Origin: Solanum dulcamara
Lineage: Eukaryota; Streptophyta; Magnoliopsida; Solanales; Solanaceae
Length of the DNA stretch: 64,000 nucleotides
Reading direction: 5' to 3'
Assembly (NCBI RefSeq): GCF_947179165.1
Contig: NC_077240.1
Location: forward strand, 53,282,001 to 53,346,000
Shown here: positions 1-64,000 of the stretch, one piece after another
Layout: the number at the start of each line of letters is the position of its first letter
How positions within the stretch are numbered: the first letter of the stretch is position 1
Position numbers and translations under genes: made by a program
The notes under the pieces: generated by a model
What the model saw: only the letters and a program-made list of their open reading frames with translations
Database searches by the model: none
Told to the model about the DNA's origin: nothing

Positions 1-414
1 GCAGTGGGGGCCACCCCCCCCAAGCAGGTGGGTCACCTGCTTGCTTGAGGTGCTGCCACGTGTCGCTTCTTCATTGGATACCACGTGTCGTCTTTTTTTT
101 TTTCCTTCCTCGTCGTCTTATTTTATGTACCTATGTAATCCGTGCTACGTAAGTTTGATATATGCTTAAGTAGCTCAAGTGCATATGACTTTTAACTTAG
201 TAGCTTACATAGGTAAATCAAGTCCTACGACTCATTACTTGACCTCCAATTCCTTTCGGACTCTTATGATTTCATCTCCAACCTTCTCTAGTATGGGGTA
301 TCACATTCTCCCTTCCTTAGAGCCGTTTGATAGTGTCGTAACTTAAGTGGCTCACATGCTAACTTCTAAGTAACTTAAGGGACATTCCGAGTTTAAAAAG
401 GGTGGGGTGTAACA
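1..414 (-). repeat. E1 3' LTR, 5'-terminal part only
   Basis: Ends at 414 with ggggtgtaaca on the plus strand, i.e. the LTR begins TGTTACACCCC on the minus strand, immediately beside the polypurine tract. It contains the CACGTG-rich U3 segment and is almost identical to 7588-8000. Confidence 0.93.
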
Positions 415-428
415 TCCTTCCCCCCTTT
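415..428 (-). other. Polypurine tract of E1
   Basis: AAAGGGGGGAAGGA on the minus strand, directly abutting the 3' LTR. This is the expected plus-strand DNA priming site. The same tract occupies the same place in E2, E3, E5 and beside the LTR at 14184. Confidence 0.92.
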
Positions 429-546
429 AGAACATTCGTCCCCGAATGTTAGCTAAAACTTCTCTTAGCACCTTATACAAATCGTAGGGAGATTCATTGC
501 TATTTTCTTAACACGTACTTCCATACCAATATTTCATATACGTGTT

Positions 547-808
547 TCAGGAATCGGGGTTACCTGTAAATATTGGGAATAGGTGGAAATACTTGTGTTT
601 TATATCCTCTTCAATTTCCCAGGTCATCCCTTTTCTGGTTTTGGTTTTGCCACAGTATCTTGACGGAAGGCACGTCCTCAGTTCGCAACCTTCTAATTTG
701 CCAATCCAAGATGGCAATAAGTTTCTCCTCATAGGATAACTCTTCCATCTCATGGACTTCATTTATGAGACATACTATGGGTGGATCGCCAGTACAGTTG
801 CGAAACAT
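547..808 (-). pseudogene. pol remnant: integrase C-terminus / chromodomain-like tail (E1)
   Basis: Two overlapping minus-strand frames together resemble the end of plant Ty3/gypsy Pol. One frame carries AILDWQIRRLRTEDVPSVKI, the other continues with WEIEEDIKHKYFHLFP, so one frameshift separates them. The family pattern is ILDRQ-x-RKLRT-x(3)-SVKVLWRN followed by TWE-x-E-x-DM. In autonomous relatives this tail follows the integrase and is thought to help direct integration. It ends just before the polypurine tract, as expected. It is a fossil here. The clade assignment (Tekay/Del chromovirus) is from remembered family patterns. Confidence 0.75.
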
Positions 809-1080
809 TTATATTTAATAGACTGGGCGTATGGTTTCCAAATCAGGTGGTAAGCTTAAATTACCAGTCACATTGCCCACCTTATGAGTAACTTGATACC
901 TTCTAACATATTTTGGGTTAAGTCTCCTTTTCTGGGTGACTCCATTATGAACATCCAATCATCCATTTGAACTTTGAATGTCGATGTCGATTATCTGTAT
1001 ATCATTCCTTCCGACTCTGGGCTTTTAGTCAATAGTTTGCTTAATCCTGTTTGGCCTACCAGCTTAGTCTTTTTCCCATC

Positions 1081-1490
1081 AGGGGGACCTATAGGCGCTT
1101 CCTTACAACATCTTGTAGGGGGTCATTTGGATACTGTAATGGTAGCCCTTCTCGTAGGCAAACCTAATAATTGATGGACGATAGTCCTAGCTACACTTAA
1201 GCCAACCTCATAAGCTCGCAATATATTTTTTTAGCAGTTGATAGTATGCTCAGTCTATTTAGAAGCCCGAGGTAAATGCGGTATGAAGGTTTGTCTGTGC
1301 TCTCGACCTCTTCTTGGACTGAGGTCCAAACGTTAACCATATTTGAAGTTCCTCTATCTGAGATATTAGTTGGGGAACTTCACGGAATCTTACTACTTCC
1401 TTGTCATATAGCTTCACCTAGTTCCAGTTGCATAGGTGGTCTTGCTTGGAAGCAAAGGGGTTGATTCGTTAGCCTTCTCGCAATAACCCG
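1081..1490 (-). pseudogene. pol remnant: integrase core, heavily frameshifted (E1)
   Basis: Minus-strand counterpart of the E5 fossil at 57301-57690 and of the better kept E2 fossil at 39014-39436. Short stretches in several frames follow the order seen in plant gypsy integrase: a VIVDRLTKSAHF-like piece, a VRFHGVP-like piece, a TAFHPQ/LENML-like piece, then SVQMTPYEAL-like. Stops and frame changes prevent any product. Recognition rests on the order of the short matches and on the better E2 copy. Confidence 0.6.
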
Positions 1491-1804
1491 CATAGCACCC
1501 TACTATTGAAAAGTTTAGAATAGGTGCATGGTGACGTTGATAATTTGGGAATCCTTAGCTTCGTATAGTTTTTCTCGACTTTCTTTAGAACTTTAACTAG
1601 CCTATATAGTTATTCTGTGGTTTTCCACTCGTTAACTGGTTCTATGTTGAAGAACTGTGGCATTCAAGTGCGTCGTCAATTAGCAATTAGCTAATCCTTC
1701 TTATTTTGCTTAAACCCTTGTTACAATTGCCTTAACGTATCTTATAATACTCTGGGTACATAATCTCATATCGTTTCTCCATCACTAGTTCAGATTCCTC
1801 CATC

Positions 1805-1923
1805 TCGCGGGATCCCACCAGCACTAACGCATTAAGTTCCATCAGAATTTTGAAGTTAAGCGTGCTGGGGCGAGAGTAATATTGGGATGGGTGACCTTCC
1901 TGGGAAGTCTTTGTGTATCGTTT
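1805..1923 (+). pseudogene. 5S rRNA-derived segment, antisense to E1
   Basis: About 119 bases align along the length of plant 5S rRNA. The 3' half is well kept: AGTTAAGCGTGCT, GGGCGAGAGTA and GGATGGGTGACC are intact, covering the A-box, intermediate element and most of the C-box of the Pol III internal promoter. The 5' half is more divergent (roughly ten differences over positions 13-48), mostly C-to-T or G-to-A, as expected from decay of methylated DNA. It lies on the strand opposite to the element, between the second polypurine-like tract and the integrase fossil. Whether it is transcribed is unknown. Confidence 0.88.
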
Positions 1924-2683
1924 CACTGTAATCCTTTCTACGATGTGTGGGCACTCAATTTAGCCCAAGATTTACCTTAGTGTTGTCTCGCGAGTCTTTA
2001 TGTTTTTCCCTGTCCTTCCTTTGTTATCTTACGACCAGTATCGGCATAGACCTTTAGTTCCGCTATGACTATGTCCCTTTTTGGTCAGTTTGGTTTAACT
2101 TCCCCTATTGTATCCCCCCCCTTTCTGTACGCACCCATTCATTAGGGTGGGCTACTGAGTAGCGCTAAAGTTCTTTTATATAGTAACCTTTGGAGCCATT
2201 TTGAGTTTTGGCTATTATTAGCTGGCATATCTTTAATGGAATTTCACATATGAGCTCCCCTATCCTTTATTCATTTTGTGTTCTTTTCATTTTCTACCAC
2301 AGGAGGCTTTCTATTCCTTTGTCCTTGGTTATACATTTATCACAACATCATTTGCGACAAACTCTATAGCCAACATTTTGGCTTTTTGGTCTAGCATGTT
2401 GTCATTATCCCTCGTAGTGTCTCTTGAGTTATCCGATATCCTTCCATGGTTACATTTTTTTGTGTTTTTATACGCAACCACCTTCTAGTGTTATGTTGTT
2501 CAGGGTCTCGTCACAAACTTCTTAACGCTACCTTATGTAGCATTCCGGCTTCCATCCAATTATTGGTAACTTCCGGAGCTTTCCAACTTGGTTTAGCAAG
2601 ATATCTTATCAAAGTTTAGACGTCTATCTCACATTTATTGCTATATCAACTGCCTCCTCCTACCTTTGCCATTTTCTCATTAA

Positions 2684-2696
2684 CTTCCCCCCTTTA
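2684..2696 (-). other. Second, internal polypurine-like tract (E1)
   Basis: CTAAAGGGGGGAAG-type tract on the minus strand, about 1.8 kb downstream of the primer-binding site, nearly the same as the true tract at 415-428. Equivalent tracts lie at 19030, 40269, 46110, 56101 and 63286; the E3 counterpart near 33690 is degraded. Confidence 0.65.
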
Positions 2697-4469
2697 GGGG
2701 GTACCCGCACTTTCCTCTATTTGTACTTTGTTCTAAGTCTCTATGTCCAGTCTAAATTTTTGTCCAATTCCTTTCACCAATCTATTTGGTACCGCATCAT
2801 GTCTTTATTTAACTGCATGTTTATAATCTGACTATCCGTGTACGGAGCCTTGATTAAATTACGAAGCGATAGAACCTTTCCATATCTAACATAATGTCTT
2901 ATCTACTAATCAGTACTTGAACAATGTGACCTAGGGAACAACTCGTCCAAGGCCACCTTCTACTTTTTCTTTTTCCAAGAATTACTTAGCACCTGTAGTT
3001 GTTCCAATCCCTATTAGGTAGTGCTAGTATTCTGACGATAACTATTCTAGGTTTTCTCGAAGTAGTGGTTTTGTCCCAACCTATATCCTTTGTTTCTTGG
3101 GACGAATAAAAGTTACGTCATTTGTTCCTTAAGTTTTCCATCCTCGTCCCTTAAGGATTCCACTATTTTTGGGGCGACGTTGTGTATACGCGTCATTTCT
3201 TTGTATCTTAAGCCCCATGCTCTTACTCCGTTCTCAATGCAGGCCTTTAACTTAGGCAACGCGTACGAAGTGCATCTTACTAGTGGTTCCAATTTATCCC
3301 TGCATACTCGTATCACACTGTTCAGTTCATACTTACATATCCCCCTTTTAATTCGTATTCCTGTTTAGTTCCTGACACCTCCTTGAGGTGCTTCTGTCTA
3401 AAGCTCTTTCCCCAATTAGTCGGTGGAGAAGTATAAGCTGTTATCGTAACCCTTCTTTCAATCATTGTTGGAAGAAAACAGAACCTCTTAAACATCACAG
3501 TACTTCTTCTAATACTTGACCTACCTGGTCTCCTTCTGAGTTTATCCTCGAGTTATGAACAACTCATCTAATTTACAATTAGGAGTTGAGGGCTTGGATT
3601 TTTTTTCAAAAAGAGTGAAACTCATTCGCGGGACAACTTATCCTTCACCCTGAGCCCTCTGCTTATATTTCTACAGTACAAATATGGCTGGAGATACCGT
3701 AGTCTGAACTTTACTACTTAATTAAGCTTTTGTTACTCCGAAATAAAATTCTTCAAGTAAAAAAAAAGTGCCCCTTGTCGGCGACCTGAAAGATACCTCT
3801 TACAGTTTTAGTTAAACACAGTAGGGGTATTTGGTATCAATTTCTCGGGCATCTCAAAAATCTATGCTTTACTTCCTTTTTCTTGTTCTGGGAAAATTTC
3901 GGCAGAGTTTCCTCTACATTTCTTACTTATCCCAAAACCTGCATGCAGAAAATACCAACAATGCCTCACAGGGCCAACATATATATTTACATGTCATATC
4001 ACAGCCGCACAGGGCTTTCAATGTCATTTCATTTTTATCGCAGCCACACAGTGCTTTCAACGTCAACAATAATATAAAAATATTAGACTTACCTCATATG
4101 TCCAACTTCAAACTGCAACTATTGCACTTCCTGACTGCTTTCCCTTCAGGTTTCAGCTTTACATTTTAAATAATACTTCACTACCTTACCAAACGGATAT
4201 CTTCCGTGCCTTCACTTTACTTACCTGCGTGCTTTGTAACTTTCCATGTCATCAATTACTTTCTTCTGTTGGTGTCATCCTTCTGTTAAGATCCAAGGTT
4301 AGTATAAGGAATTTTTTTCCTATGACTCAGATCTAAAGCACGATCTCAGATGTAGAAGAAAGGTAACATCCTAAATGTCCTATAGCTTCCTGTTTATAGA
4401 TGTGGCGCGCAACACATCGATAACCAAGACTCTATTAGACACGGTCTGCAGACACTCCGAGGACGAACT

Positions 4470-4481
4470 GCTCTGATACCA
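4470..4481 (-). other. Primer-binding site of E1 (tRNA-iMet type)
   Basis: Minus-strand TGGTATCAGAGC, four bases inside the end of the 5' LTR. It is complementary to the 3' end of plant initiator tRNA-Met, the usual primer of plant Ty3/gypsy elements. Confidence 0.93.
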
Positions 4482-4947
4482 CTTCTGTCACGACCCAACC
4501 CCGTAGGCCCCGACTGGGGTCCGACCTGGACCCCCCGTACATATATCTATTAGTTGAGGTCACATTGAATCGTAAATAAGACAATATCATATAACAGAGC
4601 CCCACTGGCGATAACATTTTCATAAACTGTAGCCCTTTTCGTTTGTATTACAACATCACAGGGCACGCAAGCCGACAAGGCTGCCATAACATAATAATAT
4701 ATATCATATATCATGTAGACCCAGCTTAATCAAACTGATATACACAACCCACATATACATGTCTGCAGACCTCTAAACATATAAATGATAACATATGGCG
4801 GGACAGGGCCCCCGCCGTACCCCTGAATGGATAAAACAATTTCTATACATCCGTGGACAGTATCAAAAACTAGGCTCCGATACAATGAAGCCTCTTCCAG
4901 CTAAGCTGCATGGAATCCTAAGCTGACGGACTCCCAAAATCTGTATC

Positions 4948-5017
4948 TGTACCTGCGGGCATGAACGCAGCCCCCCCGAGAAAGGGGGTCAGTACGATAT
5001 GTGTACTGAGTATGTAA
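4948..5017 (-). other. Conserved three-hairpin module in the E1 LTR
   Basis: On the minus strand three inverted repeats follow each other: TCAGTAC/GTACTGA (here with slight change), a C-run against a G-run, and CTGCG/CGCAG ending just before GTACAGAT. The same module occurs in every LTR whose 3' part is present. Function unknown; position in the 3' part of the LTR suggests an RNA structure in the leader or 3' end. Confidence 0.6.
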
Positions 5018-7463
5018 AACATAATATAAAACAACTGGAAACATATCTGAGATAGAGAATCAGGGGATAAGATATCAATTCAGAAACTTGTACCTGTACT
5101 TTATGAATTACAAAAACATGCATGTTCGAGTCATATCATATAGCCGGCCCTTTCGGGGGTCCGGTGAATCATCTCTGTAAAATCATCATGGCCCCAGTGC
5201 CATCACCACCTTATTACAACACATCATCATATATTTATACACGTATCCTGGCCCTCTATTGAGGGACTCAGTGAATAATGCAGTGAACTGTGCACGAGAA
5301 CATATCCTGGCCCGGGACTCAGGGAAAGATGGGTCACAGTATACACGAGTAGAGTAATGAGCAACTATATGCAATTTAAATCATTATCGAAGACTCAACC
5401 GTAGAAGAAAATTAAGCTATTGTCTGAGAATCAGGATTGTAATGTAATCACCTTAAATGCCCTTTAAATGCCATTAGGGGCTATATTAGCTAGTGTTTTG
5501 GGGTCCTTAGACACGTACTAAAGTAAAGCCAAATTGCTTATGGAACCAGAAACATTTGTTAACATATAGTCTGTAAGACTTGGAGCTTGTATATTTGTTA
5601 CTTTTTAACGTATAAAAGTTTCCAGGGAAATAGTTCGATTATTATAAAAGTCCGATATTCAGACGTAAATAAGAGCTGCTAAGAATGTAGTTACCCCGAA
5701 ACTCATATCATGTTTAACCTACAACTAAGACATGCCAGAAGAAGAAAGAGAATAAACTATATATAGTCTGTACTTTTCTTTATGGGATCTGCATACACAT
5801 ATTTCATACCCGACCCATCATGGGGCTCGGTGAATCATTATGGCATCATAATCTCACTTTCGTACCAAACACGTATCAAAGGAAATGAGAGATAGCTTTC
5901 CAAATACTAGTGTTTAATACATAGAAGCCTTACTAGGCAATACTCAATTCTTACAGAAATTCCAATACTAAGCAGTGGATATGGGTTATGAGGCATACTT
6001 GGAGTTTTGGGAATGGAATTATCCCCACATTCCACACACACTTCACTTAAGGCTAAAACTTGCCAAAAGGAAAGAAAGATAATTGTACGTGCTTATACCA
6101 AAACATGCCACAAGAAAGCTTTACATACCTTTTAGGAGTTACCCTTTATCCTGCTCGTCTCGTCGTCTTCCGAACCTATTCAATATGAAAGTAATACGAA
6201 TATCAACTACTCTTAACTTTCCATCATCTTGGATTACGCCTTAATGTTAATGGAATCTATTGCCTTAGTTGTTTCCTCGACTAGTCCTTTAGTTTGTTAA
6301 GGCGTTAACGAAAATTAGGCAGCACCTCCCCTATAATGTGCCCTATCCAAATTTCCAATCAGGTCCCTAAGACCTACAGCCAACCAACAACAACAACCTG
6401 CAGCAATTCATACCAACAATATACAACATACACTCCAAACAACTTATTCCAAAAATACGATATCTCAATAGGGCGTCTAGCCTTTATTTTGTGACGCCTT
6501 TAATTATACATAACAAGGGGTCATGTGTCTTCTACCAGCAGCACCCTAACCCACATTAGGACATATTTAGGCCCTGCAACAACAAGCCACACCCTTGCAG
6601 AGCAACTCACAAGAACAACACTTTGTTTCGACAACAATTCAACTATAACGACTACAAATTAGTTTATTCCGAACGCCAAGTATTTCTAAGCCATTTTCAT
6701 ATTTCCAGCCACAAATAGGGAGTGTAACATGCTCCATCAGAACACATAAATCTCAAATTTAAAGAAGAAACCTTACCTTACGTTAAACTTGTCAAACTCG
6801 CCAAAACTATCCAAAATGTGAAATCTGGACAGCTTACTGTTTTACCTTGTCGCTTCGTTTCGAAGGGGTAATGGAGGGAAACAGGATTTACGTCCTTCAT
6901 GAAAGTTATAGACATGTGTATTAGGGTCGCAAACAATTTTGAATCATCCCTACATCAATTTTGTACAAAACGATATGACCAAAATACTCACAGCTGTCCG
7001 TGTAGGATTTCCAAAACCAAATTTGAGCAGTACCTCCTCTACACTTCATCACCACTTTTCAAGCTGATACAAGTGTAACTGGATTTTGGAGTCTGAATGA
7101 AAGTTATAGAACCACGAAATACCTTTCCAAAACATATTAAATCACTTGAAACGAATCTGTATACAAGAAGTTATACGATTATTACTAACCACTGTCCCTT
7201 CCAAAAACGGGTTTATTAATTAACGTTTTCTCTTATTTTCTCTTCCAAATTCCAATTGCAAAGCTGGAGTTTTACTTCCATGAAGGTCTTAAAATACATA
7301 TATACATATCCACGTACTTAAGGTACACCGTATATAATTAATTCACGGAAGAAAATTGGAAAACAAACCTTTAAACTTCAAGAACCATGGCTGCCTCTCT
7401 ATTTCTCTCCCTCACGTTTTTTTTCTCTCTAAGTTGGCTGATGTTTTGATGGATAACTGAAAT

Positions 7464-7680
7464 ATATGATATATATCAACATATATATGTGGCTTTAGGG
7501 TGTAACACGTGTCAAACCCAAGAGGTGACACGTGTCCAGCCCCTATTGGGCCACCGTATCATGCTGCCAACTATGGGCTGCCACGTGGCAGTGGGGGCCA
7601 CCCCCCCAAGCAGGTGGGTCACCTGCTTGCTTGAGGTGCTGCCACGTGTCGCTTCTTCATTGGATACCACGTGTCGTCTT
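7464..7680 (-). promoter_or_regulatory. LTR promoter block: five G-boxes plus TATA run (E1)
   Basis: Five CACGTG hexamers at 7506, 7529, 7582, 7643 and 7668, several inside longer palindromes such as GACACGTGTC and TGCCACGTGGCA. An ATTGG/CCAAT-type box lies between them, and an AT run rich in TATATAT at 7464-7492 is on the downstream side for minus-strand transcription. G-boxes bind plant bZIP and bHLH factors; an ABA-, stress- or light-responsive promoter is inference. Confidence 0.6.
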
Positions 7681-8000
7681 TTTTTTTTTCCTTCCTCGTC
7701 GTCTTATTTTATGTACCTATGTAATCCGTGCTACGTAAGTTTGATATATGCTTAAGTAGCTCAAGTGCATATGACTTTTAACTTAGTAGCTTACATAGGT
7801 AAATCAAGTCCTACGACTCATTACTTGACCTCCAATTCCTTTCGGACTCTTATGATTTCATCTCCAACCTTCTCTAGTATGGGGTATCACATTCTCCCTT
7901 CCTTAGAGCCGTTTGATAGTGTCGTAACTTAAGTGGCTCACATGCTAACTTCTAAGTAACTTAAGGGACATTCCGAGTTTAAAAAGGGTGGGGTGTAACA

Positions 8001-9170
8001 CTTTTTGGCATGGTTTTTATAAAGCAAGTATATGACTTTTATATGATTCGAAGAAAGTTCCTATTCGTAGAGCCGCTAGGATGGCTAACTTCTTGATTTT
8101 CCAAAAGATATTTTGTTATGCCTTGATATGTGTATATGGTTCCCACAATTTCTATTTTGATATAACCCATAATAATTTTAAAAGGTAATTGATATGACTC
8201 TTGTCGAATTTTGAATGATAGCTCATTTTAAGTACCCCATCGAGTCTCAGATATGATTTAAATTGCATCTAGTTTCTCACTACACCACTCGTGGTTGCCT
8301 TAATGCTTCGTTCATTGAGCCCGGGCCAGGATTTGTTATCATGCATACTTTTTTGCATTGTTCACTGTGCCCCGACGTGAGGAGGAAGGTATGACCTGTA
8401 CATGGGATTTGTGGAGTTATGATGTGCTATGTACACATATGGTATGATATAATCTAATATGACCATCTAATATGATATGATCTGTTATGGAGATATTCTC
8501 TACTCTGAAGTTATGATGTGCTGTAGCGCCAGTGACAGGGCGGCGACCACGATTTGTTCACCAAGTCCCATAATGGGGCAGGATATGGCATATGTTTTCT
8601 GCATACATTATCTGTGGTTATGAAAAGTATTTTGGTATTCTGGGTAGTTTGCTCATTTTTTGCACCTTTTGTTCTAGTAATGTCTTTACTTATTACAGTC
8701 CATGCTTTACATATTAAGTATATTTTCCATACTAACCCCCTTTCTTCGAGAAACTACGTTACATGCCCACAGGTACAAATGCTTGGTTTGCTGATCAGCT
8801 CGCCTAGGACATCCACCTTGTTGGTTGGCAGCGCTCCTTTGTCCGGAGCCCTATTTTGGCACTAATATTTCTGTGTATATTTATACATAATGGTTAAGGG
8901 TATGATTGGGCCCTGTCCCATCATATAATATGATATCATTTTGTAGAAGTCTATAGACTTGTGTTGTGGGTTATAGATATGTGTTTTGAGCCTGTGTTCA
9001 GTGACGGCCTTAATGGCCTCTGTGTGCTACATCTAATTTTGTGCGCCCTGTAGCGACCCCTTTTCGATTTCTACTTTTATTTATTCTGCTAACATGCTAA
9101 GTGGGGCTAAGGGTACATATGGGTGCCCAACTCGTGCACCAGTCTAAGCCTATGGAGTTAGGTCATGACA
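8001..9170 (+). repeat. 3' part of an older plus-strand LTR interrupted by E1
   Basis: Aligns throughout with 20986-22153, the 3' part of the truncated LTR of E4, but is clearly diverged. Ends with GGTCATGACA at 9170 and is not followed by a primer-binding site, so it is a 3' LTR end or a solo LTR. The three-hairpin module near 8705-8779 is degraded. The missing 5' part should lie beyond the left edge of the window, since E1 is inserted here. Confidence 0.8.
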
Positions 9171-10800
9171 ACATTAAACCTCACAACTTATCATTCAGGA
9201 AACATAACATGTAAACATGTAGGGTCGTCCCGTTATACATATATACGCGAGACAATAAGTTTGCCACGACAATGGGAATGTCAAAAACAGAAGTCATATA
9301 GATAGGATCAAGCACACACACATATACAACCCACTTCCATGTCTATAGACCTCTAAAAGCAACGATGATAACATATGGCGGGACAAGTCCCCCGCCGTAC
9401 CTTTAAATAAACAAAAGTAAATATATACATCAAGGATCAGTACCAAAAATTAGACTCCGATACAATGGAGCTTCTTTCTAGTTGGTTGAGCGGAATCCTA
9501 AGATGGCAGACTCTCAAAACCTGTATATGTACCTGCGGGCATGAAACGCTGCCCCCCAAGGAAAAAGGGGGTCAGTAAGACATATGTACTGAGTATATGA
9601 AGCAACCATATCACAAATAAGTTCACATTTGAGTTAGAAATTTAGGAGATAAGTATGAGATTCCAGAAACCAGTGTACCTGTACCTTATAAAGTAAAATC
9701 ATGCATGCTCAGATCATATATTATATTCGGCCCATTAGGGACTCAGTGAATTCGTCATATACCTGTAGGAGTATTATAAGGCCTGGTACCATCATCACCT
9801 TATCACATCAGATCATCGTATATATGTATACATACCCGGCCCTCTAGTGAGAGACTCAGTGAACAATACAGTGAGATTGAGCATGAATCTATAGCCGGTG
9901 CAAGACTCAGAGAAAGATGTGTTATAGTATACACGAGCAGAGTAGTGAGAAAAAATACACAATTTAAATCATTATCTGAGACTCAATGAAGTCCTCTGTG
10001 AATCATCACTTAGAGCTCAGGGTAGGAAGTATATGATGTACCCTCTAGATGTCACTAAAGACCATGTTAAAAGGAGCCTCAAGAATCATAGACATATGTT
10101 TTTATGGTTTGAAATATCTTATAGAAGTCCAAGAATTGGTAATCTCAGAGCATTTTTAAAAGGAAGAGTTGTTTATATCAATCCCTATCCAATCATATAG
10201 AAGATTTGAGGAGTAGCAGCTTAGCTACTTTAAGAGTCTTACCATCCAAAAGTACATAGGAGTCCTGGAGTCATATTCATGGCCTAAGAATGAATTTACC
10301 CCCAAGCTCACATGATCCATTGCTTACATTTATGATATGCCAAAAGAAGAGAAGGATAGCTTTACATACCTCTTATGGGTTACTTGTGATTACATTCGCG
10401 TCGTCGTCCTCTGAACCTATTTAACATGAAAATAATACTCATATTAATAACCTTTGACTCTCCAGTCCCTACTATTGTATTCAAGTATCCATAGGAACCA
10501 TTTCCTTGTTCGCCTTTCTCGACTAGGTTACAAGTTAGTTAAGAAGTCAATGGAAATCGGGCAGCATCTCCCCTCTAACCTACCCTATCCGAACTTCCCA
10601 TTACATTCTCAACAAGCATAGACAACCAACAACAACAACCAGCATCATATATACAAGTAAGTTACTTCAATGTTACACAACACAAACTCCAAATAATTCG
10701 CCCAAAATAATGATACAAAAATAAGGTTTCCAATTGTTAATCCGTAAAATCTTTAACCACGTGGAACGGAGGGTTAGGTGGCTACAACTAGTAGCACCCA
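9171..10800 (-). repeat. Older minus-strand LTR fragment, truncated at both ends
   Basis: Contains, in minus orientation, the LTR landmarks in order: GGCGGGAC...CCCGCC hairpin near 9376-9400, the three-hairpin module at 9529-9600, the GGCCC...GACTC repeats, the CGTCGTCCTC segment near 10400 and the GGGCAGCATCTCCCC segment near 10560. Both termini are absent, lost where plus-strand LTRs abut at 9170 and 10801. No coding region seen. Confidence 0.75.
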
Positions 10801-12332
10801 TGTTACACCCCACACTCTTGAGCTCGGAATGTCTCTTAAGCTTCTTAGAAGTTACTATGTGAGCCGGATAGTCTACAATGCTATTAAACAACTCCAAGGA
10901 AGGAAGAATGTGATACCCCATAGTAGGGGAGGTTGGAAATAGGGTTATGAGAAGTTGCAAGGAGTTGAAGGCCAAAATATGAATCGTAGGACTTGATTTA
11001 CCTACTTAAGCTACTAATTTAGAAGTCGTATACAGTTGAGCTACATAAGGATATACTAAGCTTGCGTAGCATGGATTACATAGGCTCTTAAAATAGGACG
11101 AGATTACGAACCCACGGGGAAGAGACCAAGATGACATGAGGCCACTAATAAGAGAGTGACACGTGGAAGCACTTCAAGCAAGGAGGTGACCCACCTACCT
11201 GCTTGGGGGTGGGGGTGGACCCCACTGCCACGTGGCAGCCCCTAAGTGGTTGCATAGTTACGGTGGTCCAATAAGGGTTGGACACGTGTCACCCTTAGAG
11301 GATGACACGTGTCACCTCCTAAACCACCCTACATATTTATGTATTGTGACTAATAACTTCAGTTCTTAGCCAAAACTTCAGCAGCCAAAGAAGAGAGAAA
11401 ACAATAGAGCAAAAGGAGGCAGCCATGGTTTAAGAGAAAACTAAGGTAAGTTTCCAAGTTTCTCCCTGTGAATTACTTACCTATGGTGTTCCTTAGCCAT
11501 GTGGAGTTTTATATATGTGTCTTAGGATGCCTACGGAATCATGTTTTCAGATTTATACTTGGAACAAACAAGAAAAAGTTGAAGGAAAACTTAGAAAGCT
11601 AAAAAGAGAGGGTTACGAGTTTGGTCCATAGAAAAGGTAAGGCCCAATTTCGTTCAGAGAATTAATTGATTAAGGTGTAGAACAGTTGTATAATACTGTT
11701 TTATATCAATAAATTCCAATTTGGGGCAGCGGAGAAGTGCCACAAACAGTCCGCAACATTCAGTACATTAAGGGGGTTTCCGAAGTTAACTTTCAGTACG
11801 TTATGGCTTGGTTCTATTCTCCCATGTTTTGGTAAGGGTTTGTATATTATATGAAGGTGTTAATAATGAAAAATCATGGTTTGGAGAAGCACCAAACGAA
11901 TAACACGCAGTCCGCGCAATTTCAGCAAGTTTGAAAAGTTTCCGAGTTGCAATTTATCAGTTTTGCCAATTTCGGGTAAGGTAAGGTTTCTCCTCTTAAT
12001 TTGGAGTTTATGGTATTGTTAATAAGTGTATTATATGTTGTTTAAGTAGCTGTAAATGTGAAAATATCATAGAGATGCTTGACGTTCAAAATAAACTAAG
12101 TTGGAGTCGTTATAGGTGAATTGTCGTCGAAGTAAAGTGTTGTTCTTGTGAGGTGCTGCTGCAGGGGTGACGTTTTTTGTTGCAGGGACTAAATGTATTA
12201 TAATAGGGGTGTGTGTGGTTCAGGTTTCAGCCACACGATCCCTCGTTTCATATAATTAAAGGTGTTACAAAACAAAGACTAGAGACCCTCTTTTGGTATC
12301 ATAGTTTCAAGCAAGTGGTTTGGAATTTATTT
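10801..12332 (+). repeat. Plus-strand LTR, 5' half only
   Basis: Begins sharply with TGTTACACCCC at 10801 inside the minus-strand fragment. It contains a promoter block at 11158-11345 (CACGTG hexamers around GTGACACGTGG, GCCACGTGGCAG, GGACACGTGTC and GATGACACGTGTC), then GCAGCCATGG at 11421 and a CTAAG/GTAAG splice-donor-like site at 11446. It breaks off near 12332, about 1.5 kb in, where a second LTR type starts. It is not preceded by a polypurine tract, so it was probably a 5' LTR whose element is lost. Confidence 0.78.
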
Positions 12333-14122
12333 ATATACCCCACACTATTGAACATTGAAACGTGTCCCTAATCTTCTTGAAAGTAGATATGAAACCCCTA
12401 CTATCCACGCACATTAAACAACTCGAAGGAAAGAAGAATGTGATACCCCGTGAGAGGGAAGGTTGGAAATAGAATCGTAGGAATCCGGAATGAGTTGGAG
12501 GCCAAGAAATGAGTCGTAGGACTCGAATTACCTACGTAAGCTACTAGCTTAGAAATCTTACATACCTAAGATACTTGAGGACATACCAAGCTTACGTAGC
12601 ATGGATTACACGGGTTCTTAATATAAGATGAGATTATGAACCCACGGAGAAGAGGAGAAGATGACACGTGGTAGCCTAGGAAGGCGACACGTGGCAGCAC
12701 CTCAAGCAAGCAGGTGACCCACCTACTTGGGGTCAAGCAGGTGACCCACCTACTTGGGGTCAAGCAGGTGACCCACCTGCTTGGGGTCAAGTAGGTGACC
12801 CACCTACTTGGGGTCAAGTAGGTGACCTATCTTCTTGGTGTAGGTGGGCCCCACTGCCACATGGCAGCCCCTAATTGGTTGCATAGATATGGTGGTCCAA
12901 TCACGGCTGGACACATGTCACCCTAGGGAGATGACACGTGTCACCCCCATAGCCACCCTATATATGTGTGTATTGTGACTAAGTATCTCATTCTTAGCCA
13001 AAAATTCAGCCAAGAACAAGAAAAAAAAAACGTAGAGAGGAAGAGAAAGAAGGCAGCCATGGTTTCTAAGAAATTAAGGTAAGTTCTTCACTTTTATTCC
13101 GTGAATTAATTATCTACGATGTTTCCTAAGCACGTGGAGGTGTATATATGTATTTTATGATGTCTACGGAATTAATTCTTCAGCTTGGAACTTCAGAGGA
13201 AGTTGAAAGAACAAAGAGGGAAAACGTTAAAAACTAGTTAACAAACCCATTTTTGGAGGGGACAGTGGTTAGTAATATTGGTATAACTTCTTGTGTATAG
13301 CTTTGTTTCAGGTGATTCAATATGTTTTCAAAAGGTATTTCATAGGTATATAACTTTCATCTAGACTTTCAAATCCATTTTTTCTTTTAGCTTTTCGAAA
13401 AAGGGTGATGAAGTATAGAGGAGGTACTGCCCAGATTTTGGTTTTGGAAATCTTACACGGATTGCTGTTGGTGTTTTGGTCATATCGTGTTGTACAAAAT
13501 TGATGTAGGGGTGATTCAAAATTTTATATGACCCTAATACACATGTCTATAACTTTCATGAAGGACGTAAATCCTGTTTCCCTCCATTACCCCTTCGAAA
13601 CGAAGAGACAAGGTTAAATAGTAAGCTGTCCAGAATTCACATTTTGATAGTTTTGAGTGAGTTGTTGCTGCAGGGGTGTAATGTATTGTTGTAGGGCCTA
13701 AATGCATTCTAAAAAGGATGTGGATGCTGCTGGTTGCAGCCACACGACCCCTCGTTGCATATAATGAAAGACGTTACAAAATAAAGGCTAGACGCCCTAT
13801 TGTGATATCGTATTTTTGAATAAGTCGTTTGGAGTTTATGTTGTATATTGTTGGTGTGGATTACTTAAAAATATGCTGCAGGTTGTTGTTGTTGGTTGGC
13901 TGTAGGTCTTAGGGACCTAATTGGAAATTTGGATAGGGCACATTATAGGGGAGGTGCTGCCCAATTTTTGTTAATGCCTTAACAAACTAAAGAACTAGTT
14001 GAGGAAACGACTAAGAAAATAGATTCCATTAATACTAAGGTGTAACCTAAGATGCTGGAAAGCTAAGAGTAGTTGATATTCGTATTACTTTCATATTGAA
14101 TAGGCTCAGAGGACGACTTGTA
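12333..14122 (+). repeat. Plus-strand LTR fragment of the TTATACCCC subtype
   Basis: Starts at a TATACCCCACA boundary, resembling the LTR start at 48522, and runs through promoter block, leader and central LTR to a GAGGACGAC segment at about 14115. There it joins the last 60 bases of an internal region, so the LTR 3' part and almost the whole internal region are missing. Bases 13010-14110 closely resemble 14780-15870 of the next LTR; the two may be an original LTR pair. GCAGCCATGG at 13054 is followed by AATTAAG/GTAAGTT at 13079. Confidence 0.75.
12707..12841 (+). repeat. 27-bp minisatellite, five units, each a small hairpin
   Basis: Units start at 12707, 12734, 12761, 12788 and 12815, all 27 bp. 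Each has the inverted arms AAGTAGGT/ACCTACTT (or the GCAGG/CCTGC variant) around GACCC, then GGGGT. Other LTRs here carry one to three copies of this hairpin at the same place, upstream of the promoter block. Because 27 is divisible by three, a minus-strand ORF reads through as a nine-residue repeat; this is not evidence of a protein. Confidence 0.92.
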
Positions 14123-14183
14123 TAAGGTGCTAAGAGAAGTTTTGTCTAACATTCGGGGATGAATGTTCTAAAGGGGGGAAGGA
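14123..14183 (+). other. Remnant of internal region with polypurine tract
   Basis: Matches the last bases before the 3' LTR in E1: a TATAAGGTGCTAAGAGAAG segment, CATTCGGGGATGAATG, then the tract AAAGGGGGGAAGGA at 14170-14183. It shows that the following LTR was a 3' LTR of an element whose internal region has been deleted. Confidence 0.85.
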
Positions 14184-17100
14184 TGTTACACCCCACGCTT
14201 TTAAAACTCGGAATGTCTCAAAAGTTCCTTAGACATTATCATGTGATCCAGATATGCTACGACACTATCAAACGACTCTAAGGAAGGAAGAATATGATAC
14301 CCCATAGTAGAGAAGGTTGGAAATGGAGTTATAAGAATCCAGAAGGAATTGGAGGCCAAGTAATGAGTCGTAGGACTCGATTTACCTACGTAAGCTACTA
14401 ATTTGAAAGTTTTACATACTTAAGCTATTGGAGTACGTACCAAGCATGCATAGCACAGATTAAATAGGCTCTTAAAATAAGACGAGATTACAAACCTACG
14501 AGAGGGAGTAAAAACTAGTTTCCGAACTTACGAAAGTTAAGCAAGCAGGTGACAAGCAAGCACCTCAAGCAAGAAGGTGACAAGCAAGTAGGTGACTCAC
14601 CTACTTGGGGTAGACCCCGCTGCCACATGGCAGCATGTAATTGGCGACAGGGATTGAGGTGGCACCCTAGGAGGCTGCCATGTGGCACCCTAGGGGGCTG
14701 CCATGTGGCACCTTCTAAAGAGGGGTATATATCTGTGTTAATTGACTCTTAGTAACATTTTTCATGAAAATCTCCAGCCAAAATAAAGAGAAAAAAACGT
14801 GAAGAACACAAGGAACAAGGCAGCCACAATTTTGAGAAATTAAAGGTAAGTTCTTCATTTTTTCTCCGTGAATTAATTATCTACAGTGTTTCTCAACCAT
14901 ATGGAGATGTATATATGTGTCTTATGATGTCTACGGAATTAATTCTTCAGCTTGGAACTTGAGAGAAAATTGAAAGAACAAAGAGAGAAAATGTTAAAAA
15001 CTAGTTAACAAACCCATTTTTGGAGGGGACAGTTGTTAATAATATTGGTATAACCTCTTGTGTATATCTTCGTTTCGGATGATTCAATATGTTTTGGAAA
15101 GGTATTTCATATACATAAGTTTCATTTAGACTTTAAAATACAATTTTTCTTTTAGTTTCTCTAAAAAGGGTGATAAAGTGTAGAGGAGGTACTGTCTAGA
15201 TTTTGGTTTTGGAAATCTTACACGGACTACTGTTGGTGTTTTGGGCATATCTTTTTGTAAAGAATTTATGTAGGGGTGATTAGAAATTTTATGCGACCAT
15301 AAGAAGCATGTATATAACTTTCATAAAGGACGTAAATCCTGTTTCCCTCCATTACCCCTTCAAAACGAAGCGACAAGGTAAAACAGTAAGCTTTCCAGAA
15401 TTCACGTTTTGATAGTCTTGAGTGAGTTGTTGCTGCAGGGGTGTAATGTATTGTTGCAGGGCCTAAATTCATTCTAAAAGGGATGTGGATGCTGCTGGTT
15501 GCAGTCACACGACCCCTCGTTGCGTATAATGAAAGGCATTACAAAATAAAGGCTAGACGTCTTATTGTGATATCGTATTTTTGAATAAGTCGTTTGGAGT
15601 TTATGTTGTATATTGTTGGTGTGGATTATTTAAACATATACTGCAGGTTGTTGTTGTTGGTTGGATGTAGGTCTTAGGGACCTAATTGGAAATTTGGATA
15701 GGGCACATTATAGGGGAGGTGCTGCCCAATTTTCGTTAACGCCTTAACAAACTAAAGAACTAATCGAGGAAACGACTAAGGAAATAGATTCCATTAATAC
15801 TAAGGTGTAACCTAAGATGCTGGAAAGCTAAGAGTAGTTGATATTCGTATTACTTTCATGTTGAATAGGTTCAAAGGACGGCAAGGCAAAAAGGATAAGG
15901 AATAATTTAGATAAGGTATGTGAAGCTTCTCTTGGTATGTTTTTGGTATAGGTATGTAAAGCCTATCTTTTCTCTTTTGGCATGTCTTAGATGTAAGCAG
16001 GATATGATATGAGCTTTGGGGGTAATTCCATTCCCAGATTCTGAATATGACTTCAGGACCCTCACTCACTTTTGAATGTTAAACTTTAAAGTAGTAAGCT
16101 GCTATCTTCGAGTCTTTTATATGACTGTATAACAATTGATTCGACTAAACTCTTATTTGTAAAAAAGAAAGGCCCTAAGATAATCAATGTTCGGACTGCT
16201 ATAAGATATTTCACATTGGCATACGTCTAAGATTTCTAAAAACTCCTTTTTACATAGTCCTTAGTGATAGTTAGAGAGTATACGTCAGATACCTTCTGCC
16301 CTGATCCCCAGGTGATGGTTCACTTGATGACTTCATTGAGTCTCAGATAATGATTTAAACTGTGTTTTGTTTCTCACTACTCTGCTCGTGTATACTGTAA
16401 CCTTTCTTTCACCGAGTCCTGGGCCGGGTCCATTATCGTGCACAACTCACTGCATTGTCCATCGAGCCCTTCACTAGAGGGTCGAATACGTATGTATATA
16501 TATATGATGATGATGTGTTGTAATAAGGTGACAATGGCGTGGGCCTGATACTGATACTACAGATATGATTTACCGGATCCCTGAAAGGGCCGGCTATATT
16601 ATATAATTTGAGCATGCATGCATTTATGATTTACAGAGTACAGGTAAAGGTTTCCAATTTTGATATTTTATCCCCTGCTTCTCTATAGATATACTTCCAG
16701 TTGTATTATATTATGTTTTACATACTTGGTACATATGTCGTACTGACCTCCCTTCTTCAGGGGGCTGCGTTCATGCTCGCAGGTACAGATATAGGTTTTG
16801 GGAGTCCGTCAGCTTAGGATTCCATGCAGCTCAGCTGGAAGAGGCTCCATTGTATCGGGGCCTAGTTTTTGATACTGTCCACTGATGTATAAAATTGTTT
16901 TGTCCATTTAGGTATACGGCGGGGGCCTTGTCCCGCCATATGTTGTCATTATTATTTTTAGAGGTCTGCAGACATGTATATGTGGGTTGTATATGTCAGT
17001 TTGATTAAGTTGGGTCAACCTGATATATGATATACATGATTATGTTATGGCAGCCTTGTCGGCTTGCGTGCCCAGTCATGTTGTGACACACACGAAAAAG

Positions 17101-17250
17101 GCTACAGGTTTATGAAAATATTATCGCCCAGTGGGGATCTGTTGCATGATATTATCTTATTTATGATTCAATGTGACCATAGATAATAGATATATGTACG
17201 GGGGGTCCAGGTCGGACCCTAGTAGTGGCCTACGAGGTTAGGTCATGACA
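14184..17250 (+). repeat. Complete plus-strand LTR (3067 bp) shared by two elements
   Basis: TGTTACACCCC at 14184 to GGTCATGACA at 17250. It is unusual in being flanked by a polypurine tract on its left and a primer-binding site on its right, so it serves as 3' LTR of one unit and 5' LTR of the next. G-box palindromes are decayed to CCACATGGCAG-like forms near 14620-14710. The three-hairpin module is at 16719-16788, the GGCGGGGGCC...CCCGCC hairpin near 16918-16940. Confidence 0.88.
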
Positions 17251-17254
17251 GAAG

Positions 17255-17266
17255 TGGTATCAGAGC
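17255..17266 (+). other. Primer-binding site (tRNA-iMet type)
   Basis: TGGTATCAGAGC, four bases after the LTR end at 17250. Confidence 0.93.
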
Positions 17267-19029
17267 AGTTCGTCCTTGGATTGTCTACAGACCTTGTATA
17301 GTAGAGTCTTGGTTATCGATGTGTTGCGCGCCACATCTATAAACAGGAATCTACAGGACATTTAGGATGTTACCTTTCTTCTACATCTGAGATCGTGCTT
17401 TAGATCTAAGTCATAGGAAAATTCCTTATACTAACCTTGGATCTTAACAGAAGGACGACATCAACCGAAGGAAGTAATTGATGAAATGGAAAGTTACGAA
17501 GCATTCAGGTAAGTAAAGTAAAGCCACGGAAGATAGCCGTTTGGTAAGGTATTGAGCTAATATTGAAATGTAAAGTTGAAACCTGAAAGGAAGGCAAACA
17601 GCAAATGCCACAGAGGCAGTTTGAAGTTGGACATACGAGGTAAGTCTAGTATTTTTTTATTATTGTTAATATTGAAAGCCCCATGTGGCTGCAGTGTAAG
17701 ATGATATTGAAAGCCTTGTACGGCTGTGATGGGATATGAATATATATATTTGTTGGCCCTGTGAGGCGTTGTTGGTATTTTCTGCGTGCAGGTTATGGGA
17801 TAGTAAGAAGTGTAGAAGAAACTCTGCCGAAATTTTTCTAGAACGGGGAAAAGAAAATGAAACATAGATTTTTGAGATGTCTGAGAAGTTGATACCAAGT
17901 ACCTCTACTGTGTTCAACTAAAGCTGTAAGAGGTACCCTTCAGGTCGTCGATAAGGGGCACCTTTTTCACTTGAAGAATTTTGTTTCGGAGGAACAAAAG
18001 CTTATTTAAGTAGTAAAGTTCAGACTACGGTATTTCCAGCCGTAGTTGTACTATAGGAATATAAATAGAAGGCTCAGGGTGAATGATAAGATGTCCCGCG
18101 AATGAGTTTCACTATTTTTGGAAAAAAATACCAAGCCCTCAACTCTTATTGTAAATTATATGAGTTGTTCATAACTTGAAGATAAACTCGGATTAAGACC
18201 AGGAGGGTCAAGTATTAAACTAAGTAATGTGATGTTTCAGAGATTCTGGGTTCTTTCAACAATGGTTGAAAAATGATTTACGATAATAGTTTATAATTCT
18301 CCATCGACTAATTGGGAAAAGAACTCCTAACGGAAGTATCTCAAGGAGATGTCAGGGACTGAATACGAATACGAATTAAAAGGGGGATATGTAAGTATGA
18401 ATTAACCAGTGTGATACGAGTATGCAGGGATAAAGTAGAACCACTAGTAAGACGCACTTAGTACGCGTTGACTAAGTTAAAGGCCTGCGTTGAGAACGTA
18501 GTAAGAGCATGGGGCTTAAGATACAAAAAAATGACGCGTGTACACAACGTCGCCCCAGAAATAGTGGAACCCTTAAGGGACGAGGACGATAAACTTAAGG
18601 AATAATTGGTGTAACCTACATTCACACCAAGGAATAAAGGATATAGGTTGGGGTAAAGCTACTACTTCAAGAAAACCTTAAATAGTTATCGTCGGAATAC
18701 TAGCACTGCCTAATTGGAATTAGAACAACTATAGGTGCTAAGTAATTCTTTGAAACGGAAACGTAGAAGGTGGCCTTAGACGATTTGTCCCCTGGGTCAC
18801 ATTATTCAAGTACCGATTAGTAGACAAGACATCACATTAGATATGGAAAGGTTCTCGTCGCTTCGTAATTTAGTCAAGGCTCCGTACGCGGATAGTCAGG
18901 TTATAAAATATGCAGATAGACGGAGACATGATGCAGTATCAAATAGATTGGTGAAAGGAATTGGACAAAAATTAAGATTGGACATAGAGATGTAGAACAA
19001 AGTACAAATAAATGAAAGTACGAGTACCC

Positions 19030-19044
19030 TCTAAAGGGGGGAAG
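19030..19044 (+). other. Second, internal polypurine-like tract
   Basis: TCTAAAGGGGGGAAG followed by TTAATGAG, same context as the tracts at 56101 and 63286. Confidence 0.65.
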
Positions 19045-19302
19045 TTAATGAGAAAATGACAAAAGTAAGGTGAAGGCAATTGATATGGGAATATATCTGA
19101 GATGGACGTCTAAACTTCAATAAGATATCTTGCCGAACCAAGTTAAAAAGGTCTGTAGGCTACTAATAATTGGATGGAAGCCAGAATGCTACATAAGGCA
19201 GCGTTAAAAAGTTTGTGATGAGACCCTGAATAACATAACACTAGAAGGCGGCTGTATATAATAAAAAAACAAAAAAAAAAGAGTGTAACCATGAGAGGAT
19301 AT

Positions 19303-22153
19303 CAAAGCAAGTAGGTGATGCACCTACTTGGACAAGCAGGTGATGCACCTACTTAAGGTCAAGTAGGTGATGCAGCAGCTTGGGTGGACCCCACGATGCC
19401 ACGTGGCGGCTTTGGATTGGATGCATAATTGAGGTGGCACCCTAAGGGGCTGCCACGTGTCACCCCTAGGGGCTGCCACGTATCCCCACTTAAGGACACA
19501 TATATATACATGTGTATTGCTGGATCAACTCACTTTTCAGCATCTTTACACTTAAAAAAATTGGAGAAAAACTTGGAGAACATGGAGAGAGAGCTACGGA
19601 TTTGGTTTAGCAAGGTAAGCCCTACGATTTCATTCCGTGAATTAATTATTTAAGGTATTCTTCGGTTAAGCAACGGTGTTTAACAACATAAAATTTATAG
19701 CTGTGGTTTCGAGGAAGTTCTCGACCTTGTCAACAAACCTATTTTTGGAATGAGACTGTTGTAAGTAATAATAGTATAACTCCTTGTGTAAAGCTTCGTT
19801 TCGAGTGATTCAAGATGTTTTAGAAATTTATTTCATAGGGATATAACTTTTGTTTATACTACAAAACCCATTTTTGCTTTTATATTCTCGAAAAAGGATG
19901 ATGAAGTATAGGTGAGGTGCTGCCCAGATTTCATTTCGGAAATCCTATACGGGCTGCTGTTGGTATTTTGGGCATATCTTTTGGTATAGAATTGATGTAG
20001 GGTTGATTAGAAATTGTATGTGACCCTAAGACACATGTATATAACTTTAATTGAGGCCACAAATCTTGTTTCCCTAAATTACCCCTTCGAAACTAAGCGA
20101 CAATACAAGACAGTAGGCTGTTCAAAATTCACGTTTTGATAGTTTTGGCGAGTTTGATGAGTTTAGGTTAAGGTAAGGGTTTTCCTTTCAATTCGGAGTT
20201 TATGGTGTTGTTATGAAGTGTATTACACGTTGTGTAAGTGGCTGGAAATATGAAAATTCCATAAATATGCTCGACGTTCGAAACAAACCAAATTGGAGTC
20301 GCTATAGTTAAATTGTAGTCGAAGCAAGGTGTTGTGCTTGTGGTGTATGGATCCAGGTGTTTGGTGTGTGTTACAGGGCCTAAATGTGTCCTAAAATAGG
20401 TGGGGGAGCTTCTATTTGTAGCCACAGGACACCCCCGCTTCGTACGGTTAAAGGTTTTGCAAAACGGAAACTAGAAACCTTATTTTGGTATCGTGGTTTT
20501 GAGCGAGTCATTTGGAGTTTATGTGGTATAAGATTGATGTGAATTGTATATATATATGCTGCAGATTATTGTTGTTGGTTGGCTGTAGCTATTAGGAGTA
20601 TGATTGGAAATTCGGATAGGGCACATTATAGAGGAAATGCTGCCCGATTTTCGTTAACTCTTTAACTAGTTAGGGAACTAGTCGAGAAAGCAAGCGAGGG
20701 GATGAGTTCTACAAATACTCGTGTGTAGCCTAAGGTGCTGCAAAGCCAAGGGTTGTTAATACTCGTATTGCTTTTATGTTACTTATCTTTAAAGGACAAT
20801 GAGACGAACGGGATAAAAAGTAACCCGTAACAGGTATGTAAAGCTAACCTTTTCTTCTTTTGGCATGTTTTGGCATACGTATGTAAGGCTTATACTTTCT
20901 TTTAGCATGTCTTTGGCATAAGTATGTAAATTTTATTCCTTCTCTTAGCATGATTTGACATAAGTATACAAAGCTAATCTCCCTTTTTTGGCATGGTTTT
21001 TACGAAGCAAGTATATAACTTTCATATGATTCTAAAGAAGTTCCTATTCTTAAAGCCACTAGGATGGCCAATTTCTCGATTTCCAAAAGATATTTTGTTA
21101 TGCCTTGATACATATATATGATTCCCAGAAGTTCTATTGTGATATAGTCCATAGTGACTTTCAAAAGGTACTTGATATGACTTTTGTCTCGATTTGAATG
21201 AAAGATCATTTTGATTATTCCGTCGAGTCTCAAATATGATTTAAATTGCATATAGTTTCTCACTACTCCACTAGTAGATGCCTCAATGTTTCTCTCACCG
21301 AGCCCGGGCCAGGTTTTATTATCATGCATACTTCTATGCATTATTCGCCGTGCTCCGACGTGAGGGGGCAGGTACGACTTGTCAATAGCATTTGTGGAGT
21401 TATGATGTGCCATTTACACATATGATATGATATGATCTGATATGACCATCTGATATGATATGATCTGTTACGGAGATATTCCCTACTCTTGATATATATT
21501 GTGTTGTGGCGCTAGTGACGGGGTGGCGACCACATTTTGTTCACCGCGTCTCATAATGGGGCTGGATATGGCATATGTTTATCTGCATACATTATTTGTG
21601 GTTATGAAAAACATTTTGATATTCTGGGTATTTAGCTCACTTTTGCACCTTCTGTTCTGGTAATGGCTTTACTTGTTACAGTCCATGCTTTAAATACTCA
21701 GTACATATGTTGTACTGACCCCCTTTTCCTCGAGAGGCTGCGTTTCATGCCTGCAGGTACAGATGTTAACTTTGGACATCTGCCATCTTAGGGTTTCCAC
21801 TCAATAATGTTGGAAGTGCTTCACTGTTCCGGAGCCTAACTTTTGATACTTGTCATTTGATATAAATGTTTGTTTATTCAGGGGTACGATGGGGCCCTGT
21901 CCCATCATATGACTAGGCTAGCATTCTGTAGAGGTCTTAGACTTGTGATGTGGGTTCTGTATATATGTTTTGGGCTTTATGTTCCGTGATGGCCTTAACG
22001 GCCTTCGTATGCTACATCTATATTCGTGTGCTCTCTAGCCATTTTTTTTATTTCTTCATATGTTTATTTGACTAACATACTCAGTGGGGCTAAGGGTATG
22101 TATGGGTGCCCTAATCAGACACCAGTCACGACCTACGGAGTTGGATCGTGACA
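19303..22153 (+). repeat. E4 5' LTR, first ~380 bp missing
   Basis: Aligns with 46907 onward of the 3' LTR and then with 8001-9170. It contains hairpin repeats AAGTAGGT...ACCTACTT at 19308-19375, G-box promoter block 19398-19480 with a TATATATA run at 19500, an ATG at 19582 opening eleven codons up to a CAAG/GTAAGC donor-like site at 19615, the three-hairpin module at 21691-21763, and the end GGATCGTGACA at 22153. The 137-codon minus-strand frame at 21000-21413 has no recognisable domain and looks like chance. Confidence 0.85.
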
Positions 22154-22157
22154 AAAG

Positions 22158-22169
22158 TGGTATCAGAGC
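22158..22169 (+). other. Primer-binding site of E4
   Basis: TGGTATCAGAGC, four bases after the LTR end at 22153. Confidence 0.92.
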
Positions 22170-23652
22170 AGTTCGTCCTTAGAGTGTCTACAGACCGTGT
22201 CTAGTAGAGTCTTGCTTATCGGTGTGTTGTGCACCACATCTATAAATAGGAGGCTACAGGACATTTAGGATGTTACCTTTCTTTCATATCTAAGATCGTG
22301 CGATAGAGCTGAGTCATAGGGAATGAAATTCCTCATACTAACATATGGTTTCAGCAGAAGGACAATATTGATAGAAGAAGGTGACCGACGATATTGGAAG
22401 TTACAAAGTACGCAGGTAGTCAAAGGCACGAAAGATATATGTCAGGTGAGGTATTGAAGTACGATTGACATGTAAAGTTAAAAATGGAAAGGAAAAGTAG
22501 ACAGGGCAGGGTAATAAGTGCAGTTTGAGTTGGGCAGATGAGGTAAGTCCATTTTCATATTGTTGATATTGGGCGCCCTGTATGGCTGCGATATGATATG
22601 ATCTGAATATATATACATGTGTGCCCTATGAGGCACTATTGGCATTTTCTGCATGCGGGTGTTGAGATAGTAAGAAATACAAAGGAAACTCTGTCCAAAT
22701 TTTCCTAGAAATAAGAAAAGAATGAGATGCAGGGCTGTAGTATGTCTTGAAAGGTTGTGCCCACAACAATAATGAGATTTGATTAAACTACAAGTATGGA
22801 TGACCTCGAGGAATGAGTTAATTACTAAATTGATGGCAATAGAAACTAGGAGGTTGATACTAGTATAGTAGATAGAAATTGGAAAAGACTTATAAGCCAA
22901 AGAAAATGATTTAGAGAAGATTGATAGATCGGGATAAAATGATATATTAAGGCATCACCTGAATTGATACACAGGGATAAACGATGACGAGTTATAGTTA
23001 AAAGAAGTAACAATATGATTAAGATAAGAGTACAAGGGAAAAAGAATTGTGATGGAAGTGAAGTGTTAATAAAACAGCTTGTGAGATATTAAGGATAGGA
23101 CTAACTAAGAAGGGTAAGTAACCCATAGTAAGAATCGTGAAGAAGGTCAAGCAGTGTTATACTATGGGACTGAATGCAAACATGATACCATGTGAATATA
23201 ACGAAGGTCATTATGAGAATAAGTAAGGAATAATAAGAAAGTTCTAACAGAGGCACCCAAGATAGACATAAGTAACTGAATACGAAGACGGAGCAAAAAG
23301 AGAATGTATAGTCATAGATTTACAGGGATAGTACAACAATATGGTGTCAAGGTAAACCTAGTATTAAGGTAAGCTCGATATGCTGTTGAGAAAGTGAGCA
23401 TCAGGTGCACGACAAAGATGAAATCTCATGAAGCATAAAGATATATTATGTATACGTGACTCGAGTACCAATGATTATATTGGATTAGCACCTCACGAGT
23501 ATGTTAAGATATCATACATGGGAAACTAAAGGTATGGGTGGTATAAAGAAAGGCATAGATAGGGAGCGGTATACCAAAGGTATTGGAAAGAAATCTTACG
23601 CATTTGAAAATTTGAAATAAGGGCATAAGGTATAACACAAACAGACAATGAC

Positions 23653-23657
23653 ATGGA
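23653..23657. repeat. Target-site duplication of E2, left copy (GGATA)
   Basis: GGATA directly before the LTR end at 23658; the same five bases follow the other LTR at 46102-46106. Confidence 0.93.
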
Positions 23658-24314
23658 TATGTCACGACCCAACCCCGTAGGCCGCAACTGGGGTCCGACC
23701 TGGATCCTTTTATGCGTATTTATCAACTACACTTAAGTTGAACCGTGTGTGATGTGATACTATATACAAAAGCCCCAATAGTTTAAAACTTTTTTTATGT
23801 ACATGTAGCCTCTTTCATTTGTATCATATCATGAAAGGGCACGTGAGCCGACAAGGCTGCTATAACAAAGACATTCACAACATATCGGATAGGCAACATC
23901 GAAACTAATTCACAAACAACCCACATAAACACATGTCTACAGACCTCTAAGAATAATAACAACAACATATGGCGGAACAAGGCCCCCGCCGTTCCCCTGA
24001 ATGTACAAATATATACATTAAGTGACTAGCATCAAAATTTAGGCTCCAGAACAGTGAAGCACTTCTGACACAGCTGAGAGGAACTCCTATGCTGATGAAT
24101 CACCAGAATAAACATCTGTACCTGCGGGCATGAAACGCAGCCCCCCGAGAAAAGGGGGGTCAGTACGATATATGTACTGAGTATGTAAAGCATAACACAT
24201 CGTAACTGAGATCATAACTGAAATAGGGATGCAGGGGACAAGTATAATAACTAAATGAATTACTGTACCTGCACCTTAGGACACGTAAATCATACACATC
24301 ATCATATGCTGTGC

Positions 24315-24835
24315 CCGGCCCTCTAGTGAACTCGGTGTTATAATCACTTATCATCGTATCATAATGCATTTCATTTCATCATATCATCGTATACGGTATC
24401 ATACCATCGTATACGGTATTACTTATCATATATATCATCATATCACACCCGGTTCACTGCGGGGCTTAGGGTCACAATGTATTGCTTTAATCTCATATGC
24501 ATGCCTACATAAAGTATCCGGCCCTTTGGTGAGGGACTCGGTGAATGGAGTGGTGTACGTCTATAGCGTACCATCATAATATACATATGTACCCGGCCCT
24601 CTAAGAAGGGACTCGGTGTTCCTTCCTTATTTCACCACATATACAATCATATTACAGCCGGCCCGGGACTCGGTGAATAATCGCATCGTCATAACATATA
24701 ACATATATCACACCTCACGTACGGCATCGTCTCCTCGTGCGTGGAACTATACACATCCGGCCCGGGACGCGGTGAAAGAAGTAGTAACACTGTGCACGAT
24801 AACATATCCCGGCCCATCGTGGGACTCGAGGAAGG
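24315..24835 (-). repeat. Array of seven degenerate CCGGCCC...GACTCGGTGA units
   Basis: Units near 24315, 24449, 24517, 24592, 24657, 24755 and 24807, spaced roughly 50-135 bp. Each has a GGCCC or GGTTC segment, a short spacer and GGGACTCGGTG or a variant, able to fold as a small hairpin. A near-identical array lies in the paired LTR at 42925-43445; E1, E3 and E5 LTRs hold only about four scattered units. Confidence 0.7.
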
Positions 24836-26929
24836 ATGGGTTACAGTATGTACGAGTAGAGTAGTGAGAAACTATATGCAACTAAGTCATTATTTAAGAC
24901 TCGATGAAACAGTCAAGTGAACCGTCACCTGAACACTGGGGAGTAATTATCCGAGGTATCCCTTTAGATGTCATTAGGGCTTACATCAGTTGGGGCCTCA
25001 AGAATCACAGACATGCATCCAGACAATGCCATATAGCTTATGCAATCAGAAACATGGTTTATGTAATCAAAGACACGATTATGCAATCAGAGACACAGTT
25101 ATCTAGTCAAAGACTCAAATTATGTAATCAGACGCTTTTACCGTTTCAGAGCCTTTAAATGGAGAGGAGCTGGTACTTCCACTTATTATTCATTATATAG
25201 CAGGCTCGAGAATAGTAGTTTGACTACTTTCAGACTCTTAATGTTCAAGAGTGACTACAAGTCACGAGTTACAATCAGAGCTCATAAATGGAATTACCTC
25301 TAGACCTATATCATCTACCATTTCACTTAAAGTTAAGCCATTCCAAAGGAAAGGAGAAATAGGCTTTACATGTACTAGTTTTCATAACATAAACGACTTA
25401 AGGGCAACAACTCAGCTATTGCAGGAGTTCTAACATCAAGAAGTAAATAAGAGTTTCGACTTATATTCAGGGCTTTATGAATGGATTGAATCCCACATAT
25501 CATATACATATCATTTATAACTTACATCTAAGACATGCCAAAAGAAAATAAAGATAGTTCTACATACTAATTCCCAAAAACATGCCAAAAGAAAGCTTCA
25601 CATACCTCTTGTGAGTTACTCTTTATCCCATTCGCCTCGTCGTCCTTTGAACCTATCCAACATAAAATTAATATGAATATCAACCTTTCTTAACCTTCCA
25701 GTATCTTAGGTTACACCTTAGTATTAATGGAATCTATTTCCTTAGTCGTTTCCTCGACTAGTTCTTTAGTTTGTTAAGGTGTTAACGAAAATTGGACAGC
25801 ACCTCCCCTACAATGTGCCCTATCCGGATTTCCAATTAGGTCCCTAAGACCTACAGCCAACCAACAACAACAACCTGAAGCATATGTTTAAGCAATACGC
25901 AACAACAATATACAACATAAACTTCAAACGACTTATTCAAAAATACGATATCACAATAGGGCGTCTAGCCTTTATTTTGTAACGCCTTTAATTATACACA
26001 ACGAGGGGTCATGTGGCTTCAACCAGCAGAACCATAAACCACTTTAAAACACATTTAGGCCCTGCAACCACACCTCACACCCCTGCAGCAACCACTCACA
26101 CTAACAACACTTCACTTCGACAACAATTCGACTATAACGACTACAATTTGGATTGCTTCGAACGTTAAACATTGCTATGACATTTCTACACTTCCAGCAG
26201 CCTAAAAGGTGTTTAATACACCTTATAACAACACCATAAACTTCAAATTAGAAGTTAAGACCTTACCTCACCCGAAATTGGTCAAAATTCACCAAAGTTA
26301 TCAAAACGTGAATTCTGGGCAGGTTACTGTCTCGTATTGTCCCTTAGTTTCGAAGGGCTAATTGACGGGAACAGGATTTGTGTTCTAAATTAAAGTTATA
26401 GAAATGTGTCTCAAGGTCGCATACCATTTCGAATCAGCCCTACAGCAATTTTGTACAAAGAGATATGCCCAAAATATCAACAGCAGTCTGTGTAGGATTT
26501 CCAGAACGAAATCTGGACAGCAGCTCCCTCAAGCTTCACCACCATTTTTGGAGTAGAGAAAAGCAAAACTGGGTTGTAGCGTCTACATGAAAGTTGTAGC
26601 CCTGTGTAATATCTTTCCAAATCATCTTTAATCATTTGAAACGGAGCTATACAGAAGGAGTTATACTGGTTTTACTAACAGTGGTATTTTCAAAAACGGG
26701 TCTATTAACAAGAACAAAATCTCCTCTTTTCCCTAACGATAAATTTTATGTTGTTAAACACCGTCATATCACCATAGGATACCTTAAATAATTAATTCAC
26801 GGAAAGAAATCGGGCCTTACCTATTTTTCTCCCAAAGCCGTCGCAAGTTTCTCTCCTTAAGCTTTAGGGTTCTTTGTTCACGTTGCTGCTGGAAATTTTT
26901 AATGAACAAGCTGAAGATTTTGGATACAT

Positions 26930-27160
26930 ATCAACTAATATAGGTGGTCCCAAGGGGCGACACGTGTCAGCCCCTAAGAGGGACACATGTCCAGCCCCTA
27001 TTGGGCCACCGTGTCATGCTGCCAATTAGGGGCTGCCACGTGGCAGCGGGGTCCACCTCCCCCAAGCAGCTGCATCACCTACTTGACCCTAAGTAGGTGC
27101 ATCACCTGCTTGCTTGAGGTGCTGCCACGTGTCGCTCCTCCATTGGCTGCCACGCGTCGT
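26930..27160 (-). promoter_or_regulatory. LTR promoter block of the E2 3' LTR
   Basis: GCGACACGTGTC near 26967, a decayed ACATGT copy near 26985, the 16-bp palindrome GCTGCCACGTGGCAGC near 27032 and GCCACGTGTC near 27124, with ATTGG boxes between and AAGTAGGT-type hairpins. The same block is in the 5' LTR at 45540-45770. A clear TATA run is less obvious than in E3. Confidence 0.5.
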
Positions 27161-27491
27161 CTTTTTTCCTTCCTCACGGGTTCGTAATCTTGTCTTACTT
27201 TAAGAGCTCATGTAATCCGCACTACGTAAGCTTGGTATATCCTTAAACAACTTAAGTGTATAAGACTCTTAACTTAGTGTCTTACGTAGGTAAATCGAGT
27301 CCTACGACTCATTTCTTAGCCTCCAACTCTTTCCGGATTCTTATGACTCTATCTCCGACCTCCCTTCTCGCGAGGTATCACAATCTTCTTTCCTTAGAGT
27401 TGTTTGATAGTGTCATAGCTTATCCGGCTCACATGATAGTGTCTAAGGAACTTAAGAAGACGTTCCGAGCTCAAGAGTGCGGGGTGTAACA

Positions 27492-27505
27492 TCCTTCCCC
27501 CCTTT
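27492..27505 (-). other. Polypurine tract of E2
   Basis: AAAGGGGGGAAGGA on the minus strand abutting the 3' LTR. Confidence 0.92.
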
Positions 27506-27541
27506 AGAACATTCGTCCCCGAATGTTGAATAAAACTTTCC

Positions 27542-27883
27542 TTAAGACTTTATACGGATCATAAGGAGATTCCTTTCTACTGGAATGGCATACATTTTCG
27601 TCCAAGTAATTAATATACGAGTTCCAAGACTGGGGCTATCCGTAGACATCGGGAATAGGTATGGACACTTATGTTTCATGTCCTTTTCAACCTCCCAGTT
27701 TATGTCTTCACGATTCTTATTCCGCCATAGTACCTTGACGGAAGTTATGTCCTTAGTTCGCAACCCATTTAATCTGCTGACCCCGGATGGAAATGGGTTG
27801 CCCCTCATAGGATAACTCCCTATTACGTGGACTTTCTCCACGGAAAATATTCTGGGAGCGTCGTTCCCATTCTTACGGAGCAT
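27542..27883 (-). pseudogene. pol remnant: chromodomain-like C-terminal tail (E2)
   Basis: A single open minus-strand frame of 113 codons includes LRTKDITSVKVLWRNKN followed by WEVEKDMKHKCPYLFP, a good match to the conserved end of Pol in plant chromoviruses. The upstream part of the fossil is at 39014-39436, across E3. It lies directly before the polypurine tract as expected. The first residues are out of frame relative to the family pattern, so this is a fossil although it is the longest such piece in the window. Confidence 0.82.
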
Positions 27884-27903
27884 TGATCTGTGAAAACTGA
27901 ATG

Positions 27904-27908
27904 TATTG
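27904..27908. repeat. Target-site duplication of E3, left copy (TATTG)
   Basis: TATTG before the LTR at 27909; repeated at 39009-39013 after the other LTR. Confidence 0.94.
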
Positions 27909-30900
27909 TGTCACGACCCAACCCCGTAGGCCGCGACTGGGGTCCGACCTGGACCCCCCGTACATATATCTATTAGCTGAGGTCACATTGAATCGTAAAT
28001 AAGACAATATCATGTAACAGAGCCCCACTGGCGATAACATTTTCATAAACTATAGCCCTTTTCGTTTGTATCACAACATGACAGGGCACGCAAGCCGACA
28101 AGGTTGCCATAACATAATAATATATATCATATATCATGTAGACCCACCTTAATCAAACTGACATACACAACCCACATATACATGTCTGCAGACCTCTAAA
28201 CATATAAATGACAACATATGGCGGGACAGGGCCCCCGCCGTACCCCTGAATGGATAAAACAATTTCTATACATCCGTGGACAGTATCAAAAACTAGGCTC
28301 CGATACAATGAAGCCTCTTCCAGCTGAGCTGCATGGAATCCTAAGCTGACGGACTCCCAAAATCTGTATCTGTACCTGCGGGCATGAACGCAGCCCCCCG
28401 AGAAAGGGGGTCAGTACGATATGTGTACTGAGTATGTAAAACATAATATAAAACAACTGGAAACATATCTGAGATAGAGAATTAGGGGATAAGATATCAA
28501 TTCAGAAATCTGTACCTGTACTTTATGAATTACAAAAACATGCATGTTCGAGTCATATCATATAGCCGGCCCTTTCGGGGGTCCGGTGAATCATCTCTGT
28601 AAAATCATCTCTGTAAAACCATCATGGCCCCAGTGCCATCACCACCTTATTACAACACATCATCATATATTTATACACGTATCCTGGCCCTCTATTGAGA
28701 GACTCAGTGAATAATGCAGTGAACTGTGCACGAGAACATATCCTGGCCCGGGACTCAAGGAAAGAAGTGTTACGGTATACACGAGTAGAGTAGTGAGTAA
28801 CTATATGCAATTTAAATCGTTATCAGAGACTCGACAGAATAAGAAAGTTAAGCTTTTATTTGAGAACCCGAGTAACGGTGTAGTCATCTCAACTGTCCTC
28901 TAAATGCCATTATGGGTTGTCTCAATTATAATCTCGGGGCTCCTAGACATGTACTAAAGTAAAGCCAAATCGCTTATGGAACCAGAAACATTTGTTAACA
29001 TATAGTCTATAAGACTTGGAGCCTGTACATTTGTTACCTTTTTAACATATAAAAGTTTCCAGGGAAATAGTTCGATTATTATAAAAGTTAGATATTCAGA
29101 CGTAAATAAGAGATGCTAAGAATGGAGTTACGCCGGAACTCATATCATGTTTAACCTACAACTAAGACATGCCAGAAGAAGAAAGAGAATAAACTATATA
29201 TGGTTTGTACTTTCCTTTATGGGATCTGCATACACATATTTCATACCCGGCCCATCATGGGGCTCGGTGAATCATTATGGCATCATAATCTCACTTTCTT
29301 ACCAAATACGTATCAAAGGAAATGAGAGATAGCTTTCCACCTACTAGTGTTTAACACATAGGAGCCTTACTAGGCAATACTCAATTCTTGCAGAAATTCC
29401 AATACTAAGCAGTGGATATGGGTTATGAGGCATACTTTGAGTTTTGGGAATGGAATTATCCCCACATTCCACACACACTTCACTTAAGGCTAAAACTTGC
29501 CAAAAGGAAAGAAAGATAGCTGTACGAACTTATACCAAAACATGCCACAAGAAAGCTTTACATACCTTTTGGGAGTTACCCTTTATCCTGCTCGTCTCGT
29601 CGTCTTCCGAACCTATTCAATATGAAAGTAATACGAATATCAACTACTCTTAACTTTCCAGCATCTTGGATTACGCCTTAATGTTAATGGAATCTATTGC
29701 CTTAGTTGTTTCCTCGACTAGTCCTTTAGTTTGTTAAGGCGTTAACGAAAATTGGGCAGCACCTCCCCTATAATGTGCCCTATCCGAATTTCCAATTAGG
29801 TCCCTAAGACCTACAGCCAACCAACAACAACAACCTGCAGCAATTCATACCAACAATATACAACATACACTCCAAACGACCTATTCCAAAAATACGATAT
29901 CTCAATAGGGCGTCTAGCCTTTATTTTGTGACGCCTTTAATTATACATAACGAGGGGTCATGTGGATTCTACCAGCAGCACCCTAACCCACATTAGGACA
30001 TATTTAGGCCCTGCAACAACAAGCCACACCCCTGCAGAGCAACTCACAAGAACAACACTTTGTTTCGACAACAATTCAACTATAACGACTACAAATTAGT
30101 TTATTCCGAACGCCAAGTATTTCTAAGCCATTTTCATATTTCCAGCCACCAATAGGGCGTGTAACATGCTCCATCAGAACACATAAAGCTCAAATTTAAA
30201 GAAGAAACCTTACCTTACGTTAAACTTGTCAAACTCGCCAAAACTATCCAAAATGTGAAATCTGGACAGCTTACTGTTTTACCTTGTCGCTTCGTTTCGA
30301 AGGGGTAATGGAGGGAAACAGGATTTACGTCCTTCATGAAAGTTATATACATGTGTATTAGGGTCGCAAACAATTTCGAATCATCCCTACATCAATTTTG
30401 TACAAAAAGATATGACCAAAATACTCACAGCTGTCCGTGTAGGATTTCCAAAACCAAATTTGAGCAGTACCTCCTCTACACTTCATCACCACTTTTCAAG
30501 CTGATACAAGTAGAACTGGATTTTGGAGTCTGAATGAAAGTTATAGAACCACGAAATACCTTTCCAAAACATATTAAATCACTCGAAACGAATCTTTACA
30601 CAAGAAGTTATACCAATATTACTAACCACTGTCCCTTCCAAAAACGGGTTTATTAATTAATGTTTTCTCTTATTTTCTCTTCCAAATTCCAATTGCAAAG
30701 CTGGAGTTTTACTTCCATGAAGGTCTTAAAATACATATATACGTATCCACGTACTTAAGGTACACCGTATATAATTAATTCACGAAAGAAAATTGAAGAA
30801 CTTACCCTTAAATTCTTCCAGACATGGCTGCCTTTCCCTTCTTCATTTTTCACGTTTTCTCTCCATGTTTTGGACTGATTTTCTGGCTAGGAATGAACTA

Positions 30901-31443
30901 ATTAGTCACAATACACATATATATATAGGGTGGCTATGGGGGTGACACGTGTCAGCCTCCTAGGGTGACACGTGTCCAGCCGTGATTGGTCCACCATATC
31001 TATGCAACCAGTTAGGGGCTGCCACGTGGCAGCGTGGGGTCCATCCCAAGTAGGTGAGTCACCTGCCTGCTTGTCACCTGCTTGCTTCACTTTCGTAAGT
31101 TCGGAAACTAGTTTTTGCTCCCTCTCGTAGGTTCGTAATCTCGTCTTATTTTAAAAGCCTATGTAATCCGTGCTACATAAGTTTGGTATGTAATCAAGTA
31201 ACTCACGTATGTAAGATTTCTAAATTAGTAGCTTGCGTAGATAAGTCGAGTCCTACGACTCGTTACTTGGCCTCCTATTCCTTCCGGATTCTTATATGAT
31301 TCCCCTTCCAACCTTCTCTACTACGGGGTATCACATCCTCCCTTCGTTGGAGTCATTTGATAGTGTCGTAGCATATCCGGTTCATATGGTAATGTCCAAG
31401 GAACTTATGAAACATTCTGAGTTTAAAAGGGTGAGGTGTAACA
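27909..31443 (-). repeat. E3 3' LTR (3535 bp)
   Basis: TGTCACGACCC at 27909 to GGTGTAACA at 31443, then polypurine tract. Three-hairpin module 28373-28443; promoter block 30912-31035 with CACGTG palindromes and a TATATATA run at 30916-30930 on the downstream side for minus-strand transcription. Confidence 0.95.
30912..31035 (-). promoter_or_regulatory. LTR promoter block of the E3 3' LTR
   Basis: Same composition as 38477-38600 in the 5' LTR: two GACACGTGTC palindromes, an ATTGG box and GCTGCCACGTGGCAGC, ending in CATATATATATAG. Next in the transcript direction are GCAGCCATG near 30820 and a GTAAGTTC donor-like site near 30805. Confidence 0.6.
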
Positions 31444-31457
31444 TCCTTCCCCCCTTT
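31444..31457 (-). other. Polypurine tract of E3
   Basis: AAAGGGGGGAAGGA on the minus strand abutting the 3' LTR. Confidence 0.93.
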
Positions 31458-32091
31458 AGAACATTCGTCCCCGAATGTTAAACAAAACTTCCCTTAGAAC
31501 TTATACAGACCATCGGGGGATTCGTTTCTATTTCCTTACACATATTTCCATCGAAGTACTTAGTATACGAGTTTCAGGAGTTGGGGTTACCTGTTTACCT
31601 GGTGTTTTATGTCCTCTTTTTAATTTCTTAGGTCATCCCCTTTTCTAGTTTTGATTTTGCCACAATACCTTGACGGAAGGCACGTCTTCAGTTCGCAACC
31701 TTCTAATTTGCCAATCCAAGATGGCAATAAATTTCTCCTCATAGGATAACTCTTCCATCTCATGGACTTCATTTATGAAACATACTATGGGTGGATCACC
31801 AGTACAGTTGCGAAATATTTATATTTAATAGACTGGGCGTATGGTTTCCAAATCAGGTGGTAAGCTTAAATTACCAGTCACATTGCCCACCTTATGAGTA
31901 ACTTGATACAGTCTAACATATTCTGGGTCAAGTTCCTTTTCTAGGTGACCCCATTATGAACATCCAATCATCAACTTAAACTCTGCATGTCGACGTCGAT
32001 TATCTGTATATCATTCCTCCCGACTCTGGGCTTTTAGTCAATAGTTTGCTTAATCCTGTTTGGCCTACCAGCTTAGTCTTTTTCCCATCAG

Positions 32092-32500
32092 GGGGACATA
32101 TAGGCGCATCCTTACAACATCTTGTAGGGGTCATTTGGACACTGAAATGGTAGCCCTTCTCGTAGGCAAACCTAATAATTGATGGACGATAGTCCTAGCT
32201 ACACTTAAAGCCAACCTCATAAGCTCGCAATATATTTTCTAGTTGTTGATAGTATGCTCAGTCTATTCAGAAGCCCGAGGTAAATGCAGTATGAAGGTCT
32301 GTCTGTGATCCCGACCTTTTCTTGGACTGAGGTCCAAACGTTAATCATATTTGAAGTTCCTCTATCTGAGATATTAGTTGGGGAACTTCACGGAATCTTA
32401 CTACTTCCTTGTCATATAGCTTCACCTAGTTCCAGTTGCATAGGTGGTCTTGCTTGGAAGCAAAGGGGTTGATTCGTTAGTCTTCTCGCAATAACCCGCA
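32092..32500 (-). pseudogene. pol remnant: integrase core, frameshifted (E3)
   Basis: Nearly the same sequence as E1 1081-1490. The open plus-strand frame 32284-32472 is only the opposite strand of this fossil. Confidence 0.6.
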
Positions 32501-32812
32501 TAGCACCCTACTCTTGAAAAGTTTAGAATAGGTGCATGGTGACGTTGATAATTTGGGAATCCTTAGCTTCGTATAGTTTTTCTCGACTTTCTTTAGAACT
32601 TTAACTGGCCTATATAGTTATTATGTGGTTTTTCACTCGTTAACTGGTTCTATGTTGAAGAACTGTGGCATTCAAGTGCGTCGTCAATTAGCAATTAGCT
32701 AATCCTTCTTATTTTGCTTAAACCCTTGTTACAATTGCCTTAACGTATCTTATAATACTCTGGGTACATAATCTCATATCGTTTCTCCATCACTAGTTCA
32801 GATTCCTCCATC

Positions 32813-32931
32813 TCGCGGGATCCCACTAGCACTAACGCATTAAGTTCCATCAGAATTTTGAAGTTAAGCGTGCTGGGGCGAGAGTAATATTGGGATGGGT
32901 GACCTTCCTGGGAAGTCTTCGTGTATCGTTT
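32813..32931 (+). pseudogene. 5S rRNA-derived segment, antisense to E3
   Basis: Nearly identical to the E1 copy at 1805-1923. The internal promoter region (AGTTAAGCGTGCT, GGGCGAGAGTA, GGATGGGTGACC) is intact while the first third is more changed. Because E3 is young, this copy travelled with the element and did not arrive by a separate insertion. Confidence 0.88.
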
Positions 32932-35457
32932 CACTGTAATCCTTTCTACGATGTGCGGGCACTCAATTTAGCCCAAGATTTACCTTAGTATTGTCTCGCG
33001 AGTCTTTATGTTTTGCCTTGTCCTTCCTTTGTTATCTTGCGACCAGTATCGGCATAGACCTTTAGTTCCGCTATAACCATGTCCCTTTTTGGTCAGTTTG
33101 GTTTAACTTCCCCTATTGTATTCCCCCCTTTCTGTACGCACCCATTCATTAGGGTGGGCTACTTAGTAGCGCTAAAGTTCTTTCATATAGTAACCTTTGG
33201 AGCCATTTTGAGTTTTGGCTATTATTAGCAGGCATAGCTTTAAAGGAATTTGACATATGAGCTCCCCTATCCTTTATTCATTTTGTGTTCTTCTCATTTT
33301 CTACCATAGGAGGCTTTCTATTCCTTTGTCCTTGGTTATACATTTATCGTAACATCATTTGCGACCAACTCTATAGCCAACATTTTGGCTTTTTGGTCTA
33401 GCATGTTGTCATTATCCTTCGTAGTGTCTCTTGAGTTATTCGATATCCTTCCATGGTTACATGTGTTTTTATCCGCAACCACCTTCTAGTGTTATGTTGT
33501 TCAGGGTCTCGTCACAAACTTCTTAACGCTACCTTATGTAGCATTCCGGCTTCCATCCAATTATTGGTAACTTCCGGACCTTTCCAACTTGGTTTAGCAA
33601 GATATCTTATCGAAGTTTAGACGTCTATCTCACATTTATTGCTATATCAATTGCCTCCTCCTACCTTTTCCATTTTCTCATTAACTTCCTCCATTTAGGG
33701 GGTACCCGCACTTTCCTCTGTTTGTACTTTGTTCTACGTCTCTATGTCCAGTCTAAATTTTTGTCCAATTCCTTTCACCAATCTATTTGGTACCGCATCA
33801 TGTCTTCGTTTATCTGCATGTTTATAATCTGACTATCCACGTACGGAGCCTTGATTAAATTACGAAGCGACTAGAACCTTTCCATATCTAATGTAATGTC
33901 TTATGTACTAATCAGTACTTGAACAATGTGACCTAGGGAACAACTCGTCCAAGGCCACCTTTTACTTTTTCTTTTTCCAAGAATTACTTAGCACTTGTAG
34001 TTGTTCCAATCCCAATTAGGTAGTGCTAGTATTCTGACGATAACTATTCTAGGTTTTCTCGAAGTAGTGGTTTTGTCCCAACCTATATCCTTTGTTTCTT
34101 GGGACGAATAAAAGTTGCATCGTTTGTTCCTTATGTTTTCCATCCTCGTCCCTTAAGGGTTCCACTATTTTTGGGGCGACGTTGTGTACACGCGTCATTT
34201 TTTTTTATATCTCAAGCCCCATGCTCTTACTGCGTTCTCAATGCAGTCCTTTAACTTAGGCAACGCGTACTATGTGTGTCTTACTAGTGGTTCCACTTTA
34301 TCCCTGCATACTCGTATCACACTGTTCAGTTCATACTTACATATCCCCCTTTTTAACTAGTATATATATTTGGTTCCTGACATCTCTTTGAGGTGCTTCT
34401 ATTAGAAGTTCTTTCCCCAATTAGTCGGTGGCAAATTATAAACTATTATCGTACATCATTTTCCAACCATTGTTGGAAGAAATCAGAACCTCTTAAACAT
34501 TACAGTACTTTTTTTTTTAGTACTTAACCTACCTGGTCTCCATCTGAGTTTATCCTCGAGTTATGAACAACTCATCTAATTTACAATTAGGAGTTGAGGG
34601 CTTGGTATTTTTTTTCCAAAAGAGTGAAACTCATTCGCGGGACATCTTATCCTTCATTCTGAGCCCTCTGTGTATATTCCTACAAGACAAATACGGCTGG
34701 AGATACCGTAATCTGAACTTTACTACTTAAATAAGCCTTTGTTCCTCCAAAATAAAATTCTTCGAGTGAAAAGGGAGCCCCTTATTGATGAAATGAAGGG
34801 TACCTCTTACAACTTTACTTTAGCATAATACGGGTACTCGGTATCAATTTCCAAGACATGTTATAAAGGTACGTTTTATTCCCTTTTCCCTGTTCTAGGA
34901 AAATTTTGGCAGAGTTTCCTCTACACTCCTTACTATCTCAAAACCTGCACGCAGAAAATACCAACAATGCCTCACAGGGCCAACATATATATATACATAT
35001 CATATCACAGCCGCACAGGGCTTTCAATGTCATCTCATATCGCAGCCACACAGGGCTTTCAACGTCAACAATAATATAAAAATACCGGACTTACCTCATA
35101 TGTCTAACTTCAAACTGCATCTGTTGCACTTTCTGTCTGCTTTCCTTTCAGGTTTCAACTTTATATTTCAATACCTTACCTGACGAATATCTTTCGTGGC
35201 TTTACTTTACTTACCTGTATGCTTTATAACTTTCCATGTCATCAATTACTTTTTTCTGTTGGTGTCGTCCTTCTGTTAAGATCCAAGGTTAGTATAAGGA
35301 ATTTTTCCTATGACTCGGATCTAAAGCACGATCTCAGATGTAGAAGAAATGTAACATCCTAAATGTCCTATAGCTTCCTGTTTATAGATGTGGCGCGCAA
35401 CACATCGATAACCAAGACTCTATTAGACACGGTCTGCAGACACTCCGAGGACGAACT

Positions 35458-35469
35458 GCTCTGATACCA
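35458..35469 (-). other. Primer-binding site of E3
   Basis: Minus-strand TGGTATCAGAGC, four bases inside the 5' LTR end. Confidence 0.93.
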
Positions 35470-35473
35470 CTTC

Positions 35474-38400
35474 TGTCACGACCCAACCCCGTAGGCCGCG
35501 ACTGGGGTCCGACCTGGACCCCCCGTACATATATCTATTAGCTGAGGTCACATTGAATCGTAAATAAGACAATATCATGTAACAGAGCCCCACTGGCGAT
35601 AACATTTTCATAAACTATAGCCCTTTTCGTTTGTATCACAACATGACAGGGCACGCAAGCCGACAAGGTTGCCATAACATAATAATATATATCATATATC
35701 ATGTAGACCCACCTTAATCAAACTGACATACACAACCCACATATACATGTCTGCAGACCTCTAAACATATAAATGACAACATATGGCGGGACAGGGCCCC
35801 CGCCGCACCCCTGAATGGATAAAACAATTTCTATACATCCGTGGACAGTATCAAAAACTAGGCTCCGATACAATGAAGCCTCTTCCAGCTGAGCTGCATG
35901 GAATCCTAAGCTGACGGACTCCCAAAATCTGTATCTGTACCTGCGGGCATGAACGCAGCCCCCCGAGAAAGGGGGTCAGTACGATATGTGTACTGAGTAT
36001 GTAAAACATAATATAAAACAACTGGAAACATATCTGAGATAGAGAATTAGGGGATAAGATATCAATTCAGAAATCTGTACCTGTACTTTATGAATTACAA
36101 AAACATGCATGTTCGAGTCATATCATATAGCCGGCCCTTTCGGGGGTCCGGTGAATCATCTCTGTAAAATCATCTCTGTAAAACCATCATGGCCCCAGTG
36201 CCATCACCACCTTATTACAACACATCATCATATATTTATACACGTATCCTGGCCCTCTATTGAGAGACTCAGTGAATAATGCAGTGAACTGTGCACGAGA
36301 ACATATCCTGGCCCGGGACTCAAGGAAAGAAGTGTTACGGTATACACGAGTAGAGTAGTGAGTAACTATATGCAATTTAAATCGTTATCAGAGACTCGAC
36401 AGAATAAGAAAGTTAAGCTTTTATTTGAGAACCCGAGTAACGGTGTAGTCATCTCGACTGTCCTCTAAATGCCATTATGGGTTGTCTCAATTATAATCTC
36501 GGGGCTCCTAGACATGTACTAAAGTAAAGCCAAATCGCTTATGGAACCAGAAACATTTGTTAACATATAGTCTATAAGACTTGGAGCCTGTACATTTGTT
36601 ACCTTTTTAACATATAAAAGTTTCCAGGGAAATAGTTCGATTATTATAAAAGTTAGATATTCAGACGTAAATAAGAGATGCTAAGAATGGAGTTACGCCG
36701 GAACTCATATCATGTTTAACCTACAACTAAGACATGCCAGAAGAAGAAAGAGAATAAACTATATATGGTTTGTACTTTCCTTTATGGGATCTGCATACAC
36801 ATATTTCATACCCGGCCCATCATGGGGCTCGGTGAATCATTATGGCATCATAATCTCACTTTCTTACCAAATACGTATCAAAGGAAATGAGAGATAGCTT
36901 TCCACCTACTAGTGTTTAACACATAGGAGCCTTACTAGGCAATACTCAATTCTTGCAGAAATTCCAATACTAAGCAGTGGATATGGGTTATGAGGCATAC
37001 TTTGAGTTTTGGGAATGGAATTATCCCCACATTCCACACACACTTCACTTAAGGCTAAAACTTGCCAAAAGGAAAGAAAGATAGCTGTACGAACTTATAC
37101 CAAAACATGCCACAAGAAAGCTTTACATACCTTTTGGGAGTTACCCTTTATCCTGCTCGTCTCGTCGTCTTCCGAACCTATTCAATATGAAAGTAATACG
37201 AATATCAACTACTCTTAACTTTCCAGCATCTTGGATTACGCCTTAATGTTAATGGAATCTATTGCCTTAGTTGTTTCCTCGACTAGTCCTTTAGTTTGTT
37301 AAGGCGTTAACGAAAATTGGGCAGCACCTCCCCTATAATGTGCCCTATCCGAATTTCCAATTAGGTCCCTAAGACCTACAGCCAACCAACAACAACAACC
37401 TGCAGCAATTCATACCAACAATATACAACATACACTCCAAACGACCTATTCCAAAAATACGATATCTCAATAGGGCGTCTAGCCTTTATTTTGTGACGCC
37501 TTTAATTATACATAACGAGGGGTCATGTGGATTCTACCAGCAGCACCCTAACCCACATTAGGACATATTTAGGCCCTGCAACAACAAGCCACACCCCTGC
37601 AGAGCAACTCATAAGAACAACACTTTGTTTCGACAACAATTCAACTATAACGACTACAAATTAGTTTATTCCGAACGCCAAGTATTTCTAAGCCATTTTC
37701 ATATTTCCAGCCACCAATAGGGCGTGTAACATGCTCCATCAGAACACATAAAGCTCAAATTTAAAGAAGAAACCTTACCTTACGTTAAACTTGTCAAACT
37801 CGCCAAAACTATCCAAAATGTGAAATCTGGACAGCTTACTGTTTTACCTTGTCGCTTCGTTTCGAAGGGGTAATGGAGGGAAACAGGATTTACGTCCTTC
37901 ATGAAAGTTATATACATGTGTATTAGGGTCGCAAACAATTTCGAATCATCCCTACATCAATTTTGTACAAAAAGATATGACCAAAATACTCACAGCTGTC
38001 CGTGTAGGATTTCCAAAACCAAATTTGAGCAGTACCTCCTCTACACTTCATCACCACTTTTCAAGCTGATACAAGTAGAACTGGATTTTGGAGTCTGAAT
38101 GAAAGTTATAGAACCACGAAATACCTTTCCAAAACATATTAAATCACTCGAAACGAATCTTTACACAAGAAGTTATACCAATATTACTAACCACTGTCCC
38201 TTCCAAAAACGGGTTTATTAATTAATGTTTTCTCTTATTTTCTCTTCCAAATTCCAATTGCAAAGCTGGAGTTTTACTTCCATGAAGGTCTTAAAATACA
38301 TATATACGTATCCACGTACTTAAGGTACACCGTATATAATTAATTCACGAAAGAAAATTGAAGAACTTACCCTTAAATTCTTCCAGACATGGCTGCCTTT

Positions 38401-39008
38401 CCCTTCTTCATTTTTCACGTTTTCTCTCCATGTTTTGGACTGATTTTCTGGCTAGGAATGAACTAATTAGTCACAATACACATATATATATAGGGTGGCT
38501 ATGGGGGTGACACGTGTCAGCCTCCTAGGGTGACACGTGTCCAGCCGTGATTGGTCCACCATATCTATGCAACCAGTTAGGGGCTGCCACGTGGCAGCGT
38601 GGGGTCCATCCCAAGTAGGTGAGTCACCTGCCTGCTTGTCACCTGCTTGCTTCACTTTCGTAAGTTCGGAAACTAGTTTTTGCTCCCTCTCGTAGGTTCG
38701 TAATCTCGTCTTATTTTAAAAGCCTATGTAATCCGTGCTACATAAGTTTGGTATGTAATCAAGTAACTCACGTATGTAAGATTTCTAAATTAGTAGCTTG
38801 CGTAGATAAGTCGAGTCCTACGACTCGTTACTTGGCCTCCTATTCCTTCCGGATTCTTATATGATTCCCCTTCCAACCTTCTCTACTACGGGGTATCACA
38901 TCCTCCCTTCGTTGGAGTCATTTGATAGTGTCGTAGCATATCCGGTTCATATGGTAATGTCCAAGGAACTTATGAAACATTCTGAGTTTAAAAGGGTGAG
39001 GTGTAACA
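35474..39008 (-). repeat. E3 5' LTR (3535 bp)
   Basis: Pairs with 27909-31443 at almost every base. Three-hairpin module 35938-36008. Beyond the promoter block the transcript would carry GCAGCCATG near 38389 and a GTAAGTTC donor-like site near 38370. The ATG opens only five codons before a stop. Confidence 0.95.
38477..38600 (-). promoter_or_regulatory. LTR promoter block of the E3 5' LTR
   Basis: CACGTG at 38511, 38534 and 38588, the first two inside GACACGTGTC and the third inside GCTGCCACGTGGCAGC; ATTGG box near 38550; TATA run CATATATATATAG at 38481-38492. As the block of the youngest element it is the best candidate for an active promoter. Confidence 0.65.
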
Positions 39009-39013
39009 TATTG
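39009..39013. repeat. Target-site duplication of E3, right copy (TATTG)
   Basis: Matches 27904-27908. Confidence 0.94.
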
Positions 39014-39436
39014 TTTCAAATCGGATGGTAGGTCCCACTTATAGGCAGCTTTATCTATTCTAAAAATGCCCTGCAAAGGATCAATGTATCCCCTTCTTGC
39101 CGACTTTAGGCTGCTAATCGATATCTTGTCTCGGAATAAGCTTTATTTTATCAATAATTTAGTGGATCACATCTGGGCCTGTCCCTTAATCGAAGGGCAA
39201 AATGTCATACTAAGATTCATCTGGGTTCCTCAATCCCTTTCGAAATGATTTCCAGCAGTTAGCTATAAATTGAACTTTTCTATCTGAGATAATAGATGTG
39301 GGGACTCCGTGAAATCTTATTGTTTCCCTACTATGTCATTTCGCAGAACCCTCAGCTGAATTTGCCTTTCTAACTGGAGGGGAACAGGTTAATTCTGTCA
39401 GCCCATCTACCATAGCCCGTATGAACTCCCAGTTCC
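39014..39436 (-). pseudogene. pol remnant: integrase core (E2), best preserved copy
   Basis: One minus-strand frame reads MVDGLTELTCSPPVRKANSA, then after one stop TIRFHGVPTSIISDRKVQF (the last eleven residues at 39267-39299) and WKSFRKGL. This matches the plant gypsy integrase order VVDRLTKSAHF, HGVP, SIISDRG-x-QFTS, FW-x-SFQKGLGT; the ISDR aspartate is the second catalytic acidic residue of the DDE core. Further downstream AYKWDLPSDL corresponds to the AYxLxLPxxL segment that precedes the chromodomain-like tail. Stops and deletions make it non-functional. E3 is inserted just after AYKWDLPSDL. Confidence 0.85.
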
Positions 39437-40057
39437 TTAGAATGTGAGGTCAGCTCGTACTATAATACATATTAACTGCTTTCCACCTCTGAGTCGGGGT
39501 TTCCATTCCCTGAGATAGGTTATCAGACTGCTGATGCTTCTTTTAACTTAAGCTATTGTACAACTCCTCTTAATCTAACTTGTAATACCTTAGGTATGCT
39601 ATCTTTCTCTTTTACTCAGATCTTTTTTCCAGTTTTCTTACCATACATCATATTGTAATCCTTACATAAACGTGTGTACGGACATAGAGCAGTCCAAAAA
39701 ACTCCTTAGAGTTGCTATACTAGTGGCTTACCTCCTTTAGTCGAGGTCAAGGCTCCACTTTGGCTCTTGTCCTTAATACCGATTATATCTGAATAGTTCT
39801 GCCTCGAACCATCTTACACTTTTCCTGAATAGATTCTAAATATGGCAATCACATTGTTATTACTGACTTTCTTTTATCGAGTAATCATTTGACCTTGCTC
39901 TTAGTATGCCAATATTCATGAGCTGCACAACTATTTTTGTGCCATTTTCACGAGGTGCGTTGTATTTCAGTCATAATCTTTTCTGCTCTTGGCTTACTCT
40001 GTTCTATATTTGTCGTTGTACTAACCCGCTTTTATAATCTCTTTTTGTCATACTTAT

Positions 40058-40175
40058 TTTGTTCTCTTTCTCACTTCCCAGGGGGTCACCCATCCCAGTG
40101 TTACTCTCATTCGAGCACGCTTAACTTCGGAGTTTTGACAAAATCCGGTGCATTAGTGTGAGTATGATCACGCCC
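40058..40175 (-). pseudogene. 5S rRNA-derived segment, sense to E2
   Basis: On the minus strand it carries TAGCAC-less but clear 5S order: a TGATCATACT-like start, CACTAATGCACCGGAT, AAGTTAAGCGTGCTCG, GAGAGTAACACTGGGATGGG and GTGACCCCCTGGGAAG. It is closer to genuine 5S in its first half than the E1/E3/E5 copies. It lies about 95 bp beyond the internal polypurine-like tract in element direction, the same context as in E4. Confidence 0.85.
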
Positions 40176-40268
40176 ATCCCTTATGGGGTCTCGTTTGAAG
40201 TTTAAGCCTTTCCACTTACATACGATAGCATCAGTTGATTTTCTCTTACGCTTGTACTTCTCCTGTCC

Positions 40269-40283
40269 ACTTCCCCCCTTTAG
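40269..40283 (-). other. Second, internal polypurine-like tract (E2)
   Basis: CTAAAGGGGGGAAGT on the minus strand following GTACACC, matching the E5 and E4 context. Confidence 0.65.
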
Positions 40284-42253
40284 GGTGTACCCGTGTTATC
40301 CTCTGTTTATTTTCAGTCATTCACATGCGAATGGTTCCACTCTAACATATTTAACGTGCTGCACCATATCTACATTTTTTTGTTTAATCATCCATACGTT
40401 AGGTTGCCTTTCTAGGAAACCCTAGCATACCCATAGGGTGCTTTAGTATTTGCAATGTATCGTATAAAATATCATCTCGCGATTAATACTCGAGTAATAT
40501 CCGTAATGTAGCAGTGCATTCAAAGCCACATTCCATTCATCCCAATAGTAATTAGCGAGGGCTCATAATTGGTGCACATTCCCCACTCGAGTGTACTTAT
40601 ACTTTAATGACTCATGTTTCGAGCTTCATCATTATACTAACTTTATTCCAGTGGATACCACTAATCATTAGAGTGGAGTCACGTGTACACCATACTTCTT
40701 TACGCCTCCTGAGCTTGCACCTTTGTCGTGTGCCTAAGGCTCATTTCTAATCCTGCTTAAAACCATATCAATTTCGTGGTAGTAGGGGCCTTATCTTAAT
40801 ACTTTTTCATTGTACTATACCTCCAGTTCGTAACTGTCTATGTCTCTTTTTGTTCGATACTTATACTTAATTAGTCGCATCTATCTTGAGTGCCTCTATT
40901 AGAAATTCTGTATTATTCCTTCAACTTATTTCCATTTTTGGTTGGGCGTAAGGAATTTCCATATTACCCTTTATTTCCTTGCACTAGCCATCCTTTTCGT
41001 CATCATATAACCTTTATTCGAAACTTTCCTTATGGAACTTGATAAATCTTCCTTATTTGTTCCATAGCTTGCTTTTCCATTCCACACCTATCTTTACATT
41101 CCATTTACATGGACCACATCATACCTTCTAGTTAATTCCTTACTAAGTTTTGCTTATTCTAATAATGATTTTTGTTATGTTCACCTGGTACCTTGTTCGC
41201 ATTCAGACCTATAGTATAATACCACTTGACTTTCTTCACGATTCTTACTATGGGTTACTTACCCTTCTTAGCTAGTCTTGTCCTTAATGTCTCACAAGCT
41301 ATCTTATTAACACTTCATATCCGTCACAATTCTTTTCCCTTTGTACTCTTGTCTTACTCTTGTCTTAACCACATGGTTACTTCCTTCAACTATCACTTGT
41401 AATAGTTTATCCCTATGTATCAATTCAGGCAATGCCTTACTATCTCATTTTATCCCGATCTATCATTCCTCTCTAAGTCATTTTCTTTGGCTTATAGGTC
41501 CTTTCTAACTTATTCTACTATTCCAGTATCATCCTCCTAGTTTCTATTGCCATTAACTCAGCAGTTAGCTTATTTCTCGAGGTCAGCCATACTTGTTTAG
41601 TCAAATCTCATCATTGTTGCGAGGACAACCTTTCAAGACATACTATAGCCTTGTATCTCATTCTCCTCTTATTTCTAGGAAAATTTGGGCAGAGTTTCAT
41701 CTGTATTTCTTACTATCTCAACACCTGCACGCAGAAAATACCAACAATGCCTCATAGGGCACACATATATACATTCATATTGTATAACATCTCAGCCACA
41801 CATGGCACACATATATATTCATATCACCTCACATCGCAGCTACACAGGGTGCCCACAATTAACAATATGGAAATGAACTTACCTGTTATGTCCACTCGAG
41901 CTACACCGGTTATACTTTCCTGTTTACCTTTCCTTTCACTTTTCAATTGTATCTGTCAATCGCATTTCAATATCTTACCTGACATAGGGCTTTCGTGCCT
42001 TTGCTTACCTGCATGCTTCGTAACATCCAATATTGTCAGTTACTTTCTTCTATCGGCGTTGTCTTCCTGCTAAAATCGCAAGTTAGTATGAGGAATTTCA
42101 TTTCCTATAGCTCGGCTCTATCGCACGATCTTAGATATGAAAGAAAATAACATCCTAAATGTCCTGTAGCCTCTTGTCTATAGATGTGGTGCACAACACA
42201 CCGATAAACAAGACTCTACTAGACACGGTCTGTAGACATTCCAAGGACGAACT

Positions 42254-42265
42254 GCTCTGATACCA
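42254..42265 (-). other. Primer-binding site of E2
   Basis: Minus-strand TGGTATCAGAGC, four bases inside the 5' LTR end at 42270. Confidence 0.93.
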
Positions 42266-42269
42266 CTTC

Positions 42270-45200
42270 TGTCACGACCCAACCCCGTAGGCCGCAACTG
42301 GGGTCCGACCTGGACCCTATTATGCGTATTTATCAACTACACTTAAGTTGAACCGTGTGTGATGTGATACTATATACAAAAGCCCCAATAGTTTAAAACT
42401 TTTTTTATGTACATGTAGCCTCTTTCATTTGTATCATATCATGAAAGGGCACGTGAGCCGACAAGGCTGCTATAACAAAGACATTCACAACATATCGGAT
42501 AGGCAACATCGAAACTAATTCACAAACAACCCACATAAACACATGTCTACAGACCTCTAAGAATAATAACAACAACATATGGCGGAACAAGGCCCCCGCC
42601 GTACCCCTGAATGTACAAATATATACATTAAGTGACTAGCATCAAAATTTAGGCTCCAGAACAGTGAAGCACTTCCGACACAGCTGAGAGGAACTCCTAT
42701 GCTGATGAATCTCCAGAATAAACATCTGTACCTGCGGGCATGAAACGCAGCCCCCCGAGAAAATGGGGGTCAGTACGATATATGTACTGAGTATGTAAAG
42801 CATAACACATCGTAACTGAGATCATAACTGAAATAGGGATGCAGGGGACAAGTATAATAACTAAATGAATTACTGTACCTGCACCTTAGGACACGTAAAT
42901 CATACACATCATCATATGCTGTGCCCGACCCTCTAGTGAACTCGGTGTTATAATCACTTATCATCGTATCATAATGCATTTCATTTCATCATATCATCGT
43001 ATACGGTATCATACCATCGTATACGGTATCACTTATCATATATATCATCGTATCACACCCGGTTCACTGCGGGGCTTAGGGTCACAATGTATTGCTTTAA
43101 TCTCATATGCATGCCTACATAAAGTATCCGGCCCTTTGGTGAGGGACTCGGTGAATGGAGTGGTGTACGTCTATAGCGTACCATCATAATATACATATGT
43201 ACCCGGCCCTCTAAGGAGGGACTCGGTGTTCCTTCCTTATTTCACCACATATACAATCATATTACAGCCGGCCCGGGACTCGGTGAATAATCGCATCGTC
43301 ATAACATATAACATATATCACACCTCACGTACGGCATCGTCTCCTCGTGCGTGGAACTATACACATCCGGCCCGGGACGCGGTGAAAGAAGTAGTAACAC
43401 TGTGCACGATAACATATCCCGGCCCATCGTGGGACTCGAGGAAGGATGGGTTACAGTATGTACGAGTAGAGTAGTGAGAAACCATATGCAACTAAGTCAT
43501 TATTTAAGACTCGATGAAACAGTCAAGTGAACCGTCACCTGAACACTGGGGAGTAATTATCCGAGGTATCCCTTTAGATGTCATTAGGGCTTACATCAGT
43601 TGGGGCCTCAAGAATCACAGACATGCATCCAGACAATGCCATATAGCTTATGCAATCAGAAACATGGTTTATGTAATCAAAGACACGATTATGCAATCAG
43701 AGACACAGTTATCTAGTCAAAGACTCAAATTATGCAATCAGACGCTTTTACCATTTCAGAGCCTTTAAATGGAGAGGAGCTGGTACTTCCACTTATTATT
43801 CATTATATAGCAGGCTCGAGAATAGTAGTTTGACTACTTTCAGACTCTTAATGTTCAAGAGTGACTACAAGTCACGAGTTACAATCAGAGCTCATAAATG
43901 GAATTACCTCTAGACCTATATCATATACCATTTCACTTAAAGTTAAGCCATTCCAAAGGAAAGGAGAAATAGGCTTTACATGTACTAGTTTTCATAACAT
44001 AAAAGACTTAAGGGCAACAACTCAGCTATTGCAGGAGTTCTAACATCAAGAAGTAAATAAGAGTTTCGACTTATATTCAGGGCTTTATGAATGGATTGAA
44101 TCCCACATATCATATACATATCATTTATAACTTACATCTAAGACATGCCAAAAGAAAATAAAGATAGTTCTACATACTAATTCCCAAAAACATGCCAAAA
44201 GAAAGCTTCACATACCTCTTGTGAGTTACTCTTTATCCCATTCGCCTCGTCGTCCTTTGAACCTATCCAACATAAAATTAATATGAATATCAACCTTTCT
44301 TAACCTTCCAGTATCTTAGGTTACACCTTAGTATTAATGGAATCTATTTCCTTAGTCGTTTCCTCGACTAGTTCTTTAGTTTGTTAAGGTGTTAACGAAA
44401 ATTGGACAGCACCTCCCCTACAATGTGCCCTATCCGGATTTCCAATTAGGTCCCTAAGACCTACAGCCAACCAACAACAACAACCTGAAGCATATGTTTA
44501 AGCAATACGCAACAACAATATACAACATAAACTTCAAACGACTTATTCAAAAATACGATATCACAATAGGGCGTCTAGCCTTTATTTTGTAACGCCTTTA
44601 ATTATACACAACGAGGGGTCATGTGGATTCAACCAGCAGAACCATAAACCACTTTAAAACACATTTAGGCCCTGCAACCACACCTCACACCCCTGCAGCA
44701 ACCACTCACACTAACAACACTTCACTTCGACAACAATTCGACTATAACGACTACAATTTGGATTGCTTCGAACGTTAAACATTGCTATGACATTTCTACA
44801 CTTCCAGCAGCCTAAAAGGTGTTTAATACACCTTATAACAACACCATAAACTTCAAATTAGAAGTTAAGACCTTACCTCACCCGAAATTGGTCAAAATTC
44901 ACCAAAGTTATCAAAACGTGAATTCTGGGCAGGTTACTGTCTCGTATTGTCCCTTAGTTTCGAAGGGCTAATTGACGGGAACAGGATTTGTGTTATAAAT
45001 GAAAGTTATAGACATGTGTCTCAAGGTCGCATACCATTTCGAATCAGCCCTACAGCAATTTTGTACAAAGAGATATGCCCAAAATATCAACAGCAGTCTG
45101 TGTAGGATTTCCAGAACGAAATCTGGACAGCAGCTCCCTCAAGCTTCACCACCATTTTTGGAGTAGAGAAAAGCAAAACTGGGTTGTAGCGTCTACATGA

Positions 45201-46101
45201 AAGTTGTAGCCCTGTGTAATATCTTTCCAAAACATCTTTAATCATTTGAAACGGAGCTATACAGAAGGAGTTATACTGGTTTTACTAACAGTGGTATTTT
45301 CAAAAACGGGTCTATTAACAAGAACAAAATCTCCTCTTTTTCCTAACGATAAATTTTATGTTGTTAAACACCGTCATATCACCATAGGATACCTTAAATA
45401 ATTAATTCACGGAAAGAAATCGGGCCTTACCTATTTTTCTCCCAAAGCCGTCGCAAGTTTCTCTCCTTAAGCTTTAGGGTTCTTTGTTCACGTTGCTGCT
45501 GGAAATTTTTAATGAACAAGCTGAAGATTTTGGATACATATCAACTAATATAGGTGGTCCCAAGGGGCGACACGTGTCAGCCCCTAAGAGGGACACATGT
45601 CCAGCCCCTATTGGGCCACCGTGTCATGCTGCCAATTAGGGGCTGCCACGTGGCAGCGGGGTCCACCTCCCCCAAGCAGCTGCATCACCTACTTGACCCT
45701 AAGTAGGTGCATCACCTGCTTGCTTGAGGTGCTGCCACGTGTCGCTCCTCCATTGGCTGCCACGCGTCGTCTTTTTTCCTTCCTCACGGGTTCGTAATCT
45801 TGTCTTACTTTAAGAGCTCATGTAATCCGCACTACGTAAGCTTGGTATATCCTTAAACAACTTAAGTGTATAAGACTCTTAACTTAGTGTCTTACGTAGG
45901 TAAATCGAGTCCTACGACTCATTTCTTAGCCTCCAACTCTTTCCGGATTCTTATGACTCTATCTCCGACCTCCCTTCTCGCGAGGTATCACAATCTTCTT
46001 TCCTTAGAGTTGTTTGATAGTGTCATAGCTTATCCGGCTCACATGATAGTGTCTAAGGAACTTAAGAAGACGTTCCGAGCTCAAGAGTGCGGGGTGTAAC
46101 A
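42270..46101 (-). repeat. E2 5' LTR (3832 bp)
   Basis: TGTCACGACCC at 42270, GGGGTGTAACA at 46101 followed by GGATA. Pairs with 23658-27491. Three-hairpin module 42727-42800, hairpin array 42925-43445, promoter block 45540-45770. Confidence 0.94.
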
Positions 46102-46106
46102 GGATA
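46102..46106. repeat. Target-site duplication of E2, right copy (GGATA)
   Basis: Matches 23653-23657. Confidence 0.93.
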
Positions 46107-46218
46107 CACCCTAAAGGAGGGAACTAGACAAGAGAAGTACAAGCGTAAGAGAAAATCAACTAACATTATCATATGTAAATGGGAACGCTTAAACTTCAAA
46201 CGAAATCCCATAAGGGAT

Positions 46219-46318
46219 GGATGCTATCATACTAGCACTAACGCACTGGATCCCATCATAACTCTGAAGTTAAGCATGCTTGGGTGAGAGTAGTACTACG
46301 ATGGGTGACCTCTTGGGA
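46219..46318 (+). pseudogene. 5S rRNA-derived segment, sense to E4 (3' end lost)
   Basis: The closest copy to genuine plant 5S: ATCATACTAGCACTAACGCA, GGATCCCATCA, GAAGTTAAGCATGCTTGGG, GAGAGTAGTACTA and GATGGGTGACCTC are all recognisable, with roughly nine differences over about 95 bases. The A-box has one change and the C-box one change plus a missing base. After TTGGGAAG the 5S 3' end is replaced by the pol fossil, which marks a deletion joint. Confidence 0.9.
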
Positions 46319-46385
46319 AGCGAAAGAGGAAATGAAACACAAGTATTCGTACCTATTCCCTACGTCTACAAGTAATCCTAACCTT
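46317..46385 (+). pseudogene. pol remnant: chromodomain-like tail joined to the 5S segment (E4)
   Basis: Plus-strand frame reads EEMKHKYSYLFPTSTSNPNL, matching the E2 tail (DMKHKCPYLFP then STDSP). No integrase remains upstream, so a deletion brought the tail directly next to the 5S-derived segment. Confidence 0.75.
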
Positions 46386-46509
46386 TGGAACTATGATATT
46401 GATTGCTTGATGAAAGTATATGTTATGGCAACGGGATAGAGGAACTCTCCATATAGTTGATATAAGATCCGGAGGAAAGTTTTGGTTCACATTCGAGGAT
46501 GAATGTTCT

Positions 46510-46523
46510 AAAGGGGGAAAGGA
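46510..46523 (+). other. Polypurine tract of E4
   Basis: AAAGGGGGAAAGGA abutting TGTTACACCCC. Confidence 0.9.
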
Positions 46524-48515
46524 TGTTACACCCCGTACTTTGGTACCTTGGAATGCTTCTTAAGCTTCTTAATTTTCTGTGAAGGCTCTTAAGTTTCGTA
46601 GAAGTCATCATGTGAGTCGGATAATCTATAAAGCTATCAAATAATCCTAAGTAAAATAGAAGGAGATACTCCATAATAGAGAAGATTGAAAATAGGGTCA
46701 TAAGAAACCGGAAGAAGTTGGAGGTCAAGTAGTGAGTCGTAGGACTTGACTTACTTGTGAAAGCTATTACTTGGGACATTTTACATACTAAGCTACTTGA
46801 GTATACGTCGAGCTTAAGTAGCAAGGAATACATAGTCTCTTGAAGTAAGACGAGATTACGGGCTCACGAAAGAGAAATAAGAAAACGACGCGCCTACTCG
46901 AAGCAAGTAGGTGATGCACCTACTTGGACAAGCAGGTGATGCACCTACTTAGGGTCAAGTAGGTGATGCAGTAGCTTGGGTGGACCCCACGCTACCACGT
47001 GGCGGCTTTGGATTGGATGCATAATTGAGGTGGCGCCCTAGGGGCTGCCACATGTCACCCATAGGGGCTGCCACGTGTCCCCACTTAAGGACACATATAT
47101 ATACATGTGTATTACTGGATCAACTCACTTTTCAGCATCTTTACACTTAAAAAAATTGGAGAAAAACTTGGAGAACATGGAGAGAGAGCTACGAATTTGG
47201 TTTAGCAAGGTAAGCCCTACGATTTAATTCCGTGAATTAATTATTTAAGGTATTCTTCGGTTAAGCAACGGTGTTTAACAACATAAAATTTATAGCTGGG
47301 GTTTCGAGGAAGTTCTCGTTCTTGTCAACAAACCTATTTTTGGAATGAGACTGTTGTAAGTAATAATAGTATAACTCCTTGTGTAAAGCTTCGTTTCGAG
47401 TGATTCAAGATGTTTTAGAAATATATTTCATAGGGATATAACTTTTGTTTATACTACAAAACCCATTTTTGCTTTTATATTCTCGAAAAAGGATGATGAA
47501 GTATAGGTGAGGTGCTGCCCAGATTTCATTTCGGAAATCCTACACGGGCTGCTGTTGGTATTTTGGGCATATCTTTTGGTATAGAATTGATGTAGGGTTG
47601 ATTCGAAATTGTATATGACCCTAAGACACATGTATATAACTTTAATTGAGGCCACAAATCTTGTTTCCCTAAATTACCCCTTCGAAACTAAGCGACAATA
47701 CAAGACAGTAGGCTGTCCAAAATTCACATTTTGATAGTTTTGGCGAGTTTGATGAGTTTAGGTTAAGGTAAGGGTTTTCCTTTCAATTTGGAGTTTATGG
47801 TGCTGTTATGAAGTGTATTACACGTTGTGTAAGTGGATGGAAATATGAAAAGTCAATAAATATGCTCGACGTTCGAAACAAACTAAATTGGAGTCGATAT
47901 AGTTAAATTGTAGTCAAAGCAAGATGTTGTGCTTGTGGTGTGTGGATGCAGGTGTGTGGTGTGTGTTTCAGGGCCTAAATGTGTCCTAAAAGAGGTTGGG
48001 GAGATTCTGTTTGTATCCACAGGACACCCCGCTTTTTACTGTAAAAGGTTTTACAAAACGGAAACTAGAAACCTTATTTTGGTATCGTAGTTTCGAGCGA
48101 GTCATTTGGAGTTTATGTGGTATAAGATTGATGTGAATTGTGTATACATATGCTGGAGGTTAATGTTGTTGGTTGGATGTAGCTATTAGAAGTATAATTG
48201 GAAATCCAGATAGGGCACATTATAGGGGAAATGCTGCCCGATTTTTGTTAACTCTTTAACTAGTTAGGGAACTAGTCAAGAAAGCGAGCGAGGGGATGAG
48301 TTCTACAAATACTCGTGTATAGCCTAAGTTGATGGAAATCCAAGGGTTTTTAATACTCATATTTCTTTTATGTTACTTAGGTTTAAAGGATAACGAGACG
48401 AACGGGATAAAAAGTAACCCTTAACAGGTATGTAAAGCTAACGTTTTCTTCTTTTGGCATGTTTTGGCATATGTATGTAAGGCTTATATTTTCTTTTAGC
48501 ATGTATTTGGCATAA
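46524..48515 (+). repeat. E4 3' LTR, 3' third missing
   Basis: Begins TGTTACACCCC and pairs with 19303-20900. Hairpin repeats at 46907-46978, promoter block 46995-47105 (CACGTG copies and a TATATATA run), ATG at 47177 with the same eleven codons and CAAG/GTAAGC donor-like site at 47210 as in 19303-22153. It stops near 48515 where an LTR of the TTATACCCC subtype begins. Confidence 0.85.
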
Positions 48516-51139
48516 TTATTATTATACCCCGCATTTTTTAACCTTGACACGTGTCCCAAATCATCTTGAAAGTATCCATGAGACCCTTATTATCCACACA
48601 CACCAAACAACTCTAAGGAAAGAAGATTGTGATACCTCGCGAGAAGGAAGGTTGGAAATAGAGTCATAAGAATCTGGAATGATTTGGGGGCTAAGAAATG
48701 AGTCATAGGACTCAATTTACCTATGTAAGCCACTAAGTTAAGAGTCTTATACACTTAAGTTGCTTAAGGATATATCAAGCTTACGTAGTGCGGATTACAT
48801 CGGTTCTTAAGACAAGACAAGATTACAAATCCACGGGGGAGAGGAGAAGGCGACACGTGGTAGCAAAAGGAGGTGCCATGTGGCAGCCTAGGGAAGTGCC
48901 ATGCGGCAGAAGGTGACCCACCTACTTGGGGGTGGGACCCACCAAGGACACGTGGCAGCCTTGGAGGCTAAGGGTGGATCCGTGGCCCAATAAGGGCCTG
49001 ACACGTGTCACCCTTAGGGGATGACATGTGTCACTTCCTAAGGGACCATATATATGTATGTTAATGACTTTTCTTCCGTGAATTAATTATCCACGGTGTT
49101 CCCTAAGTATGTGGATATGTATATATGTGATTTATGATGTTTATGGAATAAAAAAATCAGCTTTACGATTGGAAATTTGGAAGAAAAGAAGAAGGAAAAA
49201 TGTTGAGGGGCAAAGAGGGAGCTACGGGTTTGGACCTCTTTGAGGTAAGCCCCGACTTTTGTTCCGTGAATTAATTATTTATGGTATCCCACGGTTATAT
49301 AATTATGTGTAATAGCTTAAAATCATAATTTGGGGCAGAGAAGAAGTGTCAAAAATAGTCCTCTCCATTTCAGCACGGCAAAAGATTTTTGAAGCAAGTT
49401 TTAGCTAGTTTTGGCCAATTTCGGGAAAGATAAGTTCTTCTCCTCTAATTTGAAGTTTATTATGTTAAATTAGGGTGTATTACACACCTTAGGGGCTTCT
49501 GGAAGTTGGGTAAAAGGTTTGAAAAGTTCGGCGTTGGGAATAAACTAAATTGGAGTCTCTAGAAGTGAATTGTTGTCAAAATGAGGCGTTGTTATTGTGA
49601 GTTGCTGCTGCAGGGGTGTAATGTATTGTTGAAGGGCCTAAATATGTTCTAATGTGGGTAAGGGTTCTTCTGGTTGAATCCACATGAACCCTCATGGCGT
49701 ATAATTAAAGGCGTTACAATATAAAGGCTAGACGCCCTATTGTGATACCGTATTTGTGAATAAGTCATTTGGAGTTTATGTTGTATATTGTGGTGTGAAT
49801 TGTTGCAGTTTGTTGTTGTTGGTTGGATTTAAGTCTTAGGTACCTAATTGTAAATTTGGATAGGGCACATTATAGGGGAGGTGCTGCCCAATTTTCGTCA
49901 ATGCCTTAGCGAATAACAGAACTAGTCGGGGAAACTACTAAGGAAATAAATTCCATTAATACTAAGGTGTAACCTAGGGTGATGGAAAGTAAAAGGGGTT
50001 GATATTTATATTAATTTCATGTTGAATAGGTTCAAAGGACGGCGAGGCAAGCAGGATAAGGAATAATTCAAACAAGGTATGTGAAGCTTTCTTTTGGCAT
50101 ATTTTTGGAATAAGTATGTAGAGCTATGTTTCTTTTCTTTTGGCATGTCTTAGATGTAAGTTATGAATGATATGTATGTGATACTTGGGATTCAATTCAT
50201 TCACAAAGCCCTGAATATAAGTCGAAACTCTCATTTATTTTTTAATGTTAGAACTCCTGCAATAGCTGGGTTATTACCTTTAAGTCTTCTATGTGATGAA
50301 AAATAGTACATGTAAAGACTATCTCTTCTTTCCTTTGGAATGACTTAATTTTAAGTAAAATGATATATGATATGGGTTTAGAGGTAATTCCAGTTATGAG
50401 CTCTGAGTGTAACTCATGACTTGTAGTCACTTCTGAACATTCAGAGTCTGAAAGTAATCAAATTACTATTCTCGAGCCTGCTATATAATGAATAGTAAGT
50501 GGAGGTACCAACTCTTTTTTTTAAAGGCTATGAAATGATAAATGCGTCTTTTTGCGTAAGTTGAGTCTTTGACTAGATAAATTATGTTTCTGATTGCATA
50601 GACTATATTTCTGATTGCATAAATTGTGTGGCATTATCTTGATTCATGCCTGTGATCCCTGAAGCCCCAACTGATGTAAGCCAAACGACTAAGGAAATAA
50701 ATTCCATTAATACTAAGGTGTAACCTAGGGTGCTGGAAAGTAAAAGGGGTTGATATTCATATTAATTTCATATTGAATAGGTTCAAAGGACGGCGAGGCA
50801 AGCAGGATAAGGAATAATTCAGACAAGGTATGTGAAGTTTTCTTTTGGCGTATTTTTGGAATAAGTATGTAGAGCTATGTTTATTTTCTTTTGGCATGTC
50901 TTAGATGTAAGTTATGAATGATATGTATGTGATATTTGGGATTCACTTCATTCATAAAGCCCTGAATATAAGTCGAAACTCTCATTTACTGTTTGATGTT
51001 AGAACTCCTGCAATAGCTGGGTTATTTCCTTTAAGTCTTCTATGTGATGAAAAATAGTACATGTAAATCCTATCTCTTCTTTCCTTTGGAATGACTTAAT
51101 TTTAAGTAAAATGATATATGATATGGATTTAGAGGTAAT
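48516..51139 (+). repeat. LTR fragment of the TTATACCCC subtype with internal duplication
   Basis: Begins at ATTATACCCCGCA and resembles the fragment at 12333 and, further in, the E2 LTR. A promoter block lies at 48850-49060 with CACGTG palindromes and a TATATATG run; a TTTGAG/GTAAGC donor-like site is at 49245. At 50683 it jumps back to sequence already seen at 49933. It is cut at 51139 by the E5 array; the rest should continue beyond the right edge of the window. Confidence 0.78.
49933..51139 (+). repeat. 750-bp tandem duplication, second copy truncated
   Basis: 49933-50389 reappears at 50683-51139 with a few percent difference, both starting AACTACTAAGG or AACGACTAAGG and including ATTAATACTAAGGTGTAACC. 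Period 750 bp. The second copy ends at the E5 insertion point. Confidence 0.85.
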
Positions 51140-51529
51140 TGTTACACCTCACCCTTTTAAACTCACAATGTCTCATAAGTTCCTTGGACATTACCATATG
51201 AACTGGATATGCTACGACACTATCAAATGACTCCAACGAAGGGAGGATGTGATACCCCGTGGTAGAGAAGGTTGGAAGGGGAATCATAAGAATCCGGAAG
51301 GAATAGGAGGCCAAGCAACGAGTCGTAGGACTCGACTTATCTACGTAAGCTACTAATTTAGAAATCTTACATACGTGAGTTACTTGATTACATACCAAGC
51401 TTGCGTAGCAAGGGTTTCATAGGCTCTTAAAGTGAGACAAGATTACGAACGAGATTACGAACCCACGGAAGGGAAATAAGGAAACAACGCACCTACTTGA
51501 AGCAAGTAGGTAACTCACCTACTTGACAC

Positions 51530-51725
51530 ATGGCAGCACGTGATAGGTACACGTGGAAGCATATGAAAGTGACACGTGGCAGCAGGTGACACACCCTGGG
51601 GTGGACCCCCACCTGCCACGTGGCAACCATGGATAGGTTGCATGGATGAAGTGGCCCAATGAGAGTTTGACACATATCACCCTTAGGGGATGACACGTGT
51701 CACTTCTAATAAGGATATATATATG
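51530..51725 (+). promoter_or_regulatory. LTR promoter block of the E5 first LTR
   Basis: Several CACGTG hexamers in TACACGTGG, GTGACACGTGGCAG, TGCCACGTGGCA and GATGACACGTGTCAC, a CCCAAT box near 51655, then a TATATATATG run at 51715-51725. The same block recurs at 58713-58908 with small changes. Confidence 0.6.
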
Positions 51726-54057
51726 TTACTTTTGATGACTAAGTCATCTTATTATCCTTTTACACTTAGAAAAAAATAAGAGAGAGTTGAGAGAAAACTT
51801 GAGAGAACAAAGAGGAGGAGCTACGGGTTGGTCCAAAAGAAAAGGTACTTCTGTTAGTAATATTAGCATAACTCCCTCTGTATAGCTCCGTTTCGAGTGA
51901 TTCAAGATGTTTTGGAAAGATATTGCATAGGGATATAACTTTAATTTAGCCTATAAAACCCATTTTTTCTTTTATCATCCCGAAAAATGGCGATGAAGTA
52001 TGGGGGAGGTGCTGCCCAGATTTCGTTTTGGAAATCCTACACAGACTGCTGTTGGTATTTTGGGCATATCTCTTTGTAAACAATTGCTGTAGGGATGATT
52101 CTAAATGGTATGAGACATTGAGACACATGTCTACAACTTTCCTTGAGGCCACAAATCCTGTTTCCGTCAATTACCCCTTCGAAACTAAGAGACAATACGA
52201 TACAGTAAGCTGCGCAGAATTCACGTTTTGACAACTTTGGCGAGTTTTGGCCAATTTCGGGTAAGGTAAGGTTTCTCCTTTCAATTTGGAGTTTATCGTG
52301 TTTTTAATAAGGGTATTATATGTCGTTTAAGTTGCTGAAAATGTAAAAACACGATAGAAATGTTTGACGTTGAAGACAATGTAAAATTGAAGTTGTCATA
52401 GAGGAATTGTAATCGAAATGAGGCGTTATGTGTGTGGAGGTTGCTTATGGTTGTGTGGTGCGTGTTTCAGGGTCTAAATATGTTCTAAATAAGGTGGGGG
52501 AGCTGCTGGTTTCAGCCACATGACCCTCCTCTCCGCACGATTTAAAGCTTTTACGAAATAAAGACTAAAGACCCTATTTTAATATCGTAATGTTAAGAAA
52601 GTTGTTTGGAGCCTATGTTATATAATGTTGACATGTTTTATGTGTATATGAGTTGCAGGTTATTATTGTTGGTTGGCTGCAGTGATTAGGGATAGAATTG
52701 GGAAATCGGATAGGGCAAGTTATAGAGGAGATGTTGCCCGAATTCCGTTAACTTCTTAACTAGTTAATAAACTAGTCGAGACTAGTCGAGAAAGGAGAAT
52801 AAAAAGTTGGTTCCTGTGGGTGCTTGGTTGTGGATTTGGAAGCTGGAAAGTTGAAGGTTACTAATATTAGTATTACCTTCGTGTTAAATAGGTTCAGAGG
52901 ACGACGAGACATGCCGGGCTAAAAGCAGTCGACCAGAGGTATGTAAAGCTTTCTTGTGGCATGTTTTGGTATAAGCACGTACACTTATCTTTCTTTCCTT
53001 TTAGCAAGTTTTAGCCTTAAGTGAATTGTATGTGGAATGTGGGAATAATTCCATTCCCAGAACTCCAGGTACGCCCCATAATCCCTAACTACAGTTAAGT
53101 GTTAACACCCCTACAAGGATTGAGTATTACCTGTTAAGGTTTCTACGTGCTAAAGAATAGTGTATGGGAAACTATCTTTCCCTTCTCTTGATATGTATTT
53201 GGTACGAAAGTGAGATTTGAATGCCATAGTGTCTCACCGAGCCCTATAATGGGCCGGGTATGAAATATGTGTATGAAGGTCATGTAAAACAAGGTATAGA
53301 CTACATAAAACTTATTCTCTTTCTTCTTTTGGGCATGTCTTTGTCTTAGTTGTAAGTTGAATAAGATCCGAGCTCTGGGGTAACTCCATCCTCAAACATC
53401 TCTTATTTACTTCTGAATATAGAACTCCTACAGTAGTCGAACTATTTCCCTGGAAACTTTTATATGTTAAAAAGGTAACAAATGTACAGGCTCCAAGTCT
53501 TACAGACTATTTGTTAACAAATGTTTCTGGTTCCATAAGCGATTTGGCTTTACTTTAGTACATGTCTAGGAGCCCCGAGATTATAATTGATATTGCCCAT
53601 AATGGCATTTAGAAGCCACTCGAGATGACTACACTACTATTCGAGTCCTCCGACAAAATTTTAATCTTCTTATACGGTCAAGTCTCTAATAATGATTTAA
53701 ATTGCATATAGTTACTCACTACTCTACTCGTGTATATTGTAACACTTCTTTCCTTGAGTCCCGGGCCAGGATATGTTCTCGTGCACAGTTCACTGCATCA
53801 TTCCCTGAGTCCCTCAATAGAGGGCCAGGATACGCGTATAGATATATGATGATGTGTTGTAATAAGGTGGTGATGGCACTGGGGCCATGATGGTTTTACA
53901 GAGATGATTCACCGGACCCCCGAAAGGGCCGGCTATATGATACGACTCGAACATGCATGTTTTTGTAATTCACAAAGTACAGGTACAGGTTTCTGATTTG
54001 ACATTTTATCCCCTGCTTCTCTATTTTGGATATACCTCCAGTTGTACTATGTTACGT

Positions 54058-54126
54058 TTTACATACTCAGTACATATATCGTACTGACCTCGTTTCTCGG
54101 GGGGCTGCGTTCATACCCGCAGGTAC
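54058..54126 (+). other. Conserved three-hairpin module (E5 first LTR)
   Basis: TCAGTAC/GTACTGA arms around ATATATC, a C/T run against CGGGGGG (weakened here by CCTCG), and CTGCG/CGCAG before GTACATA. The second LTR at 61241-61309 keeps the full CCCCC/GGGGGG stem. Confidence 0.6.
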
Positions 54127-54594
54127 ATATACAGATTTTGGGAGTCCGTCAGCTTAGGATTCCATGCAACTCAGTTGGAAGAGGCTCCATTGTATCGAGG
54201 CCTAGGTTTTGGTACTGTCCACAGATGTATAAAAATTATTTCATCCATTCAGGGGTACGGCGGGGGCCCTATCTCGCCATATGTTGTCATTTATATGTTT
54301 AGAGGTCTGTAGACATGTATATGTGGGTTGTGTATGTCAGTTTGATTCAGCTGGGTCTACATGATATATGATATATGTTATTATGTTATGGCAGCCTTGT
54401 CGGCTTGCGTGCCCTATCGTGTTGTGGTACAAACGAAAAGGGCTACAGGTTTATGAAAATGTTATCGCCCAATGGGGCTTTGTTACATGATACTGTTTAT
54501 TTACAGTTCAATGTGACCACAGCTGATAGATATGTATACGGGGGGTCCAGATCGGACCCTAGTCACGGCTTATGGGGTTGGGTCGTGACAGAAG

Positions 54595-54606
54595 TGGTAT
54601 CAGAGC
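54595..54606 (+). other. Primer-binding site of E5, first unit
   Basis: TGGTATCAGAGC, four bases after the LTR end. Confidence 0.93.
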
Positions 54607-55013
54607 AGTTCGTCCTTGGATTGTCTGCAGACCGTGTCTAGTAGAGTCTTGTTTATTGATGTGTTGCGCGCCACATATATAAATAGGAAGCTACAGGATA
54701 TTTAGGATGTTACCTTTCTTCTACATCTAAGATCGTGCTTTAGATCCGAGTCATAGGAAAAATTCCTTATACTAACCTTGGATCTTAACAGAAGGACGAC
54801 ACCAACAAAAGGAGGTAATTGACAACATGGGACATCATGAAGCACGCAGGTAAGTAAAGTGAAGGCACGGAAGATATCCGTTTGGTAAGGTAGTGAAGTA
54901 TTATTGAAATGTAAAGTTGAAACCTGAAAGGAAGGCAAACAGAAAATGCCACAGATGCAGTTTGAAGTTGGACATACGAGGTAAGTCCAGTATTTTTATA
55001 TTACTATTAATAT

Positions 55014-55083
55014 TGAAAGCCCCGTGTGGCTGCGATATGAGATGACGTTGAAAGCCCTGTGCAGCTGTGATATGATATGTATA
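55014..55083 (+). repeat. Two-copy ~35-bp tandem repeat
   Basis: Units starting GAAAGCCCCGTGTGGCTGCG and GAAAGCCCTGTGCAGCTGTG, each followed by ATATGA-rich sequence. The repeat is present in all internal regions of the group (for example 17676-17740 and, in reverse, 34998-35065). Confidence 0.7.
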
Positions 55084-56100
55084 TATATATGTTGGCCCTG
55101 TGAGGCATTGTGGGTATTTTCTGCGTGCAGGTTTTGGGATAAGTAAGAAATATAGAGGGAACTCTGTCGAAATTTTCCCAGAATAAGGAAAAGGAAATGA
55201 AGCATAGATTTTTGAGATGCCCGAGAAATTGATACCAAATACCCCTACTGTGTTTAACTAAAATTGTAAGAGGTATCCTTCAGGTCGCCGACAAGGGGCA
55301 CCCTTTCTACTTGAAGAATTTTATTTTGGAGGAACAAAAGCTTAATTAAGTAGTAAAGTTCAGATTACGGTATCTCCAGCCGTATTTGTATTGTAGGAAT
55401 ATACACAGAGGGCTCAGAATGAAGGATAAGATGTCCCGCGAATGAGTTTCACTCTTTTGAAAAAATACCAAGCCCTCAACTCCTAATTGTAAATTTGATG
55501 AATTGTTCATAACTCGAGGATAAACTCAGAAGGAGACCAGGTAGGTCAAGTACTAAAAAAAGTACTGTGATGTTTAAGAGGTTCTGATTCCTTTCAACAA
55601 TGGTTGGAAAATGATGTACGATAATAGTTTATAATTTGCCACCGACTAATTGGGGAAAGAACCTCTAATAGAAGCACCTCAAAGAGATGTCAGGAACCAA
55701 ATATATATACGAACAAAAAGGGGGATATATAAGTATCAATTAAATAGTGTGATACGAGTATACAAGGATAAAGTGAGACTGCTAATAAGGCACCATTAGT
55801 AGCGGCTAACTAAGTTAAAAGTCTGCGTTGAGTACGCAATAAGAGTATGGAGCTTAAGATACAAAAAAATAACGCGGGTACACCACGTCACCCCAAAAAT
55901 AGTGGAACCCTCAAGGGACGAGGATGGCAAACTTAAAGAATAATTGGAACAACTTCCATTCATCCCAAGAAACAAAGGATATAGGTTAGGACAAAGCCAC
56001 TACTTTAAGAAAACCTGGAATAGTTATTCCCAGAATACTAGTACCGCCTAATTGAAATTGGAATGACTACAAGTACATACAGAAGAAAGCACGAGTACCC

Positions 56101-56115
56101 TCTAAAGGGGGGAAG
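56101..56115 (+). other. Second, internal polypurine-like tract (E5)
   Basis: TCTAAAGGGGGGAAG, identical over 15 bases to 58306-58320 at the true tract, but followed by TTAATGAG instead of an LTR. Confidence 0.7.
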
Positions 56116-56873
56116 TTAATGAGAAAATGGCAAAAGTAAGGTGAAGGCAATCGATATGGTAATATATTTGAAATGGACGTCTAAACTTCAATAAGATATC
56201 CTGCCGAACCAAGTTAGAAAGGTCTGGAAGCCACCAGTAATTGAACGGAAGCCAGAATGCTACATAAGGCAGCGTTGAGAAGGTTGTGACGAGACCCTAA
56301 ACAACATAACGCTAGAAGGCGTCTGCATATAAAAACAAAAGGGTGTAAACAAGAAAGGATGTGGAATGAATTAAGAAACACTACGAAGGATAATGATAAC
56401 ATGCTAGATCAAAAGCCAAAATGTTAACTATAGAGTTGGTCGCAAATAATGTTGCGATAGATATATAACCAATGACAAAGGAATAAAAAGTCTTCTGTGG
56501 TAGAAAATGAAAAGGGCACAAAGTGAATCGAGGATAGGGAAGCGTATATGTCAAATTCCTTTAAATCTATGCCAGGTAATAATAGACAGGGGTCAAAGCG
56601 GCTCCAAAGGTCACTATATGAAAGAACTTTAGCGCTACTCAATAGCCCACCCTAAAGAATGGGTGCGTACAGAAAGGGGGGGGATACAATAGGGGAAGTA
56701 AAACCAAAATGACCAAAAAAGGAGATGGTCATAGCGGAACTAAAGGTCTACGCCGATACTGGTCGCAAGATAACAAAGGAAGGACAGGGCAAAACATAAA
56801 GACTCGCGAGACAACACTAAGGTAAATCTTGGGCTAAATTGAGTGTCCGCACATCGTAGAAAGGATTACAGTG

Positions 56874-56992
56874 AAATGATATACGAAGACTTCCCAGAAA
56901 GGTCACCCATCCCAATATTACTCTCACCCTAGCACGCTTAACTTCAAAATTCTGATGGAACTTAATGCGTTAGTGCTGGTGTGATTGGGCGA
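56874..56992 (-). pseudogene. 5S rRNA-derived segment, antisense to E5
   Basis: On the minus strand: CACCAGCACTAACGCATTAAG, then AAGTTAAGCGTGCTAGGG, GAGAGTAATATTGGGATGGG and GTGACC...CTGGGAAG. Same variant bases as E1 and E3 (GCATTAAGTTCC in the first third), so the three share one capture event. The equivalent in the second unit would begin beyond base 64000. Confidence 0.87.
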
Positions 56993-57300
56993 GATGGAGG
57001 AATTTGAACTAGTGATGGAGAAATGATATGAGATTATGTACCCAGAGTATTATAAGATACGTTAAGGCAATTGTAACAAGGGTTTAAGCAAAACAAGAAG
57101 GATTAGCTAATTGCTAATTGATGATGCACTTGAATGCCACAGTTCTTCAACATAGAACCAGTTAACGAGTGGAAAACCACAACATAACTATATAGGCCAG
57201 TTAAAGTTCTAAAGAAAGTCGAGAAGAACTATACGAAGCTAAGTATTCCCAAATTATCAACGTCACCACGCACCTATTCTAAACCCTTCAAGAGTAGGGT

Positions 57301-57690
57301 GTTATACGGGTTATTGTGAGAAGGCTAACGAATCAGCCCATTTGCTTTCAAGCAAGACCACCTATGCAACTTGAATGAGGTGAAGTTATACAACAAGGAA
57401 GTAGTAAGATTCCGTGAAGTTCCCCAGCTAATATCTCAGATAGAGGAACTTCAAATATGGTTAACGTTTTGACCTCAGTCCAAGAAGAGGTTGGGAGTAC
57501 AGACAGACCTTCATACCGCATTTACCTCAGGCTTCTGAATAGAATGAGCATACTATCAACTGCTAGAAAATATATTGCGAGCTTATGAGGTAGGTTTGCC
57601 TACGAGAAGGGCTACCATTTTAGTGTCCAAATGACCCCCTACAAGATGTTGTAAGGAAGCGCCTATAGGTCCCCCTAATGGGGAAAAGAC
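57301..57690 (+). pseudogene. pol remnant: integrase core, frameshifted (E5)
   Basis: RVIVRRLTNQPICF at 57306 onward corresponds to integrase VIVDRLTKSAHF. A VRFREVP piece follows near 57398, LENILRAYE near 57565 corresponds to LEDMLRACV, and YHFSVQMTPYKML at 57613-57651 (then a stop) corresponds to YHSSIQMAPYEAL. The pieces are in order but in different frames. Confidence 0.75.
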
Positions 57691-57959
57691 TAAGCTGGCA
57701 GGCCAAACAGGATTAAGCAAACTATTGACTAAAAGCCTAGAGTCGGCAGGAATGATATACAGATAATCAACGTCGACATGCAGAGTTCAAGTTGATGATT
57801 GGATGTTCATAATGGGGTCACCTAGAAAAGGAACTTGACCCAGAATATGTTAGACTGTATTAGGTTGCGCGTAAGGTGGGCAACGCGACTGGTGAGTTGA
57901 GCTTACCACTTGATTTGGAGACCAAACGCCCAGCCTATCAGATATAAATATTTCGCGAA

Positions 57960-58165
57960 TGTACTAGCGATCCACCCATAGTATGTCTTATAAATGAAGT
58001 CCATGAGATGAAAGAGTTATCCTATGAGGAGAAATTTATTGCCATCTTCTCTTGACAAATTAGAAGGTTGCGAACTGAGGACGTGCCTTCCGTCAAGGTA
58101 CTGTGGCAAAATCAAAACCAGAAAAGGGGATGACCTAAGAAATTAGAAAGAGGACATAAAACACC
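57960..58165 (+). pseudogene. pol remnant: chromodomain-like tail (E5)
   Basis: Counterpart of E1 547-808: a DPP-x-VCL-like start, KELSYEEKFIAI, RRLRTEDVPSVKVLWQNQNQ-like segment, interrupted by frameshifts and a stop after CTTCTCTTGA near 58050. Confidence 0.65.
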
Positions 58166-58308
58166 AGGTAAACAGGTAACCCCAACTCCTGAAACTCATA
58201 TACTAATTACTTCGATGGAAATATGTGTAAGGAAATAGAAACGAATCCCCCGATGGTCTGTATAAGTTCTAAGGGAAGTTTTGTTTAACAATCGGGGACG
58301 AATGTTCT

Positions 58309-58322
58309 AAAGGGGGGAAGGA
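58309..58322 (+). other. Polypurine tract of E5, first unit
   Basis: AAAGGGGGGAAGGA abutting TGTTACACC at 58323. Confidence 0.93.
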
Positions 58323-61300
58323 TGTTACACCTTACCCTTTTAAACTCAGAATGTCTCATAAGTTCTTTGGACATTACCATATAAACCGTATATGCTACGA
58401 CACTATCAAATGACTCCAACGAAGGGAGGATGTGATACCCCGTGGTACAGAAGGTTGGAAGGGGAATCATAAGAATCCGGAAGGAATAGAAGGCAAAGCA
58501 ACGAGTCGTAGGACTCGACTTATCTACGTAAGCTACTAATTTAGAAATCTTACATACGTGAGTTACTTGACTACATACCAAGCTTGCGTAGCAAGGGTTT
58601 CATAGGCTCTTAAAGTGAGACAAGATTACGAACAAGATTACGAACCCATGGAAGGGAAATAATGAAACGACGCACCTACTTGAAGCAAGTAGGTGACTCA
58701 CCTACTTGACACATTGCAGCACGTGATAGGTACACGTGGAAGCATATGAGAGTGACATGTGGCAGCAGGTGACACACCTTGGGGTGGACCCCCACCTGCC
58801 ACGTGGCAACCATGGATAGGTTGCATGGATGAAGTGGCCCAATGAGAGTTTGACACATGTCACCCTTAGGGGATGACACGTGTCACTTCTAATAAGGATA
58901 TATATATGTTACTTTTGATGACTAAGTCATCTTATTATCCTTTTACACTTAGAAAAAAATAAGAGAGAATTGAGAGAAAACTTGAGAGAACAAAGAGGAG
59001 GAGCTACGGGTTGGTCCAAAAGAAAAGGTACTTCTGTTAGTAATATTAGCATAACTCCCTCTGTATAGCTCCATTTCGAGTGATTCAAGATATTTTGGAA
59101 AGATATTGCATAGGGATATAACTTTAATTTAGCCTATAAAACCCAGTTTTTCTTTTATCATCCCGAAAAATGGTGATGAAGTATGGGGGAGGTGCTGCCC
59201 AGATTTCGTTTTGGAAATCCTACACAGACTGCTGTTGGTATTTTGGGCATATCTCTTAGTAAACAATTGTTGTAGGGATGATTCTAAATGGTATGCGACC
59301 TTGAGACACATGTTTACAACTTTCCTTGAGGCCACAAATCCTGTTTCCGTCAATTACCCCTTCGAAACTAAGAGACAATACGATACAGTAAGCTGCGCAG
59401 AATTCACGTTTTGACAACTTTGGCGAGTTTTGGCCAATTTCGGGTAAGATAAGGTTTCTCCTTTCAATTTGGAGTTTATCGTGTTTTTAATAAGGGTATT
59501 ATATGTCATTTAAGTTGCTGAAAATGTAAAACCACAATAGAAATGTTTGACGTTGAAGACAATGTAAAATTGAAGTTGTCATAGAGGAATTGTAATCGAA
59601 ATGAGGCGTTATGTGTGTGGAGGATGCTTCTGGTTGTGTGGTGCGTGTTTCAGGGTCTAAATATGTTCTAAATAAGGTGGGGGAGCTGCTGGTTTCAGCC
59701 ACACGACCCTCCTCTCCGCACGATTTAAAGCTTTTACGAAATAAAGGCTAAAGACCCTATTTTAATATCGTAATGTTAAGAAAGTTGTTTGGAGCCTATG
59801 TTATATAATGTTGACATGTTTTATGTGTATATGAGTTGCAGGTTATTGTTGTTGGTTGGCTGTAGTGATTAAGGATAGAATTGGGAAATCGGATAGGGCA
59901 AGTTATAGAGGAGATGCTGCCCGAATTCCATTAACTTCTTAACTAGTTAATAAACTAGTCGAGACTAGTCGAGAAAGGAGAATAAGAAGTTGGTTCCTGT
60001 GGGTGCTTGGTTGTGGATTTGGAAGCTGGAAAGTTGAAGGTTACTAATATTAGTATTACCTTCGTGTTAAATAGGTTCAGAGGACGACGTGACATGTCGG
60101 GCTAAAAGCAGTCGACCAGAGGTATGTAAAGCTTTCTTGTGGCATGTTTTGGTATAAGCACGTACACTTATCTTTCTTTCCTTTTAGCAAGTTTTAGCCT
60201 TAAGTGAATTGTATGTGGAATGTGGGAATAATTCCATTCCCAGAACACCAGGTATGCCCCATAATCCCTAACTACAGTTAAGTGTTAACACCCCTACAAG
60301 GATTGAGTATTACCTGTTAAGGCTTCTACGTGCTAAAGAATAGTGTATGGGAAACTATGTTTCCCTTCTCTTGATATGTATTTGGTACGAAAGTGAGATT
60401 TGAATGCCATAGTGGCTCACCGAGCCCTATAATGGGCCGGGTATGAAATATGTGTATGAAGGTCATCTAAAACAAGGTACAGACTACATAAAACTTATTC
60501 TCTTTCTTCTTTTGGGCATGTCTTTGTCTTTGTTGTAAGTTGAATAAGATCCGAGCTCTGGGGTAACTCCATCCTCAAACATCTCTTATTTACTTCTAAA
60601 TATAGAACTCCTACAGTAGTCGAACTATTTCCCTGGAAACTTTTATATGTTAAAAAGGTAACAAATGTACAGGCTCCAAGTCTTACAGACTATTTGTTAA
60701 CAAATGATTCTGGTTCCATAAGCGATTTGGCTTTACTTTAGTACATGTCTAGGAGCCCCGAGATTATAATTGATATTGCCCATAATGGCATTTAGAAGCC
60801 ACTCGAGATTACTACACTACTATTCGAGTCCTCCGACAAAATTTTAATCTTCTTATACGGTCAAGTCTCTAATAATGATTTAAATTGCATATAGTTACTC
60901 ACTACTCTACTCGTGTATATTGTAACACTTCTTTCCTTGAGTCCCGGGCCAGGATATGTTCTCGTGCACAGTTCACTCCATCATTCCCTGAGTCCCTCAA
61001 TAGAGGGCCAGGATACGTGTATAGATATATGATGATGTGTTGTAATAAGGTGGTGATGGCACTGGGGCCATGATGGTTTTACAGAGATGATTCACCGGAC
61101 CCCCGAAAGGGCGGGCTATATGATACGATTCGAACATGCATGTTTTTGTAATTCACAAAGTACAGGTACAGGTTTCTGATTTGACATTTTATCCCCTACT
61201 TTTCTATTTTGGATATACCTCTAGTTGTACTATGTTACGTTTTACATACTCAGTACATATATCGTACTGACCCCCTTTCTCGGGGGGCTGCGTTCATGCC

Positions 61301-61773
61301 CGCAGGTACATATACAGATTTTGGGAGTCCGTCAGCTTAGGATTCCATGCAGCTCAGTTGGAAGAGGCTCCATTGTATCGAGGCCTAGTTTTTGGTACTG
61401 TCCACAGATGTATAAAAATTATTTCATCCATTCAGGGGTACGGCGGGGGCCCTGTCCCGCCATATGTTGTCATTTATATGTTTAGAGGTCTGCAGACATG
61501 TATATGTGGGTTGTGTATGTCAGTTTGATTCAGCTGGGTCTACATAATATATGATATATGTTATTATGTTATGGCAGCCTTGTCGGCTTGCGTGCCCTAT
61601 CGTGTTGTGGTACAAACGAAAAGGGCTACAGGTTTATGAAAATGTTATCGCCCAATGGGGCTTTGTTACATGATACTGTTTATTTACAGTTCAATGTGAC
61701 CACAGCTGATAGATATGTATACGGGGGGTCCAGATCGGACCCCAGTCACGGCTTACGGGGTTCGGTCGTGACA
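58323..61773 (+). repeat. E5 second LTR (3451 bp), shared by both units
   Basis: Preceded by a polypurine tract and followed by a primer-binding site, so it is both 3' and 5' LTR. Promoter block 58713-58908, three-hairpin module 61241-61309, end GGTCGTGACA at 61773. Confidence 0.94.
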
Positions 61774-61777
61774 GAAA

Positions 61778-61789
61778 TGGTATCAGAGC
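61778..61789 (+). other. Primer-binding site of E5, second unit
   Basis: TGGTATCAGAGC after GAAA, where the first unit has GAAG. Confidence 0.92.
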
Positions 61790-63285
61790 AGTTCGTCCTT
61801 GGATTGTCTGCAGACCGTGTCTAGTAGAGTCTTGTTTATCGGTGTGTTGCTCGTCACATCCATAAACAGGAAGCTACAGGATATTTAGGATGTTACCTTT
61901 CTTCTACATCTAAGATCGTGCTTTAGATCCGAGTCATAGGAAAAATTCTTTATACTAACCTTGGATCTTAACAGAAGGACGACACCAACAAAAGGAGGTA
62001 ATTGACAACATGGGACATCATGAAGCACGCAGGTAAGTAAAGTGAAGGCACGGAAGATATCCGTTTGGTAAGGTAGTGAAGTATTATTGAAATGTAAAGT
62101 TGAAACCTGAAAGGAAGGCAAACAGGAAATGCCACAGATGCAGTTTGAAGTTGGACATACGAGGTAAGTCCAGTATTTTTATATTACTATTAATATTGAA
62201 AGCTCCGTGTGGCTGCGATATGAGATGACGTTGAAAGCCCTGTGTGGCTGTGATATGATATGTGTATATATATATGTTGGCCCTGTGAGGCATTGTAGGT
62301 ATTTTCTGCGTGCAGGTTTTGGGATAAGTAAGAAATATAGCGGGAACTCTGTCGAAATTTTCCCAGAATAAGGAAAAGGAAATGAAGCATAGATTTTTGA
62401 GATGCCCGAGAAATTGATACCAAATACCCCTGCCGTGTTTAACTAAAACAGTAAGAGGTATCCTTCAGGTCGCCGACAAGGGTCACCCTTTCTACTTGAA
62501 GAATTTTATTTCGGAGGAACAAAAGCTTAATTAAGTAGTAAAGTTTAGATTACGGTATCTCCAGCCGTATTTGTATTGTAGGAATATACACAGAGGGCTC
62601 AGAATGAAGGATAAGATGTCCCGCGAATGAGTTTCACTCTTTTGAAAAAATACCAAGCCCTCAACTCCTAATTGTAAATTAGATGAATTGTTCATAACTC
62701 AAGGATAAACTCAGAAGGAGACCAGGTAGGTCAAGTACTAAAAAAAGTACTGTGATGTTTAAGAGGTTCTGATTCCTTTCAACAATGGTTGGAAAATGAT
62801 GTACGATAATAGTTTATAATTTGCCACCGACTAATTGGGGAAAAAACCTCTAATAGAAGTACCTCAAAGAGATGTCAGGAACCAAATATATATACGAACA
62901 AAAAGGGGGATATATAAGTATCAATTAAATAGTGTGATACGAGTATGCAAGGATAAAGTGAGACTACTAATAAGGCGCCATTAGTAGCGGCTAACTAAGT
63001 TAAAAGTCTGCGTTGAGTACGCAATAAGAGTATGGAGCTTAAGATACAAAAAAATAACGCGGGTACACCACGTCACCCCAAAAATAGTGGAACCCTCAAG
63101 GGACGAGGATGGCAAACTTAAAGAATAATTGGAACAACTTCCATTCATCCCAAGAAACAAAGGATATAGGTTAGGACAAAGCCACTACTTTAAGAAAACC
63201 TGGAATAGTTATTCCCAAAATACTAGTACCGCCTAATTGAAATTGGAATGACTACAAGTACATACAGAGGAAAGCACGAGTACCC

Positions 63286-63300
63286 TCTAAAGGGGGGAAG
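63286..63300 (+). other. Second, internal polypurine-like tract (E5, second unit)
   Basis: TCTAAAGGGGGGAAG, same as 56101-56115. Confidence 0.7.
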
Positions 63301-64000
63301 TTAATGAGAAAATGGCAAAAGTAAGGTGAAGGCAATCGATATGGTAATATATTTGAGATGGACGTCTAAACTTCAATAAGATATCCTGCCAAACCAAGTT
63401 AGAAAAGTCTGGAAGCCACCAGTAATTGAACGGAAGCTAGAATGCTACATAAGGCAGCGTTGAGAAGGTTGTGACGAGACCCTAAACAACAAAACACTAG
63501 AAGGCGTCTGCATATAAAAACAAAAGGGTGTAAGCAAGAAAGGATGTCGAATGAATTAAGAAACACTATGAAGGATAATGATAACATGCTAGATCAAAAG
63601 CCAAAATGTTAACTATAGAGTTGGTCGCAAATAATGTTGCGATAGATATATAACCAAGGACAAAGGAATAAAAAGTCTTCTGTGGTAGAAAATGAAAAGG
63701 GCACAAAGTGAATCGAGGATAGGGAAGCGTATATGTCAAATTCCTTTAAATCTATGCCAGGTAATAATAGACAGGGGTCAAAGCGGCTCCAAAGGTCACT
63801 ATATGAAAGAACTTTAGCGCTACTCAATAGCCCACCCTAAAGAATGGGTGCGTACAGAAAGGGGGGGGATACAATAGGGGAAGTAAAACCAAAATGACCA
63901 AAAAAGGAGATGGTCATAGCGGAACTAAAGGTCTACGCCGATACTGGTCGCAAGATAACAAAGGAAGGATAGGGCAAAACATAAAGACTCGCGAGACAAC

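Follow-up and report, generated by a model that had tools for sequence, protein, structure and literature searches.

Five LTR elements in the analysed window (64,000 nucleotides; positions 53282001-53346000 of contig C4) each carry one segment derived from 5S rRNA, which is located in the element interior in all five and in an LTR in none. It is probable that these are protein-less, LARD-like elements of chromovirus descent whose interior received 5S DNA at least twice, and that the 5S segment is now a passenger. In antisense orientation the 5S would have arrived once, when some 150-160 bp were inserted into an ancestor shared by lineages A and C, and in lineage B it would have arrived once in sense orientation; it would then have been copied along during reverse transcription with the proteins of an autonomous partner. 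Interior 5S in elements of this size departs in an unusual way from Cassandra, whose small elements use 5S as a promoter, and suggests that, among plant LTR elements, capture of 5S is confined neither to miniature elements nor to the LTR.

Elements and 5S segments of the window

The window consists mostly of LTR elements that are related to each other and partly nested (8002-17250 was annotated in part). Element orientation was set by the primer-binding site (PBS), the LTR ends and the polypurine tract (PPT), which places E0, E1 and E2 on the minus strand and E3 and E4 on the plus strand. The LTRs, 3.5-3.8 kb in length, begin with TGTTACACC and end with GTCGTGACA, followed by the PBS TGGTATCAGAGCA, which we take to correspond to the iMet tRNA; tRNA genes themselves were not found in the window by ARAGORN. 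LTR pair, PBS, PPT and target duplication are complete in E0, E1 and E2, and the duplication measures 5 bp in all three elements tested. E3 and E4 possess PBS and PPT, and their outer ends were mapped in part. Interiors are about 3.7-4.1 kb long (E0, E1, E2, E4) and the elements about 11 kb, E2 spanning 27909-39008. E2 lies inside E1 and E1 inside E3, and E4 is a tandem of LTR, interior, LTR and interior. As the LTR pairs are 99.5% (E1, 3832 bp) and 99.9% (E2, 3539 bp) identical, E1 and E2 were inserted recently.

E0 3' LTR: minus strand, from 414 across the window edge into the neighboring stretch L062; target duplication CTTTT
E0 5' LTR: 4486-8000, minus strand; PBS 4469-4481 (-), PPT 416-443 (-)
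E1 3' LTR: 23660-27491, minus strand; PPT 27493-27520 (-); target duplication GGATA
E1 5' LTR: 42270-46101, minus strand; PBS 42253-42265 (-)
E2 3' LTR: 27909-31443, minus strand; PPT 31445-31472 (-); target duplication TATTG
E2 5' LTR: 35474-39008, minus strand; PBS 35457-35469 (-)
E3 PBS: 22158-22170, plus strand
E3 PPT: 46495-46522, plus strand, with one mismatch, ahead of the 3' LTR
E4 LTR 1 of the tandem: 51140-54590, plus strand
E4 PBS TGGTATCAGAGCA: 54595-54607, plus strand
E4 PPT with upstream box: 58294-58321, plus strand, ahead of the next LTR
E4 LTR 2 of the tandem: 58323-61773, plus strand; PBS of the second unit at 61778

Besides the PPT, an internal polypurine motif, CTAAAGGGGGGAAG, perhaps a central PPT, was observed at 2684-2697 (-), 19031-19044 (+), 40270-40283 (-), 56102-56115 (+) and 63287-63300 (+); its surroundings are common to both element types described below and the motif is altered in E2. 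Just ahead of the E4 tandem there is a direct repeat of 458 bp, 96% identical (49932-50389 and 50683-51140).

When the whole window was compared with 4227 Rfam families by cmscan, all five matches above the gathering score were to the 5S family RF00001 (41-55.5 bits), and chance matches as the source of the 5S signal were thereby ruled out. An earlier note, made from the letters of this DNA, had claimed five 5S copies, and all five were recovered at their places, none of them as background.

5S in E0: 1805-1923, plus strand; RF00001 1805-1924, 50.7 bits; antisense to the element
5S in E1: about 40066-40175, minus strand; RF00001 40066-40167, 41.0 bits, E 4.7e-5; sense, 3' end missing
5S in E2: 32813-32931, plus strand; RF00001 32813-32932, 49.8 bits; antisense
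5S in E3: about 46219-46327, plus strand; RF00001 46219-46335, 55.5 bits, E 6.8e-9; sense, 3' end missing
5S in E4: 56874-56992, minus strand; RF00001 56881-56985, 48.0 bits; antisense according to PBS and PPT

The earlier coordinates held for the antisense copies in E0, E2 and E4, which lie 1330-1390 bp upstream of the 3' LTR as calculated from coordinates. In the sense copies similarity to 5S is gone past about position 102-103, and the limits of the 5S part were corrected to those given above. Relative to the host 5S gene L004, taken as reference from an array on contig C7, differences at aligned positions amount to 28/118 in E0, 28/118 in E2, 29/118 in E4, 25/110 in E1 and 16/109 in E3.

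In the E4 tandem, the second unit reaches the window end about 57 nt ahead of its expected 5S, and in the 10 kb past the window end an antisense 5S is present at L061:66-170 (-), as predicted for this unit. In the 10 kb before the window, an antisense 5S (L062:348-467, -) lies 1345 bp upstream of the 3' LTR of A2, a relative of these elements whose LTR is 78% identical to that of E2. The rule of one 5S per element, as put forward in the earlier note, thus holds for the window and for both neighboring stretches, but not for the whole family, of which a member without 5S (L071) was found.

Coding traces and comparison with known systems

The longest sense frame in the interiors measures 120 amino acids. 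Pfam searches with 40 stop-free frames gave no significant match (best no better than E 0.019) and detected no gag, reverse transcriptase (RT) or integrase core, and a protein search with a frame of 191 amino acids gave no match. One frame in the 3' interior of E1 (27545-27904, minus strand) resembles a Solanum verrucosum protein (61% over 51 amino acids) that carries SH3_Tf2-1 and Chromo matches; the window fragment itself is without Pfam match, so that this chromodomain region, the sole coding trace found, was identified via one homologue. The same homologue, the single protein clue to the host, makes a plant of the Solanaceae likely. Scans of viral contigs and genome contigs for the PBS motif yielded no matches.

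The elements are apparently non-autonomous, LARD-like and of Ty3/gypsy type with LTRs of 3.5-3.8 kb, in agreement with what the earlier note had proposed (Ty3/gypsy-derived, non-autonomous, LTRs of 3-4 kb), the assignment to Ty3/gypsy depending on the fossil recognized through one homologue. The 5S had been placed between the PBS and an integrase fossil; it does lie in the interior, between the PBS and a C-terminal pol fossil, but this fossil is, as judged by the one homologue, a chromodomain region, and an integrase core was not found in the frames searched. Autonomous plant chromoviruses of the Tekay/Del type resemble the present elements in the putative chromodomain region ahead of the 3' LTR and in the kind of PBS, and differ in that gag, RT and integrase core were not detected here. 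With LARDs, as defined in PMC7215508, the elements have in common the big LTRs, a long interior that is non-coding and holds PBS and PPT, and presumed mobilization in trans, which would here depend on an autonomous partner; they differ in bearing a 5S-derived segment, and no LARD with such a segment was found described.

Among elements with 5S, Cassandra is the obvious comparison. Both are gene-less LTR elements with a 5S-derived segment, a TGGTATCAGAGC primer site and copies in tandem arrays, but Cassandra carries its 5S in both LTRs, whereas here it is interior, present once per element and antisense in one type. Membership in Cassandra was ruled out: the 5S is outside the LTRs in all five elements, as the earlier note had recognized, the LTRs of E2 alone are about 3.5 kb long, and the Cassandra query from the literature, which asks for TGGTATCAGAGC 5-200 nt past the 5S boxes, finds the boxes in 4/5 segments and boxes plus PBS in 0/5. 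The sizes are also far apart, 565-860 bp being given for Cassandra in PMC10886601, compared to about 11 kb here. Ajax, Helenus and other TRIMp3 elements are likewise LTR elements that are non-autonomous and have captured a small-RNA gene, but according to the same paper (Kojima 2024, PMC10886601) they have the small-RNA sequence in the LTR and reach 1263 bp. In the open-licence PMC literature searched, as judged by title or beginning of the abstract, no paper describes a large LTR element with 5S sequence in it, and to that extent the remark of the earlier note that it knew of no such family is upheld.

Copies in the genome and number of acquisitions

The host assembly (942 Mb, 32 contigs) was searched for further copies. 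Using the sense-type 5S with its flanks as query (401 bp), the best 40 of 2739 candidates were scored, each of which covers 399 or more bases of the query at 95-100% identity, so that the proposal of the earlier note to find further copies through the flanks succeeded for the sense type; because they were ranked by similarity to E1, these matches sample the close relatives of E1. Ten of the 40 belong to four arrays, in which the step is about 7.12-7.16 kb. The 5S has the same orientation relative to the internal PPT-like motif in 30 of 30 copies fetched, and in 29 of them the 3' PPT follows 1515-1517 nt past the 5S A box, the remaining one being E1, which is split by E2. Head-to-tail arrays with common LTRs and steps of about 7.1-7.2 kb were observed at 51140-64000 of the window, at 37.59-37.61 Mb of C9, at 54.25 and 54.62 Mb of C4 and at 43.65 Mb of C23. 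An arbitrary sample of 12 stretches (80 kb in total), picked by round mid-chromosome coordinates and not random genome-wide, contained a 5S match in four stretches, in each case within the present element family.

L069: lineage A, antisense 5S
L070: lineage B, sense 5S
L072: A-like, antisense 5S
L074: further lineage C, antisense 5S
L071: family interior without 5S
L064 and L065: window-like pieces only, 567 and 2090 of 7000 bases

No window-like sequence was found in L063, L066, L067, L068 or L073. At L070:989-3588, an E1-like copy without nested E2 represents the empty counterpart of the E2 insertion site.

The two types of element have their 5S not only in opposite orientation but also at different positions and with different ends. 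Their interiors are collinear relatives (63-75% in six blocks, one of which holds CTAAAGGGGGGAAG), and the near flanks of the 5S show no match between types. In the antisense type, TC replaces the first two letters of the 5S and the 3' end is kept; this junction was read in E2, E4, L062, L072 and L074, representing four lineages, and the same copies have changes at positions 31, 44, 46 and 117 in common, some of which could be parallel because all are C-to-T or G-to-A. These observations point to one insertion older than the split of lineages A and C, the flanks of which are now 61-72% alike between the two lineages, depending on the alignment. A target duplication around the antisense 5S was considered and rejected, as E2 shows GAAACGATA and E4 shows it in the form GAAATGATA, while L062, L072 and L074 lack it.

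The relative without 5S allows a view of the insertion site. In element sense, positions 503-692 of lineage C correspond to 1983-2188 of L071 (E 1.8e-21) and positions 853-1149 to 2197-2503 (E 6e-37), and the intervening 160 bp of lineage C, 5S included, are missing from L071. Comparison of E2 with L071 reveals a 154-bp gap at the same place, which suggests an insertion of about 150-160 bp rather than a loss in L071. Against so simple a picture, a segment next to the 5S site in lineage A (E2 2170-2358) is found at another place in L071. In a tree of 3' interior ends, L071 is placed beside the antisense copies (88/92, below the star level of the tool) and the 3' end of E3 groups with lineage C (100/99), although the 5S of E3 is of the sense type; because the family recombines, L071 may represent either the original state or a loss. 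E3 itself seems to be chimeric, with sense 5S and 5' interior similar to E1 and a 3' end that goes with lineage C (46107-46522; L074:3638-3845).

Sense copies keep the 5' end of the 5S and have lost the 3' end past about position 103. E1 and E3 have two identical 5S changes and three changed positions in common, 1.9 being expected, which is no more than chance, and because they share just two changes the 5S of the ancestor of lineage B would have been close to the host gene. As orientation, positions and junctions differ between the types, the 5S was probably acquired in at least two separate events, and the reading of the earlier note, which had treated the five copies as one event in one group, is not supported.

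The rival view, a single acquisition before the split of lineages A and B followed by inversion of the 5S segment in one lineage, would account for the collinear interiors, in which both 5S lie in opposite orientation within the same interval between shared blocks. E1 also has 5-6 identical 5S changes in common with the antisense copies (7-8 same positions compared to 3.9-4.3 expected), a mild hint of common origin that counts against two acquisitions. However, similarity in reverse orientation was not found beside the 5S, the ends differ in the ways described, a B ancestor with 5S near the host gene does not fit, and the antisense segment is missing from L071, making a single acquisition very unlikely.

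Another question is whether the 5S came from a 5S gene, or arrived within a Cassandra element, as LTR or piece of it. The promoter-biased conservation that predates spreading (see below) resembles the 5S core of Cassandra as described in PMC10853983, and the sense-type 5S begins 108 nt past the start of a polypurine-like motif. The same motif, however, occurs in lineage A about 775 nt from the 5S, apart from the 5S itself the 5S-free relative lacks no more than about 30-40 bases there, too few for an LTR, and a PBS within 200 nt is not found by the pattern query in any of the five. A Cassandra pattern with 60-90 nt to the PBS also had no match in the genome, the comparison being one by pattern. 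Arrival within Cassandra is considered improbable.

Conservation of the 5S promoter region

Compared to the host gene, the antisense copies have fewer differences in promoter positions 50-97 (E0 5, E2 5, E4 7, L062 5, L072 6 and L074 3 differences, each of 48) than in positions 1-49 (16, 17, 16, 15, 15 and 9, respectively, of 49). With a second reference 5S, the Fisher test of promoter versus 5' part gave p values of 0.0006-0.009 for E0, E2 and E4 and of 0.45-0.52 for E1 and E3, which show no such bias. Among six copies of lineage A, the 5S is variable at 17/119 sites and the flanks at 191/669 (p 0.001), and region 50-97 at 5/48 (p 0.0065), but the flank figure is inflated by a poorly aligned stretch of L062, and the upstream flank alone (49/340) leaves a small contrast. 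At 5S positions 25-92 only 2/68 sites vary (versus 191/669, p 1.8e-7), which is not taken as proof of selection because the stretch was picked post hoc and the flank alignment is in part bad. In comparisons between lineages, none of 10 pairs shows significantly stronger conservation of the pre-set promoter region 50-97 than of the near flanks (one-sided p 0.062-0.83), and no lowered variation in the promoter region was seen among the 30 sense copies. The promoter bias thus seems to be mostly early, coming from the donor or arising by chance, and because of the ten pairwise tests a passenger copied by retrotransposition, presumably without selected function, is the best reading.

It might alternatively be proposed that the 5S is retained for its use as Pol III promoter or as site for TFIIIA binding; in lineage A it would drive transcription in antisense toward the 5' LTR, and in lineage B a sense internal transcript. 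The promoter bias of the antisense copies and the lower 5S variation among the six A copies are consistent with this proposal, as are the promoter boxes of the published Cassandra pattern in 4/5 segments and a TTTT 79 nt past the antisense 5S. The lack of bias in E1 and E3 and the conservation after insertion, no better than that of the flanks, argue against it, and E1 has no near terminator, its first TTTT lying at +364 whereas that of the host gene lies at +3; it is accordingly unlikely that the 5S has a Pol III role. Broader still, giant non-autonomous elements might repeatedly have taken up interior 5S promoters as a benefit, the antisense 5S driving Pol III transcripts or binding TFIIIA and so shaping silencing, RNA packaging or array formation. 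This would amount to a Cassandra-like promoter capture outside the LTR and reversed, and is regarded as unlikely.

Because one family has sense, antisense and 5S-free interiors, the effect of an internal 5S on element success is testable by comparison. The 5S segments also scatter 5S-like DNA over the genome, by which 5S annotation, repeat clustering and in situ hybridization could be led astray. A search of the genome with the host 5S, in which 47 of 28662 first-look candidates were scored, is no gauge of the number of degenerate copies because all 47 are near-complete 5S (108-117 bits); 46 of the 47 are located on C7, where the true 5S genes are arrayed in steps of 341 bp.
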